This document shows positions 1 to 64,000 of a stretch of 64,000 nucleotides of DNA, piece by piece (within the stretch, counting starts at the first letter, position 1; the number at the start of each line of letters is the position of its first letter). The position numbers and the translations under genes were made by a program. Below the pieces are notes generated by a model that was not told where the DNA came from, did no database searches, and worked only from the letters and a program-made list of their open reading frames with translations. Location of the stretch: contig JAQUWU010000017.1 in assembly GCA_028692715.1 (NCBI GenBank), positions 1-64,000 of the forward strand, given 5' to 3'. This DNA comes from Paludibacter sp. (GTDB taxonomy: Bacteria; Bacteroidota; Bacteroidia; Bacteroidales; Paludibacteraceae).

Positions 1-112
1 ATATATGATCTGTTGGCATGTCCGCCTACATACGATTGCCAAGAATAAAAAAAATTAAAGATAGGTAGTGACATATTATCAAGTTGTTTATTTGGGGATT
101 TTCAATTTTTAT

Positions 113-136
113 AAAAACCACAAATTAGATTTGTGG
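113..136 (-). terminator. Rho-independent terminator after brxL
   Basis: An 8-bp perfect stem (118-125 with 129-136, CCACAAAT/ATTTGTGG) closes a 3-nt loop. On the minus strand it is followed directly by five T (117-113). It lies about 90 nt past the brxL stop and would end the BREX transcript. I see no convincing gene between base 1 and 224. Confidence 0.7.
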
Positions 137-224
137 AATTGTGGAAGTTCAGCATCTGAGCAATGGGGGGGAGTTTTCGAAAACCATTATTATTCAGTAC
201 AATTCTTAATTTTACAGAATTTAT

Positions 225-2270
225 CTATTCCCCCAACACCGCCTTTTGCAATAACATTTGACTATTTCCGTAAAATGGAACATCGGTTTTGCCGAGAATG
301 CTTGTTGGGATTGTTGATAGTTCGGTAAGGTTGTCCATTGGTACGAGGATAGTTTTTGCTCCGTTTTCGGATAAGAGTGATACTTTGTCGGCAAAGTTTA
401 ACGCTCTTTCTATTGCTCCTCCGATTGAGATATTGCCTAAAACAGCTAAACCACCTTTGAGATTCTTTTTGTAAATGGCTGAAATTATGGCTACATAAAC
501 TGCACTACCAATGCCACCACTAATGACTGCTCCCATTATGTTGCTGATTTGAATGTTTAAGTCGTAACCAGACAATGAATGTTGTTCGTTGAGTATGCTC
601 TTTTCGTTTGCTCTCAGGTAGTTGTATGTGTTTTTGATATTTTCTTTGACTTCCTGTGAGTTGGTGCCGGTAACGTTTATTTTTCCGTTTCCTTTTAATG
701 CTACTACTTCAATTTTTATCAATGAGTTGCTTGAACCATCGCTTGTGGCTGTATAACATACACCCGGTGAAAGTGGATTGGCTTCAATCAATGACGAACC
801 TTTTTCTTCGGGCAAACCAACAAAGATTTCTTCTTGGGTTTCCTTATCAATGTATGAGAAGTTAGTGTCCCAAAATTCCATGCCACCAATACGTTTAAGC
901 TGCTCTTTTACACGCCTGCGCATTTCCATAGCAATTACCAAATACTCCTGAATATCGGCTTTTGTGTAATTGCCATCGGGGTGCATCAGTTTTATAAAAC
1001 CTGAAACAATTCGTCTGACTGATTTTGAATCACGTTGTTTGATATGGGAACCAAAGCTAAAATATTTATCTATAACTTCGTAGTATGTTGTTTTGCGTTG
1101 GGACTTCAGTATCTCTGAAAAGAAATCGGTACTAAAACCAAAATGGTTTGTAAAGTTTTGAGGACTGAATTTGGTTATTTCCCAACCGGGAAGAAATAAA
1201 TTAATACGGTCTAAAAAGGCTGTATCGCTATTTACTTCGTCGGAAAGTGGGCTGAATAAATGGGAAGTTTGCAATACTGTTTCAACAGGTTGATTGATAT
1301 TCCCATTTAGAATGATAGAAGCTGAACCTGTGATTTCGCCTCCTTTAGCCCTTGAAAAAGAACCTGATTCCATGTAATCTTTCATTAATGGAATTGCATC
1401 ACGATCTTTGAAGAGTTTGTCGGTACTTTCGTCAAAGCAGATAGTATCCCATAAACCAACAGCACCCACACGACCAGTAGTGTTGTTTACAAATAGCTGA
1501 GCTACAGAACCCTGACCACCTGAAACAAGAATGGCGTAAGGAGTAATTTCTTTGTAGATATATGATTTTCCAGAAGAACGTGGTCCTAATTCAACCATAT
1601 TGAAATTGGCTTCGACCAAAGGAATTAATCGGCACAATAAGAGGTTTAGTTTACGACTGTCGAAACCCTCGCTGTTTGGTTCGTAACCTGCACTTCGAAG
1701 TAATAAAGTTTTCCATTCTTCTTTTGTAAATTCAGCTCTTTTTTCTGAAATTTTAGAATTGTCGAAACTTGAAAGCTGAATGGGTTTTATATCGCGTACT
1801 ACAAAAGGAAAAACAGTAGAACCAATTGTAATCATTGGATCATATTCCATGTCGATAATTGCCCAAATACCGCCCAGCAAAAGTTTTTCATGGGCTTTTA
1901 CAAGGTCATCGCTGATATTGGCTTTTTTGATATTGCTATTGCTTATATTCGCCCAATACCTGTCCTTTTGAGCATCTAACTCTACCGATATTTTATCAAT
2001 GATTTTATAGCGTCCTTTCTCACGGAGTTTGGACTGTATCAGTGAGCTTTCCTCGGGGTTGACATAGTGGTTGCGAAGTATGGTTTTTACATTTTCCATA
2101 CCTTCCATCATTTTTTCCTCATCCTCAGTACTACAGGTATTGGCTAATAAGTATTCCAACACAAAAGCAGGAACATTTGCACCGCCTTTAATGATACCCA
2201 CAAGGTCTTTTTTTACAACAAAACCTCTGAAATGGTCTAATGCTTTTTTATCTAAATCGTCTAAAATCAT
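225..2270 (-). CDS. brxL: BrxL, type I BREX AAA+/Lon-like protein
   Basis: Last gene of the type I BREX operon. BrxL is a DNA-binding AAA+ protein needed for phage exclusion in type I systems; the published structural work places its ATPase near MCM helicases with a Lon-like C-terminal domain. The 681 residues are normal for the family. A Walker A motif (GPRSSGKS) is at 229-236 and a Walker B-like segment ending in Asp280-Glu281 follows. The C-terminal Lon-like fold spans about 560-650, with a serine (S589 in GGIGSAV) where Lon has its nucleophile. By eye the Lon dyad lysine position aligns with a non-lysine, so protease activity is doubtful. It is separated from pglZ by about 170 nt of repeat-rich DNA. 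Confidence 0.93.
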   Translation of the reverse strand: MILDDLDKKALDHFRGFVVKKDLVGIIKGGANVPAFVLEYLLANTCSTEDEEKMMEGMENVKTILRNHYVNPEESSLIQSKLREKGRYKIIDKISVELDAQKDRYWANISNSNIKKANISDDLVKAHEKLLLGGIWAIIDMEYDPMITIGSTVFPFVVRDIKPIQLSSFDNSKISEKRAEFTKEEWKTLLLRSAGYEPNSEGFDSRKLNLLLCRLIPLVEANFNMVELGPRSSGKSYIYKEITPYAILVSGGQGSVAQLFVNNTTGRVGAVGLWDTICFDESTDKLFKDRDAIPLMKDYMESGSFSRAKGGEITGSASIILNGNINQPVETVLQTSHLFSPLSDEVNSDTAFLDRINLFLPGWEITKFSPQNFTNHFGFSTDFFSEILKSQRKTTYYEVIDKYFSFGSHIKQRDSKSVRRIVSGFIKLMHPDGNYTKADIQEYLVIAMEMRRRVKEQLKRIGGMEFWDTNFSYIDKETQEEIFVGLPEEKGSSLIEANPLSPGVCYTATSDGSSNSLIKIEVVALKGNGKINVTGTNSQEVKENIKNTYNYLRANEKSILNEQHSLSGYDLNIQISNIMGAVISGGIGSAVYVAIISAIYKKNLKGGLAVLGNISIGGAIERALNFADKVSLLSENGAKTILVPMDNLTELSTIPTSILGKTDVPFYGNSQMLLQKAVLGE

Positions 2271-2290
2271 AACATTTACTATTTAAACTG

Positions 2291-2334
2291 CCCCTAACCC
2301 CGTTCGGCTGAGCTCACGTCGAAGCCTAAAGGGG
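2291..2334. repeat. Imperfect CCCCT...AGGGG palindromic repeat
   Basis: The pglZ-brxL gap holds an imperfect inverted element that opens with CCCCTAA and closes with CTAAAGGGG, around a GC-rich core unlike its AT-rich surroundings. It resembles intergenic palindromes common in Bacteroidota. A related element with CCCC/GGGG ends lies after purL (58,359-58,379). It may form a hairpin in the transcript, but no clear T-tract follows. Confidence 0.4.
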
Positions 2335-2377
2335 AATTGAGTTAGTATTGTTTTGTTTGTTTTCTCCTATTAAAAAT

Positions 2378-2430
2378 TTGGCTAAAGCCAAGAAAAATAT
2401 TCATCTTATCCCTCCAGCTAAAGCTGGAGG
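2378..2430. repeat. Two REP-like hairpins with GGCTAAAGCC-type core
   Basis: The first is TTGGCTAAAGCCAA (2378-2391). The second is an 8-bp stem (CCTCCAGC/GCTGGAGG, 2411-2418 with 2423-2430) around TAAA. Both share the GCTAAAGC centre of the hairpins beside the HUH transposase at 30,221-30,682, which suggests one mobilised repeat family. They lie between pglZ and brxL. Confidence 0.6.
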
Positions 2431-2439
2431 CTATTGATA

Positions 2440-4680
2440 TTAAAAGAGGCCTCCGAAGTCGCGGGCATTGGATTTGTTTATTTTTACGCTGTCTAATTGC
2501 TCTAGTGTTTCTACGTCAATTAACGAAGCTAAAACAGTATCGTTGCCATTGAAATCAAATTCTACAATTGTTGTGCTGCCAGCTTGCATATTGCTTATGT
2601 TGCTTTTGCTGTATTGTTTCCCATTAGCAAACAAAAGAATCTGCACTTTTCGAGTTGACGAGAATAAGTCGTTTTTGGCCTTAACAGCATACAATTTAAT
2701 GGCAAATATATTACCGATTACTTCTGCAAGATTTTTTTTGTCCTCTATCCTTACTTCCAAACCTTTGGCTGCCTCTTTCACTTTGGAGAATACAAATTTT
2801 GGAATAATTATTTCCTGCGGTGTGAAACCACCGTGTGAAAAACCATAAACGCCTTTTGATTTGAATGGGCGGTGGTTTTTGGCAACTACCACATAGTTGA
2901 ACTCTTCGTATTTTTTATCAAAGCAAATCCAATCGGGATTCGTTTGTTTGTCAACAGTACGGATATAGCGTTCGCTTACTTTGTTTTTGCCCGAAACGCT
3001 AGGCGAAATTTTATCTGCTTCGTCTAATAAACCTGTGAGTACAAAGCCATGATCGGTGACTAAATGTACTTCACGATATCCCATTTTTAAAAGTAGTGTA
3101 ATACTATCAGCAATTGTTTTTTCAAACTCACTGAATAGTTTAATAGCACCGTGTTGTAATTTTTCGCCCGTGCTATCAATATCTTTGTAGGTAAGCACTA
3201 AAAAATCAGCTTTAAAGCCATAATGCAGCGCTTCGAGATTCATGTATGTTATTTCCTTACCTGACAATTCGGAGAGTTTCTTTTCGCGGTCTTTATGAAT
3301 GGCCAATACTTCGTTGTTTCCTACATATAATGCTGACATATTGTGTTCAGTTTCCGAAGGAATATCAGCTAACATGGTGTTTCTCTCTACCTTGAATTGT
3401 TTTTCCAAGGTGCTTGCCACAAAGTCAGCTATCTCGTAACGTACTCCATCGCCAACAATTACAGCAATGCCTGGTTTTGCTGTTTTGAATAAATCGACTA
3501 AATACCCCTGTTGATCTGATTTGTAAGCTGAAGCATATTCAAACCATTGTTGTAATAATTCACGATTTAAGTTTTCGTAGTATTCTTGAAGTGGGCGAAT
3601 AATAGTTTCGTCCTGTAAGAAATTGGCATATAAGTTACGAATGGCTCTGTCCACTTTTGAAAAACTATTTACATAAAAGTTCGCCACTTTGGAGAAACTG
3701 TTACATGCTGTAAGCGGTTTGCTATCGAATTCCAACAAGGTAATAATATCCTGCCACCAAGCCGGAATCAGTTTTTTTACTTTCTGGGCTTTTGCACGTT
3801 CTTTTATTTTGACCAATTTTTCGCTGACATAGGATTTATCACGCAAATTAGCAGTAATTTCCTGCAATGCTTTCCGATCAATTTGAGGGAAACAATGATT
3901 TGGATTTACTCCCCAAACATTGGTTGAACTATTTATTTTGTATTGAGAAATATAATCCTGTAATGAATTGCTGTAGGTGTCGCTGTCCACCCATTTGAAA
4001 TAAAGTTTAATCAATTGCTCTGATACTGAATTAGCCAATAAACTATCAAATAAAAGTTTCACTACTTCAGTTGCCAATGTTTTGGGTGGTTTGGCCGTAT
4101 AGGGTTGACCAATGAGTTCAAATAGCTTTTCTTCAAATAATCTGCTGACTTCTTTGTCTTTATTTTTAAAGTAATTATCCGGTTCGTGTAAAAATGGTAA
4201 TAATTCATCATCCACCGAAATAAGTTCTTCGAGGTTTTGCAATATTTTTTTCCACCAAGCCAAGTCTTTTCCCACTCCCAATTTTGCAGCTGTAAGTAAC
4301 ATGGGACTGTCCATATTAACCTGCAAACCTGTATTAGTAAATAGTTTATTTTTGAGCCATTCGGTTGGATTGCTGAGATTTAGGCAGCCATGTGTAAAGC
4401 AGTAGTCGAATAAAAAGCTTAGTTTTTCTTGTTCGCGTGTTACATAAAAAATTACGGGTTTGTCTTTGTATTGTGTTTCGGCTTCGTGCCGTAAGAGTAA
4501 TTCTTCCTGCACGGTTTGCCAATGATCTGTGAGGTTACTGTCCGTTTTTATTAGTTGGTAACCTGCACCATCAAGCAATGGCAAAAGAAATTCACATTGC
4601 CCTTTTGGGTCAATGACAACTACTCTATTACGAAGCTGTAATTGGTGTTCAATGTCTTGGAGAAACCATTTGTCTGTCAT
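2440..4680 (-). CDS. pglZ: PglZ, BREX alkaline-phosphatase-superfamily protein
   Basis: Core BREX component; PglZ proteins belong to the alkaline phosphatase superfamily and are needed for both methylation and exclusion in type I BREX. Of 746 residues, the N-terminal half is helical and poorly conserved. The phosphatase-like domain starts near residue 400, with VGDGVRYE (about 407-414), SETEHNMSALY (about 440-450) and the metal-ligand-like VTDHGF (about 540-546). In canonical type I operons pglZ follows pglX; here the AbiE-type pair intervenes. The start follows 45 nt of AATTAGGAATTA-type repeat just after the abiEii stop, and no separate promoter is evident, so read-through from the AbiE promoter is likely. 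Confidence 0.93.
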   Translation of the reverse strand: MTDKWFLQDIEHQLQLRNRVVVIDPKGQCEFLLPLLDGAGYQLIKTDSNLTDHWQTVQEELLLRHEAETQYKDKPVIFYVTREQEKLSFLFDYCFTHGCLNLSNPTEWLKNKLFTNTGLQVNMDSPMLLTAAKLGVGKDLAWWKKILQNLEELISVDDELLPFLHEPDNYFKNKDKEVSRLFEEKLFELIGQPYTAKPPKTLATEVVKLLFDSLLANSVSEQLIKLYFKWVDSDTYSNSLQDYISQYKINSSTNVWGVNPNHCFPQIDRKALQEITANLRDKSYVSEKLVKIKERAKAQKVKKLIPAWWQDIITLLEFDSKPLTACNSFSKVANFYVNSFSKVDRAIRNLYANFLQDETIIRPLQEYYENLNRELLQQWFEYASAYKSDQQGYLVDLFKTAKPGIAVIVGDGVRYEIADFVASTLEKQFKVERNTMLADIPSETEHNMSALYVGNNEVLAIHKDREKKLSELSGKEITYMNLEALHYGFKADFLVLTYKDIDSTGEKLQHGAIKLFSEFEKTIADSITLLLKMGYREVHLVTDHGFVLTGLLDEADKISPSVSGKNKVSERYIRTVDKQTNPDWICFDKKYEEFNYVVVAKNHRPFKSKGVYGFSHGGFTPQEIIIPKFVFSKVKEAAKGLEVRIEDKKNLAEVIGNIFAIKLYAVKAKNDLFSSTRKVQILLFANGKQYSKSNISNMQAGSTTIVEFDFNGNDTVLASLIDVETLEQLDSVKINKSNARDFGGLF

Positions 4681-4687
4681 ATTTATT

Positions 4688-4737
4688 CAATTACGAATTA
4701 GGAATGTTCAATTACGAATTATGAATTACGAATTAGG
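4688..4737. repeat. AATTACGAATTA/AATTAGGAATT interspersed repeat
   Basis: Four consecutive variants of AATTAnGAATTA fill the abiEii-pglZ junction. The repeat runs into the abiEii coding end and encodes its last residues (PNS-stop). The same family recurs at 9611-9663, 9910-9953, 10,511-10,612, 11,001-11,027 and 14,680-14,748, all within the BREX locus. Confidence 0.75.
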
Positions 4738-5772
4738 TATAGGAAAGGTTAATTCAAATTGCCAGTCTAAGGACTGAAGTTGAATTCTCAATGTATTCAA
4801 ATTTTCTATTAAGTCTGCAAAAGTTGGTTTCTGGTCTTCGTAGATCATATCTTCCAACATTTTTGCATAATCGTCTTTCCATGCATCCATTATTTCGGGC
4901 GGTGGAATGGGATTAAGTGTTTTCGGATTGTGATTGTTGTAGTTCATACTACCCCAATGTGAGAACTTATACCTGTGGGATACAATTGTTTCGTATAACA
5001 TCTTGTCATTGATAGCTATATCAGCAACACCAGCATTGGTTAGTTGATACACATCGTACAAATGACGACTTAACCTATCCACTCTCCTTTTACCAGCAGC
5101 GCGTTGAAACTCTTCGTGTAGGAGAAATAGTTTTTCTAAAAAGGTACGTTCTGGATTAACTGTTGAAACTTCAAATAGCGGTTCCACAAAATCCCTACCA
5201 GCATACACTTCATCCACCAAAGCCCCAAAAGTTTGAATGGAGAATGGTTCACGCAATGATCGGCAACCAATTTCGACTTGTACGCGTGGCAATATATATA
5301 CCGAAGGTTGAGCTATGATATTGGGATAGTAGATTTCAATAATGCGTGGGTCTTGGTCACTGTCTTTTGCTTCTATTACTTTAAATTCAAGTCCTTTATA
5401 TCCTTTTTTCAGAAACTCCTCTTTCAACTCATCAAAGAATTCACCTGTAGAAAAAACACCAGCCTGTTTCCGCACTTTGGTTATTTCTTTTTTTTCCCAA
5501 TTTTTTTTTGGTTCAAAAAAGAACTCCCTATCGATAGCCAAATCAATATCTTCCGAAAATCGGTTTATGAGTTTCCATGCTTTGCTCAGTGAAGTACCCC
5601 CTTTGAATACCAAATGTTTGGCAATATCCATTTGGAAAATGATTTCGAGTGTGCGACTTACCCACCAGTCCTTTTCCACGGCAAAGGGCTTCATGCCTTT
5701 TTCGGTAGCTATTGCATTGAAAATGGCAATTTTCTCCTCGTTCTCTATGTTGTAAAAATCAATTTTCGCCAT
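4726..5772 (-). CDS. AbiEii/AbiGii-family nucleotidyltransferase toxin
   Basis: Predicted toxin of a type IV AbiE-like toxin-antitoxin pair, a family of nucleotidyltransferases that act in abortive infection. The polymerase-beta-type signature is visible as GGTS at 58-61 and the acidic pair Asp75/Asp77 in SEDIDLAID. The 348 residues are within the family range. Its start overlaps the upstream antitoxin by 14 nt, the usual translational coupling of AbiE operons. The last residues (IPNS) come from the interspersed repeat at 4688-4737, so the native C-terminus may have been replaced. It sits between pglX and pglZ rather than as a free-standing locus. Confidence 0.85.
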   Translation of the reverse strand: MAKIDFYNIENEEKIAIFNAIATEKGMKPFAVEKDWWVSRTLEIIFQMDIAKHLVFKGGTSLSKAWKLINRFSEDIDLAIDREFFFEPKKNWEKKEITKVRKQAGVFSTGEFFDELKEEFLKKGYKGLEFKVIEAKDSDQDPRIIEIYYPNIIAQPSVYILPRVQVEIGCRSLREPFSIQTFGALVDEVYAGRDFVEPLFEVSTVNPERTFLEKLFLLHEEFQRAAGKRRVDRLSRHLYDVYQLTNAGVADIAINDKMLYETIVSHRYKFSHWGSMNYNNHNPKTLNPIPPPEIMDAWKDDYAKMLEDMIYEDQKPTFADLIENLNTLRIQLQSLDWQFELTFPIPNS

Positions 5773-6367
5773 CTGTCAATGCTTTTTTCATTATTTTTTG
5801 TATCCATACAGGTGCAAGTGCTATGTCATATTTTAAATCCTTTATATCTTCTCGTTTCAGCAAGTCGATAATCTTTAGCTTTTCCTGCTCGCTCACTTTT
5901 CCATTACCAATTTCTTTCAAGGCCTGAATAGCCAAACGACTAATTTTACCTTTTGCCATCAGGTTTTTCGGAGTTGTTTTTTTAAATTTAATTTTCCGTT
6001 TCCCTACTTTAATTTCGCGGGGCGAACCATCGGTGAGTAACACAATATTCATGGGTACTTGCGTACTCAACCCCAAAGCGTTTAATGCATAGCTTCCGGT
6101 TGGGAGCGTGCGTATGTGGTCGCGCTTTGCAATCGCTTCAGCCACTTCTTCTGCAGTAGGCAGAAGCTTACCTATTAATGTACTTTCTTTCGGTCGAACG
6201 TATATGCCTTGTGCCACTCGTGCAATGAATTGTTTTTTTTCTAAGCGATCCAATGCTTTCCGTATAGCTTCCGAAGAGCCATAGCTCAAATAATCGTCTG
6301 GCAAAACCAATAAACCTTTTGGTTTGCTTTTTATCGACCTTTCTATTTGTTTTTCAATGCTTTGCAT
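5759..6367 (-). CDS. AbiEi-like antitoxin / DUF6088-type transcriptional regulator
   Basis: 202-residue protein upstream of, and overlapping, the AbiEii-type toxin. An N-terminal winged-helix region (about 1-60, rich in Lys/Arg) precedes a domain with LPTGSYALNALGLSTQVP, typical of AbiEi/DUF6088 antitoxins. AbiEi proteins are known to repress their own promoter by binding inverted repeats. That fits two 13-bp-arm palindromes at 6384-6418 and 6474-6508. The start is set by ATG at 6367, 17 nt from the first palindrome. The cognate gene order (antitoxin then toxin) is conserved. Confidence 0.8.
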   Translation of the reverse strand: MQSIEKQIERSIKSKPKGLLVLPDDYLSYGSSEAIRKALDRLEKKQFIARVAQGIYVRPKESTLIGKLLPTAEEVAEAIAKRDHIRTLPTGSYALNALGLSTQVPMNIVLLTDGSPREIKVGKRKIKFKKTTPKNLMAKGKISRLAIQALKEIGNGKVSEQEKLKIIDLLKREDIKDLKYDIALAPVWIQKIMKKALTDGEN

Positions 6368-6383
6368 TTTAATTTTTATTTTA

Positions 6384-6418
6384 TTTTGTCACAAATGTAG
6401 TAAAAATTTGTGACAAAA
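6384..6418. promoter_or_regulatory. Operator 1 for abiE pair
   Basis: Perfect inverted repeat with 13-bp arms (TTTTGTCACAAAT at 6384-6396, its complement at 6406-6418) and a 9-nt spacer. It covers the predicted -7 element of the abiE promoter, so protein binding would block transcription. This matches the known negative autoregulation of AbiEi-family antitoxins. Confidence 0.75.
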
Positions 6419-6421
6419 CAA
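6392..6421 (-). promoter_or_regulatory. Predicted promoter of abiEi-abiEii (and possibly pglZ-brxL)
   Basis: On the minus strand TTG (6421-6419), a 19-nt spacer and TACATTTG (6399-6392) fit the Bacteroidota consensus TTTG-N19-21-TAnnTTTG. The start codon is 25 nt downstream of the -7 element. The element lies inside operator 1. Confidence 0.6.
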
Positions 6422-6473
6422 TAGCTTTGTTTTTGTAACAAAAATAGAATAGATTAGTTACAAGTAATTTCTA

Positions 6474-6508
6474 TTCTGTCACAAATATTGTCGAAATTTG
6501 TAACAGAA
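6474..6508. promoter_or_regulatory. Operator 2 for abiE pair
   Basis: A second inverted repeat with the same geometry as operator 1: 13-bp arms (TTCTGTCACAAAT and ATTTGTAACAGAA, one mismatch) and a 9-nt spacer. It is 90 bp upstream of operator 1 (start to start). Weaker half-sites (TTTTTGTAACAAAAA near 6430) lie between. The paired spacing suggests cooperative binding or looping. Confidence 0.65.
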
Positions 6509-6537
6509 TACGAATTCATATTGGTGGCTTTGTATAA

Positions 6538-6571
6538 AATTTGGTCGTCTTATTAATGATACGACCAAATT
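6538..6571 (-). terminator. Candidate terminator between pglX and abiEi
   Basis: An 11-bp perfect stem (AATTTGGTCGT at 6538-6548 with ACGACCAAATT at 6561-6571) and a 12-nt loop. On the minus strand it is followed by TTTTATA. It would separate pglX transcription from the AbiE pair. The T-tract is short, so attenuation or a protein-binding role is also possible. Confidence 0.5.
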
Positions 6572-6629
6572 GTAATCTACATTATTTCAGGCAATTATAT
6601 GTACTTAAAATTTTATTTTCTCTGTGGTT

Positions 6630-6690
6630 CTCTGTGTGATTTTTTTTTGTTACACAGAGTTACACGGAGGAGGCACAGAGTTACACAGAG
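6630..6690. repeat. CACAGAG-type inverted/direct repeat after pglX
   Basis: CTCTGTGT (6630-6637) and ACACAGAG (6652-6659) are inverted around a T-rich loop. Further CACAGAG copies follow at 6674-6680 and 6684-6690, directly before the pglX stop. This type of repeat is common between Bacteroidota genes; function unknown. Confidence 0.5.
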
Positions 6691-6692
6691 GT

Positions 6693-9600
6693 TTACCAAT
6701 CCGCATTCAGGTATTTTACCAACTGATTTGCTTTGAGGACTTCGGCTTTGAGCATTCCTTTTTTCTGAAGGGGTGCTATGTTTTTACCTACGCCATCATC
6801 GAGTATGGGGTTATAGCCTTCGGCAATGAGTTCGTCAATTTTTTTTGTGAAATGTTCAATTTCGCGCAATTGCAGGCGAATGGTTTCTTTCTCGTTTTGT
6901 GCCGCAGCGGTTTCTAGGCCTTGTAAATTTATAAGGCGATAATCTAAGCTTTCTACTCTATCACGTAGGTATTGGGATTTAATCTTGAACAGGCTGTCTC
7001 TGTTCCATTTATAAATAATGATATATGCTTCGAAGCCCTGATTAGCACCGCTGCTTAAATGCCATATAAAAGGTGTTTTGGGTACATTCGGGAAAATATT
7101 GAGCAAATCACCAAGCTGTTTAAAGAAAAACTGTTCAATAAATTCATTTATAGAGCGACCTACCAAATTATCTAACTGCATAAACTGTGCTGAGGTTAAA
7201 CCAATATCCAAACAATATTTTTCTAACCGGTCTAATAAGCGAGGCTCACCAGGAAGACCGACTAAAGGAATTATTCCGTCTTCATCTTTAATTAACAAAG
7301 TGCGAATAGAGTCAGTTAAAAATTCAAGTGTAATTTCCTGTGTCCTACCCTGTGGAAAAACTGTTGATTCTTTGAACCAACACCAAACATTTATAGGATT
7401 AACTTGGCGCCCAATGCAAAAATCCTCTAAGTCATTATTAGATTGATACAAATTGACAAATTCATCAATAATAGTTTTCTTTAATTGAGGATCGATTTCA
7501 TCAACAACTCTCAATGAGTCAAAATAATCAAACAAAATATCTCTGTATTCAACGGAAATATTTATATCGGATTCGATCATTAGTTTAAATTCAGATAGTT
7601 CATTTTGACCAACTGTAAATTCCCCAAGTGATTTGCCTTGTTTTATTTCAACTTGTATTTTATCGTCTTTACTAAGATCATATATATTATAAATCAGCAA
7701 ATTGAGTATTGCATCATTTATCAGCACTAAACTAATCTTAGCATTGTAATGATTAAAGTAAGATTTTATTCTTTCTTGTAATGAGGCTTCTTTGAATGAT
7801 ATTAATGGATTTGCAACAAAATTCATTTCAGTTATGCGAAAAGAACACAGCTGCTTTATAATACTTGTGTTTTGAATTGAAAGAAATGTAACTCGATCTT
7901 CAATAGCTTTATTTGGTATAATATATGGAATTTTTTCTAAATCACCTGTCTGGAAGTTAACCGTTGGATTTATACAATAAAGAAAATAAGATACCAATTT
8001 TGAGTTAAGGAATCCTAAGCAGTATTGTAGATTCGATTCGGTTTTTTTTGGAAAAATTGATTTACCAGCAATTTCAAAAATACAATTTTCAGGTTGATAT
8101 CTTACAGAAAGTCCTTTTGAAGTTGCTCCAGTAAATGATAAGCCTTCATTAAAATAATACTCTTCTGAAGTAACTCGAATTTTCTTATTTGTTTTACGTA
8201 AAATCTTCAGGTTTTTACCATAATCACTCCACTCACAAACTAACCATAAGTTACCATACCATTTTTGATATTTACCTCCTTTGTTCAGTAAAACCCATTT
8301 TGATTTATCAATATCATAGTTTAATGAAATATCACTTTTATTTATTTCCCAAAATGTTCTAAAAAAACGTTCGTTATTACCTCCAGTTTGTATACCATTA
8401 CAAAAATTAAAGTAATCTGAAATAGTACTATTAACTTGAAAAATTTCTATTATTTTGGGCGATTTTATCCAGTATGTAAAAGGTGAATTTTCTATATTTT
8501 TAAAAATATTCTGATTAATATAAAAAATTTGATCTGAATCAATGTTATTAATTGCACCGTTAACTATATTGTCAATGCCAGTAGTTTCAAATGTATTTTT
8601 GTCAAGACTTATAAATATTGAATTTTCTTCTCTTTTTTGTTTATTATAAATATTCAATGCTACATTTACTAAAACAGACTGAAAAAGAGAAAATTCACAA
8701 TTTATAAAAATTTCAATTTTTGAATTGGATAAAATAAATTTTCGAAGGTCTTTAAATGATACAAGGTGCATAAACGTATTTGGCTGAACCATTGAAATAT
8801 ATCCGTTCTCATTTGCCAATTCAAAATTTCGTTTAATAAATACTGAATATAAATCTGCTCCAAATTTATCATTAATTTCAAAGTTGTTTTTAATGAAGAA
8901 TCTTAAGTCTGTACCAAATTGATCACTTTCTAAATATGGTGGATTTGCAAGAACAATATCATACTTTTGAGACAATAACTGCAAAAAAGTTATTGCATCC
9001 TGGGTTTTTGTATTTAAAAATTTTTGATTTTGCTCGAAAGTATTTTGTACAACAGCACTTTGTAAATTTATGAAAAAACTTTTACGGAATTGTTCGTAAT
9101 TATCTACTTCTTGCGTTGAAAAAAGAGTAACGTTATTACTCGAAAATCCGTGCAGTTGTATGCTTAGTTTTTCTTCGAGGCGTATGAGTGAGCCAAACTT
9201 GTAGGCTTGTTGTAGGTCAGTCCAAATATCACGGATAATGGTTTTTTGTTTTTCGTCCATTCCTGTATTGGATTCAAAAATATTCTGTACTTGTTCGTAA
9301 GGTGGCAAATAGAAGTCGGAACTAACCACATTGAAATGGTCGATACGAATGGAGCGTTTACGGCGTTTGGCTTTAATGTACAAGCCAAGCTGTGCTAACT
9401 GAATGGCACGGTCGTCCAAATCTACTCCATGCAGGTTATTTTCAATAATGAGTTTGGCAATCTGGTTTTCGTCGTAGTCGGCACCGTAGTTTTCTATCTG
9501 ATCGAGGTAGAGGTCGTAAAACAAGTCGAACGCATAGAGTAGGAAGTTTCCTGAGCCGGTGGCGGGATCAATGAGTTTTATTTGGTGCAACTTTTTATTA

Positions 9601-10508
9601 ATTGACAATGAGGAATTAGGAATTAGGGGTTTGTCCGTAATTCCTAATTCGTAATTCCTAATTGAATCAGCATTGGCAATTTTGTATTTGTTTTTTATGT
9701 CACTTTCGGGGAACATTTCCAGATAGAGTTTCCCTAAACTGTTGTCCACCAAAAACTTCACTACCCAACGAGGGGTATATACCTGACTTTGAATGCTAAC
9801 TTTGTTGTATTCGGTTTTATCTTTGCTTGCTTTGTGGTCGGCTTTTTTCTGGTTGTTGTAGCTTTCGTAGAGCCAACCTAATACATCGTCGCTTTTCCAA
9901 ATATTTTTTGAATTAGGAATTAGGAATTCAGAATTAGGTGTAATTCCTAATTGCTCATTCGTAATTGAATTAATTACTTGTGCATCGGTTTCTACTTGAT
10001 TGAAAGCGGTAATAATACCGCTGAGCTCAATGGCTGTAGGCAATAAATGGTATGGGTGCGTGGTGCTGAATAAGGGAATTTCGGTAGCAAGAGTGCTGAA
10101 TTGACTTTCCATAAATGCCACCAATCCTTCGGCTTCTTCTACTCGTTGGTCGGGGTTTTGTTCTAACCAAGCCAAGTGAGCAAAAGATCGTCCACCGAGT
10201 GTTTCGCGCTGTGTAATGATTTCGGGAAACAAGGTATGAGCTTCCATTACCTTGAGCGCAGCCAATCGATTAAAGAGTGTGAAAGTAAGTTCTTCTACCA
10301 ACTTTTCGTATGCTTTTTCTACGGTTCCTGTTTCGGAAATAAATACTTCGCGCACGGTTTCTATGCGTTGACGGTCATCTACATATTCGGAAGGGATATT
10401 ATCAATTGGCGTTAATTGAGCTGTGGTGATTCCCATACGACCAAGGCGGTTGCGGAAAGCTTTGTCAATTAACAGGCGGATATGGTCGGAATAGTCGGAT
10501 AGTTTCAT
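6693..10508 (-). CDS. pglX: PglX, BREX type I adenine-specific DNA methyltransferase
   Basis: Modifies host DNA at an N6-adenine of a non-palindromic site so that BREX spares it; also needed for exclusion. Motif I (DPATGSGNF) is at about 312-322 and motif IV (NPPY) at about 519-522, the wide spacing typical of PglX. The long C-terminal half would carry target recognition. The 1271 residues are slightly long for the family. Two in-frame insertions of the AATTAGGAATTA-type repeat explain part of this: about residues 185-200 (NSEFLIPNS) and 282-300 (ELGITDKPLIPNS). Both precede motif I, so the enzyme may still work. The start at 10,508 follows a repeat array. Confidence 0.93.
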   Translation of the reverse strand: MKLSDYSDHIRLLIDKAFRNRLGRMGITTAQLTPIDNIPSEYVDDRQRIETVREVFISETGTVEKAYEKLVEELTFTLFNRLAALKVMEAHTLFPEIITQRETLGGRSFAHLAWLEQNPDQRVEEAEGLVAFMESQFSTLATEIPLFSTTHPYHLLPTAIELSGIITAFNQVETDAQVINSITNEQLGITPNSEFLIPNSKNIWKSDDVLGWLYESYNNQKKADHKASKDKTEYNKVSIQSQVYTPRWVVKFLVDNSLGKLYLEMFPESDIKNKYKIANADSIRNYELGITDKPLIPNSSLSINKKLHQIKLIDPATGSGNFLLYAFDLFYDLYLDQIENYGADYDENQIAKLIIENNLHGVDLDDRAIQLAQLGLYIKAKRRKRSIRIDHFNVVSSDFYLPPYEQVQNIFESNTGMDEKQKTIIRDIWTDLQQAYKFGSLIRLEEKLSIQLHGFSSNNVTLFSTQEVDNYEQFRKSFFINLQSAVVQNTFEQNQKFLNTKTQDAITFLQLLSQKYDIVLANPPYLESDQFGTDLRFFIKNNFEINDKFGADLYSVFIKRNFELANENGYISMVQPNTFMHLVSFKDLRKFILSNSKIEIFINCEFSLFQSVLVNVALNIYNKQKREENSIFISLDKNTFETTGIDNIVNGAINNIDSDQIFYINQNIFKNIENSPFTYWIKSPKIIEIFQVNSTISDYFNFCNGIQTGGNNERFFRTFWEINKSDISLNYDIDKSKWVLLNKGGKYQKWYGNLWLVCEWSDYGKNLKILRKTNKKIRVTSEEYYFNEGLSFTGATSKGLSVRYQPENCIFEIAGKSIFPKKTESNLQYCLGFLNSKLVSYFLYCINPTVNFQTGDLEKIPYIIPNKAIEDRVTFLSIQNTSIIKQLCSFRITEMNFVANPLISFKEASLQERIKSYFNHYNAKISLVLINDAILNLLIYNIYDLSKDDKIQVEIKQGKSLGEFTVGQNELSEFKLMIESDINISVEYRDILFDYFDSLRVVDEIDPQLKKTIIDEFVNLYQSNNDLEDFCIGRQVNPINVWCWFKESTVFPQGRTQEITLEFLTDSIRTLLIKDEDGIIPLVGLPGEPRLLDRLEKYCLDIGLTSAQFMQLDNLVGRSINEFIEQFFFKQLGDLLNIFPNVPKTPFIWHLSSGANQGFEAYIIIYKWNRDSLFKIKSQYLRDRVESLDYRLINLQGLETAAAQNEKETIRLQLREIEHFTKKIDELIAEGYNPILDDGVGKNIAPLQKKGMLKAEVLKANQLVKYLNADW
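9611..9663. repeat. Repeat insertion within pglX, copy 1
   Basis: Inverted copies of the AATTAGGAATTA repeat (AGGAATTAGGAATTAGG left, AATTCCTAATT arms right) face each other around TTTGTCCG inside pglX. The reading frame stays open and encodes a peptide with ELGITDKPLIPNS, just upstream of methyltransferase motif I. Confidence 0.8.
9910..9953. repeat. Repeat insertion within pglX, copy 2
   Basis: A second hairpin-like pair: three tandem AATTAGG/AATTCAG units (9910-9938) face TAATTCCTAATT (9941-9952). It stays in frame and encodes TPNSEFLIPNS in PglX. It is the same family as the intergenic repeats of this locus. Confidence 0.8.
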
Positions 10509-10510
10509 TT

Positions 10511-10612
10511 TTTTTAATTAGGAATTAGGAATTAGGATAATTAGGAATTAGGAATTTTCAATTAGGATAATTAGGAATTAGGAATTTTCAATTAGGAATT
10601 AGGAATTGGAGA
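10511..10612. repeat. Tandem AATTAGG repeat array upstream of pglX
   Basis: About ten AATTAGGA units fill the gap between the four-helix-bundle gene and pglX. It includes an exact 30-bp tandem duplication (10,531-10,560 equals 10,561-10,590). The array encodes the C-terminal PPISNS-stop of the upstream gene and abuts the pglX start codon, so it probably forms the pglX 5' leader. Confidence 0.85.
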
Positions 10613-10982
10613 TTGGGGGTTTAATGTTTAATTTGATTTTCATTGTATTAATGATAGATCCAATAATCCTCAATAATTCCTCACAATCAGACAAGTATGT
10701 AATTGCTTCATCTTGGGTAAGGTAGCCGGTATCTCTTAGTAATCTGAGCCAATATTTTGTTTCTCGTGCCTCCTTGTAAGCGATATTTAGCTTTGCAAAA
10801 AAATCTCTTTCTGATTGTCCACCAATACCTTCCTCTATATTAGCACCAATTGAAGTTCCTGAACGTAAAACTTGCTTTGAAAGGACATATTCCTTTTTAG
10901 TTTCCACAATGGTTTTGTATAGATTTATTATTTTAATAGCAAACCGATAGCTCTTGTCTTGTACTAAATTATTTTCCTTCAT
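10599..10982 (-). CDS. Four-helix-bundle protein (S23/bAvd-like, TIGR02436 type)
   Basis: 127-residue, all-helical protein. It has the family hallmarks GANIEEG near residue 48 and an ARETKYWLRLL segment near 76. The family includes proteins encoded in 23S rRNA intervening sequences and the Avd accessory protein of diversity-generating retroelements; no general function is known. It lies co-directionally between brxC and pglX, flanked on both sides by AATTAGG-type repeats, and is not part of the canonical six-gene type I BREX operon. The C-terminal residues come from the repeat. No reverse transcriptase is nearby, so a DGR role is unlikely. Confidence 0.8.
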   Translation of the reverse strand: MKENNLVQDKSYRFAIKIINLYKTIVETKKEYVLSKQVLRSGTSIGANIEEGIGGQSERDFFAKLNIAYKEARETKYWLRLLRDTGYLTQDEAITYLSDCEELLRIIGSIINTMKIKLNIKPPISNS

Positions 10983-11000
10983 TTTTATGATTTATATGCC

Positions 11001-11027
11001 CTAATTCCTAATTGCCAATTCCTAATT
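11001..11027. repeat. AATTCCTAATT repeat at brxC / four-helix junction
   Basis: Two CTAATTCCTAATT-like units in the 51-nt gap between the brxC stop and the next start codon. Same family as 10,511-10,612 in inverted orientation. Confidence 0.65.
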
Positions 11028-11033
11028 TGTTTT

Positions 11034-14000
11034 TTAAGAGATTTCTATTTCATCATTATCGGAAACGGAAGCGAGTTTTTGTAATTCATGTTTTAGCCAG
11101 GTTTTGTACACTGAGACTTTCATAATCTTAGTCGGAAGACTAGATTTAATTTTTTTTGGTGCAATTGGTGCTGTTGGTGCAGATACAAGTCCTGTTCCTT
11201 TGTTATCGGGATTAGGGTTGGGATTTTCAATTACTACCGGTGGCAGCTCACGTATTAAACCTGCCTGAATAATATCTAAGTCCGTTTTTTTGCTTCCGTA
11301 TAAATCAATGTAGGACAATACTTCGGAATAGGTGAAGCGGCTTTGTTTGTCCTTTACATCATAATCGAGTATAATGCTTGCTTGTGTTCGCTGTGAAGCG
11401 TATTGCACTAAGCCGTTTACGTTGGATAATGCAGCAGTATTTAGCCCTTTGGGAAGTGCATTAATTTCTGTAACTAAGGCTTCTGCATCAAGTTTTAGTT
11501 GGCTGTATTTTTTGGACATCTTTACTACTGCTTCCGAGAAAAGGCGGTGGTATTCGTCTTTAATTTTCTGTGTAGTTTGCTGCAATGCTGTAAAGTTGGT
11601 GACTACATCCTGTGCCAAGAGTTTATTGAAATCAACATTCAGTTGCAGAATGGATTCATTGTTTTTGGCCGCTTTGTTGAGTTCGTCGGAAACAGCCACT
11701 ACAAAGTTTTTCCATTCTTTTACTTTTGGCAAACTGTTGCGAATGAATTTTTCTACTTTCTCAATGGCTTGTATCGAAGCAATAAATACATTTTTAGCTG
11801 TGAGAAATTCCACTGCTCTATCCATATAGTTGGATTCACTTACCGCACCTGTGAAGTCAAGTAAGGTCTCTTTGTGTGGTTCAACAGAACTGAACAGTTT
11901 GTCGAAATCCTTTTCAATGGCTTTGAGGGTTCCCACTTTTTCGGTAAAATGCTTTGCCAAATCACGCACGGCATTTACCAATTCAAAATCGTTGGTGTTG
12001 TAATCAATTTTACGACCAATGTATTTATCTACTTCAATGTCCAAAAGGCATTGTGCCAATTCCTGTTTTTGAACGGCCGAAAGCGATTTGGAGATTTGTT
12101 TGAATGAAGCTTTGCGGAATTCCCTTGCAGCAGAGAACATGGCTACTACGCTGCTATCTTTCCATGAGAAAATATCGTTTCCGTTGTATTTGGCAATGAT
12201 TTTACCGGCACGCAATAAAACAGCCACCGTGGAAATGACCGTTCCCAAAGTATAACCGGTTGGGGGTAGTTCAAGCTCTTTTTCGAGTGTTGCACCGTCC
12301 ACAAAGGTATTACGCACTTTGTAAATGACTTCTTCCGCCACTTTTAGATTGTTACCAATAAAATTACCCTGTGCATCGAAGAATTGAAAATCAGTACCAT
12401 GAAAATATTGTTGCAATCGTGCATTGTTTGTTTCTTTCACCACACTCAGTGCCACTGTTTCGGTCAATTGAGCCGAAAGGCGTTTGCTGTACACATTCTG
12501 AATGATATGGCGTTGCTGGGTTTGGATAGTGCCTTGCCAACTGTTGGTGTCTAATTGTAGTGTGTTGTACAAATAAACAGCCGTTGCATTAAAAAGCGAT
12601 TCTTCGATTAATGCCGTAATGCGAATTTGTTTTTCGGTTTTAGCGGTAGAAAAACTGAGCATTATTTTTCCTTCGTCCGAATTCGGGTTGTTGTATTTTT
12701 GCTCCAAATAACCAATGCGTTCCACTTCGTCAATCAATCTATCCAATTCGCGGAACGAGCGATTGTCGGGAACGAGCCATATCAGGTCTTTATCGTTTTG
12801 GTGCTGAACTTTTAGCGTTTCAATATCGGTATTCCTGTCATCACTTATGTTGTAAAGACTTTTGAGTTTTACTTTCAGGTATTTCAATGCCGGATTGGTG
12901 AGTTCGTCATCATTATCGGTGGTAATGTAGAAATCGTATAACAGACTGCTATCAGCAATTTTGGCAATGGATTTGATAAAAGCTGCTGTTTTGTAAGCTG
13001 TTACTACTTGTTTCTTTTTTACGAAACCCTGTACGGTAAAACCGTTCATTTCGTCCAACAAACGTTGTTCGATATCCGAAGTTATGCGGTAGGTTTTGTT
13101 GGTGTCCAATAAAACCTTGGCTTCGGTGAGTTTATCCAATGCTTTGGAAATCTCGTCCTGCACTTTGTGGAACTGCTCGGGGTCGCTTGTAAATGACTTT
13201 ACAATGTTTGGTAAGGTAGTAGGTGCAACTTCGGCTTCGGAAAGGAAGTTGATTGTTTCCAATAATTTACGACCCGAAATAGAAGAATGTTCTTCTTTCA
13301 GGATACGTTCTGCATTGTCGTAACGACTCACCAAGCGAACGTTGGGAGTTGGTTGAGCTTGTTTACAAATTTGCCAACCTGTAGTAGTTTCAAAAATTGG
13401 TTTGTTCTGTAATTCCTTAGTCAGTAAATCGTAGGTAGTAATAATCATACCACGGGCAGCTACTTTGGTAGAAGCATAGCCTTTGGTGCCAAAGAGGAAA
13501 TTTTGCAACAAGTCGAACTGATACTTGTAGAAAGGGTAATAAGTAGCATAATTATCGGCAGAATCTGTTTTGGAAATACCTGCACCAATAAGCGAAGCAT
13601 GATCGGCAATTTTACCCGAATGTTTTTGATAATGTTCTTTTAGCTGCGCTATTCCTGCATCTGTTTTTTTCAATAATCTGTTGCGAATAATCACATCCAC
13701 TTCGGTAGATTCCAAATGCACTTTTGTTTTAAAGCGGTCGGTTACTTTGGTTAATTGTGCTTTGCTCACATTGGAGTTATTGATCACATCGTCCAATTTC
13801 TCCTGTGCAATGGCAATGGTCCACACTTTACCGCCCAATGACGAAAGCGCTTCACTAAGGCCTTCAAGGTCTAAAAGCGTGAATTTTTGTTGGTTGATAG
13901 CTTCGCTTGCTTCGTCGAAAAGGAAAACCACTTTCTCGTTTTTCTCTATCTGGAAATAGTTTGTTAGTTGTTCTTTCAGACTATTAGCACTAAACTGGTC

Positions 14001-14672
14001 AATTTCCCGACGAATGGTTTCGAGCATACTTTTGTAATCGTCCTCGGTATTACCCTTTTGTAAATAAATATTTTTGACCACTTTGGCATAATCTAGCAAG
14101 CGGTTTTTTATATCCGACCAATTGAGGCCAATATTATTAAAAACAAAATCATTAATGTTGGCTTTATTTTCATTTATCATCAACTGATATAGAAAATAAC
14201 CATGTTCGTTTTGGGGTAGCTCCAATGTTTTCAGAAAGTTACGAAACATAGTGTACGAAAGCCCTTTGGAGGTATCCTGCTTGGCAATATCCAAAAATAC
14301 AACTCTGGTATTTTCACTGTCTAATCTGCGGATATCGTTTTTTACCAATGCTTCATCGTCAATGCCTGTAAAACGTTGAATAATACGGTCGCGTGCAGGA
14401 GTACCGGCAATAATTCTATTACTAATCAGGTAACCTAACATTTTTCCGAAATAGGATTTTCCCGAACCGTAGAAGCCCGAAATCCAAACACCCGATTCCT
14501 TGATAGAGGAGGTGAAAACGCTGGCAAAATTGGAATACTCTTTTGCTAAGCCATCGGTAACAATATAATTTTCAATTTCGGATTGAATTTCCGATTCCGA
14601 AATATCTTCTAAGTCGATTACATTTTTAATATCATCAGCAAGGTTGATTGTAAGCAGGTCTTTTATATACAT
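11034..14672 (-). CDS. brxC: BrxC, BREX P-loop ATPase
   Basis: Large AAA+-like ATPase of BREX, probably the motor of the complex. The Walker A motif GFYGSGKS is at 66-73 and the Walker B VVFLFDEAS at 248-256. The 1212 residues match the family. The rest is helical, with no membrane segments. It follows brxB with a 63-nt gap of degenerate AATTACGAATTA repeats, and is followed by the four-helix-bundle gene. The start ATG at 14,672 is just before the conserved N-terminal LTINLADDI region. Confidence 0.93.
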   Translation of the reverse strand: MYIKDLLTINLADDIKNVIDLEDISESEIQSEIENYIVTDGLAKEYSNFASVFTSSIKESGVWISGFYGSGKSYFGKMLGYLISNRIIAGTPARDRIIQRFTGIDDEALVKNDIRRLDSENTRVVFLDIAKQDTSKGLSYTMFRNFLKTLELPQNEHGYFLYQLMINENKANINDFVFNNIGLNWSDIKNRLLDYAKVVKNIYLQKGNTEDDYKSMLETIRREIDQFSANSLKEQLTNYFQIEKNEKVVFLFDEASEAINQQKFTLLDLEGLSEALSSLGGKVWTIAIAQEKLDDVINNSNVSKAQLTKVTDRFKTKVHLESTEVDVIIRNRLLKKTDAGIAQLKEHYQKHSGKIADHASLIGAGISKTDSADNYATYYPFYKYQFDLLQNFLFGTKGYASTKVAARGMIITTYDLLTKELQNKPIFETTTGWQICKQAQPTPNVRLVSRYDNAERILKEEHSSISGRKLLETINFLSEAEVAPTTLPNIVKSFTSDPEQFHKVQDEISKALDKLTEAKVLLDTNKTYRITSDIEQRLLDEMNGFTVQGFVKKKQVVTAYKTAAFIKSIAKIADSSLLYDFYITTDNDDELTNPALKYLKVKLKSLYNISDDRNTDIETLKVQHQNDKDLIWLVPDNRSFRELDRLIDEVERIGYLEQKYNNPNSDEGKIMLSFSTAKTEKQIRITALIEESLFNATAVYLYNTLQLDTNSWQGTIQTQQRHIIQNVYSKRLSAQLTETVALSVVKETNNARLQQYFHGTDFQFFDAQGNFIGNNLKVAEEVIYKVRNTFVDGATLEKELELPPTGYTLGTVISTVAVLLRAGKIIAKYNGNDIFSWKDSSVVAMFSAAREFRKASFKQISKSLSAVQKQELAQCLLDIEVDKYIGRKIDYNTNDFELVNAVRDLAKHFTEKVGTLKAIEKDFDKLFSSVEPHKETLLDFTGAVSESNYMDRAVEFLTAKNVFIASIQAIEKVEKFIRNSLPKVKEWKNFVVAVSDELNKAAKNNESILQLNVDFNKLLAQDVVTNFTALQQTTQKIKDEYHRLFSEAVVKMSKKYSQLKLDAEALVTEINALPKGLNTAALSNVNGLVQYASQRTQASIILDYDVKDKQSRFTYSEVLSYIDLYGSKKTDLDIIQAGLIRELPPVVIENPNPNPDNKGTGLVSAPTAPIAPKKIKSSLPTKIMKVSVYKTWLKHELQKLASVSDNDEIEIS

Positions 14673-14679
14673 TTTTAAT

Positions 14680-14748
14680 ACAATTACGAATTAACGATTA
14701 TGAATTACGAAACAAGAATTATGAATTACCGAAAATCAAGAATTATGA
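14680..14748. repeat. Degenerate AATTAnGAATTA repeat at brxB-brxC junction
   Basis: Several AATTACGAATTA and GAATTATGAATTA units fill the junction and run into the end of brxB, encoding its last residues (NDHNS-stop). It is more diverged than the pglX copies. Confidence 0.6.
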
Positions 14749-15299
14749 TCGTTGATAATCATACAACGATATTTTGAAGCAGGACGCTTAGATAAAAAAA
14801 GTAATTTATCACCGTCGGTAGTGGCAGGATACAGCACAATCAACGGTAATGAAGACTTCATCACCACTTCATGCTCCATGATATGAATGTTATCAATGTG
14901 ACTACCATATAATGCACCTGTATTTATCAGAACAGGTATTTTGTTGTTTTTAAAACTGTTTGCTATTACATCAATAATGTGCTGAAACAAATCTCCTTCA
15001 TCGTCGGTGGATTTAAAAGCCTGAGAAACGGAACCCTGAAGTAATTCAAAAGTTTCGATCAAAAGTTCTTTGTTTGCTTGCACGAAATTTACCAATAACT
15101 CATTCAAATCAATGATTTGATACGTTTCAGTATCAAGCATAAAGATCATTTTATCAATAAACTCAGCTTCCTGCTTCGGGTTGCAGACAATTAAAATGGA
15201 ATTTCCACCGTTGGCGTTTAGTCGGATTTCAGATTGTTTATCTGATTCGACCAAACGTTTGGTTTGATTAATAATAATTTCAGGATTTTGTGAGCTCAT
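14736..15299 (-). CDS. brxB: BrxB, DUF1788 BREX protein
   Basis: Small conserved BREX component (DUF1788), 187 residues; biochemical role unknown, required for defence in type I systems. Visible family features are the ILIVCNP strand near residue 35, INTGALYGS near 125 and the PLIVLYPATTDGDKLLFL segment near 152. The gene overlaps the end of brxA by 20 nt, suggesting coupled translation. The C-terminus ends in repeat-derived sequence (HNS). Confidence 0.88.
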   Translation of the reverse strand: MSSQNPEIIINQTKRLVESDKQSEIRLNANGGNSILIVCNPKQEAEFIDKMIFMLDTETYQIIDLNELLVNFVQANKELLIETFELLQGSVSQAFKSTDDEGDLFQHIIDVIANSFKNNKIPVLINTGALYGSHIDNIHIMEHEVVMKSSLPLIVLYPATTDGDKLLFLSKRPASKYRCMIINDHNS

Positions 15300-16038
15300 C
15301 GTAAATGTTTTGGTAAGAAATTATAGGTTCAATTTTCATTTTTTCTCCATTGAAATTCAGGTTGTAGAATTTTGAGAATTTCTTTTGCATGATTCTCTCT
15401 AAAAATGACGTTTTTTCTAAAAAACAATACTTCAACCAAGGGCTTTCAAGGATATTTGGTTTTTGCTCAATAGTAAGCAACCAATAAATAAAAATTACAA
15501 ACATTTTATCGTTCAGATAGGTGTGTGCAATGGTTTTATTTAGTGAACCTTCCATTAAATTGAATTTTTTGAGCAATGTCAGGTATTTTGAAGCTGTAAT
15601 TTCAATGGTAGAATCAGCCCATTTTTGAAGATCAGGTTCGGATTGTTTCAAGTCCACCAAACAGGCTGTTGCCTCAGTTGTTTTAATGCCTACTCTGCCA
15701 CTGTACAATGCCGGAAAGTAAACATTCTCGTTGAGGTAGCTCAGCAAATCATTGTTGTTTGAAGCGTTTAGAAAAATCAGAAATAAGCTATCGTTGGAAA
15801 TAGATTCACTTGAAATCATAGTTCTGAATATATGCTCAAATTCTTTGTTTTTGAAGTTTAATAGTGTTCCTGTTATTGCCTTTTCGAAGCGTTGAACTGA
15901 CTTGTCTGTTTTGATAGCGGTGTATGAACGGTGTCCGCCATCTTGATTGAGAGCATTAATGCTTTCATTCATAAACAGTTTGATTAGATTCCAATCCGAC
16001 AAACCGCCTAATATATTTAAATCAGTATTTATTATCAT
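15280..16038 (-). CDS. brxA: BrxA, DUF1819 BREX protein
   Basis: First gene of the BREX operon; BrxA (DUF1819) is a small helical DNA-binding protein in characterised type I systems. The 252 residues fit the family. The N-terminal NILGGLSDWNLIKLFM and the following region about the small domain resemble other BrxA proteins. It starts at ATG 16,038. Upstream lies a candidate promoter with two palindromes, but no BrxR/WYL-type regulator gene is visible next to it. Confidence 0.85.
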   Translation of the reverse strand: MIINTDLNILGGLSDWNLIKLFMNESINALNQDGGHRSYTAIKTDKSVQRFEKAITGTLLNFKNKEFEHIFRTMISSESISNDSLFLIFLNASNNNDLLSYLNENVYFPALYSGRVGIKTTEATACLVDLKQSEPDLQKWADSTIEITASKYLTLLKKFNLMEGSLNKTIAHTYLNDKMFVIFIYWLLTIEQKPNILESPWLKYCFLEKTSFLERIMQKKFSKFYNLNFNGEKMKIEPIISYQNIYDELTKS

Positions 16039-16057
16039 TAAATATGTGATTTTTTAA

Positions 16058-16079
16058 GCACCTATATGGTGCAAAGTTA
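16058..16079 (-). promoter_or_regulatory. Candidate brxA promoter -7 with overlapping palindrome
   Basis: On the minus strand TAACTTTG (16,079-16,072) matches the Bacteroidota -7 element TAnnTTTG. It runs directly into GCACC-N5-GGTGC (16,058-16,072), a palindrome covering the expected transcription start. No good -33 TTG is at the right spacing, so the promoter may need an activator. Confidence 0.5.
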
Positions 16080-16106
16080 GAAAAAAAATGTGAAATAATA
16101 GAGATA

Positions 16107-16132
16107 TATAGTTTGCAAAGTTTGCAAACTAT
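16107..16132. promoter_or_regulatory. 25-bp palindrome built of GTTTGCAAA iterons
   Basis: Perfect inverted repeat, 12-bp arms around one base (16,108-16,132), just after the primase stop and 28 bp upstream of the brxA -7 element. It can also be read as two tandem GTTTGCAAA units. A 23-of-24-nt match occurs inside the primase gene (17,535-17,558). No T-tract follows on the minus strand, so a binding site (operator or replication iteron) is more likely than a terminator. Confidence 0.6.
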
Positions 16133-16134
16133 TT

Positions 16135-18405
16135 TCACTTTTTGATTTTTTCGTATTGACCTGACCGTGGATTATCCAATAATTTGCTTGTTAGAAGTTT
16201 TGAAAGGTAACCATCGGCTGTTCGTTCCTTTATTTTCAATTGACTTATAGCTATTTCAATTGCATCTTTCCGTTGAAAATTATCTGGCAATAAATCATAG
16301 AATTTTTTCAATGCTTTATCAGCTCCGGTGGAAGATTTTGGAAGTTCATTGAACATGAAAACAGCATGTTGCTCATAGACTTTTACGAGTTTTAGAGCTA
16401 TTTCAAAATCTTCATCTGCACAAAGAAATTCTGTGGCTTTCAGATTGAAGTCATAGTATTTCAAGGCTGTGAGCACCATACAAATTCGTAAGAGAATAAG
16501 TCCCAACCTTTTTGAAGTACTTGCAAGGTCTTCATTAATAAAGCAGGTTAAAGTAATTAAACTATTTTTGCCAAACTCATTCAGTCGTTCCCATTGGTTA
16601 GGTGTGAGTTTTATTTCAATCCTTTTCATTGATTCGATAAACTCAACAAAACTAAGCACTTCGTTAGATAATTGATCAAAATGAGAAGTCAAATTCACTC
16701 CGTTACATTTTTCGCTTGCCGTTATCCATTCTAACTCTGACTTAAATGTGTAAAAAAGAAAACGGCTAAACAGACCATCTTCAGAAGATTTGATAAGATT
16801 GACCACTTGCCCTGGCGTTCCGGCTAATGCAACAGAAAGACATGGAGAATCAATTTCAACAAACTCATCATTTGTTTTACGACTATATGAAATCGGTTCG
16901 TGGTGAAATGCTTTGCGTAATAGGTCGGAATATCCACCCCAATCTTGTTTCAAAACATTGCCCATTGAATCTGCTTCCGTTTCGCAGAATATGCCTTGTT
17001 GATCGCCATCTTTTAAATGCTGAATAAGCCTTGCACTGCTATTGTTGGCCGGTATATAAAGGACTTTGAATGGTGGTTTTTTTGGCATTTCCAATTCTTC
17101 GCCAAGTACATTTTTATCATACAACTTCTTTTTATATACCTGCATTTCAGATTCATATATTTTCTTTTTAGCTTCGCTTTCGTTCACTAATTTTTTGTGG
17201 TATTTAGACCCTAATGCTTTTGCTGAAACAAGTGATTTTTTGCCACTTGCTGCCGGTGCTACAACGAATGAATACAAATTAGCTCGGTTTTCATCTCCGT
17301 TGTACAAGCCAATGAAATTATGCATACAGCCACTAAGAATAGACAATGCACCTGTGAGAAAAACATCTCTTTGTCTTCGGTTTGTAAATACATCACAACC
17401 TTTTTTTAATATCTCCGGAAGCTTTTCAAAAATTTCGTCGGGAAGATATGGCATTGCCAATAACTGAATATCTTTTGAATCAGTTTGGACTTGACTTGTG
17501 GTATTGTCAACCGAATCTGTTTTAGCGTTATCTGTATAGTTTGCAATGTTTGCAAACTTTGCATGTTCGTGTATATTGCTTTTATAAGCACTAGCAACAG
17601 AAGTTATTGTTTCTGATTTGTCGAGGTTATAATGCTGTGAAATGTAGTTTTGAGCAATACTCTCAGGCATTCCAATACGATTACAATTACAAGCAAGTAA
17701 GTGAACAAAGTTGTTTCTATTGCCTTGAATAAAGGTTGCTTTTCTCTCTGTAAATTCAATGCAACTAGAAAATTTCTCCTGCCAAGTGGATTCCTGACTT
17801 TCTACTTTGTTCGGTCTTGTACCTTTCACAACTGGTAATTCTGATTGAATCGGTTCAAGATTTACGCAGAATGTTTCAGCATTGGGATTGAAATAACAAT
17901 CCGGGTCATAAGACATAAAACAAAGCCGTGAAACATCCTTGCCTGATGGGTCAACCGTGATTTGAAAAGCAGTCTCATAATACGCTGCCACTTGTTGCAT
18001 AGCAAGTTTATGGTTGTTAGCTTCGGCATTTACTGGAATAATTATTTTCAATCCGTTTCCACTTGGGCTGATAAAGGCAGCGTAAGTAAAGGCAATTTGT
18101 GTCGCCTTTACTTTTACTTCTTCCAATTGTGTTTCCGTCAGTTTGTCAAGGTCCAATACAAGATATCCGCTGTATGTTGAAATTAATTCTGCTTTTCGTC
18201 CTTTATCGAAAGTGCCGGAAGGAGTAAAGCCTAAAAGTTTCTTTTTTAGTGCGTCTGCTTCTTTTGGTTTGTTCTTAACAATAAGATTTCGAATTACTTC
18301 AATTTCGTTTTGATATTTTCCAACTTGAATGTCATAAATAATATCGTTCAATTCTTTATTCTCCACTAACTGAGCAAAGTTTTTGAATACTGATACTTTT
18401 TCCAT
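16135..18405 (-). CDS. BT4734/VirE-N-type primase with DUF3987 helicase-like domain
   Basis: Replication-module protein of Bacteroidota mobile elements. The N-terminal 1-180 matches the BT4734/VirE-N primase-like domain: YLVLDLDKL at 81-89, ISPSGNGLK at 112-120, and DPSGKDVSRLCFMSYDPDCYF near 152-172. From about 300 it is DUF3987-like with a degenerate P-loop, APAASGKKS, near 382-390, where a Gly usual in Walker A is replaced by Ala. The 756 residues are typical. It is followed by the 25-bp palindrome and then brxA. Its start is 2 nt from the stop of the HTH gene, so the HTH genes and this gene form one operon. Confidence 0.8.
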   Translation of the reverse strand: MEKVSVFKNFAQLVENKELNDIIYDIQVGKYQNEIEVIRNLIVKNKPKEADALKKKLLGFTPSGTFDKGRKAELISTYSGYLVLDLDKLTETQLEEVKVKATQIAFTYAAFISPSGNGLKIIIPVNAEANNHKLAMQQVAAYYETAFQITVDPSGKDVSRLCFMSYDPDCYFNPNAETFCVNLEPIQSELPVVKGTRPNKVESQESTWQEKFSSCIEFTERKATFIQGNRNNFVHLLACNCNRIGMPESIAQNYISQHYNLDKSETITSVASAYKSNIHEHAKFANIANYTDNAKTDSVDNTTSQVQTDSKDIQLLAMPYLPDEIFEKLPEILKKGCDVFTNRRQRDVFLTGALSILSGCMHNFIGLYNGDENRANLYSFVVAPAASGKKSLVSAKALGSKYHKKLVNESEAKKKIYESEMQVYKKKLYDKNVLGEELEMPKKPPFKVLYIPANNSSARLIQHLKDGDQQGIFCETEADSMGNVLKQDWGGYSDLLRKAFHHEPISYSRKTNDEFVEIDSPCLSVALAGTPGQVVNLIKSSEDGLFSRFLFYTFKSELEWITASEKCNGVNLTSHFDQLSNEVLSFVEFIESMKRIEIKLTPNQWERLNEFGKNSLITLTCFINEDLASTSKRLGLILLRICMVLTALKYYDFNLKATEFLCADEDFEIALKLVKVYEQHAVFMFNELPKSSTGADKALKKFYDLLPDNFQRKDAIEIAISQLKIKERTADGYLSKLLTSKLLDNPRSGQYEKIKK
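17535..17565. repeat. Internal GTTTGCAAA iterons in the primase gene
   Basis: Three 9-nt units (GTTTGCAAT, GTTTGCAAA, CTTTGCATG; 17,539-17,565) in a row. The first 24 nt (17,535-17,558) match the intergenic palindrome at 16,107-16,130 with one mismatch. The repeat is read in frame as KFANIAN in the linker between the two domains. Confidence 0.65.
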
Positions 18406-18407
18406 AG

Positions 18408-18764
18408 CTATATGGTTTTAGAAGATTTTCGGTGGTTTTTTTCTAATAATTCTTTAATATCTGAGACTCGATAGTAAATTTTGTTTCCTATCTGAGAGAA
18501 GCTCACTAGCCCATTATCGCGCCATGATTGGGAAGTCTTAACACTAATGCCCATTAAATCCATGAATTGAGAATTATCAAGTAATTGAATAGATTCTTGA
18601 ACCAAACTTTTGTCAAGTTTTTTAATAAGTTCAGTAAGTCTCTTTTCAATCTTTTCGTAGTTCTGGTCAATAACCTTTTTTGATTCCCGTTTTTTATCTT
18701 CTTCGTCGAACTTTTTGTAACAGTCTTCAACGAATTTTTCGAGATAGGTTTTGTAGTCTTTCAT
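18408..18764 (-). CDS. Helix-turn-helix (excisionase/MerR-like) protein
   Basis: 118-residue protein. An N-terminal charged, probably coiled-coil half (1-60) precedes an HTH in the C-terminal half with GISVKTSQSWRDNGLVSFSQIGNKIYYRVSDI (about 73-104), the arrangement of excisionase-like DNA-binding domains. It overlaps the upstream HTH gene by 4 nt (ATGA), so the pair is co-translated. In Bacteroidota integrated elements such pairs sit between integrase and primase and are thought to control excision or replication. Confidence 0.75.
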   Translation of the reverse strand: MKDYKTYLEKFVEDCYKKFDEEDKKRESKKVIDQNYEKIEKRLTELIKKLDKSLVQESIQLLDNSQFMDLMGISVKTSQSWRDNGLVSFSQIGNKIYYRVSDIKELLEKNHRKSSKTI

Positions 18765-19111
18765 TTGCGTGTAGATTTAGGAGGTTTAATACATGCAATT
18801 GTCGGCATAGATAATAATTCATCTCTGGTCTGTTTGCGGCCGGATTGAATCCATGAGGTCAACTCTGATTCTGTGAAATAGAGTCGCTTTCCCACTTTTG
18901 AAAATGGGATTGTACGTTTGCTTACAAATCCGTAGAGTGTAGGCACGGTAAGATTTACGAACTTAGCCGCTTCAGTTATTGACATTGGTTTGTCTGAAGG
19001 TGCTTGTGAAATGATTGTTTGTTGAGATTTGAGCAACAGTTCGAGTGAGTCCACTTTTTCAAGTAATAAACTCACTGCTTGGGGAAGGTTTTCGAAATTA
19101 ATTTTTTCCAT
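18761..19111 (-). CDS. Helix-turn-helix excisionase-family protein
   Basis: 116-residue protein with a clear excisionase-type HTH at about 42-92 (SITEAAKFVNLTVPTLYGF, then KVGKRLYFTESELTSWI). First gene of the HTH-HTH-primase operon. A 12-bp perfect palindrome (19,172-19,183) lies about 60 nt upstream, a plausible operator. It probably acts in recombination directionality or regulation of the element; neither is proven by sequence. Confidence 0.78.
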   Translation of the reverse strand: MEKINFENLPQAVSLLLEKVDSLELLLKSQQTIISQAPSDKPMSITEAAKFVNLTVPTLYGFVSKRTIPFSKVGKRLYFTESELTSWIQSGRKQTRDELLSMPTIACIKPPKSTRK

Positions 19112-19171
19112 TGCGATATTTTTTTAAAATTATACCGCAAAGGAATTGGGTGCAAAAAGTAGCAAAAATGT

Positions 19172-19183
19172 GGTAGTACTACC
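19172..19183. promoter_or_regulatory. Perfect 12-bp palindrome upstream of HTH operon
   Basis: GGTAGTACTACC sits between the 586-aa gene's stop codon (one base overlap) and the HTH operon. Its position fits an operator bound by one of the HTH proteins. Confidence 0.45.
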
Positions 19184-20943
19184 TATTTTAATGAATGATA
19201 GTCGGTTTTTACTTTTTCTTTATGTAAATGTGAAGTGTAACGTTTTTTGTCAATTGTTGAATAATCAAGTAAAGCGAGCATGTTACATTTAATTATACTT
19301 GAAGTGCAATCAAACAAACTACTGACTTTCTTATGAATTTCTGTTTTAGAAAAAGATTTTTCATTTTCAAGGTATTTGAAATATCCAATATAATCTAACA
19401 TTGCTACTACATAAGGAATATCATTTAGTACTAATAGATCAATGAGTTTGGATTGACTATCATGTGTTAGTGTTTTAACTTTTGGAAGTTCAAAAAAACC
19501 AACTTCATAAAGATTTGATTTAAGTATTTCTGTTTTAGTTGGGCTATTTGTGCCTTTTATTTCCGGTGCAATTTGTGTAGTTTCGTTATGAGTTAAGCTA
19601 GCTTTGAAAATATCATAAGCACTTTGAGTGGCTTCCTGAAATAAGTGAAAATGATTGGAATAATGTTTCCAAACATGCAAAACGTAATTATCTCTTGTAG
19701 AACTACCGGTGTATTTCATGTAATTTGGATACCAGTAGGTATCATGATAAATTTCACAGAACATTTCTTTCCTTTTTTCAGGAGTATGAGTTTTAAATTG
19801 TTGAATTGAAGCTGTTAAAAATCTGTTTATCTCATGGTTGTTAAGGGGTTTTATATAGTCATGTAATTCAAGGTTAAACTCGGAAAGCAAATCACCCGGA
19901 ATAAATTCGTTGAAAAAATTAGGATCAAATTGATAAGTTTCCCAAAAATCATCACAATTTTTTCTATAAATTGAAGCATAGCAAGCAAGATTAATTTCCA
20001 ATTTATCAACAAGATAAAGTTCTTTGTTTGCGCTTTTTGAACTAAAATATCTAATAATTTCAGAGTTGTCGTAATTGCCTGTGGTAATAATGCCACCATT
20101 AATTATATAATTTACAGGGAGCTCGTTGTCGTCTGATTCAGTTTCAGAACTTGTAAGAATTTCTTCTTTTGAAAATGTTTTAAGATAATCTGTTATTTCA
20201 TCAACTAATATTTTCTTACCTCTCGCTTGCTCATGGGTAAGGTCGAAATTGTATTGCTCAAGTAATTGAGAAACAAGAGTAACACAATATAATTTCATAT
20301 TTTCATCATCAAAATCTAATTCTTTTATGAATTCAATTGCAGAAAAAGGATAAAAAAGAAGAGTTCTTACATTTTCAAAAATAGTATAAGATTTGTAAAA
20401 TATTGAAAACCAGTAATCATTAGTATGACTATCAGTTTTGTATTTCTTATAAAATGAGTAGTTGAAATCACAATAAGTCAAAAATCCTTCAAGACTTTTT
20501 TTAGGGTAATCATCCTGATAATTATAAATAGTTTCTTCAATCAATTTTTTGTCGGGGATGCAATCAATAGGATTTTTTTGATAGAATATTTCGTTACGGT
20601 TTTTTTCACTAGCTAATAAATAAAAAAGATAACCATAACTTTTATCATTTCCTATTACGCTGAATAACAAATCACGTATATGGGAAGCAATGTCATGAGT
20701 TATACCAAAAGTATTTTCAAAGTATGTCGGTTTATTACTCTCATCTTGTTCTAATAATTCCCACATTCTTAATTCATCAAGATATTTCTTCCTTGTTTTA
20801 TCTTGTAACATATAAAAATCATAAACTCTTTCAGTCCCTTCTTTATCATTTCTATAATATGCAAATTCATAAATCAATTTTTTTAGAATATCATAAAAAC
20901 CACAATTTGGTTCAATTGTTTTAAGATAATCATTTGCTCTCAT
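19183..20943 (-). CDS. Unrecognised 586-residue protein next to the integrase
   Basis: I do not recognise this family. It is an acidic, mixed alpha/beta soluble protein without a signal peptide, membrane segment or obvious catalytic motif, and is rich in Tyr, Phe, Asp and Glu. The last 110 residues (from ELPKVKTLTHDSQSKL) look like a separate helical domain. It lies 9 nt downstream of the integrase gene, suggesting co-transcription. In related Bacteroidota elements this slot often holds a regulator (RteC-like or unassigned), but I see no clear RteC match. A role in integration control is guesswork. Confidence 0.6.
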   Translation of the reverse strand: MRANDYLKTIEPNCGFYDILKKLIYEFAYYRNDKEGTERVYDFYMLQDKTRKKYLDELRMWELLEQDESNKPTYFENTFGITHDIASHIRDLLFSVIGNDKSYGYLFYLLASEKNRNEIFYQKNPIDCIPDKKLIEETIYNYQDDYPKKSLEGFLTYCDFNYSFYKKYKTDSHTNDYWFSIFYKSYTIFENVRTLLFYPFSAIEFIKELDFDDENMKLYCVTLVSQLLEQYNFDLTHEQARGKKILVDEITDYLKTFSKEEILTSSETESDDNELPVNYIINGGIITTGNYDNSEIIRYFSSKSANKELYLVDKLEINLACYASIYRKNCDDFWETYQFDPNFFNEFIPGDLLSEFNLELHDYIKPLNNHEINRFLTASIQQFKTHTPEKRKEMFCEIYHDTYWYPNYMKYTGSSTRDNYVLHVWKHYSNHFHLFQEATQSAYDIFKASLTHNETTQIAPEIKGTNSPTKTEILKSNLYEVGFFELPKVKTLTHDSQSKLIDLLVLNDIPYVVAMLDYIGYFKYLENEKSFSKTEIHKKVSSLFDCTSSIIKCNMLALLDYSTIDKKRYTSHLHKEKVKTDYHSLK

Positions 20944-20952
20944 ATTATTGAT

Positions 20953-22194
20953 TTAAAATTTCATTAATTTTTTAGTCAATTTTTCAATACTATCATCTTC
21001 AAAACCACTAAAATAGTTTTGAGTAGTTTTCAAATCTGCGTGTCCTAGCTGTTCACTTACTAACTCCATACTGGCACCTGAACGAATAGCATTTGTACTA
21101 AATGAATGCCTAGCGTAGTAGGTTGATATATTTTCATCAATCCCAACTTTTACAGCTAACTTCTTCAAACCCTGATTAACTGAACGTGTGAAGTTCTTGA
21201 TTGCTTTTTGCTTCTCTTCTGCGCTCATTTCTTTAGTAATTATACTGAATATAAGCGTGTTTGCGCCTTTATTTTCGCTGCCGTATCGTTTTATCACATC
21301 GTGTGCAAAAGGTGTCAAATATACGGAAATTTCTGTTTGTTCAGAAGTGGTGTTCTCAGTTTTTTTTCTAAAAAATTTCAAGCGGTCACCATCGATTTGA
21401 CCATAAGTGAGGTTGGCAATGTCTTTGAAGTTCATGCCACTGCAATTGTATGAGAAAAAGAAAAATGCTTTTGCTCGAAGCTGTTCTTCTGAACCAGTTG
21501 CTTTAAATAATTTTTTGAGTTCGTCTGGCTTGAGGGTTTTCTTGACTTTCTTAACACTAGAAATCTTGTATTTGCTCTTTTCTTTGCCAAATGGATAAAT
21601 CTTACTGCTGATATCTCCCTTTGAAATTGAGCTATTGAAAATGGCTCTTAATGCACGAACATACATACTTATGGTAGTAGTGCTTTTGCCATTGGTTTTC
21701 ATGTATTCCTCGTACTTCTGTAGCCATTCTGTTGTTATTTCAGAGAATAGAAGTTTATCGACTTTTTTATCAGCTTTTTTCTCAAGGAATTTTGAAATAG
21801 AATTAAGGCTGTTTTGGTAGTTGTCAGCATTACCCAACCGCCCCAGGCTTTTGTTTTCCTCAATAGCTACTTTGAATGCATCAATAACATCTGCTTTGTT
21901 GCGAGGTTCTGAAAACATTTCTTTTTCAAATTTTTCGAATGAAAATGGAATAATAGATTCCGCAATTTCTAAAGCTTTTGATAGGAGTTTGTTTAATTCT
22001 ATTGATAAATCAACGAATTTGCCTTTGGGTTTCTTTGATCTAGCAAGCTCAAACTCTTCAGAGGTTAATTTGAAGTTAGTACTATACATTTTTGTTACTC
22101 TTAGGGTAGGGGATAGTACTCTCAGTTTTACGATATAAATGTCTGAAATCCTTTTAATTCGCTGGTCTAGATAAAGGGTAATTGAGCAGTCCAT
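20953..22194 (-). CDS. Tyrosine site-specific integrase of the element
   Basis: 413 residues: N-terminal arm-binding part, SAM-like core-binding domain (about 110-210), and C-terminal catalytic domain. Visible catalytic residues are Arg362 in YYARHS, His385 in LGHAD and the nucleophile Tyr394 in QNYF. The usual first Arg region reads SYNCSGMNFKDIANLT without Arg, as in many Bacteroidota transposon integrases. The gene starts about 165 nt from the tRNA-Pro 3' fragment, the typical position next to an attachment site. It most likely catalyses insertion into tRNA-Pro. Confidence 0.92.
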   Translation of the reverse strand: MDCSITLYLDQRIKRISDIYIVKLRVLSPTLRVTKMYSTNFKLTSEEFELARSKKPKGKFVDLSIELNKLLSKALEIAESIIPFSFEKFEKEMFSEPRNKADVIDAFKVAIEENKSLGRLGNADNYQNSLNSISKFLEKKADKKVDKLLFSEITTEWLQKYEEYMKTNGKSTTTISMYVRALRAIFNSSISKGDISSKIYPFGKEKSKYKISSVKKVKKTLKPDELKKLFKATGSEEQLRAKAFFFFSYNCSGMNFKDIANLTYGQIDGDRLKFFRKKTENTTSEQTEISVYLTPFAHDVIKRYGSENKGANTLIFSIITKEMSAEEKQKAIKNFTRSVNQGLKKLAVKVGIDENISTYYARHSFSTNAIRSGASMELVSEQLGHADLKTTQNYFSGFEDDSIEKLTKKLMKF

Positions 22195-22359
22195 AGTATA
22201 TTTTTTAAAAATTATCTATACATTTTCTATACATTTCGTACTGCAAATATAAACAAAATAATCGAATAGATAACATATAATATCAATAAAACAAAAATAT
22301 ATTATACTGTATTACAATGATATAACAAAAAATAAACAAATTAACAAATAGTCAATTTA
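22195..22359. other. AT-rich integrase upstream / attachment arm region
   Basis: It contains two direct repeats CTATACATTT (22,216-22,225 and 22,227-22,236), 11 bp apart, which could be integrase arm sites. TATATTTG on the minus strand (22,251-22,244) fits the -7 element of an integrase promoter. The rest is very AT-rich and has no gene. Confidence 0.45.
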
Positions 22360-22404
22360 TGCTTTGGGAGCAGGGGGTCGTGGGTTCGAATCCCGCTACC
22401 CCGA
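22360..22404 (+). other. Attachment site: 3' fragment of tRNA-Pro(TGG)
   Basis: The segment reads from the anticodon loop (TTTGGGA, anticodon TGG) through the T-arm (GTGGG-TTCGAAT-CCCGC) to the acceptor 3' strand TACCCCG plus discriminator A; CCA is not encoded. The 5' half of a tRNA is missing and the upstream bases are AT-rich, so it cannot fold into a tRNA. This is the usual scar of integration into a tRNA 3' end. The intact tRNA-Pro, on the same strand, is expected at the left end of the element, beyond base 1. Confidence 0.88.
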
Positions 22405-22408
22405 CTTG

Positions 22409-22446
22409 AAAATCAGCCACTTACAGTAAAATGTATGTGGCTGATT
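22409..22446 (+). terminator. Terminator of the original tRNA-Pro gene
   Basis: A 12-bp stem (AAAATCAGCCAC at 22,409-22,420 with its complement at 22,437-22,448, ending in six T by 22,450) lies 5 nt past the tRNA fragment. Its closeness supports this side being native chromosome. Confidence 0.7.
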
Positions 22447-22495
22447 TTTTAGGTGGATACACAATTTTTTCAAATTTCAATATAATCCATAAAAT

Positions 22496-22533
22496 AAAGC
22501 CGTATCACATAATGTTGATACGGCTTTATTTTT
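22496..22533. terminator. Bidirectional terminator
   Basis: A perfect 12-bp stem (AAAGCCGTATCA, 22,496-22,507, with 22,516-22,527) and an 8-nt loop, followed by ATTTTT. The A-rich left flank also gives T's on the minus strand. It ends minus-strand transcription from the remnant gene or the UDG-like gene. Confidence 0.75.
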
Positions 22534-22553
22534 AAGATTTTGTAGTATAATAA

Positions 22554-22652
22554 TTAATTGGCTGTTTCTTTTTCCTCTGCTTCTTTCTTTTCTTTAAGCA
22601 GTGCTATAATGTCTACAGCATGAAATGTAAAACTTCCCCACGGATAATCGAA
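22554..22652 (-). pseudogene. C-terminal remnant of a lost gene
   Basis: An open frame of 32 codons ends in TAA at 22,554. It reads FDYPWGSFTFHAVDII followed by a Lys/Glu-rich tail (KEKKEAEEKE), like the last residues of a conserved protein with a charged tail. An in-frame stop lies just upstream, and the UDG-like gene begins there, so the rest seems deleted or replaced. I cannot name the parent gene. The fragment is directly followed by a terminator. Confidence 0.4.
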
Positions 22653-22661
22653 TCATTTACT

Positions 22662-23300
22662 TTATCCTTTCAGAATCTCTTTAATTGAATCCTTATATTT
22701 TCCCCATTCCTTATTCTTCAAATGATACGACACTTTATACCGTGGACTCTTTCCCCGATAAACAGGAATCAACGGACGTCCCAATTTGTTTTTATCTGCC
22801 GGAATAGGAATTTCTATTTTACATTCATAAATATCAGGAGCAATGTGTTTTGAAGTTTCTTTATCTCCCAATACTTCAAGTAATAATTGAGAAGTAAGTA
22901 ATACCGGAATTTTCGGGTCAAAAACCGACAGTTCTTCTTTTAGGCGTTCAATCCAAAACTCTTCAGCAACCTTTTTCCATATTTTGTTTACTCCTGTTTC
23001 TTCTTTAAAATAATTTCTGCAAAGATTCTGTGTATATACTTGTTCCCAATTTAAATCAATTTCTTTTAACTGCTGTAAATGCATTTTTCTAAATTGCACA
23101 AAACCTCTATCCTCACTGCCATGCGAAAAAGCATAATCAAATAGAATATTTTTACTCGTATTCGTTGGGTCACAACCCAGATATATTGCTTTTACAGCTT
23201 CTATACCTCCGGGACAATAGGCTAGAGGTAGCTTTTCTGTAACTACTATTTGGTCACCATAAGTTTCGCTAAGTTGGCTTATCAATTGAATATCATTCAT
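22662..23300 (-). CDS. Uracil-DNA-glycosylase-fold protein
   Basis: 212-residue protein that looks like a divergent member of the UDG superfamily. A motif-1-like AIYLGCDPTN is at about 38-47, and a late segment RYKVSYHLKN near 187-196 could hold the motif-2 His. The catalytic Asp of family 1 UDG is not clear, so activity is uncertain. Co-directional with, and 55 nt downstream of, the exonuclease-RecQ-UvrD gene, so the two are probably one operon. The context suggests nucleic-acid defence or repair. Confidence 0.6.
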   Translation of the reverse strand: MNDIQLISQLSETYGDQIVVTEKLPLAYCPGGIEAVKAIYLGCDPTNTSKNILFDYAFSHGSEDRGFVQFRKMHLQQLKEIDLNWEQVYTQNLCRNYFKEETGVNKIWKKVAEEFWIERLKEELSVFDPKIPVLLTSQLLLEVLGDKETSKHIAPDIYECKIEIPIPADKNKLGRPLIPVYRGKSPRYKVSYHLKNKEWGKYKDSIKEILKG

Positions 23301-23355
23301 AGTATTTCATTTAATTTTTATGTTATTTAACGATTGTTTTAATTGTTTTGATTTA

Positions 23356-26300
23356 TCAGGATTGCTTCTCAAAGTATAATTCAGGTAAAATAATCTTTAC
23401 TTCTTGCTCATCCCCTTCTTTGAGCCAGTAAACTATAAAGTTCACTTTTGCACTTTTCAATTTATAATCACTGGTTTTAATATTTTCCAGTTGATTAATG
23501 AATTGCTTTGAGAATTTCAAAACTGATTGTCCCTTTGAGTTCAAACATTCATCATTATTCAAAGTCAAAATATCTCCACTCATAAGCAGAGAAACCAAAT
23601 ATTGTTTGTATAAGAAATAGTCGAGCCAAATATCTTTGTATGTCAACTGCATTGCAAATTCGCTTGGCTGTATATATTCATTTCTATCTTCAATGTATTG
23701 CAGATTTTCTATTGAATGTAGATTATCAAGAAGACTTGAGTTCAAATGAATAGTCAGGTTTTGTTTTGCTCTTGTCATGGCAACATATAATTGTCGTTTA
23801 GCCTCGTCTGTTTCTGTATTAAAATTATCAAGCATCAGAAAAACATTGTCAAATTCCTTCCCTTTTGCTTTATGAATTGTTGAAACAAAAATTATTTCTC
23901 CGTTTTCGTTGAAAAAATCTTCTAATTTCGATTCACGAATAAAAACATCTAAATCGGATTTGTATTTCTTTTTTGGATTGGTTACTTCAAAATCTCTTAT
24001 TATATTATTACATATTTCCAGTTTATTGCTGTTATGGAACTTGTTCATTAAATCTCGTTTGGCAGTTTCCCAAATGTCATCACTGATTATAAAAACATCA
24101 TTATCCAGGTTCAAAAGGCTTAAGAAATATCTTACTTCCACAAGATTATACAAATTAAAACCGTCATTTGTCTGAATCAGTTTTGCTTGCATATTATTTC
24201 TCAATAGCAATCCTGTTATTTGTAATGCTTCATCATTTGTTTTTGTCAGCACGCAGGTAGTTCCTGTAAGTTCTGCTGCAAGTATTTCATTTACAAGCGG
24301 AATAATTAGATGACTACTCTGATATCGAACCAGTTTTATTTTACCACTGTCGGTTTGATTAGCAAAAATCGGAGTATCTTTCAATCTATGTCGAACACGT
24401 TTAATAAACTGATTGCTGAATTCAACAAGGTTGCTCTTGCTTCTGTAGTTTTCAAGTAGCTCATGTTTTACTGCTTTGTTTATCCCAATAAATTGTTCCA
24501 GGTATTTTGAACTTGCTCCTCTGAATTCAAAAATATTCTGGTCGTCATCTCCCACAGCAATCACTCTCATCTCTTCATTTTGCTCCATCATAGCATTTAT
24601 CAGGTTGAATTCATCTTCATCCATATCTTGCGCTTCGTCAATCACCAACACTGTTTTTGTAATCCGGCTTGCTTCAACTTCTTTATTTTTGATTTTCTCA
24701 ATTGTCTTTTTCAGAATCGCATCAGACTTTTCCAAACTCCCAACCTTACCTAGTAAGTCAAAACAATAGGCGTGAAATGTTTTTATTTCAATGAAGTTTG
24801 CAGCATTTCCAATGAGTTTAAATAAACGCTTTTTAAATTCTGTTACTGCTGCTCTTGAAAATGTCAGCATAAGCAATTGTTCATGTTTGACATCTTCCAT
24901 TAACAGAAGTGAAGCCAGTTTATGAACTAAAACTCTTGTTTTTCCACTGCCGGGACCAGCTGCAACAACAATGTACTTCGATTCATTGTCGTTAATAATT
25001 TTCAGCTGCGTGGGTGATAGTTCTCCAAAAAGTTGCCGGAATTTTGCGGGAGTCATTCTTAACCTGAGATCGTCTGCTTTGCTTCCCGGAAAGTATTTAT
25101 TCAGAAAAGAATTATAGTTCAACTGAAAATAATCTTCCACAAACTGGAGAGCATCCTTATAATCGCTAATCATTTTCTTAGCATATTCGCCGACAATGTG
25201 AATCTGTTGAACCTTGTTTTCATAAAATTGATTCAGTTTTGCATAATCATTTTTAGTATACCTTTTAGAATTATCCGGTTCTAGACGCTCAATTGTCATT
25301 CGATTATACACAACTAGAAAACCACCTTCAATTTTAATTGCTTCAATTCTTGAAAGATAAAACAGGGAGTCTTCAATATCTTCAATGCTAATGCTTAGTT
25401 TAAAGAGATTCTGACTGTTTTCATAAGCAGTTTTCAATTCGTGAACGGAAAACTCAACCAATACTTCTTCTTTTCCAGTATCTTCTTCAGAAACCTTCAG
25501 ATTACTTTTTTCAAATAGAAATTCAACAATGAATTGAGCTAGCTCATGACGTTTCTCTAATTTCTCTTTCAGGAAATCTTTTGGTTGCAAACAAAGCACG
25601 ACAAAATGATTCTTTGAAAATTCAAGGTTCTGTCGTTTGATCCAATTCTTGATGGCCCAAAAGTTTAGAATGGTTTTTATCTTGTTTGTGTTTACATCAA
25701 CACAACCCTTCAACTCAGCTTCCTCGTTCAGTTCTTTAATATGAAATGTCTTTTCTTGTTCTTCAAACTGCGGAAGTAAAAAGTTCTCAATCTTACTATA
25801 TGTTTCAACAATGTTGAGTGAATGATTTTTGTTTTCTCCCCTCTTAATGAACGCTGTCAAATCTTTTGCATCAGCTAAAATGTTTTCCTCACGAAGAAGA
25901 TTCACGATATTGATTACCTCCTCCTTTACAATTCCCAAATGGTCACTGATATAATCAATTCTCGATTCTCCAGAATTATCATTGCTTAGCTTGCGGCTTT
26001 TACTTGACAAGAGTTTTTTGATAATCCGGATTCCTTTTTCTTTCTGTTTCTCCTGAAACCTTTCCGAAGCATTTATCTTGTCGATAGCTTCCTGAGCATT
26101 TTTACAGAGAATACTGTTAGCAAAAATCCGTGGCACGTTTTGCCCACGCTTCAAATAGCCAGCATCCTCCAATGCTGCAATAGCTGTTGTTACTCTTGTT
26201 TCAATCTCAACAACATTATCATCCCAACCGGCTTTTCGTGCAATTTCCAATGCAGAATTTGAAACTGACGAACGGAATCTGGTAATTTCCTTTATAGCTT

Positions 26301-28182
26301 TCCAAATCTGCTGTATTTCTTTGATGGATAATTTAGTTTGATTCAACAAAATAAAATGCTTACCGAGATCCTCTTCATTAAACAACACAAAACAATCGGC
26401 TACTATATTTTCATCTCTTCCTGCTCTACCCGCTTCCTGAATATAGTTTTCGAGCGAATCAGATATTTCATAGTGAATTACCATACCCACGTCTTTTTTA
26501 TCTACGCCCATTCCAAAGGCCGAAGTGGCCACCATAATCTGAACTTCACCTTCTATAAATGCATTTTGGTTAGCCGTTTTTTCCTTTACATCCATTTTGC
26601 CATGGTATGGCTTAGCATTAAACCCATCTTTAGTTAACCTTTCTGCAAGCAAATAGGCTTTTCGGGTTCTAGAAACATAAATAATAGTCGGACAATTTTT
26701 TTCCTCAATCAAATCTCTGGCTGTCTGATATTTTTCTTCTTCGTCTCTTTTTTCAAAAACCTTATACTGAAGGTTTGTCCTTGATGTTTTTGATGTGAAA
26801 AGTTCAAGATCTAATGAAAGTTTTTCCCTGAAATAGTTCAGAATATCCTCAATGACTTTTTGCTTGGCTGTAGCCGTGAAACACGAAACAGGAATTCCAT
26901 CTTGCAAATTTTTCTTTTCCTGAATACCCTTAATAAAATCACCAATATATAAATAGTCAACTCTGAAATCCTGCCCCCATGAAGAAAAGCAGTGAGCTTC
27001 ATCAATAACAAAGCGAACAATTTTCCGGCTCAATAACAGTCGTTCAATTGTTTTAGAACGCAAAGACTCCGGAGAAATATACAGTAAAGAGGCCGAACCA
27101 TCTTCAACCCGTTCGAATGATTTAGCTCTTTCAATAGGGTCAAGTAAACCATTTATCGTAACTGCTTCGGTTATTCCGTTTTTTTCAAGATTGTCAACCT
27201 GATCTTTCATTAACGATTGTAAAGGAGAAATTACAATTGTCAATCCTTTTGAACTTTCACCACTCATCAAAGCCGGAACCTGAAAAGTAATGGATTTACC
27301 TCCACCTGTAGGAAATACGGCTAGTAATGATTTATTATCGACAGCTGCCTTAACAGCTTCTTCCTGTAAGGGTTCACCGCCATAAGTCCGGTATGAATCA
27401 AAACCGAAAAAATGTTTTAATCCTTTGTGTACGTCTAATGCATTATTACAATAGGCACACCCGCTTACGCAAGGTTTGTTACGCAACCGAAACATGATTC
27501 GTTCCACTTCGGGATAATTCTTAAGAACCCAGGGTGGCGTAATGGAATGAATTTTCTTATAAAGAATAAATGAATGTATAAGCGATAAACAATAAGCAAG
27601 CTCCACGGGATACTCCGAAATCAGTTGAGTGAGATCAACCTGTTCACAAATTTCAGTTGAGAATTGTTGACGTATCAGTTTCTCAGGTTCAGTGTTTGCG
27701 CTTGTATAGGAGATAAAGCGAAAAAAGGATTGAAACTCTTTCCGGTCTTTCAATAACAAATAGAAAATTTGTTGCAATTTTTCATCTGTTTGCTTAAAGG
27801 CGGCCATTTCATCGTAAAACAAATCACGTGCTTTGATGGCATCATTTAACGGATTGTTCATTTCTTCCGTTTGTAGTTTATCGTCCTTCAATAATGCATG
27901 ATAGGGTTTGGTAGGAAATAGCAGAGGGGAAAAGTATAAAGTATCAATGATATTTACTGCATTAATTCCCGCAATATTAAGCGCATTACCAATATATTTT
28001 ATATCGTGGTTAAAAATATTATGTCCACATATAAATTTTGTTCCGTTGACAAATTGAACGAACTCAACAACCGAATTTTTATGAAACGAACTTCCATCAC
28101 CCTTGACACTACCTATGTCAAGAATCTTACGACTTTTTGGTTCAATCTCGGTATCGATAAATGCAATAGTTTTCATATTCAT
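23356..28182 (-). CDS. DEDD exonuclease-RecQ helicase-UvrD helicase fusion protein
   Basis: 1608-residue multidomain protein. Residues 1-130 look like a DEDD 3'-5' exonuclease (Asp10/Glu12 in FIDTEI, Asp60 in NIFNHD, Asp114/Asp120 in NDAIKARD). A CxxxCxxC cluster (about 238-245) may bind zinc. A RecQ SF2 core follows: PTGGGKS near 289-295, DEAH near 390, GRAGRDE near 583-589. After a winged-helix-like middle, a UvrD/Rep-type SF1 helicase begins near 1040: GPGSGKT near 1075, DEAQD near 1180, GDDDQNIFEFRGA near 1205-1217, TIHKAKGKEFD near 1435, YVAMTRAK near 1466-1473. It probably unwinds and degrades DNA; target unknown. Confidence 0.88.
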   Translation of the reverse strand: MNMKTIAFIDTEIEPKSRKILDIGSVKGDGSSFHKNSVVEFVQFVNGTKFICGHNIFNHDIKYIGNALNIAGINAVNIIDTLYFSPLLFPTKPYHALLKDDKLQTEEMNNPLNDAIKARDLFYDEMAAFKQTDEKLQQIFYLLLKDRKEFQSFFRFISYTSANTEPEKLIRQQFSTEICEQVDLTQLISEYPVELAYCLSLIHSFILYKKIHSITPPWVLKNYPEVERIMFRLRNKPCVSGCAYCNNALDVHKGLKHFFGFDSYRTYGGEPLQEEAVKAAVDNKSLLAVFPTGGGKSITFQVPALMSGESSKGLTIVISPLQSLMKDQVDNLEKNGITEAVTINGLLDPIERAKSFERVEDGSASLLYISPESLRSKTIERLLLSRKIVRFVIDEAHCFSSWGQDFRVDYLYIGDFIKGIQEKKNLQDGIPVSCFTATAKQKVIEDILNYFREKLSLDLELFTSKTSRTNLQYKVFEKRDEEEKYQTARDLIEEKNCPTIIYVSRTRKAYLLAERLTKDGFNAKPYHGKMDVKEKTANQNAFIEGEVQIMVATSAFGMGVDKKDVGMVIHYEISDSLENYIQEAGRAGRDENIVADCFVLFNEEDLGKHFILLNQTKLSIKEIQQIWKAIKEITRFRSSVSNSALEIARKAGWDDNVVEIETRVTTAIAALEDAGYLKRGQNVPRIFANSILCKNAQEAIDKINASERFQEKQKEKGIRIIKKLLSSKSRKLSNDNSGESRIDYISDHLGIVKEEVINIVNLLREENILADAKDLTAFIKRGENKNHSLNIVETYSKIENFLLPQFEEQEKTFHIKELNEEAELKGCVDVNTNKIKTILNFWAIKNWIKRQNLEFSKNHFVVLCLQPKDFLKEKLEKRHELAQFIVEFLFEKSNLKVSEEDTGKEEVLVEFSVHELKTAYENSQNLFKLSISIEDIEDSLFYLSRIEAIKIEGGFLVVYNRMTIERLEPDNSKRYTKNDYAKLNQFYENKVQQIHIVGEYAKKMISDYKDALQFVEDYFQLNYNSFLNKYFPGSKADDLRLRMTPAKFRQLFGELSPTQLKIINDNESKYIVVAAGPGSGKTRVLVHKLASLLLMEDVKHEQLLMLTFSRAAVTEFKKRLFKLIGNAANFIEIKTFHAYCFDLLGKVGSLEKSDAILKKTIEKIKNKEVEASRITKTVLVIDEAQDMDEDEFNLINAMMEQNEEMRVIAVGDDDQNIFEFRGASSKYLEQFIGINKAVKHELLENYRSKSNLVEFSNQFIKRVRHRLKDTPIFANQTDSGKIKLVRYQSSHLIIPLVNEILAAELTGTTCVLTKTNDEALQITGLLLRNNMQAKLIQTNDGFNLYNLVEVRYFLSLLNLDNDVFIISDDIWETAKRDLMNKFHNSNKLEICNNIIRDFEVTNPKKKYKSDLDVFIRESKLEDFFNENGEIIFVSTIHKAKGKEFDNVFLMLDNFNTETDEAKRQLYVAMTRAKQNLTIHLNSSLLDNLHSIENLQYIEDRNEYIQPSEFAMQLTYKDIWLDYFLYKQYLVSLLMSGDILTLNNDECLNSKGQSVLKFSKQFINQLENIKTSDYKLKSAKVNFIVYWLKEGDEQEVKIILPELYFEKQS

Positions 28183-28245
28183 TTATAACATTTCAGTTCA
28201 TAATATTTTTACTCATACAAGTCCGGAGGCTTGATTTTAGCTCGT

Positions 28246-28263
28246 CGTAGTCTGGTGACTACG
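28246..28263. repeat. REP-like hairpin CGTAGTC-TGGT-GACTACG
   Basis: A 7-bp perfect stem with a TGGT loop in the gap between hsdM and the helicase fusion gene. It is a distinct family from the GGCTAAAGCC and GTCCC-GTA-GGGAC hairpins further right. It may act as a transcript hairpin between the two genes. Confidence 0.55.
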
Positions 28264-28278
28264 AGGAACATAGTTACT

Positions 28279-29764
<1,486 letters not shown>

Positions 29765-29778
29765 ATTCTTATTTTTTC

Positions 29779-29861
29779 AACGGGCTAAAGTCCGTTTTGT
29801 CTTAATTTTAACGGACTAAAGTCCGTTGTTACAATAATTTGTTGAATCGTCCCTACGGGAC
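29779..29861. repeat. REP-like hairpin cluster upstream of hsdM
   Basis: Three palindromes: two with a GGxCTAAAGTCC core (29,779-29,796 and the perfect AACGGACT/AGTCCGTT pair at 29,810-29,827) and one GTCCC-TAC-GGGAC (29,849-29,861). They match the families around the HUH transposase on its other side. Confidence 0.75.
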
Positions 29862-29870
29862 TTCATTTTG

Positions 29871-30203
29871 TTATATTTCTGTTGTTTCAATTTTGGTTTT
29901 TGGTAAATCGTAAACAAATCCTGCTATCTCTACCGAAAACCATTCATTAAAGAGCTCGTACGAAATTTTTTGTGGCCAGTCGTTTTCATCTGTCCACATT
30001 TGGAAAAGTTCATTTTCAAATATCTCTTTGTAGTATTTTCGTAAAAGTTTATCAGCATCGCCGGTACTTTCAGTGACTAAATAAGTGGACGATTCTCCCA
30101 ATATATTTACTTCCATTAGTGAATCTGGAAAAAGATTATTATTCCAGTGAATGAATGGCTTTTTGAATGTAACAGTTATGGACGTACGATTGAGTATTTT
30201 CAT
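29871..30203 (-). CDS. Conserved hypothetical protein, 110 aa
   Basis: A 110-residue soluble protein without a recognised domain. Features are an N-terminal beta-rich half, a helix with GDADKLLRKYYKEIFENEL (about 48-66) and a conserved-looking SYELFNEWFSVEIAGFVYDL segment near 81-100. It lies 17 nt downstream of the HUH transposase, between REP-like hairpins, so it may travel with that unit. Function unknown. Confidence 0.55.
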   Translation of the reverse strand: MKILNRTSITVTFKKPFIHWNNNLFPDSLMEVNILGESSTYLVTESTGDADKLLRKYYKEIFENELFQMWTDENDWPQKISYELFNEWFSVEIAGFVYDLPKTKIETTEI

Positions 30204-30220
30204 GTGATTAATACAATTTT

Positions 30221-30682
30221 TTATTCCAATTCTTTAAAAATATATTTTTCGTCATAAGGAATTTCAAATTTAGCAAGCATATCCTCATATTCTTCTTTAA
30301 AAGTATCTTTTCGATGATGTGCTTCCTGATTCTCAATATAATGATAAACCTTATCAATATGAGAGTGTGAATAGGAAAATGCACTATAACCCTCCTGCCA
30401 TTCAAAGCGGTGCGGAGTTAATTGATGGTCATTAATGTACTTCGACGATTTAGCTTTTGCCACCTGCATCACTTCCGAAATGGATACTGATGGTTTCAGT
30501 CCAAAGAAACAATGGATATGATCTTCTACACCATTCACAATAATTGTTTTACAACCTATTTCGTTGATAAGTTGTCCTATTACTCCAAGTAATTTCGAAC
30601 GCCATGATTTATCTATCACAGCATCCCTGTATTTTACAGCAAAGACTGCTTGTATGTACACCCGATGGTATGTGTTTGCCAT
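30221..30682 (-). CDS. IS200/REP-type HUH tyrosine (Y1) transposase
   Basis: 153-residue single-strand transposase of the Y1_Tnp family. It has HUH motif residues in GVEDHIHCFFGL (His55 and His57 region) and a candidate nucleophile tyrosine in KVYHYIENQ (about 112-116). Palindromic elements occur on both sides (29,779-29,861 and 30,700-31,098), with no long flanking IS arms and no TnpB, which fits a REP-associated tyrosine transposase (RAYT). RAYTs are proposed to mobilise REP hairpins. Complete IS200-type mobility cannot be excluded. Confidence 0.85.
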   Translation of the reverse strand: MANTYHRVYIQAVFAVKYRDAVIDKSWRSKLLGVIGQLINEIGCKTIIVNGVEDHIHCFFGLKPSVSISEVMQVAKAKSSKYINDHQLTPHRFEWQEGYSAFSYSHSHIDKVYHYIENQEAHHRKDTFKEEYEDMLAKFEIPYDEKYIFKELE

Positions 30683-30699
30683 GTCATTTTATTTGTATC

Positions 30700-31098
30700 G
30701 TCCCTACGGGACTTTGGTTACTTTTCCTCTTTTATCACCACGGACTAAAGTCCATAGTTATAAAATGATTTGTCCCTACGGGACGCAGATTGTGCAACGA
30801 TGCAACATCGTAGTGCCGTAGGCATGATTTTGTATTGTAACGTCGTGGCTTTAGCCCGACGTTAACGACCGCATACAACTAAAAGAGTGCAATAGGCACG
30901 ACGCATATTATACAAACTTCCCATCCAATGCCTTTTTTCAATTGCAATGGATTAAAACCTAATTGCGACAAAATGCTTTGTCCCTACGGGACGCTTTTGG
31001 TGCAACTACGCCTTCTTGTAGTGCCATAGGCACGGTATATATTGTTGCGCTGTGGTTTTAACCCAGCGATATTAGTAATGCTGTGGCTTTAGCCCAGC
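30700..31098. repeat. Dense REP-like hairpin array
   Basis: At least nine short palindromes. GTCCC-TAC-GGGAC: 30,700-30,712, 30,772-30,784, 30,980-30,992. TGCC-RTA-GGCA: 30,814-30,824, 31,022-31,032. GGACTAAAGTCC: 30,742-30,753. The family xGGCT-TT-AGCCx with a bulged T: 30,841-30,861, 31,048-31,068, 31,080-31,098. Outer stems vary but stay complementary (CGTCG/CGACG against CGCTG/CAGCG), so base pairing is conserved over sequence. No gene is present. Confidence 0.8.
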
Positions 31099-31099
31099 G

Positions 31100-31578
31100 C
31101 TATAAAACCAGCTTCCCTTCAAATGCCTTTTTCAATATACTCTGCTTCAATGTTTCAGCCTGCAACAAGCTTTGGCTAATGGTTTCTGCTATATTATCAC
31201 AAACGGTAAGTTTGCTTTCAAGTTCGTCGACAATGAGTTGTTGTTCCATTAATATGGGAACTGGGATTTCAATTTTTCAATTTCTCGTTGATAGTGAGGC
31301 GTATTAAGTATTAATTCAAAGTAAGCAGGATTAATAACACTTTCTTTCACTCTAATTCTATAAACTTTATCAGAATTTATTAACTTTGGTCTTGTTGATT
31401 TTACCATACAACATACACCTGTTCTAATTCTTGGTCCTGCTCGAGTTATTAAAATATCACCAACTTTCAATTCATGTTGTTCTCTTGGTTTTAGATCTTT
31501 AGGTAGAATTTTATTTTCAAGAAAATTGAACTTGCCGATTTGATCACGGGCTATTTGTTCAGGATTTTGATTGGGCAT
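31100..31578 (-). pseudogene. hsdS: hsdS, type I specificity subunit, truncated and frameshifted
   Basis: The upper fragment (31,578-31,249) covers part of a target-recognition domain (VGDILITRAGPRIRTG, then NPAYFELILNT). The lower fragment, in another frame down to TAG at 31,100, encodes the C-terminal conserved region with EIPVPILMEQQLIVDELE and ends LKKAFEGKLVL. The linker normally between them, with its GxxxxNI-like stretch, appears deleted together with a frame change. The first TRD and the normal start are missing. Half-length compared with intact HsdS (about 400 residues). With hsdM also broken, this type I system is not functional. Confidence 0.75.
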
Positions 31579-31826
31579 GATTTATATTTAAGATTACAAA
31601 GCTACAAAATCTATTTTATATTTTCACATATACTGTTAATGTATTTTGAGAGACTTCGAATGGTTTATCAATTGTTCAATAGTTGTAAACTCTAAGCTTT
31701 GACGTTGCTCTGAATCTATGTGATTGCTTTAATGTCATTCCAGCTAGGACAACACGTATAATGTTTAATGCCATCAAAGCATGATGAGTGGAGTGGGGGA
31801 AATGAACAAAAAAACATCTGTGTTTT

Positions 31827-32156
31827 TTAATTTTTGATGTATGAAATCCAAGCCCATAACTGTCTATTCTTCAAATAATTAAAATCAAGATCATGATTGA
31901 AGGCTTCCCTTTCAAATGAGATATTCATATAGGCTTTTTGTTTATTTCTATACTTTAACATTTCAATGCCAAATTCAATAAGATAAAAAAGATAAAAAGG
32001 CAGAACCAATAGTTCCACTTGCTGGCGAATATGAATCTTTTCGTGATTCATGATCCGTTTATCTTGTTTTAGATTTTTATCTTTGAGTAGGATAAACGGA
32101 AATAATGTTATGCCGGAAATTTCGAAGAATCTGATATAAGGGATAATGAGTATCAT
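31827..32156 (-). CDS. Small membrane protein with HExxH motif
   Basis: 109-residue Bacteroidota protein with hydrophobic segments near 1-24 and 49-68. Between them is NHEKIHIRQQVELL, holding an HExxH pattern (about 37-41), and a Glu-rich FEREAFNHD segment follows near 81-89. This resembles a minimal zincin-like membrane protein, but the family has no assigned activity known to me. 12 nt after the ADP-ribosylglycohydrolase gene stop, so likely co-transcribed. Confidence 0.6.
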   Translation of the reverse strand: MILIIPYIRFFEISGITLFPFILLKDKNLKQDKRIMNHEKIHIRQQVELLVLPFYLFYLIEFGIEMLKYRNKQKAYMNISFEREAFNHDLDFNYLKNRQLWAWISYIKN

Positions 32157-32168
32157 TTTATAGCTCTT

Positions 32169-33089
32169 TTAAGCTAAAGCCAGTTCATTAATATCTTCAT
32201 TCCGTGCCAGCTCATTTATCCATTCCTGAGGAATGTTATCATAACCATAAAAAAGTCCGGCTAATCCGCCAGCAACCGCAGCCGTTGTGTCAGTATCATC
32301 ACCTAAGTTTACTGCTTTAAGTACAATTTCGGAATACGATTCGGAATTCATAAAACACCAAATAGCAGCCTCCAAAGTATGTATCACATATCCCGATGAT
32401 TTTATTTCATTTCTTGGGATTCCCAAAAACGACAAACTACACAATCGTTCAAAATGACCTATCTCTTTATTTTTTATTTTTAGAGAACGGGTATAATCTG
32501 TAAATTCCTTTGCAGTTATAATGAATGCCTGTTCTTTTGAATTACCCAGGAGGATATTGCGCAGAAACTCAAGATAATAAAAACAGGCAAGAACAGAACG
32601 GATATGTCGGTGAGTAATTGAAGATATTTCTTTCGTAATTCCAAACCTTTCGTTTATTGGCATTTTATAAATATAGATTAGCAAGGGTGCAATTCGCATA
32701 AGGGAACCATTCCCATTGTCATTTTCACGATCACCTCCGGCAACTAAGGGTTGAACTCCTGATCTTAAACGATGAATAGCATCTCTTGTTGCAGCACCTA
32801 CATCAAATACTTCATTATGAGCAGTCCACCATCCATTGTCGAACCACTTAATAAAATTTGTAGCTATTTGATGTAGTTCAAATCCTTGCTTCATTGCTTC
32901 TACCATACAAAATGTAAGCGAACTATCGTCTGACCAGGTTCCTTTGGGTTGATTGTGTGTTCCATATTCCTGCATAATACTAACAGGGTATTTATCAAGA
33001 TATTCCCGTGTCTTAAATTCTACAGGAACACCTAATGCATCACCTACAGCTACACCAAACAGAATGTCTTTGAGTTTATTGTTTATCAT
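32169..33089 (-). CDS. ADP-ribosylglycohydrolase (DraG-like)
   Basis: 306-residue protein of the ADP-ribosyl-hydrolase family, which removes ADP-ribose from proteins or small molecules using two metal ions. Ligand motifs are visible: GVAVGDALGVPVEF near 12-25, TWSDDSS near 51-57, GNGSLMRIAP near 126-135, and NLGDDTDTTAAVAGG near 261-275. Soluble. It lies at the edge of the accessory block, downstream gene the HExxH protein. No ADP-ribosyltransferase gene is nearby, so its substrate cannot be told. Confidence 0.9.
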   Translation of the reverse strand: MINNKLKDILFGVAVGDALGVPVEFKTREYLDKYPVSIMQEYGTHNQPKGTWSDDSSLTFCMVEAMKQGFELHQIATNFIKWFDNGWWTAHNEVFDVGAATRDAIHRLRSGVQPLVAGGDRENDNGNGSLMRIAPLLIYIYKMPINERFGITKEISSITHRHIRSVLACFYYLEFLRNILLGNSKEQAFIITAKEFTDYTRSLKIKNKEIGHFERLCSLSFLGIPRNEIKSSGYVIHTLEAAIWCFMNSESYSEIVLKAVNLGDDTDTTAAVAGGLAGLFYGYDNIPQEWINELARNEDINELALA

Positions 33090-33547
33090 CTTTTTTAATG
33101 ATTAATCTTTATTGATAATATTATCAACCAAAGATATTAAATATTTTCAATTAATAAATTATCAATTTAATGACAAAAGTCAATTAGAACTATCTTCATC
33201 ATTGAGGACAAAACTATTCACAGTAGCTAATTTGTTAATTGTTTAAAAAAATGGAATTATTTGTCATTAGTTTGTTACAAGTACTCTACAGGACAATTAA
33301 TCACTTAAGTTTTCATTTTTTTGACTTTTACAATACAATGCCAAAATCGGTATGTATTGTACAAGTCTTTATAATGAAATCAATAAAATTGTTCATCATC
33401 AAACTTCAATTTCATTCTTTATTCTTTTATTATATTTAAATTTCAACTAAATTTTATTTACATGTATATTCTAATGAAAAAAATATCGCAATATTTTAGT
33501 AATTTTGAAAATTGATTAAAATTACTTTATAATTAAGCAAAAAAGTT
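33090..33547. other. AT-rich intergenic region before mntH
   Basis: No credible gene. TAATTTTG at 33,500-33,507 on the plus strand fits a Bacteroidota -7 element for mntH (start 33,548), though no good -33 TTTG is at the right spacing. This region separates the minus-strand accessory block from the plus-strand metal-transport genes. Confidence 0.45.
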
Positions 33548-34813
33548 ATGTTTAAACTCTTCAGAAATATTGATAAGAAAAATTATCGTCCCGTATTGGG
33601 CGGTATGGATATTTTTAAATTTATAGGTCCAGGACTACTTGTTACAGTTGGTTTTATTGATCCGGGAAATTGGGCATCAAATTTAGCTGCCGGAGCAGAT
33701 TATGGCTATGCATTATTGTGGATGGTCACATTATCAACCATTATGTTGATTTTTTTACAACATAATGTGGCTCACCTTGGTATTGCCACGGGATTATGTC
33801 TATCAGAAGCTACTGCCATTCATTTAAAACCGAAATACTCAAAGTTTCTACTTACAACTGCTATGTTGGCTTCTATTTCAACGTCTTTAGCCGAAATTTT
33901 GGGAGGTGCTATTGCGTTAGAAATGTTGTTTAATATTCCTATTAGGGCAGGTTCATTGATTGTGACAATTTTTGTTATCATAATGTTATTTACAAACTCC
34001 TATCGTTTGATAGAAAAATGGATTATTGCCTTTGTATCCATTATTGGCTTGTCATTTTTTTATGAATTGTCACTGGTTCAGATTGATTGGAACAGTGCAA
34101 TGGTAGGATGGGTAACTCCTTCGTTTCCAAGAGGATCGATGCTGGTTATTATGAGTGTTCTCGGAGCTGTAGTTATGCCTCACAATCTTTTTTTACATTC
34201 CGAAGTAATTCAAAGTCGTCAATGGAACTTGCAAGATGAAAAAGTTATTAAGAAACAATTGCGGTACGAATTTACCGATACACTTGTTTCAATGTTGATT
34301 GGTTGGGCGATAAATAGTGCAATGATTCTGTTGGCTGCAGCCACTTTCTTTCAAACAAAAACTCCTGTTTCCGAACTTCAACAAGCGAATCAATTGTTAG
34401 CTCCTTTGTTGGGGTCAAATGCTGCTGTTGTTTTTGCTGTTGCCCTATTATTTGCCGGAATAGCATCAACGATTACTTCCGGAATGGCTGCCGGAAGTAT
34501 TTTTGCAGGAATGTACAAAGAACCTTACGACATTAAAGATAATCACTCTAGGTTAGGAGTAGCCATCTCACTTTTTATTGCTTTTGGGATTATATTGCTG
34601 ATTACGAATCCATTTCAGGGATTAATCATTTCGCAAATGATATTGAGTATTCAATTACCATTTACAATATTTTTGCAGGTTTACTTAACTTCATCCGAAA
34701 AAGTTATGGGTAAATACAAAAACTCTAAACTCTCAAAAATTTTACTTTATTCACTCGGTGTTATTGTAGGCGGATTAAATATTGCATTATTTATTAGCTT
34801 TTTTGTTAGTTAA
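33548..34813 (+). CDS. mntH: NRAMP-family divalent metal transporter
   Basis: Proton-coupled importer of Mn2+/Fe2+ in the inner membrane. 421 residues with about 11 membrane segments. The family's metal-site motif DPGN is at 38-41 (helix 1) and MPH at 210-212 (helix 6). Length matches MntH. It is followed by a CDF-like gene after 157 nt with a palindrome. No metal regulator binding site (MntR/Fur) is obvious upstream. Confidence 0.92.
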   Translation: MFKLFRNIDKKNYRPVLGGMDIFKFIGPGLLVTVGFIDPGNWASNLAAGADYGYALLWMVTLSTIMLIFLQHNVAHLGIATGLCLSEATAIHLKPKYSKFLLTTAMLASISTSLAEILGGAIALEMLFNIPIRAGSLIVTIFVIIMLFTNSYRLIEKWIIAFVSIIGLSFFYELSLVQIDWNSAMVGWVTPSFPRGSMLVIMSVLGAVVMPHNLFLHSEVIQSRQWNLQDEKVIKKQLRYEFTDTLVSMLIGWAINSAMILLAAATFFQTKTPVSELQQANQLLAPLLGSNAAVVFAVALLFAGIASTITSGMAAGSIFAGMYKEPYDIKDNHSRLGVAISLFIAFGIILLITNPFQGLIISQMILSIQLPFTIFLQVYLTSSEKVMGKYKNSKLSKILLYSLGVIVGGLNIALFISFFVS

Positions 34814-34868
34814 GTAATAGAATTCAATCCCGAATAGCTATCGTGGACAACGTTCTATTAACTCTTTT

Positions 34869-34894
34869 AAATGGGACATTATATAGTCCCATTT
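34869..34894. terminator. Hairpin after mntH
   Basis: A 9-bp stem (AAATGGGAC at 34,869-34,877 with GTCCCATTT at 34,886-34,894) and an AT loop. The following T-run is short (TTTACTT), so terminator strength is uncertain. Confidence 0.45.
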
Positions 34895-34970
34895 ACTTAA
34901 TGCTAAATTATTTACATTTCTAATCTTTTTATTATTGTGGTTGTTATTATAAGAAACAATATTTCTTCTT

Positions 34971-35600
34971 ATGAAAGCATCCACAACTATTTTATATAAC
35001 AGAGCCTTATTTTTGAGCTTCTTTAGTGTGTTTTACAATATTATAGAAGGATTTATTTCAGTATTACTGGGAATAAAAGATGAGACGCTAACGCTCCTTG
35101 GTTTTGGCTTTGATAGTTTTATTGAAGTAGTTTCGGCTATTGGAATTACTGTTATGATAATTCGAATGCGTAAAAATAAAGAGACCAACAGAAGTGAATT
35201 TGAAGTTCAGGCATTAAAAGTAACAGGCGTTTCGTTTTATTTACTTTCTATTGGATTATCGGCGGGAATCATTACAAATTTATTGACCAATCACAAACCC
35301 GAAACAGCACTTTGGGGAATAATTATATCAGTAGTTTCGATAATAGTAATGATTTGGCTAATGTTAGCTAAAAAGAAAGTTGGCGTTAAATTAAATTCAG
35401 AACCAATAATTGCAGACAGTAATTGTACAAAAATATGTATTTATATGTCTGTGGTATTGTTGGTTGCCAGTCTGATTTATGAATATACCGGATTTGCATA
35501 TGCAGATGCAATCGGTACTGCCGGATTGGTTTATTTCTCCTTCTCGGAAGGGAAAGAGGCTTTTGAAAAAGCGAAAGGGAAACAGAATTGTAAATGTTGA
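34971..35600 (+). CDS. CDF-like cation transporter, short form
   Basis: 209-residue membrane protein resembling the transmembrane part of cation-diffusion-facilitator exporters. About six hydrophobic segments; GFGFDSFIEV near 43-52 and YADAIGTAG near 176-184 match the CDF helices that carry metal-binding Asp residues. The cytoplasmic C-terminal domain of classical CDF proteins is absent, replaced by a short Lys/Cys tail (QNCKC). Follows mntH in the same direction, so metal homeostasis is likely, but the metal is unknown. Confidence 0.75.
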   Translation: MKASTTILYNRALFLSFFSVFYNIIEGFISVLLGIKDETLTLLGFGFDSFIEVVSAIGITVMIIRMRKNKETNRSEFEVQALKVTGVSFYLLSIGLSAGIITNLLTNHKPETALWGIIISVVSIIVMIWLMLAKKKVGVKLNSEPIIADSNCTKICIYMSVVLLVASLIYEYTGFAYADAIGTAGLVYFSFSEGKEAFEKAKGKQNCKC

Positions 35601-35607
35601 CCGAATG

Positions 35608-36192
35608 TTATTCTTTCCAGTTTTTTAGCTCGTTATACAATCGTTGAACGGGTAATCCCATTACATTAAAATAAGATCCTTCGATGGATTCGACGCCAAT
35701 GAAACCAATCCATTCCTGAACACCATAACTCCCTGCTTTATCATAGGGTTGATAATTTTCCAAATAATACTCAATTTCTTCAGCATTTATTTTTGCAAAA
35801 CTTACATCCGAAATAACCGAAAATGTTTTCTTCTTTCTCAAAGTACTAATACAAACACCCGTAATTACCTGATGTCTTCTCCCTGATAAGGAGTTCAACA
35901 TACTTGTTGCTTCAGCTTTATTTTCAGGTTTTCCTAACACTTTTCCTTCGTGCCATACAATTGTATCGGCAGTTATCAATAAGGTGTTTTCTTCCATTAA
36001 ATCTCTAAATGCATTTGATTTTTTCTCAGCCAGATAAGCTGGAATTTCAACTCCAAAAACATTACTGGGATAGGTTTCTTCTACATCTATTACTTTAACG
36101 CTAAAGGGAATGTCTAATCCTTTAAGAAGTTCCAGTCTGCGTGGCGATTTAGAAGCGAGAATGATATCGTATTTATTTAAATTTGAAAGCAT
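35608..36192 (-). CDS. maf: Maf-type nucleoside triphosphate pyrophosphatase
   Basis: 194-residue house-cleaning enzyme that hydrolyses non-canonical or excess NTPs (YhdE-like dTTP/UTP pyrophosphatase). Motifs: ASKSPRRLELL (13-23), ADTIVWHEGKVLGKP near 74-88, and YDKAGSYGVQ near 150-159. Soluble, cytoplasmic. It ends an apparent minus-strand operon: nitroreductase, LiaF-like, DUF2520, UbiA, Maf. It converges with the CDF-like gene, 7 nt apart. Confidence 0.93.
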   Translation of the reverse strand: MLSNLNKYDIILASKSPRRLELLKGLDIPFSVKVIDVEETYPSNVFGVEIPAYLAEKKSNAFRDLMEENTLLITADTIVWHEGKVLGKPENKAEATSMLNSLSGRRHQVITGVCISTLRKKKTFSVISDVSFAKINAEEIEYYLENYQPYDKAGSYGVQEWIGFIGVESIEGSYFNVMGLPVQRLYNELKNWKE

Positions 36193-36213
36193 CTACATTG
36201 ATTTTTAATGAAA

Positions 36214-37197
36214 TTATTTTACAATAAATAAATCAAACAAGCTGATTCCATAAGTTTTAGCTTGTAAAAAATAAAAGATAAAACTATATAACACACCAAT
36301 TAGCATAATTACTTTGCTTAAATTTGATGCATTTTTATAATCAACAGAATTCTTTGCTGTGAAAATAAAATATCCTAAAATTATTAACGGTAAAACCAAG
36401 CCAAATAAAATATACCTGACAGAAAGCGTACCTTCAAAATTTATAAAAAAATGGTTGAACAATAGAAGCAACGAAATGGTAAGCAGAATAAGAAAATAAA
36501 GTATCAGCTTTGTATTTTTAACTCCTAGTTTTATAACAATCGTTCTGCATTCCATTTCTCTATCACCTTTTTCATCCTGAATATCTTTAATTATTTCCCG
36601 TATTAATGTTGTAATAAATGCAAAGATAGCAAAACATCCTATCCAGCCATAAATTTCGCCGGGGATGGGAGTCTGGTAAATTAAATCTCCATATGTTTTT
36701 GAGAGAAAAGCTAGCTGAGAAATACCAACAATTAATATTGAAAGTGCTGCTACAAAAGCAACAACCAAATTACCAATAAGAAACTGCCGTTTGTAACTGG
36801 CCGAATAAAACCAAAGTAATCCGGGAACCACAATGAAAATAAAAGCTAAAGTCATACTTCGGGCGAAATAAGCTAATAATAAACCACATAGAACTCCGAT
36901 CCCTGTTAAAATCTGATGCATCAACATGACTAAATGCCTGCTAAAATTTTTACCAACGATCTGCCTTTCGGGTTTGTTAATTACATCAATTTTCACGTCA
37001 AAATAATCATTTAACATATATCCGGCAGCAGCAATGAAAACAGACGCCAGAATAAGTAAGATCACCATGTTTTCATTCGTACTTTCAAATCCGTAAGCTT
37101 GAAGAATAGGTAGCAACACAACTTTACTCATTAGATATTGTATTAAAGCAATAAAAAATAAGTTTTGTATACGGATAAGCCTGAAAAATGCGGACAT
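36214..37197 (-). CDS. UbiA-family prenyltransferase
   Basis: 327-residue integral membrane enzyme with about nine helices. The two Asp-rich motifs of UbiA prenyltransferases are visible: NDYFDVKID at 63-71 and an IKDIQDEKGD segment near 200-209. In Bacteroidota this family is commonly annotated as geranylgeranylglycerol-phosphate geranylgeranyltransferase; the lipid acceptor cannot be told from sequence. Between DUF2520 and Maf, gaps of 7 and 21 nt indicate co-transcription. Confidence 0.88.
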   Translation of the reverse strand: MSAFFRLIRIQNLFFIALIQYLMSKVVLLPILQAYGFESTNENMVILLILASVFIAAAGYMLNDYFDVKIDVINKPERQIVGKNFSRHLVMLMHQILTGIGVLCGLLLAYFARSMTLAFIFIVVPGLLWFYSASYKRQFLIGNLVVAFVAALSILIVGISQLAFLSKTYGDLIYQTPIPGEIYGWIGCFAIFAFITTLIREIIKDIQDEKGDREMECRTIVIKLGVKNTKLILYFLILLTISLLLLFNHFFINFEGTLSVRYILFGLVLPLIILGYFIFTAKNSVDYKNASNLSKVIMLIGVLYSFIFYFLQAKTYGISLFDLFIVK

Positions 37198-37204
37198 AGT
37201 ATAT

Positions 37205-37975
37205 TTATTTCTTTTTGTGACGTTTGTAAATATCTTTACTCAGGAGATTATAAATTTTCTTTAAATCTCTTCTTTCTTTCAACATTGTAAGATGACTTGA
37301 AATTATTTTATCGTCGAAACGAACTGCCGGACCTGTTTGAGCCTTGTATGGTTGTACTGATTGAATTTTCTCTGCCGTTTCCATAATTAATGGATGCATA
37401 ATTTCGAAATTCACCCCTATATCTTCGAGTATCTGAGATGAAATATCATACATATAATTACTGAAGTTACAAGCAAAAACAGCCGCTAAATGTATTTTCT
37501 TGCGTTGTTCAGAAGTAACTAAATAGGTTTTGGAATCCAATAATTCAGCAATCTCTAAAAGCTTTTTTTGTACTTCAGAATTTATAGCTTCGATACAAAT
37601 AGGTATTTTACTAAAGTCAACCTCCTTCTCTTTTGAAAATGTCTGAAGTGGATAAAAAACGCCATATTTTGTAGCAATCCCATCAAATTCACTCATAGGA
37701 ATGCTACCGGCAGTGTGAACGTGTATAGCATCAGGTAAATCAAAACTTTTCAAGGTGTGCCTGAAAGCTCCATCCTTTAAGGCATAAAAATATATATCTG
37801 CTTTATCGTAAATCTCAGAAATATCTGTTGTATAGGTTGTATTGAGTTTTTCGGCTAAAATGGCAGCATTTTTTTGTGTGCGACTATAAACCTGAGCAAT
37901 AGTTACCCCCTTTTTTTGTAAAGCTAATGCTAAATGTGTGGCTACACTTCCCGAACCAATAAAAACGGCTTCCAT
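37205..37975 (-). CDS. Rossmann-fold/DUF2520 protein
   Basis: 256 residues. An N-terminal NAD(P)-binding Rossmann fold (GSGSVATHLA, 8-17) resembles F420-dependent NADP oxidoreductases. The C-terminal helical DUF2520 domain (from about 125) contains KIHLAAVFACNFSNYMY. Substrate unknown; conserved in Bacteroidota beside the UbiA and Maf genes. Confidence 0.85.
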   Translation of the reverse strand: MEAVFIGSGSVATHLALALQKKGVTIAQVYSRTQKNAAILAEKLNTTYTTDISEIYDKADIYFYALKDGAFRHTLKSFDLPDAIHVHTAGSIPMSEFDGIATKYGVFYPLQTFSKEKEVDFSKIPICIEAINSEVQKKLLEIAELLDSKTYLVTSEQRKKIHLAAVFACNFSNYMYDISSQILEDIGVNFEIMHPLIMETAEKIQSVQPYKAQTGPAVRFDDKIISSHLTMLKERRDLKKIYNLLSKDIYKRHKKK

Positions 37976-37990
37976 GATTTTTATTTCTTT

Positions 37991-38323
37991 TTATTTTTTT
38001 TTCACGCCAAGAACCAATATCGCACCTGCAACAATAAGTAAAACCGGCCAGATATAGTCCGATATATTCCGTGTGAAATGAATTATATCTGATAATCTGA
38101 ATAACATTCCCACCACAATTAAAACAATTCCTATATTTTTGTTTGAATGAGTAAGTAGAAAAATCAAACCCATAATTAGGGGATAATTTTTAAAATCAAA
38201 AATATGAGATGCTATTTCAGGTGGAAATACATTGAGTTGGCGAAGTAGAAAAATACAACCAAATACTAAAAGTGTTACCCCCCAAGCTAACCGATTGTCT
38301 CTTTTTGCACTTATTTTAGACAT
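37991..38323 (-). CDS. Small membrane protein with LiaF-like transmembrane region
   Basis: 110 residues with about four hydrophobic helices. The pattern (WGVTLLVFGCIFLLRQL, then the paired hairpin around YPLIMGLIFLL and a final WPVLLIVAGAILVL) is that of LiaI/LiaF-type N-terminal regions. The C-terminal beta-domain of LiaF is absent. It lies 2 nt from the nitroreductase gene, so the two are co-translated. Function unknown. Confidence 0.7.
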   Translation of the reverse strand: MSKISAKRDNRLAWGVTLLVFGCIFLLRQLNVFPPEIASHIFDFKNYPLIMGLIFLLTHSNKNIGIVLIVVGMLFRLSDIIHFTRNISDYIWPVLLIVAGAILVLGVKKK

Positions 38324-38325
38324 TT

Positions 38326-38862
38326 TTATTTGATTTTAAAATTTTCAAAATGAATTTTATCATCGGCTAATTTCTCCTCCTCGAAAGGTTTCCTTTTTTC
38401 ATCAGGATAACCAATAGACATAATACATAACACCCCAAAATGGGTAGGTATGTTTAGCAGTGCTTTTATATATTCTTCGGTTGTGGTTTGTTCATTTTTC
38501 TGTCGGTTATAAACCTGAACCCAACAACTTCCCAATCCTAAATCCTGAGCTTGTAGTTGAATTATTATTGCTGCAATTGAAGCATCTTCTATCCATACAT
38601 CACTTTTTGTGGTATCGGCAATAACAACAATCGCCAAAGGTGCCTCTTTCAGCATCTGAGAACCATAAGGGCGACTTTCAGATAATTTCAACAAAGTATT
38701 TCTGTCCTGAATCACAATAAATTCCCATGGATTACTTCGTTTTGAAGCAGGTGACATTAGTGCTGCTTTTGTTATTTTCAGTATTTTATCCTGCTCAACT
38801 TCACGTGGTTCATATTTCCGAATGCTTCGTCTGTTTTTTAAAAGATCAAAAAATGAGACCAT
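38326..38862 (-). CDS. Nitroreductase-family FMN oxidoreductase
   Basis: 178-residue protein of the nitroreductase fold; FMN-binding residues are suggested by RRSIRKYEP (11-19), SPASKRSNPWEF (37-48) and LGLGSCWVQ near 107-115. Probably a dimeric NAD(P)H-dependent reductase; substrate unknown. First gene of the minus-strand operon that leads to Maf. Confidence 0.88.
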   Translation of the reverse strand: MVSFFDLLKNRRSIRKYEPREVEQDKILKITKAALMSPASKRSNPWEFIVIQDRNTLLKLSESRPYGSQMLKEAPLAIVVIADTTKSDVWIEDASIAAIIIQLQAQDLGLGSCWVQVYNRQKNEQTTTEEYIKALLNIPTHFGVLCIMSIGYPDEKRKPFEEEKLADDKIHFENFKIK

Positions 38863-38886
38863 ATTTCTTTATTTTTATTTTAAGTC

Positions 38887-39729
38887 TTATTTTGATTGAT
38901 TATCAATAAGATATGTGATAATATTTTCCGTTTTTAGTATGTTTTTAAGTCTCTCAAATGGGATAGTAACTTCAGTTTGTCCTACATAAAATGGTGCTAT
39001 TTCATAAGGATTGAAAACATAATTTATACTGACGTCTGTAATGTAAAAATTACCATTTGGTTTTATTGAATCGATCCAAAAATCTGTATCTTCAAGATTT
39101 AAAATATCACTAACACCTTGTGACTCATTCATATCGTTACTTTCCTCAACAATTCGATTTTGTATTAATTTAGTGAGTTGATTTTTATAACCCTGAACAA
39201 ATAAATCGCTTTCACTTATTTGTTTTCCAGTCTTTAAATCAAAATTATAATAATTTCGGGTTTCGTAGCCATGTGCTCCTCCCATAAATATATACCGGTC
39301 AATTCCATATACATATATATTATTGTCAGATAACAGACTATAACCTGATAAATTTTGCTCATTATTAAACGAATAAGTTCTTACAGAATCAAGAAAATCA
39401 TCAATTGAGGCATTATTTAATCTGTATTCTGTAGCTAAATCCTTGGCGAATTTCTCAACAACAGAATCATTTGAATATGCATAATACTTTTCACCAAATA
39501 GGTTTGTAATAATAGATTTTCTGATAGAATCCATTATACTTTCCTTGTAAAATTTGGTAGGTAATTCAATTTGCATTTCAACTTTTAATGCACCTTTACT
39601 TGTATCGGAAGTCAGATAGTATTTTTTAGCAAAATCTTGTTCGTCCGTTTTTATCTTTTTTTGTTTACAAGAGAAAAAAGACACACTCACCAAAACACTC
39701 AATATCAAAATTGTCGTTTGCTTTTTCAT
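38887..39729 (-). CDS. DUF3298/DUF4163-type lipoprotein
   Basis: 280 residues with a lipoprotein signal: MKKQTTILILSVL, then lipobox SFFSC (Cys21). The mature part matches the DUF4163-DUF3298 arrangement; the DUF3298 end is recognisable as NPYEIAPFYVGQTEVTIPFERL near 243-264. Likely anchored to the cell envelope; this family includes putative polysaccharide- or peptidoglycan-linked proteins, but activity is unknown. Confidence 0.8.
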   Translation of the reverse strand: MKKQTTILILSVLVSVSFFSCKQKKIKTDEQDFAKKYYLTSDTSKGALKVEMQIELPTKFYKESIMDSIRKSIITNLFGEKYYAYSNDSVVEKFAKDLATEYRLNNASIDDFLDSVRTYSFNNEQNLSGYSLLSDNNIYVYGIDRYIFMGGAHGYETRNYYNFDLKTGKQISESDLFVQGYKNQLTKLIQNRIVEESNDMNESQGVSDILNLEDTDFWIDSIKPNGNFYITDVSINYVFNPYEIAPFYVGQTEVTIPFERLKNILKTENIITYLIDNQSK

Positions 39730-40189
39730 ATGGAAGTAATTGTTTTTTTAAGATCACATGAACTTGAATTCCATAGGCGTGTTTTCATTATCTTTGATGA
39801 ACCAACGGTGATCAAAGATAATACCTGTGATAATGCTCGTTTCATATATTTATTTAATAAATAAAATTATGGCAACAAAATTACAACTTTATTAAGAGAT
39901 TTATCTAAAAAACATAAAAATATTTCGTTCTAATATGATTTATAGTGGTTAAACATTAAAAATGCTGTTCTTGTAATTTCGTTTTTGTAGATGAATTTGA
40001 CAATTCTATATGCAATAATTAATTCCTAGCACTCATTTATTAGTTTAAACACTCTAAATATTGCCCTTTCTCGATTTTGTCTCTTTGTTCTATATATTTC
40101 TATGCATCAGCATAAGAGGATCATAAGTACAGTTCGTATTTCATATTATCTTTGTTTATAAAAATGGAATCAATTAAATATCAAAAAGA

Positions 40190-40418
40190 ATGAAAAAGGA
40201 AATGGCAATACTATCTCTTGTTGTTATGTCTTTTTGCAATAACCACAATTTCACAGAAAGCTTATGATGATAAAAAAGCATCTGTAAAAAACAGAAACTA
40301 AATGCGATAAAAAAGCAGAAGCTAAATATTGTGGAGAAAAATTAGAGAAAGTTTGTGTAAAGATAAAAAATCAACTTGTATAGGAAAATGCAAGAGCGAA
40401 ACTGAGAGTAAGAAATAA
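40190..40418 (+). pseudogene. Small secreted Cys-rich protein gene broken by frameshifts
   Basis: The 750-nt gap between 39,730 and 40,478 holds a decayed gene. Starting at ATG 40,190 a signal peptide begins (MKKEMAILSLVVMSF). One frame change gives the rest (FAITTISQKAYDDKKASVK). A second yields TETKCDKKAEAKYCGEKLEKVC and a third KDKKSTCIGKCKSETESKK, ending at TAA 40,418. Together they form a plausible protein of about 75 residues with a signal peptide and five Cys. It is followed by a strong terminator. Family unknown; three frame changes suggest real decay rather than one sequencing error. Confidence 0.6.
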
Positions 40419-40433
40419 TTCAGCTGCACTAAT

Positions 40434-40474
40434 TAAAAAAAATGTCACGAATACTTTATCGTGACATTTTTTTG
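40434..40474. terminator. Bidirectional rho-independent terminator
   Basis: A 10-bp perfect stem (AATGTCACGA at 40,441-40,450 with TCGTGACATT at 40,459-40,468), A-rich on the left and T-rich on the right. It serves the plus-strand remnant and the minus-strand YihY gene. Confidence 0.85.
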
Positions 40475-40478
40475 TTAT

Positions 40479-41804
40479 TCAAATGTCTTTTACCAATAAT
40501 TCGTCTATAGGCTTATCCATTTCATCTTTTATCATTAATGTTTTTTTCCAGAAATCATCCAATTGTTCATTTTTTGCCGTCAAAAATAATTCTGAACCAA
40601 GGGTTTCAATTTTTGTATTTAATGCTTTTAAAGTCAATTGGTTAATATCAATAGCCGGCAAATAACTTTTTAATTTTGTTGTGTCGTTGAACACTTCAAT
40701 CAATATTCCTGAATCCACTAATGTAGATAAAATTTGATTTACAAGGCGAATGGGTAATTTATTTAATTCTGCAATATTTTCGGAAGATAAAGGTGGTTGT
40801 TGGTCTTCAAATTGTTTCACAACGAAATGTGCTATAAAAAGCGTCAGAAAACTTTTATATCTTGAACTAATATTCTTTGTATCCACTTCATAGTCATAGT
40901 TTTTAAAGTTTTGCGATGCAAAAGAAATTTCAGCACCAAGCAATACTATTAAACAAGAAATCTGTAACCATAAGAGTAGCAACGGAATAGCGGCAAAACT
41001 TCCATAAATAACATTGTATCTCGACAAATAAACTTGTCCATTGATATACAACATTTGAAACAACTGAAAGGCAGATCCTGCAATTAAACCAGCTAATAAC
41101 GCATTGAAAAATCGTACTCTTGTATTAGGAATTACCATGTACATAATTGTAAATACAAGCCAGTTAAGCAAATAAGGTATCAATTTCACTCCAAAACGAA
41201 GAAACGGACTTAATACATGATAAATATATGATTGGGAAAGAGATGAACTGACAAATATGGAAAAACCACTTGATAAAACAATAAACAATGGAATGATAAG
41301 TATTGTAGAAAAATAGGTTGTAAACTGACGAATGGGTGAACGGGATTTTTTTACCTGCCAGATACTATTAAAGGCATTTTCCACTTGCATAAAAAAATTC
41401 ATTACAGACCAAAACAAAATGGCTAGACCAATACCGATAAATAATCCTCCTTGAGTGGTTTCCAGATATTTCTGTACGAATTCCATTACTTTGGGAATAA
41501 GTCCCATTTTGGCAATGTATGAGCCTTCCAACGACTTCTCAATCATTTGTTCAACACCAAATCCCCTGGCAATAGCAATGATAAGGGCAAAAAGGGGAAC
41601 TATGGCAAATAAAATGGAATAAGTCAGCGCAGAGGCTCTGATATTTAATTTGTCATCGATAAATCCTCTGATAGCCAGAATTAATGTTTTAACAATCCGA
41701 TAGGAAAATCTTCGTGATCGCGACAATTCGAGTTCGGTAATTTGCCAAATATCGTAACGAATAAATTTATAGATCCGTTGAAAAAAAGCTATAAGTTTAG
41801 ACAT
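40479..41804 (-). CDS. YihY/BrkB-family inner-membrane protein
   Basis: 441 residues. The N-terminal membrane domain (about 40-300, six helices) has family segments such as DDKLNIRASALTYSILFAIVPLFALII, near 52-78. The C-terminal soluble part (about 320-441) resembles a winged-helix extension seen in Bacteroidota members. The family was once misnamed ribonuclease BN; its transport role is not established. Downstream of rnpB on the same strand. Confidence 0.88.
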   Translation of the reverse strand: MSKLIAFFQRIYKFIRYDIWQITELELSRSRRFSYRIVKTLILAIRGFIDDKLNIRASALTYSILFAIVPLFALIIAIARGFGVEQMIEKSLEGSYIAKMGLIPKVMEFVQKYLETTQGGLFIGIGLAILFWSVMNFFMQVENAFNSIWQVKKSRSPIRQFTTYFSTILIIPLFIVLSSGFSIFVSSSLSQSYIYHVLSPFLRFGVKLIPYLLNWLVFTIMYMVIPNTRVRFFNALLAGLIAGSAFQLFQMLYINGQVYLSRYNVIYGSFAAIPLLLLWLQISCLIVLLGAEISFASQNFKNYDYEVDTKNISSRYKSFLTLFIAHFVVKQFEDQQPPLSSENIAELNKLPIRLVNQILSTLVDSGILIEVFNDTTKLKSYLPAIDINQLTLKALNTKIETLGSELFLTAKNEQLDDFWKKTLMIKDEMDKPIDELLVKDI

Positions 41805-41848
41805 AAAGCAGTGTTTTGAAAGGATTAAATATGAGGAGAAAAAAAAAT

Positions 41849-42204
41849 AGCAGGTCTGTAAGCCGGGTTCTGTACTTTGCTTTCACAAAGTGTTTGTCAT
41901 TTATCTCTAACAAATGTTGCCATTTGCCTTTAGCAATCTACCCTCCGACATCGGGCGAGAAACCCTACATGCGCCGGTATACTTGATCTTGCAACCCATA
42001 AGACGTACGGCATTAATTGTTGCCAATTAATCCGGTGAGCTTTTACCTCACCTTTTCACCCTTTCCGCACCCCGAAAGGTGTGGTGGTTTTTTTCTGTTA
42101 CGTTACTCTGCTCTCACAAACAGCTTCCCGTTAGGAAATATGGTACTCTGTGTTGCCCGGACTTTCCTCCATTCCTCAAGGGAAAAGCGACAAACCGACC
42201 TACT
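41849..42204 (-). ncRNA. rnpB: RNase P RNA (bacterial class A)
   Basis: Catalytic RNA that matures tRNA 5' ends. The conserved P4-side core GAGGAAAGTCCGGGC is at 42,169-42,155 on the minus strand, and the matching 3' core with AACCCGGCTTAC lies near 41,873-41,858. The 5' and 3' ends pair (AGTAGGTCGGT and ACAGACCTGCT). A T8 tract follows the 3' end (41,848-41,841), ending transcription. The length of about 356 nt fits. Ends are estimated within a few nt. Confidence 0.93.
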
Positions 42205-42368
42205 ATTTACTTGCAAAGATAATGATAATTTTGGGCTTTACAATTAGATTGTTAATTGAGAACATTAAGAAAAATAAAATTATGTGGAAATAATAATTGT
42301 TTTGCTATTGAATTCAACTTTATCACGCATAAGTTGTTTTAATTAACGTAAATTTAAATAGATAAAAT

Positions 42369-43652
42369 ATGAAAACTGAATTTGAATTCAAAAAAGGAGA
42401 TAAAATTGTTATAATTGGTGGTGGTTTTGCCGGATTACAATTAGCCAGAGCATTGAAAAATACCGAGTTTCAGGTAATCATTATCGACAAACAAAATCAC
42501 CATCAGTTTCAGCCCCTTTTTTATCAGATTGCCAGTTCACGGCTAGAACCAGCCAGTATTTCATTTCCGTACCGTAAGATATTTCATGGAATAAAAAACG
42601 TGGAATTTCGAATGGCAGAAGTGCTCAGCATAAATCCCGAAATTAATACCATAATAACAACTACTGCCAATATAATTTACGATCATTTGGTAATTGCCAG
42701 CGGATGTAAAACTAATTTTTTCGGGAACGAACAGTTAAGCAAGCATGCTATGTCGATGAAAACTACTCAGGATGCAATTAAAATTAGGAATAAAATTCTC
42801 TTAAATTTTGAAGAGGAAGTCTTTGCTAAAGAAAAAGACCGCTTGGCATTATCCAATATAATAATTGCCGGTGCCGGTCCAACAGGAGTAGAATTGTCAG
42901 GTGCTTTTGCCGAACTTAAAAATACTGTTTTGCCAAAAGATTATCCGACTCTTGACTTTAATCATTTGAATATCATTTTGGTAGAAGGAAGCAAACATAC
43001 CCTTAATAATATGAGTGAAGAATCAAAACTGACTTCTCAAAAATATCTTGAAAAAATGGGAGTACAGGTAAAAGCCGGAGTTTTAATAAATTCATACGAT
43101 GGAGAAAATGCGATTTTAAGCACCGGTGAAATTATTCCCACTCGCATTCTTATTTGGGCTGCCGGAGTTACCGGAAATATTATCAGTGGATTAAAAACGA
43201 AAGAAATTATTAAAAATCGGTACATTGTTGATCGTTATAATAAATTGATTCAGCATAATAATATTTATGCTTTGGGAGATGTTGCCTATATGGCAACTCC
43301 ACTTTATCCAAATGCACATCCTCAGGTCGCTAATGTGGCTATTAATCAGGCTAAAATGCTGGCAAGAAATATGAAAAGAAGTTTAAAAGAACAACCGTTA
43401 ACCGAATATGAATACAAAGATTTGGGGATGATGGCCACTATTGGGAAAAATAAGGCTGTAGTAGATTTACCTTATCTCAAATTTCATGGAGCACTGGCGT
43501 GGTATTTCTGGATATTTCTGCATCTTATGTTAATTCTGAGCGTCAGAAATAAATTGATAATTTTTATTAACTGGGCATGGAGTTATTTTACCAAAGACAC
43601 ATCCTTACGGTTAATTCTGAATACAGAACCAGATAAAGAAATTATCAGATGA
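42369..43652 (+). CDS. Type II NADH:quinone oxidoreductase (NDH-2)
   Basis: 427-residue membrane-associated flavoenzyme that passes electrons from NADH to quinone without pumping protons. FAD-binding GGGFAG is at 17-22 and the NADH-site GAGPTGVELSGA near 169-180. A second FAD contact is ALGDVAYM near 302-309, with AQ-type binding region before it. C-terminal amphipathic/hydrophobic helices (about 378-410) match membrane anchoring in NDH-2. Monocistronic. Confidence 0.9.
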   Translation: MKTEFEFKKGDKIVIIGGGFAGLQLARALKNTEFQVIIIDKQNHHQFQPLFYQIASSRLEPASISFPYRKIFHGIKNVEFRMAEVLSINPEINTIITTTANIIYDHLVIASGCKTNFFGNEQLSKHAMSMKTTQDAIKIRNKILLNFEEEVFAKEKDRLALSNIIIAGAGPTGVELSGAFAELKNTVLPKDYPTLDFNHLNIILVEGSKHTLNNMSEESKLTSQKYLEKMGVQVKAGVLINSYDGENAILSTGEIIPTRILIWAAGVTGNIISGLKTKEIIKNRYIVDRYNKLIQHNNIYALGDVAYMATPLYPNAHPQVANVAINQAKMLARNMKRSLKEQPLTEYEYKDLGMMATIGKNKAVVDLPYLKFHGALAWYFWIFLHLMLILSVRNKLIIFINWAWSYFTKDTSLRLILNTEPDKEIIR

Positions 43653-43661
43653 AATTTTGGA

Positions 43662-44660
43662 TTAACGTTTAATGCCGGAAACAAAACGGCTAAAATCGGC
43701 AATAATCTTGTTCATAAAATCATTTATGTTTTTATCTACATCCAAATGACGGGTGTTTTCATTGTAATACTTAATAATTTCTTTAGCACCTTCTTTAAAC
43801 TTAATTTGTGGATTAAATTCTGGTACAAAAGATTTTATTTTTGAGTTATCGAAAATCATGCTGTGAGATTTATCGCCTAACAATCCATCCCCAATCTCTT
43901 TGTTGTAAAGGGCAATTATATCGGAAGGAATATGAATAATATTCGCTTTTACGCCTAATTCAGAAGCCAAAATTTCGTAGATATTGTTCCAACTTAACCA
44001 TTCGTCCGAAGTGATATGAAATGTCTCGTTTAATGCTTTTTTATTTCCAAGTAAACCAACCAAACCTACAGCAAAATCTTTGTGATGGGTAAGCGTCCAA
44101 ATGGAAGTGCCATCTCCCGGAAGAATTACGGGCAATCCTTCTAACATTCTATGTAGTACGGTATATCCACCGATAGCCGGAATTTTTGTTTTGTCGTAAG
44201 TATGCGAAGGGCGAACAATTGTATAGGGGAAGTCAGTATTATTAACTGCTTCTTTCAATGTATTTTCACAAGCAATCTTTTTTCTGGAATACTCCCAAAA
44301 AGGATTATCAAGAGGAGTATCTTCAGTAACAGGCAATTGTTGTGGAACCTGATATGCCGAAGCTGTGCTGATAAATACATATTGTTTTGTTTTCCCTTTA
44401 AACAATGAAATATCATTCAGAATGTGTTCCGGCTCATACGCTATAAAGTCAACTACTACGTCAAATGAATGATTCTCCAGGGCTTTTTTTGTCCTTTCTA
44501 CATCCCTAATATCTGAAATAATGGTTTTTATCCCTTGAATATTTCTTATTCCTGCACTTTTACCACGATTTAAATGATAAAGATCAATTCCTTTCGTAAG
44601 TGCCAGTTCTGAACAGGCCGAACTTAATACACCTGTTCCTCCGATAAATAATACTTTCAT
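43662..44660 (-). CDS. NAD-dependent epimerase/dehydratase (extended SDR)
   Basis: 332 residues. Nucleotide-binding GGTGVLS at 7-13 and a Tyr-x3-Lys pair in EYSRKKIACE near 128-137, typical of extended short-chain dehydrogenases acting on nucleotide sugars. Substrate unknown. It converges with the NDH-2 gene 9 nt away. Confidence 0.87.
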   Translation of the reverse strand: MKVLFIGGTGVLSSACSELALTKGIDLYHLNRGKSAGIRNIQGIKTIISDIRDVERTKKALENHSFDVVVDFIAYEPEHILNDISLFKGKTKQYVFISTASAYQVPQQLPVTEDTPLDNPFWEYSRKKIACENTLKEAVNNTDFPYTIVRPSHTYDKTKIPAIGGYTVLHRMLEGLPVILPGDGTSIWTLTHHKDFAVGLVGLLGNKKALNETFHITSDEWLSWNNIYEILASELGVKANIIHIPSDIIALYNKEIGDGLLGDKSHSMIFDNSKIKSFVPEFNPQIKFKEGAKEIIKYYNENTRHLDVDKNINDFMNKIIADFSRFVSGIKR

Positions 44661-44710
44661 TTATTTTGTGTTAATTTTGTGTTAGAAATAATAGTAGAAA
44701 TGCTTTTCCT

Positions 44711-45079
44711 TTATATTATTTCTTTTCCAAACGGCGTTAATGCCAATCCGGCCAATTTAAAATGCTGCATAGCAAATGGAATCCCAATAATTGTAATTGC
44801 GAAAAGAATACCAAATACTAAATGAGTTAATGAAATCCAGATACCACCAATTAGAATCCAGAGTATGTTCATTATGGTTGATAAGCAGCCTGAACTACTT
44901 TTTGAAGCACGAATTTCAGAACCGAATGGCCATAATGCTAATAATGCCAGTTTTAATGTTTGAATACCAAAAGGAATGCCTACGATTGTTACAATCAGTA
45001 TTAGGCTAGAAATCAGATACTCAATGCAAATGATTATACCACCAAAAATTAACCAGATGATGTTTCCAAGAAATTTCAT
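44711..45079 (-). CDS. YccF-domain membrane protein
   Basis: 122 residues with two copies of the YccF repeat: NIIWLIFGGIIICIEYLI near 6-23 and NILWILIGGIWISLTHLVFG near 71-90, each followed by GIPFGxQxxKLA/GIPFAMQHFKLA. About four membrane helices. Function unknown. Confidence 0.87.
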   Translation of the reverse strand: MKFLGNIIWLIFGGIIICIEYLISSLILIVTIVGIPFGIQTLKLALLALWPFGSEIRASKSSSGCLSTIMNILWILIGGIWISLTHLVFGILFAITIIGIPFAMQHFKLAGLALTPFGKEII

Positions 45080-45282
45080 GCCTATCAGTTTTAGAGTTTA
45101 ATAATAAGACCAAAATAGGAGAGGAGCGAGGGTCAATATTTAAAAAAATTACAAATAAGTATTTACCATTAAACAATGTACCATTTACAATTTTAAAAAA
45201 AAGATAAACAGCATATTACGAGTTTATTAATGAGACATTATATTATATTATTTTCATTACCAATAAGTGTTTTCTTCAAAAA

Positions 45283-46017
45283 TTATTGCTCAATGTCTCC
45301 TTTAATTAGTTTTTCTGTATTTTCGAAAAGGGTATTGAAATCATAATCTTTCACTGCCATTGGAGGATGAACGATAAATCTTAACCGAGTTCCGATTCCT
45401 AAAGGAAAAAAGCCATATCGAGTAATTTTCCAAGAATTATTGATTGTAATTGGAACAACTAGCGCATCGGGAGCATATTTACATAAAATTTTTAATCCAT
45501 TTGAAGCAAAGTGTCCGGGTTTACCATCGCGTGAACGTGTTCCCTCAGGGTAAATTACAGTGGATCGATTATTTGCCTGAATATATTCAGCCATTTTTTT
45601 TAAAGCTGGTAATGCTTGTTTTGGATTTTTACGGTCAATTAATACAGAACCGCCATGATTCAGGTTATACGAAATGCTCGGAATACCTCTTCCCAACTCA
45701 ATTTTACTTATATATTTAGGGTGATATTTTCGCAAAAACCAGCCAATTCCAATAATATCATATACACCCTGATGATTCGCAGCAAAAATAATTGGTTTTC
45801 CGGTGGGAATATCAGCTCTAAACTCCGCTTTTGCAGTTGTAAAATTTACCAATAATATTTTGAGCATAAAGTACCCAAATATATCTACAATTCGTTTATG
45901 TGCCTGGTATCCAAATAAATTAAAACTAATAAATTGGAAAATATGGAAAATACACAACAAGATTAAGACCAGTAAATAGGTTATAATTGACAGAGGAATT
46001 GAAATAATTTTTTGCAT
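45283..46017 (-). CDS. plsC: 1-acyl-sn-glycerol-3-phosphate acyltransferase
   Basis: 244-residue membrane enzyme that adds the second acyl chain in phosphatidic acid synthesis. The acyltransferase NHxxxxD motif (NHQGVYD) is near 80-86 and the EGTRS motif near 159-163. A hydrophobic N-terminal helix (about 8-35) anchors it. The 200-nt gap to the YccF gene holds nothing obvious. Confidence 0.9.
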   Translation of the reverse strand: MQKIISIPLSIITYLLVLILLCIFHIFQFISFNLFGYQAHKRIVDIFGYFMLKILLVNFTTAKAEFRADIPTGKPIIFAANHQGVYDIIGIGWFLRKYHPKYISKIELGRGIPSISYNLNHGGSVLIDRKNPKQALPALKKMAEYIQANNRSTVIYPEGTRSRDGKPGHFASNGLKILCKYAPDALVVPITINNSWKITRYGFFPLGIGTRLRFIVHPPMAVKDYDFNTLFENTEKLIKGDIEQ

Positions 46018-46105
46018 AATCTACAAATCTAAAATGATGGACAAATTTAATAAAAATATCTTTTAAAAAAAGTAGAAGATGAAAACTATAAAAATATTGT
46101 CAAAT

Positions 46106-46150
46106 AAAAAACCCTCAACCTTATTTATAATTTTAGGTTGAGAGTTTTTA
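46106..46150 (-). terminator. Terminator after the ROK kinase gene
   Basis: An 11-bp stem with one mismatch (ACCCTCAACCT at 46,111-46,121 with AGGTTGAGAGT at 46,135-46,145). A-run on the left gives T's on the minus strand, and TTTTT on the right would serve the opposite direction. Confidence 0.8.
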
Positions 46151-46204
46151 TTGATTAATAAAGACTTACAATCTTTCTAACTGTTTACACAGTTAAAAAT
46201 ATAT

Positions 46205-47164
46205 TTATAATTCCCATGCTAAAGCACTTGCACCAAGTACGGCTGCATCGGCTTCTTTCAGATCGGAGAAGACTAATTTTATTTTACCTCTCCATAAAGG
46301 AAGAAGGTTTTTTTCCATATTTTCTCTGATTGGATTTAAAATTAAGTCACCAGCTTTTGAAAGTCCTCCAAAAAGGACAATGGCTTCAGGCGCACTGAAA
46401 GCAACAAAATCAGCCAGACTTTCACCAAGAATTTTTCCGGTAAAATTGAAAATTTCTTTTGCTACTTCATCGCCTTCCATTGCAGCATCGAATACATCTT
46501 TCGAAGTTATTTCTTCACTTGGAATATTGCGCAATAAACTTGATTTATCTGTTGATTCCAATATCTCACGGGCAGAACGGGCAACTCCGGTGGCAGAGCA
46601 ATAAGTTTCCAGACAACCTGTTTTACCACAACCGCATAAACGTCCATTATTTCTTACAGCCGTTGTATGGCCTAATTCACCGGCAAAACCATCGTGACCA
46701 TAAAGTACTTTCCCATCGATTATAATTCCGCTACCAACACCTGTACCAAGCGTAATCATAATAAAATCTTTCATTCCACGTGCAGCCCCATAAGTCATTT
46801 CTCCAAAAGCAGCAGCATTTGCATCATTTGTTAGTGCAGCAGGAATACCAAATTTTGCAGACATTAATTTGGCAAAAGGTACGATACCTTTCCAGGGTAA
46901 ATTTGGTGCGTGTTCGATATTCCCGGTATAGTAGTTTCCGTTTGGAGCTCCAATACCAATTCCTTTAATTTTATCGATACCCCCTGCTGCTTGAATTAAT
47001 TTACTTAATTCAACGTAAATGTCGTTGATATACAGATTGACATCTTCAGGATGATTTGACGTTTTTATTGCACTTTTTGAGATTACACTTCCACGGCTAT
47101 CAACAACACCAAATACTGTGTTTGTTCCGCCCATGTCCATGCCAATTACATAAGGTTTGTCCAT
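46205..47164 (-). CDS. ROK-family sugar kinase, probable glucokinase
   Basis: 319 residues. ATP-binding MDMGGTN (9-15), NDANAAAFGE near 111-120, catalytic-region GHDGFAGELGHT near 151-162 and the ROK zinc motif CGCGKTGCLE near 173-182. Likely phosphorylates glucose or a related hexose. It follows the sugar MFS gene in the same direction with a 135-nt gap, which supports a sugar uptake and phosphorylation unit. Confidence 0.9.
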   Translation of the reverse strand: MDKPYVIGMDMGGTNTVFGVVDSRGSVISKSAIKTSNHPEDVNLYINDIYVELSKLIQAAGGIDKIKGIGIGAPNGNYYTGNIEHAPNLPWKGIVPFAKLMSAKFGIPAALTNDANAAAFGEMTYGAARGMKDFIMITLGTGVGSGIIIDGKVLYGHDGFAGELGHTTAVRNNGRLCGCGKTGCLETYCSATGVARSAREILESTDKSSLLRNIPSEEITSKDVFDAAMEGDEVAKEIFNFTGKILGESLADFVAFSAPEAIVLFGGLSKAGDLILNPIRENMEKNLLPLWRGKIKLVFSDLKEADAAVLGASALAWEL

Positions 47165-47299
47165 AATATATTAGTCTTAAAAATTAAATAATGAATCAGA
47201 TTTTTTCAAATCAATCTTTTAGAATAAAAATAAAACCAGAAAAATATTAACAATAAAATTGAATTAATGATTTTTCCGGTTTCAATTAAAAAAAATATC

Positions 47300-48490
47300 T
47301 TATCTTATTTTCGATCCTTTTACTGCAAAGAATACAAGATACAGATAATATATAAATAAGAAGCTGATAGCAATAACTACAGATCCTGTAAGTGATTGAA
47401 CAGCACCCATTATAGGCATTAAAATAGCAGCTCCGATTACAGATGTAGCTATTACACCTGAAGCAACTTTTGCGTGAGGACCAAGATCTTCCAAAGCAAG
47501 ATTATAAATTGTTGGCCACATGATAGAGTGGAATAAACCTGTTCCTAAGAACAACCACATTGCAACTGTACTTGCGCTTCCGCCAATTGCTAACGAAGCA
47601 GCAACTAATACAGCTCCACCAACAGCACAAATAGAAAGAATTCGACGAGCAGAGAATTTTTGTAATACAAAAATACCGATTAAACGTCCAACCATTAATC
47701 CACCCCAGTAATATTTCAATAAATCAATACGATCCTGAGAACCAATAGTTAACCCTAATTTGTCAGTATAATCCGCAAAGAAACTTGGTATTCCGATTTC
47801 GATACCCATATATACAAAAATTGCTAATGAACCTAACCAAACATGAGTATATTTGAAAGCACTTGATTTGTATTTTTTTACTGCACCACCTTCATTTGCT
47901 TCATCACCTTTAATTTCTGGTAATTTTAAGAAAAACATGATTAAAAGAATTACCAAAGTGACGCCACCTATAATTCCAAAAGGAGTCTGAACAGCTTTCG
48001 GATCGTTAGTGTCATTTACAATGAGCATAGAAACAAAAATAGGAGCAATAACTGTAGCTACAGAATTCAACGCATTAGTTAATGTCAAACGGCTAGCGGC
48101 TGTTTTTTCAGGTCCTAATGCATTAACATAAGGATTGGCTGCAACCTGAAGAATCACTACACCAACTGCAAATACGGCAACTGCACCCAAAAATGGAATA
48201 TAACCCATAGCCACCATTGGAATACAAAGGAAAAAACCTACAACAATCAGTAATAAACCTGATAATACACCATTTTTATAACCTATACGGTTAATCATAA
48301 AACCTACGGGAACAGACAAAATATACGCTCCATAAAAAAACGAATTTGGTAACTGTTTTTCAACGTTATTTAAATTAAACGCGTCTTTTAGGAAATCGAT
48401 CATTGAGTTGTTCATTGTTGTTATAAATCCAAAAAGGAAAAATAACGAAGCCATTACAACTAATGGAAACAAATACTTGTTTTTTGACAT
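47300..48490 (-). CDS. FucP/GluP-like sugar MFS transporter
   Basis: 396-residue major-facilitator permease with 12 predicted helices. The N-terminal FGFITTMNNSMIDFLK and LQVAANPYVNALGP near 115-128 are features of the FucP/GluP sugar:H+ symporter family common in Bacteroidota. Probable substrate glucose or galactose, inferred from the downstream ROK kinase. A -7 element (TATCTTTG, 48,615-48,608) lies about 120 nt upstream. Confidence 0.9.
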   Translation of the reverse strand: MSKNKYLFPLVVMASLFFLFGFITTMNNSMIDFLKDAFNLNNVEKQLPNSFFYGAYILSVPVGFMINRIGYKNGVLSGLLLIVVGFFLCIPMVAMGYIPFLGAVAVFAVGVVILQVAANPYVNALGPEKTAASRLTLTNALNSVATVIAPIFVSMLIVNDTNDPKAVQTPFGIIGGVTLVILLIMFFLKLPEIKGDEANEGGAVKKYKSSAFKYTHVWLGSLAIFVYMGIEIGIPSFFADYTDKLGLTIGSQDRIDLLKYYWGGLMVGRLIGIFVLQKFSARRILSICAVGGAVLVAASLAIGGSASTVAMWLFLGTGLFHSIMWPTIYNLALEDLGPHAKVASGVIATSVIGAAILMPIMGAVQSLTGSVVIAISFLFIYYLYLVFFAVKGSKIR

Positions 48491-48607
48491 AACTTTTAAA
48501 AATTAAATTTAATTGATTTTTTTTATTAATAAGGATAACTTATTTTTATTTGTATAATTAGAATTATGAATTTCCGAAAAAAGTTTTTTTTAATTAAAAA
48601 TGCACGC

Positions 48608-48615
48608 CAAAGATA
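48608..48615 (-). promoter_or_regulatory. Candidate -7 element for the sugar MFS/ROK operon
   Basis: TATCTTTG on the minus strand fits TAnnTTTG. No convincing -33 is visible at the right spacing. It implies a leader of about 110 nt. Confidence 0.4.
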
Positions 48616-48747
48616 GTATAATTTTTCCCATTTTTCAGGTAATTCGAATGCAAATAAAGGATAAATATTAGTCAAAAATACTGTTATATAGCATGTTTTT
48701 AGTTATTCAACAACCTTTTTTAGTGAATAAAAATATATCTGTAAAGC

Positions 48748-50922
48748 TTACAAATTTTTAAATAAAAATTCACTCATTCTTGTATATAAATGTCGACGGG
48801 TTTGTTTCCCAAGAATACTATGATTTTTATCTGTGTAAAGTTGCATCTCGAATTGTTTGTCAGCAGCAACCAATCGGTCGATAAACAACATGGTGTTCTG
48901 AACATGAACATTATCGTCTGCAGTTCCGTGTATTATGAGCAAATCTCCCTGCAATTTATCCGCACGTTGTAAAGCAGACGATAAATCATACCCTTTGAAA
49001 TTTTCCTGAGGAGTACGCATAAATCGTTCGGCATAAGCAGTGTCGTAAAAACGATAGTCAGTTACAGGTGCTACTGCAATTCCGGCTTTAAAGACTTTCT
49101 CTCCCGTGGTCATGGCAAAAAGTGTCATCGTGCCACCATAACTCCATCCCCATATTCCAATACGGTCTTTGTCAACGTAATTTTGTTTTCCCAAGTATTT
49201 TGCCGCCTCTATCTGATCTTTCGTTTCGAGAACATTTAATTTTTGATAGGTACATTTTCGGAATTCCGAACCTCTCGCACCCGTTCCACGACCATCCACA
49301 CAAACAACAATATAATTCTGTGTAGTAAGGTAGTATTCCCAGCCAATGTCCCATTTATCTAAAACCTGTTGTGAGTTAGGACCGCTGTATTGAACCATTA
49401 ATACAGGATATTTTTTATTTGTATCAAAGTTTAGAGGTTTTATCATCCAACCGTTTAGTTTTACATTTTCTGAAGTGCTAAATGTGAAGAATTCTTTTTT
49501 TGCCAAATTCAATGCTTTGAACTTAGCAGCTAATTTATTATTATCCTGAATTACATAAACCGGATTTCCTGAATTGGTACGAAGCGTAAGAGTGTTTGGC
49601 TTTTCTAAAGCAGATGCATCATCAACAAAATAGGTAAACGTTGTATTAAATGCTGCGTTATGAGTGCCTTTACCATCGGTTAATCGAGCTTTCTTCCCTT
49701 TATTGTCAATTGCATAAACATCACGTTGCATCGGTGATATTTCAGCCGATTGGTAATATAAAATGTTCCTTTTCTCATCATAACCATAAACATCAGTTAT
49801 ATCCCAGCTCCCTTTGGTCAATTGTTTTAGCAAAGTACCATTCATACGATATTGGTATACATGTCGGTAACCATTCTGTTCACTTACATACAAAAATGTC
49901 TCATTATCAGATGAAAATTGGGTGAAATCAATGTTTTCGTAATCAATATAATACTTGTCTTCTTGTTTTAATATTAATTTCGATAAAGTTGATTTTGGAT
50001 TAGTGAAGAACATTTCCAACTTATTTTGTATACGGTTCAGTTTGAAAATTACCAGTTGATCAATACTATTTGTCCATTTGATACGTGGAATGTAAAAATC
50101 ATTATTTAAATCAGGTAATTGCATAGTTTTAATGGATTTGTAAAAATCGTCATATACACATACGCTAACTTTAGAATTATTTTGACCGGCTTTCGGATAT
50201 TTAAATTTTACCAATGTTGGATAAAGCAATAGTTCATTATCGGTAGTGTCTTTTTTAATATAACTTTGAAAAGAAAATTCAGGAACTTTCGATTCGTCGA
50301 ACCTTACAAAAGCTAACATTTTACTATCGGGACTCCATTCGAAATAACGTGTTTTTTCAAATTCTTCCTCGTAAACCCAATCAGGTGTACCGTTTATGAT
50401 GTTTCCTATTGAGCCATCTTTGGTAATAGCACTTTCGGTGTTGAAATCAAGCTTTTTGAGGTACAGGTTATTTTCTCTGGCAAAAGCAATATAACGACTA
50501 TCCGGCGAAAATAAAGGTACTTCTTGTGAACCGTTATCGGATAATGTTTGAATTTCATTCCGTTTAATATCATAAACGAAATAATCGGCTGTAAAAGTAC
50601 GACGATATCGTTTTTTTACATTGCTATAAACTAATAGTTTCAATTCGTTAGGGCTGAATTCGTAACCATCAATTGTTTTTAACGGAGAATTTTTTAAGCG
50701 ACTCACACTGAAAATTGTGTCAATGGTAGCTCCTGTTTTGTAACTATATTTCACAACAGCTTTGTGATTGACCATCAAGGTATAAAATTCACCATTATTC
50801 ATTGATGAAGGTGTTTTCGAGGTTGGAACTTTAAAGTTTCCATCTGTAATATCGTATAGTAAATTTGCAAAAGCAAAATTTATACATAGTGTTAAAACAA
50901 AAAGCAATTTAAAACGTTTCAT
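48748..50922 (-). CDS. S9-family peptidase, DPP-IV-like
   Basis: Secreted or periplasmic prolyl dipeptidyl peptidase-type enzyme. A signal peptide (MKRFKLLFVLTLCINFAFA) fixes the start at ATG 50,922; an upstream extension to 51,003 overlaps a candidate promoter. A beta-propeller domain (about 30-450) precedes the alpha/beta hydrolase domain. The catalytic Ser is in GWSYGG near 594, the Asp in HGTADDNVH near 665 and the His in NHSILG near 700. 724 residues, normal length. Releases dipeptides from peptides; common in protein-scavenging Bacteroidota. Confidence 0.92.
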   Translation of the reverse strand: MKRFKLLFVLTLCINFAFANLLYDITDGNFKVPTSKTPSSMNNGEFYTLMVNHKAVVKYSYKTGATIDTIFSVSRLKNSPLKTIDGYEFSPNELKLLVYSNVKKRYRRTFTADYFVYDIKRNEIQTLSDNGSQEVPLFSPDSRYIAFARENNLYLKKLDFNTESAITKDGSIGNIINGTPDWVYEEEFEKTRYFEWSPDSKMLAFVRFDESKVPEFSFQSYIKKDTTDNELLLYPTLVKFKYPKAGQNNSKVSVCVYDDFYKSIKTMQLPDLNNDFYIPRIKWTNSIDQLVIFKLNRIQNKLEMFFTNPKSTLSKLILKQEDKYYIDYENIDFTQFSSDNETFLYVSEQNGYRHVYQYRMNGTLLKQLTKGSWDITDVYGYDEKRNILYYQSAEISPMQRDVYAIDNKGKKARLTDGKGTHNAAFNTTFTYFVDDASALEKPNTLTLRTNSGNPVYVIQDNNKLAAKFKALNLAKKEFFTFSTSENVKLNGWMIKPLNFDTNKKYPVLMVQYSGPNSQQVLDKWDIGWEYYLTTQNYIVVCVDGRGTGARGSEFRKCTYQKLNVLETKDQIEAAKYLGKQNYVDKDRIGIWGWSYGGTMTLFAMTTGEKVFKAGIAVAPVTDYRFYDTAYAERFMRTPQENFKGYDLSSALQRADKLQGDLLIIHGTADDNVHVQNTMLFIDRLVAADKQFEMQLYTDKNHSILGKQTRRHLYTRMSEFLFKNL

Positions 50923-50989
50923 TAGTAGATGTTTTATTGAGAAAAAAAATAACTGAAAAAAAAATTCTTTCATCCAAATTTCATTTTTA

Positions 50990-50997
50990 CAAAAATA
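50990..50997 (-). promoter_or_regulatory. Candidate -7 element of the S9 peptidase gene
   Basis: TATTTTTG on the minus strand matches TAnnTTTG, about 68 nt upstream of the chosen start. The -33 partner is not clear. Confidence 0.45.
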
Positions 50998-51102
50998 ACT
51001 CAAAATATCCTTTTATTGCATGTATATTCTAAAAGTTTTAAATCCATTAACAAAAGCCATGAAAGTAATACATATTATTTACAATTTTAATCAACTGAAT
51101 TT

Positions 51103-51939
51103 ATGAGTATTTTTAATGATTTATTTCAATCCAATGAAAAAAGTAACGAATTGGGAATTTGTTTAAGTGGTGGAGGAGCGCTTGGTTTGGCTCATATAGG
51201 AGTGCTTCAATCGTTAGAAGATCATGGAATTTCGCCAACAGTCATAGTCGGTTCGAGTATGGGAGCCATAATCGGAACCTTTTATGCTGCCGGATTTTCA
51301 CCTGCTGATATGCTACAGATGATTAAAGATGATAAATTGTACAAAATCACGAAACTAATGACTTTTCGGCCATCTTTTCTGAAATCAGGTTTATCTTCTC
51401 ATCAAATGTTACGATCGTTATTAAAAGAAATCATTCCTCACAACAGTTTTGAAAAGTTGGAGAAAAAATTGCATATTTGTGTTGCTAATTTAAATAATGC
51501 AGAATGGGAAATTATCGAGTCGGGAAATGAACTTGATAAATGGGTTGCGGCTTCTGCAAGTATTCCCGGACTTTTCGAAACAATTAAAAGTAATAAAAAC
51601 TATTATGTTGATGGCGGGTTGTTGAATAATATGCCTGCACAAGGAATCGTTGAAAAGTGTAAAACCATAATAGGGGTGGATGTCATACCTCATTTAGTAC
51701 CCACAGAAGTAAAGAAGCCAATTGATACGCTTTCATTTGCCGTTAGAGCCATGCAACATCAGAATTCAACGGCTGGGAGAGCTTTGTGTCAATACCTCAT
51801 TGAGCCAAAAGCCATCGAAAAATATCATGAATTCAGCTTCGATGCATATCAGGATATTTACCAATATGGCTATGAAGCTACTACAAAATATATTGCAAAA
51901 AATCTTGATATAATGAAGTTAAAGGTTGAAAAAAAATAA
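51103..51939 (+). CDS. Patatin-like phospholipase
   Basis: 278-residue RssA/YchK-like lipid acyl hydrolase. Oxyanion loop GGGALG at 23-28, nucleophile elbow GSSMG (Ser52) at 50-54, and catalytic DGG near 169-171. No signal peptide; cytoplasmic. No cGAS-like cyclase or other CBASS partner lies near it, so a housekeeping role is more likely. Confidence 0.9.
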   Translation: MSIFNDLFQSNEKSNELGICLSGGGALGLAHIGVLQSLEDHGISPTVIVGSSMGAIIGTFYAAGFSPADMLQMIKDDKLYKITKLMTFRPSFLKSGLSSHQMLRSLLKEIIPHNSFEKLEKKLHICVANLNNAEWEIIESGNELDKWVAASASIPGLFETIKSNKNYYVDGGLLNNMPAQGIVEKCKTIIGVDVIPHLVPTEVKKPIDTLSFAVRAMQHQNSTAGRALCQYLIEPKAIEKYHEFSFDAYQDIYQYGYEATTKYIAKNLDIMKLKVEKK

Positions 51940-51957
51940 CTTTGACTGTAAGGAGTT

Positions 51958-54900
51958 TTAATTTGCTAACGATATAGTAACACTGAAAACAGTTCCCTTA
52001 TTAATTTCCGTACTAAACCATATTTTACCACCCGAAAGCTCGATAATATTTTTTGAAATAGCAAGTCCAAGTCCCATGCCGGTGTTTTTTGTAGTAAAGT
52101 TCGGAACAAATAGCTTATCACTTATCTCGTCATCGATACCAGCACCATTATCAATTATTTCAATTAGAACATTTCTAGCTTCTGTTTTCAGATTCACCTG
52201 AATTTTCCCATTTCGGTTTGGAGGAATAGATTGTATGGCATTTTTTAATAAATTATTAAATACCTGAACCAATTGTTCGGGGTCGGCATACACATATACT
52301 CCCGAATCGTTTCCACTAAATTTTATTTGAATTTCTTCGTTATTATTTCTGAATAATTGCACCACAGAATGTAATTTTGCAGCAATATCCACTTTCTCGA
52401 ACTTAGCTTCGGGCATGCGGGCAAAATTTGAAAAAGTACCAGCAATTCGAGAAAGATTATCAATCTGCTCAATCAACATATCGGTAGATTTACTGAAATA
52501 TTCATCAAAACGTTCATCGTTCATTTTCTTTGTCCGTTGCATTTGCTGAATAGTCAGTTTCATTGGAGTAAGCGGATTATTTATCTCGTGAGCCACCTGA
52601 CGTGCCATCGATTTCCAGGCAGTTTCTCTTTCGGATTTTGCCAACAATTGTGCGCTATGTTCCAACTCATCAATTGTTCGGTTATATTGTATCACAAGTT
52701 GGCCAATTTCATCGTTCAGCGAATATTCAATTTTTTCGTTACGTTCACCAAGCCTCATTTCTTTTAGTTTATTTTGAATAATATTCAGCGGAGCGGAAAG
52801 TTGTTTTCCTATAAATAGACTAAGGAGAATGGCCAGGACTATAATTATCAGGTAGATATGAATAATTACAGTCAGAAAACTTTCTATCTCGCTGCGAATT
52901 TCGCTCTGACTGAAAAACTGTGGAATAGCAATATAACCAATTTGTAGAAAATCACCGTTGTAAAAGTCGGTATATCCGGTCAGATAATTCAATTTCCCAA
53001 TATGTTCGTATTGATTAATATTGGCTTCTTGAGTAAAAAATGGTATCGGTGAAATACGGTTACTAATTAGACTTTTGTTGAAAATAAGAGGTTGTGAACT
53101 CCCAACCAACACACCATAATTATTGTAAACATGAATATCGGTGTGGTAAATATACGACAAATCCTGCAAATCGAAATTCAGATTCTGAGTGTTCATATTA
53201 TTTAAATCCTGACTCCAATAATACATATCCTGAAGTGATTTTTGGATATATATTTTTTTATTTTCCAAATTAGCAATTTGCTCTTTCTTATATTTTTGTT
53301 GAATAAAATTTACTGATACATAGAATATCCCTAAAAAACTAATAAGAAGTAATGAAATAAAAGCATATTGGAATTTTGCCGTTAGTCCAAGCCGGTAATT
53401 TCTTTTTTTACGAGCCATTTGAAAACCCCATACAAATAACCAACTAACAGCAAAAAAAGCAAAAAAAGTGTACAGGAAATAATACAAATATTCAATTGGA
53501 TTGTATAATTGTTGTTCGGTTAATACGATATATGTATTGGGGTTAGCAGCCAGTATAAAATGAACTTTCCCGTTGAATATTGTTTTGAAAATATCTGACT
53601 TTTGGGTTGGAATCCAGTTCCCAATATTTGGGTATTCCTCGTTTCCAGAGGAGTAAACCAAATTTTGATTTTCATACCGTGCGATGGTCAGGTTTAATTT
53701 AGTAAGAATATCAGGTGATGAATTTATTAACAAATTGGGAAAGCTGTAACTTTTAAAATTTCGTCGTGGATAAAACTCCATAAAAAATTCCAACGAATCA
53801 TTCTTTGTTTTAATCGGAAAGGCACCAATATATGACATATTGTTTTCGTTTGCGGGAACACTGTAGAAATGCGTATTCTTAAGCTTAGAACCTACATCTT
53901 CGATGTATTTTCTGTAATCCTGATGTAAATCGGTATTTATCGATGCAACATTTAATCGCATTTCGTATTTATTCCAGAAACCCCTCAAGTACTTTTCGTT
54001 AATATATTTGTTTGCGGTAAGTAACGAGTCCTGATTTTGAATCAGAGTTTTAATTTTCTCGTCATTGTTTATTTTAATATCTAGTTCTTCCAATAAAATA
54101 TCTGCCATTCTATCGTTCTCAAAATTACCGTTTACATAAATATTCTGAGCCAATAATTTATACTTTTGGTATTTTAAATTATCGTTGATAAAGTATGAGT
54201 TAACAACTAAAAAAGAAGTAAAACCCAAGAGCCAAATAGCAATATAACCATATATATTTCTGTATTTTGGGAATAAATAGGGTAAATATAAAAGAATTGA
54301 AAGTATTGAGTACCAGATTCCTAGACGTAGAGAATCATCCGGCGACAATATCCAACATAGAAAACTGATAAAAAAAGTAAGAATAATATCAATAGAGAAT
54401 GCACTATTTGTTTTTTGATGAGTATTAAACCAATGATGTGTTTTGTAAAAAAGTAATGTGAGTCCTATCCCCCAAATTAATATAAGAAAATGAACCCAAA
54501 TAGATACTGTTGAGAAATCATTAAAACGCAAAATGGTTAGTTGTATGCTTGAATGATAAATTAATCCACTCATCAGATAAAATACTAGTCCAAAATATAA
54601 TGCATACAAAATTTGTAATATTATACGACTGAAATTTTGTTTTAAAGTGTCGGTGTTTACATGAAAATACAGGAGATATATGCTGGCGAAAAAGTAACCG
54701 GTAACCACCGTAAGGTGGCTAATTGAAGCTAGTAATGGATTAGATGCATATTGAAACGGGGAAAATATTTTGTTTAAAAAAAATACTCCGGGAATATTAA
54801 AGTATAAGCATATTCCGATAAGAACTGCAACACTCAACGAAACAATAGAGAAATTTTTAAAGTTAAAGTATTTTTTCCCGAATAGATAAGGAGTTTGTGC

Positions 54901-55584
54901 ATAGATTGTAAAAAAGAGGAAAAATGCTAGAGAGAATGCAATTAATCCAATAATTGACCATGTTTCATTATATATAGGCTTTTTAAGTTCCGAAAGTGAA
55001 AACAAGTATTTCTCGTGTGAGCAGAAAACGGCTTGTTTACTTAAAGTGCTGTCGTTTATTATCTGCACCTTTTTATCCATGTCGAAACCCGTAGCAAAGT
55101 CATTCTGAAGCTCATCGTTTTCGTAGGGATAATTATTTTTTATTTTAATTAATGCCAGTAATTTAAAAGAATCAAAAGATAAAATACGACTCACACAATG
55201 TGCATTTGGTAAAGAAATGTAATGCCAATCGGTGGAGTCTAGAAATGATAGATTCGTAATATTGAGCTGATTATCCGACCAAAAAATCATTTCGTCATTA
55301 TTGAAAACGTAGTATGAGATATCGTTATTTATATACGGATAAGAAATCAGCGAATCGGTATTGTACCGAACGATAATTTTTTCCATATCCGATAATGTGG
55401 TAGCTGCTAACTTTTCCTTCTGAATTAGTTCAGATTGAAATTTATTAATTTGAATAGCATGAGAAGGAGATTGATTATAAAACCACGTACTTATTATTCC
55501 ACATATTATGCAGATAAAGAAGGCGTAAATAATTATTCGTTTGTTTTTTTTCATAGAATAAACATACTTATGATGTTCAGGCAA
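51958..55584 (-). CDS. Large membrane sensor histidine kinase, orphan
   Basis: 1208 residues. N-terminal TM (about 14-33), an extracytoplasmic part to about 205, a block of about nine TMs (205-460), a second extracytoplasmic domain (about 470-715), a TM near 720-740, another sensor loop, then a TM near 895-915. HAMP follows (LSAPLNIIQNKLKEM near 918), then H-box VAHEINNPLTPMK with His near 997, N-box NNLLKNAIQS near 1105, and ATP-lid GMGLGLAISK near 1180. NtrY-like kinase core. The start may instead be Met11 (55,554). No response regulator is adjacent. It starts 1 nt after the rlmH stop, so they are co-transcribed. Confidence 0.88.
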   Translation of the reverse strand: MPEHHKYVYSMKKNKRIIIYAFFICIICGIISTWFYNQSPSHAIQINKFQSELIQKEKLAATTLSDMEKIIVRYNTDSLISYPYINNDISYYVFNNDEMIFWSDNQLNITNLSFLDSTDWHYISLPNAHCVSRILSFDSFKLLALIKIKNNYPYENDELQNDFATGFDMDKKVQIINDSTLSKQAVFCSHEKYLFSLSELKKPIYNETWSIIGLIAFSLAFFLFFTIYAQTPYLFGKKYFNFKNFSIVSLSVAVLIGICLYFNIPGVFFLNKIFSPFQYASNPLLASISHLTVVTGYFFASIYLLYFHVNTDTLKQNFSRIILQILYALYFGLVFYLMSGLIYHSSIQLTILRFNDFSTVSIWVHFLILIWGIGLTLLFYKTHHWFNTHQKTNSAFSIDIILTFFISFLCWILSPDDSLRLGIWYSILSILLYLPYLFPKYRNIYGYIAIWLLGFTSFLVVNSYFINDNLKYQKYKLLAQNIYVNGNFENDRMADILLEELDIKINNDEKIKTLIQNQDSLLTANKYINEKYLRGFWNKYEMRLNVASINTDLHQDYRKYIEDVGSKLKNTHFYSVPANENNMSYIGAFPIKTKNDSLEFFMEFYPRRNFKSYSFPNLLINSSPDILTKLNLTIARYENQNLVYSSGNEEYPNIGNWIPTQKSDIFKTIFNGKVHFILAANPNTYIVLTEQQLYNPIEYLYYFLYTFFAFFAVSWLFVWGFQMARKKRNYRLGLTAKFQYAFISLLLISFLGIFYVSVNFIQQKYKKEQIANLENKKIYIQKSLQDMYYWSQDLNNMNTQNLNFDLQDLSYIYHTDIHVYNNYGVLVGSSQPLIFNKSLISNRISPIPFFTQEANINQYEHIGKLNYLTGYTDFYNGDFLQIGYIAIPQFFSQSEIRSEIESFLTVIIHIYLIIIVLAILLSLFIGKQLSAPLNIIQNKLKEMRLGERNEKIEYSLNDEIGQLVIQYNRTIDELEHSAQLLAKSERETAWKSMARQVAHEINNPLTPMKLTIQQMQRTKKMNDERFDEYFSKSTDMLIEQIDNLSRIAGTFSNFARMPEAKFEKVDIAAKLHSVVQLFRNNNEEIQIKFSGNDSGVYVYADPEQLVQVFNNLLKNAIQSIPPNRNGKIQVNLKTEARNVLIEIIDNGAGIDDEISDKLFVPNFTTKNTGMGLGLAISKNIIELSGGKIWFSTEINKGTVFSVTISLAN

Positions 55585-56058
55585 TTACTCGTGATGATAT
55601 GGTTCTCCTTTTATTATTGTCATAGCTCTGTAAAGTTGTTCCAGAAATATTAATCGTACCATTTGATGTGAAAAAGTCATTGTCGACAGCGATAATAATC
55701 CGTTTGCACGATCATACACCCGTTGCGAAAATCCGTATGGTCCGCCTACAACAAAAACTGTGCGCTTATTACCAGCATTCATTTTCTTTTGAATAAATTC
55801 TGAAAATCCAACGGAAGTAAGTTGTTTTCCTTTATCGTCGAGCAATACTAAATCATCAGCATTATCTATCTGTTTTAAAATCATATCGGCTTCTTTCTCC
55901 TTCTGCTCAGGTATCGATAATTTTTTAGTATTTTTCAATTCCGGAATAACAATACTTTCAAAAGGAATATAAAATTTCAACCTATTTTGGTATTCATCTT
56001 GCAGTTTTATCATTTGTGGGTTGGTCGTCTTACCAACAGTTAACAAGTTTATTTTCAT
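55585..56058 (-). CDS. rlmH: 23S rRNA pseudouridine-1915 N3-methyltransferase
   Basis: 157-residue SPOUT methyltransferase. SAM-binding knot segments are VFVVGGPYGFS near 103-113 and LSLSTMTFSHQMVRLIFLEQLYRA near 124-147, with the conserved C-terminal PYHHE. Length is typical. It is immediately upstream of the sensor kinase gene. Confidence 0.95.
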   Translation of the reverse strand: MKINLLTVGKTTNPQMIKLQDEYQNRLKFYIPFESIVIPELKNTKKLSIPEQKEKEADMILKQIDNADDLVLLDDKGKQLTSVGFSEFIQKKMNAGNKRTVFVVGGPYGFSQRVYDRANGLLSLSTMTFSHQMVRLIFLEQLYRAMTIIKGEPYHHE

Positions 56059-56120
56059 TTATTTAGTGGTTTCGCCCTTTTTGGCTTGCTATTTGTTGCC
56101 ATTAAAAAACATTCAAATTA

Positions 56121-56153
56121 TTTGGCTGTAACTGATTAATTAATGTATTTTTG
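56121..56153 (+). promoter_or_regulatory. Promoter of the DUF4783-nadC operon
   Basis: TTTG (56,121-56,124), 21-nt spacer, TATTTTTG (56,146-56,153): an exact match to the Bacteroidota consensus. It leaves a leader of about 85 nt. Confidence 0.75.
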
Positions 56154-56243
56154 TAGCGGGTTTTAGTATCGCAATGCAAATATGGCATTTTTTAACGAGA
56201 AAACATTTCAAATAATAAATGTTTTTTCATAAAATTTAAACGT

Positions 56244-56633
56244 ATGAAAACAATAAAATTACTTTTACTTGGCTTTTGCTTGATTTTTTCCATACCTTCA
56301 ATGCAGGCTCAATCAACTGAAGTACCTTCGGAAATAATAACTTCGCTTGATAAAGGGAATGCAAGCCAGCTTTCATCTTATCTAAACGATAATGTCGAAT
56401 TGGTGATTGAAAATAAAAACGATATTTTCAGCAAACAGCAGGCTACCGGTATCATTGTCGATTTTTTTCGTAAAAATAAAGTAACTGATTTTGTTTTGCT
56501 GCATAAAGGCAACAAAGAAGCTGCCAGCTTTGCTATTGGCACATTAAAAACAACTACCGGAACTTTTCGTGTATATGTATTAACCCGTAAAAACGAGATT
56601 CAACAACTCCGAATTGAACCTTCAAATGACTAA
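56244..56633 (+). CDS. DUF4783 exported protein
   Basis: 129 residues with a signal peptide (MKTIKLLLLGFCLIFSIPSMQA, cleavage about residue 22). The mature part fits DUF4783, an NTF2-like small domain of Bacteroidota, with LSSYLNDNVELVIENKNDIFSKQQA near 42-66. Function unknown. It overlaps nadC by 8 nt. Confidence 0.85.
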   Translation: MKTIKLLLLGFCLIFSIPSMQAQSTEVPSEIITSLDKGNASQLSSYLNDNVELVIENKNDIFSKQQATGIIVDFFRKNKVTDFVLLHKGNKEAASFAIGTLKTTTGTFRVYVLTRKNEIQQLRIEPSND

Positions 56634-57465
56634 CGATTTGGAACAACTTATTTCGCTTTGGTTCGCCGAAGATATTGGCGATGGCGACCACACAACACTT
56701 TCGTGTATTCCTGCAACTGCTTTAGGAAAATCTCAGTTAATAATTAAAGAAAATGGCGTTTTAGCCGGTGTAGAAGTAGCACGCGAAATTTTCCGTGCAT
56801 TCGATTCTGAGCTAAAAATGACTGTATTCATCAACGATGGTGCAGAGGTAAAAGTCGGCGATGTGGCTTTCGTGGTTGAAGGTAAAATTCAATCGTTGCT
56901 ACAAACTGAACGATTAATGCTGAATATTTTGCAACGCATGAGTGGTGTTGCTACCCGTACCCGTGAATATGTAAAAGCCTTGGAAGGCACGAAAACACGT
57001 GTTTTGGATACACGTAAAACGACTCCCGGACTTCGTCTTCTCGAAAAGGAAGCAGTAAAAATTGGTGGAGGTGTTAATCACCGAATTGGTTTATACGATA
57101 TGATTTTGTTAAAAGATAATCATGTAGATTTTGCCGGTGGTATTGATAAAGCTATTCTTCGTGCTCAGGATTACCTTAAAGAAAAAAATAAGGATTTAAA
57201 AATTGAAATAGAAGTACGTAACTTCGACGAATTGGCTCAGGTAATGGCAGTTGGTGGTGTCGACAGAATTATGCTCGACAATTTTACTCCCGAAAATACC
57301 CGCAAAGCTGTAGAAATTATTAATGGAAAATACGAAACAGAATCTTCTGGTGGAATTACTTTCGCAACCTTGAAAGAATATGCCGAATGCGGTGTCAATT
57401 TTATTTCGGTAGGAGCTTTAACTCACTCTGTAAAGAGTTTGGATATTAGTTTTAAAGCGGTATAA
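56626..57465 (+). CDS. nadC: Nicotinate-nucleotide pyrophosphorylase (quinolinate phosphoribosyltransferase)
   Basis: Makes nicotinate mononucleotide from quinolinate and PRPP in NAD synthesis. The 279-residue protein has AEDIGDGDHTT near 14-24, the substrate-site stretch TRKTTPGLRLLEKEAVKIGGG near 128-148, and KDNHVDFAGG. I chose ATG 56,626; an upstream TTG at 56,614 would add four residues but only inside DUF4783. The 8-nt overlap suggests translational coupling. A strong terminator follows. Confidence 0.94.
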   Translation: MTNDLEQLISLWFAEDIGDGDHTTLSCIPATALGKSQLIIKENGVLAGVEVAREIFRAFDSELKMTVFINDGAEVKVGDVAFVVEGKIQSLLQTERLMLNILQRMSGVATRTREYVKALEGTKTRVLDTRKTTPGLRLLEKEAVKIGGGVNHRIGLYDMILLKDNHVDFAGGIDKAILRAQDYLKEKNKDLKIEIEVRNFDELAQVMAVGGVDRIMLDNFTPENTRKAVEIINGKYETESSGGITFATLKEYAECGVNFISVGALTHSVKSLDISFKAV

Positions 57466-57485
57466 AAGTGTTTAATAAAATATTA

Positions 57486-57524
57486 AAAGCGACTGATTCA
57501 ATGTGAATTAGTCGCTTTATTTTT
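57486..57524 (+). terminator. Terminator after nadC
   Basis: A 15-bp stem with one G-U pair (57,486-57,500 with 57,504-57,518) and a 3-nt loop, followed by ATTTTT. Strong. Confidence 0.9.
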
Positions 57525-57586
57525 ACAATAACCGCACCTAAAAAATGAATACGGGATTCATCATTTTAATTCTAATAATATAGTAG

Positions 57587-58213
57587 TTAAAATAAATTCA
57601 CTGGATTTAAACTCAAAGTATCTTTACTAAAAATAAAAATAGCAATGGCCATCGAAATAAAAGCTATTACTATTACAACCTGCAACCACGATACTTTTTG
57701 GATAGCTTGTTTATCTTTCCGTTCACAAACTTCTCCCGGGCAATGTTGGGCTTTTTCTTTGTAAAATAAATTATAAAAAGAACATCCCAGACAAATTCCT
57801 AAAGCAGATTCGAAAAATAGAAAAATCTGACAAACGAGGCATATAATGCCTGTAATTGGACTTGTAGAGTTCATTACAAGAAGTAATACAAACATGGTTA
57901 CTGCTAAAGCCAGACCAATAATCCATGCAAATTTCTTTTGTGCAGCACCTACGTATTCTGGTGTTTGACGACTTACTATCATCCTACCAATAATTAGAGT
58001 AGGAGCGTATTTCGGACTAATAAAAACCCTAATAAAAAAATCTACTAAGAAAATTAGTACAAAAAATTTCAGAAGGATAAAATTGCCTGTGTAAATTACA
58101 TGCTGAATAGAAATAAATACAAATAAAAAGAGAACTCCTGCTGCTGCTCTTATTTCACGCTCATTTAATACAGGTATGTTGTAACCTTTTACTGTTTCAC
58201 CAAATTGTTTCAT
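57587..58213 (-). CDS. DUF4395 membrane protein
   Basis: 208 residues from ATG 58,213 (MKQFGETVKGYNIPVLNERE), chosen over an upstream Met at 58,246 because the family starts there. Five or six hydrophobic helices, with the DUF4395 features near PVLNEREIRAAAGVLFL. A Cys-rich loop (CLGCSFYNLFY, then CPGEVCERK) near 140-165 could bind metal or be redox active. Function unknown. Confidence 0.8.
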   Translation of the reverse strand: MKQFGETVKGYNIPVLNEREIRAAAGVLFLFVFISIQHVIYTGNFILLKFFVLIFLVDFFIRVFISPKYAPTLIIGRMIVSRQTPEYVGAAQKKFAWIIGLALAVTMFVLLLVMNSTSPITGIICLVCQIFLFFESALGICLGCSFYNLFYKEKAQHCPGEVCERKDKQAIQKVSWLQVVIVIAFISMAIAIFIFSKDTLSLNPVNLF

Positions 58214-58317
58214 AAATTCATTTTTTTTTAATAAATATGTAAACATTTAAATCTGATTGGACTATTTTAAATGCATAGTTGGTATAACATTATATTCAGA
58301 CAATTGTTCTTAAACGC

Positions 58318-58379
58318 AAAATCCCGCTTCAACATAGTTAAAGCGAGATTTTTAAAGTCCCCTTTAGGGCATTTAGGGG
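58318..58379 (-). terminator. Terminator/repeat region after purL
   Basis: A 12-bp stem (AAATCCCGCTT left arm at 58,318-58,329, complement at 58,341-58,352 with a wobble) follows the purL stop on the minus strand and ends in TTTT. Before it, CCCCTTTAGGGC/TAGGGG (58,359-58,379) forms a second, smaller palindrome of a common Bacteroidota type. Confidence 0.6.
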
Positions 58380-58383
58380 TTTT

Positions 58384-61300
58384 CTATTTATTTTTTTCTA
58401 CCCAAACTCTAGCATTAACAAACGCTTCTACCCACGGAGTTATCTGATCACTATTTTTGCGTTCAGCAGGATAATTAGCCCATTGCCAAGGAAATACGGC
58501 ACGTTCAGGATGTGGCATCATGGCTAAGTGACGACCATTAGTAGAACAGATTCCTGCTACTGAATAATCAGAACCATTAGGATTTGCAGGATAAGTTGAA
58601 TAGGAGTATTTTGCAATAATATTATATTCGTTTTCAGCTTTTGGCAAATAGAATTTTCCTTCACCATGAGCTACCCAAACACCCAATTTGCTTCCTCCCA
58701 TTGAGCCCAACATTACAGAATTGTTTTCAGGGATATCCAATCCAATGAAACCGGATTCAAATTTATGTGAATCGTTGTGTAACATACGTGGTTTTACATC
58801 ATGATCGGGATTTACCAAACCCAGTTCAATCATAAGCTGACAACCGTTACAAATTCCCAAACTTAAAGTATCTTCCCGTTTGTAGAAATTATCCAGAGCA
58901 AGTTTCGCTTTTTCATTATATAGGAAGCCGCCTGCCCAGCCTTTTGCAGAACCAAGAACGTCGGAATTTGAGAATCCACCACAGAATACAATCATATTTA
59001 CATCTTCAAGTGTTTCGCGTCCTGTAGAAAGGTCAGTCATATGCACGTCTTTTACATCGAAACCTGCCAAATAAAGGGCATAAGCCATTTCACGATCACC
59101 ATTTGTTCCTTTGTCGCGAATAATGGCAGCTTTCACACCGCTTTTAGGATGTTTTTGGGAAATATCAAATTGTGAGAATTTGCCTTTAAAACTATCTGTA
59201 AACGCAAATTTCAACGGTTGATTTTTATAATTGTGGAAACGGGCAGAAGCACATATTTCGCCACTTTGTTTGCGATCCAACAAATACGACGAATGAAACC
59301 ATACATCGCGTAAGTCATTTATTGCAAATGAATAAGCTTCTTTTTTACGGTTAATTTCCAAACGGCGTTCGGCAATTGGAGTGGCAATGCGTGCAAATCC
59401 AACTCCATTTTCGGTAAGAATTTTTTCAACAGCACGTTTGTCTTTTACTTGAATAAGAACTCCCGGATTTTCAGCAAATAACATGGTAACTAAGGAATAT
59501 TCTGCAATATAATCCAAATTGACATTCAAACCACCGTTTGTATTAGCAAAACACATTTCCAATAAAGCAGTAATAATACCACCTTCGGAAATATCGTGAC
59601 CAGACAAAATCAAATTTTTTCCAATCATTCCCTGAATACTGTCGAAAGCAGCTTTGAAATATTCAGCATCTTTTACTGTTGGCACTTCGTTACCAATTTT
59701 ATTGAGGGTTTGAGCCAATACTGAACCACCCAGTTTATGTTTGTCAAACGAAAAATCGATATAATAAACTGCTGTTTTTTCGTCATTTACTAAAACCTGA
59801 CCAACTGTTTTCTTCACGTCTGAAACTTCTGCGCCTGCCGAAATAATTACAGTTCCCGGAGAGAATACTTTATCATCAGCATATTTTTGAGTCATCGAAA
59901 GTGAATCTTTTCCGGTTGGAATATTGATACCCAACGAGCAACAAAAATCGCTACATGCTTCTACAGCTTTATAAAGTCGGGCATCTTCTCCCGGATTATT
60001 ACAAGGCCACATCCAGTTTGCACTTAGCGATACACCATCAAGTCCATCAGTAAGTGGAGCCCATATTATATTTGTTAGAGCTTCTGCAACAGCAAGTACC
60101 GAACCTGCTTCTGAATCGATCATTGCAGCCAGTGGTGCATGACCAATTGAAGTTGCAATACCGTTTGTACCACGATAGTCTAATGCTACAACACCCAAAT
60201 CATTCAGAGGTAATTGAATTTCACCTGCACATTGCTGACGCGCAATCTTACCGGTAATAGAACGGTCCACTTTATTTGTCAACCAATCTTTGCAAGCAAC
60301 AGATTCTACCTGTAATACATTATTTATATATTCCAGAATTTTGTCTTCGCTGATTTCGACGGGAGCATATTTTTCTTCAATAGTAGTGTCCGTCATAATA
60401 GTACGAGGCGGTTTACCAAACATATCTTCGAGACCTAAATTAATGGGTTTTTCGCCGTCAGCCTGTTCGAAAACGAATTTCATATCTCCGGTAGTTTCAC
60501 CCACAACATACATAGGAGCACGCTCACGTTCGGCAATTCTACGTACTACTTCAATGTCTTTTTCAGGAATAACCATTCCCATACGTTCCTGACTTTCGTT
60601 ACCTACAATTTCTTTGGCACTTAATGTAGGATCGCCAACTGGAAGTGCGGATAAATCAATTTTTCCACCGGTAGTTTCCACTAATTCGGACAAACAGTTT
60701 AAATGACCGCCAGCTCCATGATCATGAATGGAAACAATCGGATTATTATCAGCTTCGGCCAAGGTACGGATAACATTGGCTACACGTTTTTGCATTTCAG
60801 GATTGGCGCGTTGGACAGCATTCAATTCTATAGCATTGTCATATTCTCCTGTCTGAACAGAAGAAACAGCAGCACCACCCATACCAATTCGATAGTTGTC
60901 ACCACCCATTACAACCACTTTTTCTCCGGCTTTTACTTCGCCTTTCAGTGCATCTTTCATGGTTCCAAAACCAACACCACCGGCAAGCATAATCACTTTA
61001 TCGTAACCAAATTTCTTATTATTTTCTTCGTGTTCGAAAGTGAGTAACGATCCGCATATAAGCGGTTGTCCGAATTTATTTCCAAAATCAGAAGCTCCGT
61101 TCGAAGCTTTTATCAAAATTTGTTCAGGGGTTTGATACAACCAGTTACGAGGATTTATAGCTTTTTCCCAATTGCGTGCATTGTCATTTCTTGTGTAAGA
61201 AGTCATATATACTGCAGTTCCTGCAATGGGTAAACTAGCTTTCCCACCACCGAGACGGTCACGTATTTCGCCTCCTGCACCGGTTGCAGCACCATTGAAT

Positions 61301-62085
61301 GGCTCAACGGTAGTCGGGAAGTTATGTGTTTCAGCTTTTAACGAAATAACTGATTCAATTTCTTTTATTTCAAAGAAATCCGGTTTATCACCACTTGCCG
61401 GAGCAAATTGTTCGATTCTCGGACCGGCATTAAAAGCAACATTGTCTTTGTATGCAGAAACAAGTTTATTCGGGTTTTCTTCCGATGTTTTACGAATCAT
61501 TTTAAAAAGTGTCAACTCTTTTTCTTCGCCATCGATAATAAATTGCCCGTTGAAAATTTTATGACGACAATGTTCAGAATTTACTTGAGAAAATCCAAAA
61601 ACCTCACTGTCAGTAAGTTTACGACCCACCTTTTCTCTAATTCCATTCAGGTAATCTATTTCATCGGGACTTAATGCTAAACCTTCCTGAGCACTATATG
61701 CAGCTATATCATCAATTTCCAAAATTGGATCAGGTTGTTTTTCAACTGTAAATGTATCCTGTCCCAATCCTGTATAAATACGTTGCAACATGGGGTCATA
61801 TTCCAAACCACCTTTAACTGATGGTGTTTGAGGAACAGCCTGATATTCTTCTATACGAATAATGCCGGAAATTCCCATGTTTTGAGTAATTTCAACGGCA
61901 TTTGTGCTCCAAGGAGTAATCATTTCGCGGCGAGGACCGACATAATTTCCTTCTACGGATTCGACATTCAGGAGAATAGACTCTCCAAATAACCATTCTA
62001 ACTTTCGTACATTCTCTGTATCCAATGTGTTTTTTGATTCTACAGCGTAAATGTGTTGGGCGGGAGTTCGAAAAAATTGAATCAT
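58384..62085 (-). CDS. purL: Phosphoribosylformylglycinamidine synthase, single-chain
   Basis: 1233-residue large-form enzyme of de novo purine synthesis (FGAR to FGAM). The N-terminal PurS-like part is followed by two AIR-synthase-type ATP domains (GVGFGTMKDA and KDSLSMTQKYAD regions). The C-terminal class I glutaminase has Cys in GICNGCQ near 1080 and HPERAVFPW near 1200. Full length, no defects seen. Promoter with TATCTTTG is about 90 nt upstream. Confidence 0.96.
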   Translation of the reverse strand: MIQFFRTPAQHIYAVESKNTLDTENVRKLEWLFGESILLNVESVEGNYVGPRREMITPWSTNAVEITQNMGISGIIRIEEYQAVPQTPSVKGGLEYDPMLQRIYTGLGQDTFTVEKQPDPILEIDDIAAYSAQEGLALSPDEIDYLNGIREKVGRKLTDSEVFGFSQVNSEHCRHKIFNGQFIIDGEEKELTLFKMIRKTSEENPNKLVSAYKDNVAFNAGPRIEQFAPASGDKPDFFEIKEIESVISLKAETHNFPTTVEPFNGAATGAGGEIRDRLGGGKASLPIAGTAVYMTSYTRNDNARNWEKAINPRNWLYQTPEQILIKASNGASDFGNKFGQPLICGSLLTFEHEENNKKFGYDKVIMLAGGVGFGTMKDALKGEVKAGEKVVVMGGDNYRIGMGGAAVSSVQTGEYDNAIELNAVQRANPEMQKRVANVIRTLAEADNNPIVSIHDHGAGGHLNCLSELVETTGGKIDLSALPVGDPTLSAKEIVGNESQERMGMVIPEKDIEVVRRIAERERAPMYVVGETTGDMKFVFEQADGEKPINLGLEDMFGKPPRTIMTDTTIEEKYAPVEISEDKILEYINNVLQVESVACKDWLTNKVDRSITGKIARQQCAGEIQLPLNDLGVVALDYRGTNGIATSIGHAPLAAMIDSEAGSVLAVAEALTNIIWAPLTDGLDGVSLSANWMWPCNNPGEDARLYKAVEACSDFCCSLGINIPTGKDSLSMTQKYADDKVFSPGTVIISAGAEVSDVKKTVGQVLVNDEKTAVYYIDFSFDKHKLGGSVLAQTLNKIGNEVPTVKDAEYFKAAFDSIQGMIGKNLILSGHDISEGGIITALLEMCFANTNGGLNVNLDYIAEYSLVTMLFAENPGVLIQVKDKRAVEKILTENGVGFARIATPIAERRLEINRKKEAYSFAINDLRDVWFHSSYLLDRKQSGEICASARFHNYKNQPLKFAFTDSFKGKFSQFDISQKHPKSGVKAAIIRDKGTNGDREMAYALYLAGFDVKDVHMTDLSTGRETLEDVNMIVFCGGFSNSDVLGSAKGWAGGFLYNEKAKLALDNFYKREDTLSLGICNGCQLMIELGLVNPDHDVKPRMLHNDSHKFESGFIGLDIPENNSVMLGSMGGSKLGVWVAHGEGKFYLPKAENEYNIIAKYSYSTYPANPNGSDYSVAGICSTNGRHLAMMPHPERAVFPWQWANYPAERKNSDQITPWVEAFVNARVWVEKNK

Positions 62086-62177
62086 ACTTTATTTTAATGT
62101 TTCAGATGTTTTAAAATGCATAAGTGGCAGATTAGATGTTTGTTATAACTTAATATCTGCTATTCTCAATTCAAACG

Positions 62178-62185
62178 CAAAGATA
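62178..62185 (-). promoter_or_regulatory. Candidate -7 element of purL
   Basis: TATCTTTG on the minus strand, fitting TAnnTTTG, with a leader of about 85 nt. I see no purine riboswitch fold in the leader. Confidence 0.5.
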
Positions 62186-62296
62186 GTCAAATTTTACGGG
62201 GAAAAGAACACCCAATTAGCTTAAATATGGACAGTGAATTAATTTAAATATCATCAAATATAATTGGTCTGAATATTGAATTTGATTCAAAATCAA

Positions 62297-62327
62297 TTGG
62301 TTGTATGAAAACAATTTAGTATTTTTG
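62297..62327 (+). promoter_or_regulatory. Promoter of the 479-aa exported protein gene
   Basis: TTG (62,297-62,299), 20-nt spacer and TATTTTTG (62,320-62,327) match the Bacteroidota consensus. It shows that translation must start downstream, at 62,370, not at the TTG at 62,301. Confidence 0.65.
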
Positions 62328-62369
62328 GAATTCGATAACAATTTTACACTTACTTTAAAAATTATTGCT

Positions 62370-63809
62370 ATGAAAAAATCTAAATTTCTACTATTGTTTT
62401 TGAGTAGTATTATTATTTCATCATTTGCCGAAAATGCTTATCAGTTTGATCCAAAAGCCGAATTTCAGTTTAAGGCAGCCGACTCGGATGGAGAAATTTA
62501 TGCCGTAAAATTTGATGAAAATAAGAAAATTGTAAAAGAGACAATGATGATTGACCTAAAAACTGATCAAAGTCGTATTACTATATATGATGAGTCCGGA
62601 TTACCCATCGAAACCTATCAGAATGAAAAATTATATGTTTATGAACCTTATGATGATGGTTTAGAGATTTATACGAATGAACAATATGTAAAGGATAAAC
62701 TAATGAGTGATGCCGAATTTTTAAAATCGCAAGGAATTAATCTAGGTTTTATGGATAAAATGGTGTTAGACAATGTCGGGTGGCTTGAAAAATTATCACA
62801 AAATAAGAAATATCTGGATATTGCTATGACTTGCGTTGCAGGAGTAGAAACAGCAGTTTCATGTTTGGGAGTAGGAGTGAACCCTTTATTAGCAATACCT
62901 TGTGCTACAGGTTTAATCAATTTGATTGGAAAAAATTATAATAAAACAAATCCTGAATTATCAGGAACAATGGATTTAGTTTCAGGAAAGGTAGCATTTA
63001 TGCATGATTATATTAAAGATGGAAAAGTTATTGATACTTGGGGACAGGTTGATAATGTGATAAATAAGACGAACACTTTTTACAATGAGCGTAAAGAAAA
63101 AATGCATCAGAATGCAGAATTATTACGTGCAGCTATCAGAGAAGAGAATGAATTAAAAAGAAAACAAAAATATGAAGAAAAAGGGGAGCTAAATATTGAT
63201 AAATTAAATAGTTGGGGCGGAATAATTACACGTGCTAATAAAAAAATTGATGATTTAAAAACAGAACAGAAAACTTCTTACGATTATCTGACTGAACTAA
63301 ACAAACAAAATAAATTAAATGAGGATATGGTAAAAAAAACTATGGCTCGGGATAAGGAAATTGAAAAAGAAATTTTGCAAACAAAGAAAAATGCTGAAAT
63401 TGAATTTAATGACTCTCTAAAAGGAGCTAAAACTCCTTGTAGTTGGAAAAAAACGGATAGTGAAGCTCATTATAACATTCAAAAGGTGCTCTTTACCGGA
63501 ATTCGCTGGAATAAATATGATCATCAACCTTGGGTTAATCTGGAATTGAATTTTTCAACAAGTATGAAACCTCTTTATGTAAAGCAATTTGATGAAATGA
63601 AAAAGTTTGAAACGTATATGCGAACCATCAATTATAAATGGAATGATGCTAAAAGAAAAGATGTAGAAGGTGCATTAATTGTTAGCAAAGAAATCCGTGA
63701 GTCAGGAGTACTAATTTTTGGAATGTTTTGGAGTAATTTTTTGATTACTCCGGTCATTATTTTCCCCAAATCAAGTTTTGGTATTGATTATTCAATGCAG
63801 AATAAATAA
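62370..63809 (+). CDS. Exported hypothetical protein with coiled-coil segment
   Basis: 479 residues starting at ATG 62,370, which begins a signal peptide (MKKSKFLLLFLSSIIISSFA). A hydrophobic stretch (VAGVETAVSCLGVGVNPLLAI, with Cys) lies near 172-192. A charged coiled-coil region (ERKEKMHQNAELLRAAIREENELK, then the EKGELNIDKLN...DDLKTEQK part) spans about 245-350. No known domain recognised; probably periplasmic or surface. Convergent with the hydrolase gene at the right edge. Confidence 0.7.
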   Translation: MKKSKFLLLFLSSIIISSFAENAYQFDPKAEFQFKAADSDGEIYAVKFDENKKIVKETMMIDLKTDQSRITIYDESGLPIETYQNEKLYVYEPYDDGLEIYTNEQYVKDKLMSDAEFLKSQGINLGFMDKMVLDNVGWLEKLSQNKKYLDIAMTCVAGVETAVSCLGVGVNPLLAIPCATGLINLIGKNYNKTNPELSGTMDLVSGKVAFMHDYIKDGKVIDTWGQVDNVINKTNTFYNERKEKMHQNAELLRAAIREENELKRKQKYEEKGELNIDKLNSWGGIITRANKKIDDLKTEQKTSYDYLTELNKQNKLNEDMVKKTMARDKEIEKEILQTKKNAEIEFNDSLKGAKTPCSWKKTDSEAHYNIQKVLFTGIRWNKYDHQPWVNLELNFSTSMKPLYVKQFDEMKKFETYMRTINYKWNDAKRKDVEGALIVSKEIRESGVLIFGMFWSNFLITPVIIFPKSSFGIDYSMQNK

Positions 63810-63834
63810 AATCTTTAATGTTTAATTAAAGATT
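63810..63834. terminator. Bidirectional hairpin between convergent genes
   Basis: A 10-bp perfect stem (AATCTTTAAT at 63,810-63,819 with ATTAAAGATT at 63,825-63,834) and a 5-nt loop. It overlaps the hydrolase stop and ends both genes. Confidence 0.6.
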
Positions 63835-64000
63835 CTACTTCTTTTAAAACAGAATGTTCCACTAAACGATTAAAATGCAGATGATTGGGAAGTATCTCAA
63901 CATCTGCATTTAATTTTGATTCCCAGAATTTTTTATTTTCATTAAAATTTGAAGTAAAAGGATCGTTGTTGGATAAAATGACTTTTCTATATAAAACTTG
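63815..64000 (-). CDS. Alpha/beta hydrolase (RBBP9/YdeN-like), partial
   Basis: Only the last 61 codons are in the window; the gene continues beyond 64,000. VILSNNDPFTSNF matches the region around the catalytic Asp, and EILPNHLHFN the region with the catalytic His of the RBBP9/YdeN serine-hydrolase family. Stop TAA is at 63,815. Substrate unknown. Confidence 0.7.
   Translation of the reverse strand, partial: QVLYRKVILSNNDPFTSNFNENKKFWESKLNADVEILPNHLHFNRLVEHSVLKEVESLIKH

What the first reader, a model, noticed from the sequence alone, without database searches (positions are those of the whole stretch)
22662..28182. Possible undescribed defence or repair module: exonuclease-RecQ-UvrD fusion with a UDG-fold partner
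One 1608-residue chain joins a DEDD exonuclease, a complete RecQ helicase core with an upstream Cys cluster, and a complete UvrD-type helicase, all with intact motifs. A UDG-superfamily protein follows in the same direction, 55 nt downstream. They lie in an accessory block with RM remnants, beside a tRNA insertion hotspot. Two opposed helicases and a nuclease in one chain resemble RecBCD-like logic; the UDG-like protein could mark modified phage bases. I cannot verify if this pair has been reported.
Basis: partly seen in the sequence, partly recalled or inferred. Interest (0 to 1): 0.75.

Follow-up and report, generated by a model that had tools for sequence, protein, structure and literature searches.

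The report
Mobile three-engine DNA helicase-nuclease gene
A very large bacterial protein that joins a DNA-trimming enzyme to two DNA-unwinding motors is real and is carried as a wandering single gene by scattered bacteria of several phyla, probably to process or destroy invading DNA, while the small gene beside it looks like a chance neighbour and not a partner.

Summary
The 1608-residue fusion (23356-28182, minus) is real and intact. It joins a DEDD exonuclease, a RecQ core and a PcrA/UvrD-type helicase; the catalytic residues checked are invariant wherever covered in 28 family members from four phyla. The gene is patchy: 15 of 395 genomes of the phylum, own included, and 6 of 48 in its genus. 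Comparison with a housekeeping RecQ suggests horizontal spread. It stands alone, with different neighbours in nearly every locus.

The "UDG partner" claim fails. The 212-aa gene was found in 3 genomes; both genes occur in 1 of 20 genomes with a fusion match. Its UDG fold is not established: no family match, a useless model, only a LGxDP resemblance. There is no tRNA in the window.

The setting is a defence island with a BREX locus, unmentioned in the finding, and type I RM remnants. Best reading: a mobile, self-sufficient exo-helicase, probably anti-mobile-element defence, otherwise accessory repair. RecBCD-like logic is unlikely, since both motors belong to 3'-5' families. Function is untested.

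The parts
23356..28182 (-). fused exonuclease-RecQ-UvrD protein, 1608 aa
27793..28182 (-). DEDD exonuclease domain (about aa 1-130): D10, E12, D60, D114; N109 (S in 2 rows) where DEDDh enzymes have His
   Evidence: profile-profile match to DEDD exonucleases over aa 7-97; weak PDB profile matches
27448..27471 (-). Cys cluster C238/C242/C245 just before the RecQ core
   Evidence: in 25 of 28 rows
26263..27420 (-). RecQ helicase core (about aa 255-640)
25027..26262 (-). linker aa 641-1052, weak winged-helix resemblance only
23683..25026 (-). PcrA/UvrD-type SF1 helicase core (about aa 1053-1500)
22662..23300 (-).
22484..22539 (.). inverted repeat (24-nt arms) after the 212-aa gene, possible transcript end; the scan lists no terminator-like site between the two genes
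28279..29764 (-). hsdM split into two overlapping frames (remnant)
31249..31578 (-). truncated HsdS fragment whose first residues look like an HsdR start (the HsdR likeness is recalled)
225..16038 (-). BREX locus: brxA, brxB, brxC, pglX, abiEi, abiEii, pglZ, brxL (the full type 1 gene set as recalled)
   Evidence: for BrxA and a sub-cut-off BrxB match
20953..22194 (-). tyrosine recombinase between the BREX side and the two genes

Best explanation
The 1608-aa protein is a self-sufficient, horizontally spread DNA unwinding and trimming enzyme. Shown by sequence: an intact DEDD exonuclease site, a complete RecQ motor and a complete PcrA/UvrD motor in one chain, kept together across four phyla, encoded as a lone gene at unrelated sites. 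Inferred: the two motors (both from 3'-5' families) open DNA at ends, gaps, flaps or forks, and the exonuclease trims the exposed 3' strand, as in WRN, with the second motor clearing proteins or extending the unwinding. Inferred, less sure: its use is defence against invading DNA, acting with or after restriction or BREX in the same island. The 212-aa neighbour is a passenger of the island, not a subunit.
For: Invariant catalytic residues. DEDD identity by profile. RecQ and WRN as PDB relatives of the second domain, PcrA/UvrD/Rep of the third. Patchy: 15 of 395 genomes, 6 of 48 in the genus (N-terminal query). Mobile: fusion against best housekeeping-RecQ identity is 83 vs 41% (partial match) for G034, 80 vs 53 for G253, but 51 vs 73 for same-order G351; the distant G034 copy (83%) is no less similar than the two full-length copies of the same genus (80 and 79%). 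Neighbours change. Defence setting: BREX and RM remnants here; methylases or type IV restriction enzymes near L046 and L054, type I RM at L015. PADLOC at 1e-20: 90 models hit among 117 neighbour proteins of 14 loci, against 11 among 104 proteins of 8 control regions.
Against: No phenotype is known. Many loci have ordinary neighbours: beta-lactamase fold, RibD_C, GSDH, DUF2231, Kelch, fimbrillin, sensors, and 8 of the 10 neighbours had no PADLOC match. PADLOC models overlap, so 90 vs 11 is not a protein count, and the control hits also include defence names (SoFic, IetA, CARF). Matches to DpdF, PsyrT and GajB cover shared helicase cores. RecQ identities may mix paralogues, and the tree keeps the window with two rows of its own genus (100/99). 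Repair is equally compatible with the anatomy.
Confidence: 0.5

Rival explanations
1. An accessory DNA repair enzyme, a bacterial analogue of WRN with an added UvrD motor, that rescues forks or resects ends in the host and is gained and lost like other accessory repair genes.
For: Exonuclease plus RecQ is the WRN layout (one search lists WRN among the RecQ relatives); many loci lack defence neighbours (8 of 10 proteins).
Against: Patchiness and cross-class similarity; own genome has other RecQ-like genes and all 14 other carriers searched have RecQ matches outside the fusion.
Confidence: 0.28
2. A gene that serves mobile elements themselves, helping plasmid or element replication, recombination or transfer.
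For: Copies covering at least 80% of the query on 7 plasmid records; in Aliarcobacter it sits beside parA, with one hypothetical gene and then a T4SS DNA-binding-domain gene on the other side; two cyanobacterial records are typed conjugative.
Against: Several copies on long contigs without element genes among the neighbours named; no copy covering 80% among 50,697 phage records and none found by the viral-contig scan.
Confidence: 0.13
3. One reading: the small UDG-like protein makes abasic sites in modified phage DNA and the fusion degrades the product.
For: Same direction, 55 nt apart, no terminator-like site listed between; UDG-superfamily glycosylases such as Brig1 do act in defence (PMC11078745, passages read).
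Against: Adjacent in this locus only: 0 of 19 other fusion loci, none in 4 more loci of the genus, of which 2 show the downstream side, no match in any plasmid record. Both present in 1 of 20 genomes with a fusion match. The other two genomes with the small gene gave no full-length fusion (G664, 75% complete; G172). UDG fold unproven. In the Brig1 paper RecBCD, RecQ, RecJ and RecA did not affect immunity.
Confidence: 0.05

Closest known systems
WRN (Werner syndrome exonuclease-helicase)
   Same: N-terminal DEDD-type 3'-5' exonuclease followed by a RecQ core in one chain (layout of WRN recalled; PDB relatives)
   Different: A second, PcrA/UvrD-type motor is fused at the C end; scattered bacterial distribution; Asn (rarely Ser) in the third exonuclease motif
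Bacterial RecQ (TIGR00614 / TIGR01389)
   Same: RecQ core above the subfamily cut-off (277.6 vs 219.8 bits)
   Different: Below the RecQ equivalog cut-off (317.4 vs 640.2); extra exonuclease and SF1 helicase domains
PcrA/UvrD/Rep helicases
   Same: SF1A motifs; best PDB match PcrA 1.4e-69
   Different: Far below the PcrA, UvrD and Rep equivalog cut-offs; part of a fusion
Defence helicases DpdF, PsyrT, GajB
   Same: Shared helicase cores, strong PADLOC profile matches
   Different: Only the core matches; DpdF cut-off not reached (212 vs 550 bits); no GajA, PsyrA or other Dpd gene among the listed matches of the neighbours scanned (some PADLOC lists are capped at 25)
Brig1 / Brig3 defence glycosylases (for the 212-aa protein)
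   Same: Supposed UDG-like fold and a defence-island setting
   Different: No homology shown by the tests here, which did not include a Brig sequence; Brig1 alone gave immunity (PMC11078745, passages)

Membership tests
RecQ family helicases (subfamily level) | RecQ core above the curated subfamily cut-off | tested here: met
   TIGR00614 277.6 vs 219.8 bits
RecQ proper (equivalog) | whole-protein equivalog cut-off | tested here: not met
   TIGR01389 317.4 vs 640.2 bits
DEDD exonucleases | four acidic residues D, E, D, D in register | tested here: met
   D10, E12, D60, D114 invariant in 26 of 26; profile match 92.5% over aa 7-97, which does not reach D114
DEDDh / DEDDy subgroups | His or Tyr in the third motif | tested here: not met
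   position 109, five before D114, is N in 25 and S in 2 of 27 rows; the choice of position rests on motif spacing, recalled
UvrD/PcrA SF1A helicases | conserved SF1A motifs | tested here: met
DpdF (7-deazaguanine DNA system) | NF041063 cut-off | tested here: not met
   212 vs 550 bits
Gabija | GajB next to a GajA OLD-type nuclease | tested here: not met
   no GajA among the listed matches of the 8 neighbours scanned; GajB matches cover the motor only
RecBCD/AddAB | PD-(D/E)XK nuclease domain and motors of opposite polarity | tested here: not met
   no such domain listed in the chain; closest motors RecQ and PcrA, RecD far weaker at 4e-11; polarity is from family knowledge, not measured
UDG superfamily (212-aa protein) | match to a UDG family model or fold | tested here: inconclusive
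   no Pfam, NCBIfam or PADLOC match at 0.01; PDB matches are to P450s and one YopN/Phi3T_93 entry, no UDG; model pLDDT 39; hhalign to 9 UDGs 2.7% over 19 columns at LGxDP, controls 0.2 and 0.7%; only 3 sequences, so the test is weak
BREX | the fusion is a BREX component | tested here: not met
   BREX genes end at 16038, with a recombinase and others between; no occurrence of RecQ, exonuclease or glycosylase in the main text of PMC12839542 (term search)
Anti-phage defence system | protects cells against phage | not testable with these tools
   no experiment possible

The most novel reading that the evidence does not exclude
The fused protein is an unnamed kind of single-gene defence enzyme, a DEDD exonuclease with two 3'-5' motors of different superfamilies in one chain, spread by horizontal transfer across at least four phyla and not modelled as such in the defence library tried (PADLOC-DB 2.0.0).
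Probability: 0.35. Interest if true: 0.7.

Novelty: new variant of a known kind. Interest (0 to 1): 0.45.

Why it matters
If defensive, it would be a one-gene system that can be moved and tested at once, with three separable catalytic sites, and would show how RecQ and UvrD motors cooperate with a proofreading-type exonuclease in one chain. RefSeq names such proteins only 'RecQ family ATP-dependent DNA helicase', which hides the architecture. The negative result on the pair matters too: it removes a likely false partner before bench work.

Tried and rejected
UDG-like protein: family scans, profile against PDB, plasmids, phages, viral contigs (28, 49, 88), 395 genomes of the phylum (10), 295 of the class (48), 296 around G172 (92), 48 of the genus (100), genome contigs (11): only own, L011/G664 (78%; taken as the same organism, Paludibacter sp. 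UBA6032, because the contig lengths are equal) and a 118-aa partial relative in G172. The two-sequence AlphaFold2 model was unusable (pLDDT 39.4) and its fold search gave nothing (best E 6.9). A single-sequence model of the exonuclease was also poor (43.3) and was not searched.

Two-gene module: rejected on adjacency and co-occurrence. tRNA hotspot: rejected. RecBCD logic: rejected as membership, unlikely as mechanism. Phage origin of the fusion: the 15 phage records listed of 80 match only the RecQ part, and none of the 80 covers 80%.

Literature; the listings (several capped: 20 of 66, 12 of 343, 15 of 73, 12 of 117, 10 of 11 papers shown) held no paper whose title or abstract start describes this fusion; the library is open-licence PMC only. 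Seen: passages of PMC11078745, PMC10273834 and PMC12839542; abstract and outline of PMC13160076; all others as search listings.

Weaknesses of counts and controls: only 2 candidates per genome were scored, so 15 of 395 is a lower bound in principle. Of the 5 further genus genomes with a match, full-length frames were seen in 2 (L116, L118); 2 run off a contig end (L117, L120) and G680 was not fetched further. Of 13 control regions fetched 8 were used for PADLOC, to stay within the residue limit, and one ORF of them was left out. Of 20 DEDD loci my script extracted 10 for the profile; of 20 UDG loci 9 were extracted. Two family rows (L063, L065) lack part or all of the N-terminus through the start codon chosen or annotated. 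The tree has long branches and 3 open forks of 16. L012 and L013 share some neighbours, so loci are not all independent.
Full report
Observation. Both frames exist as stated, on the minus strand: 23356-28182 (1608 aa) and 22662-23300 (212 aa), with 55 nt between. Pfam sees DEAD, Helicase_C, UvrD-helicase and UvrD_C domains in the long chain, so the RecQ and UvrD parts are not chance. None of 26 members has a Pfam match in the exonuclease region, but D10, E12, D60 and D114 are invariant in 26 of 26, and a profile of the domain aligns to DEDD exonucleases of related genomes at 92.5% probability (E 5e-7), against 0.13-0.29% in four control comparisons; the aligned part, residues 7-97, holds motifs one and two, not D114. 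PDB profile hits are weak; the best are of the same kind (exodeoxyribonuclease III, DnaQ, T7 polymerase, DEDDh), mixed with a few unrelated ones (E 0.0035-0.85). The third motif has Asn (25 of 27) or Ser (2 of 27) where DEDDh enzymes have His (position judged by spacing).

Family. I gathered 28 members, the window included: 15 from genomes of the phylum and 13 from plasmid records of Bacteroidota, Campylobacterota, Pseudomonadota and Cyanobacteriota. The nine helicase residues checked are identical in 28 of 28. RecQ is the most conserved part, the last 108 residues the least. The linker (641-1052) shows only weak winged-helix resemblance. The best PDB relatives are 1oyw (E. coli RecQ, recalled) for the RecQ part, with WRN lower, and PcrA/UvrD/Rep for the SF1 part, with GajB, RecB and RecD progressively weaker.

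Distribution. A full-length fusion is in 15 of 395 genomes of the phylum, own included (2 candidates scored per genome), and an N-terminal match in 6 of 48 genomes of the genus. Against the best housekeeping-type RecQ match, the fusion is more similar than expected in distant hosts and less in a near one: G034 83% vs 41% (partial match), G253 80 vs 53, G174 76 vs 58, G291 76 vs 40, but same-order G351 51 vs 73. RecQ paralogues may blur some of these. In the tree the window groups with two rows of its genus (100/99), while G351 groups with a Bacteroides plasmid and other host ranks are mixed; some branches are long. So it seems to spread horizontally and to be kept at times within a genus.

Context. 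Neighbours differ in nearly every locus. Here the gene lies between type I RM remnants (hsdM in two frames, HsdS fragment, IS200-type transposase) and, beyond a tyrosine recombinase, a BREX locus with embedded AbiE genes. Elsewhere some loci have restriction genes: L046 two type II methylases, L054 GmrSD and another type IV enzyme, L015 a type I system by annotation. Others do not (8 of 10 proteins without a match). In bulk, 90 PADLOC models were hit among 117 neighbours of 14 loci against 11 among 104 proteins of 8 control regions at 1e-20; models overlap and the control hits include some defence names, so this is only indicative. No tRNA is present in the window or at 60000-86453 of the contig.

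The small gene. It has no match to Pfam, NCBIfam or PADLOC at 0.01. Its link to UDGs is a short motif, LGCDP against LGQDP, which hhalign aligns at 2.7% probability over 19 columns (controls 0.2 and 0.7%). Its model is unusable. It was found in three genomes only: own, L011/G664 (78%) and, as a 118-aa partial relative, G172. In L011 it lies near a methylase-specificity fusion and a PIN gene, in G172 between a Schlafen-type helicase and a GmrSD enzyme, so it may itself belong to defence islands. But of the loci seen it is adjacent to the fusion only here: 0 of 19 other fusion loci, none in 4 more loci of the genus, 2 of which show the downstream side, and no plasmid record. Of 20 genomes with a fusion match (15 full-length, 5 more by N-terminal match, 2 of these seen full-length) one, the window's own, has it. 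The two could still be co-transcribed here: no terminator-like site is listed between them and an inverted repeat follows.

Mechanism. From family knowledge RecQ and UvrD/PcrA both move 3'-5' and DEDD exonucleases digest 3'-5'. In RecBCD the motors have opposite polarity on opposite strands, so they travel together; two 3'-5' motors would act in series on one strand or move apart. WRN is the better model: unwind, then trim the 3' end, with the SF1 motor perhaps clearing proteins. This is inferred and unmeasured. Use in defence rests on mobility, patchiness and setting; repair is the main rival.

Novelty. RefSeq calls such proteins RecQ family helicases. The paper searches (listings, several capped) showed no description of this fusion in the held library. 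I call it a new variant of known helicase-nuclease fusions.

Noticed in passing
window 225-16038 (-): BREX locus with brxA, brxB, brxC, pglX, pglZ, brxL and embedded abiEi/abiEii genes.
   Followed up: partly
window 29779-31032: An IS200/Y1-type transposase (30221-30682) has one GTCCCTACGGGAC palindrome on one side and three on the other, plus three ACGGACTAAAGTCCGTT-like repeats, a REP-transposase-like layout.
   Followed up: no
window 31249-31578 (-): Short frame whose start resembles HsdR (recalled) and whose rest matches HsdS, as if an internal deletion joined two parts of a type I RM operon.
   Followed up: partly
window 19183-20943 (-): 586-aa protein without a Pfam, NCBIfam or PADLOC match at 0.01, directly after the tyrosine recombinase.
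   Followed up: no
window 31827-32156 (-): 109-aa frame matching a PHROG called protease (E 7e-30).
   Followed up: no
G000:C27:28376-29572 (locus L004): Another large RecQ-like frame (1149 aa open frame) in the same genome.
   Followed up: no
L060:5460-9747 (G172): Partial relative of the 212-aa protein lies between a Schlafen-group-3 helicase and a GmrSD restriction enzyme.
   Followed up: partly
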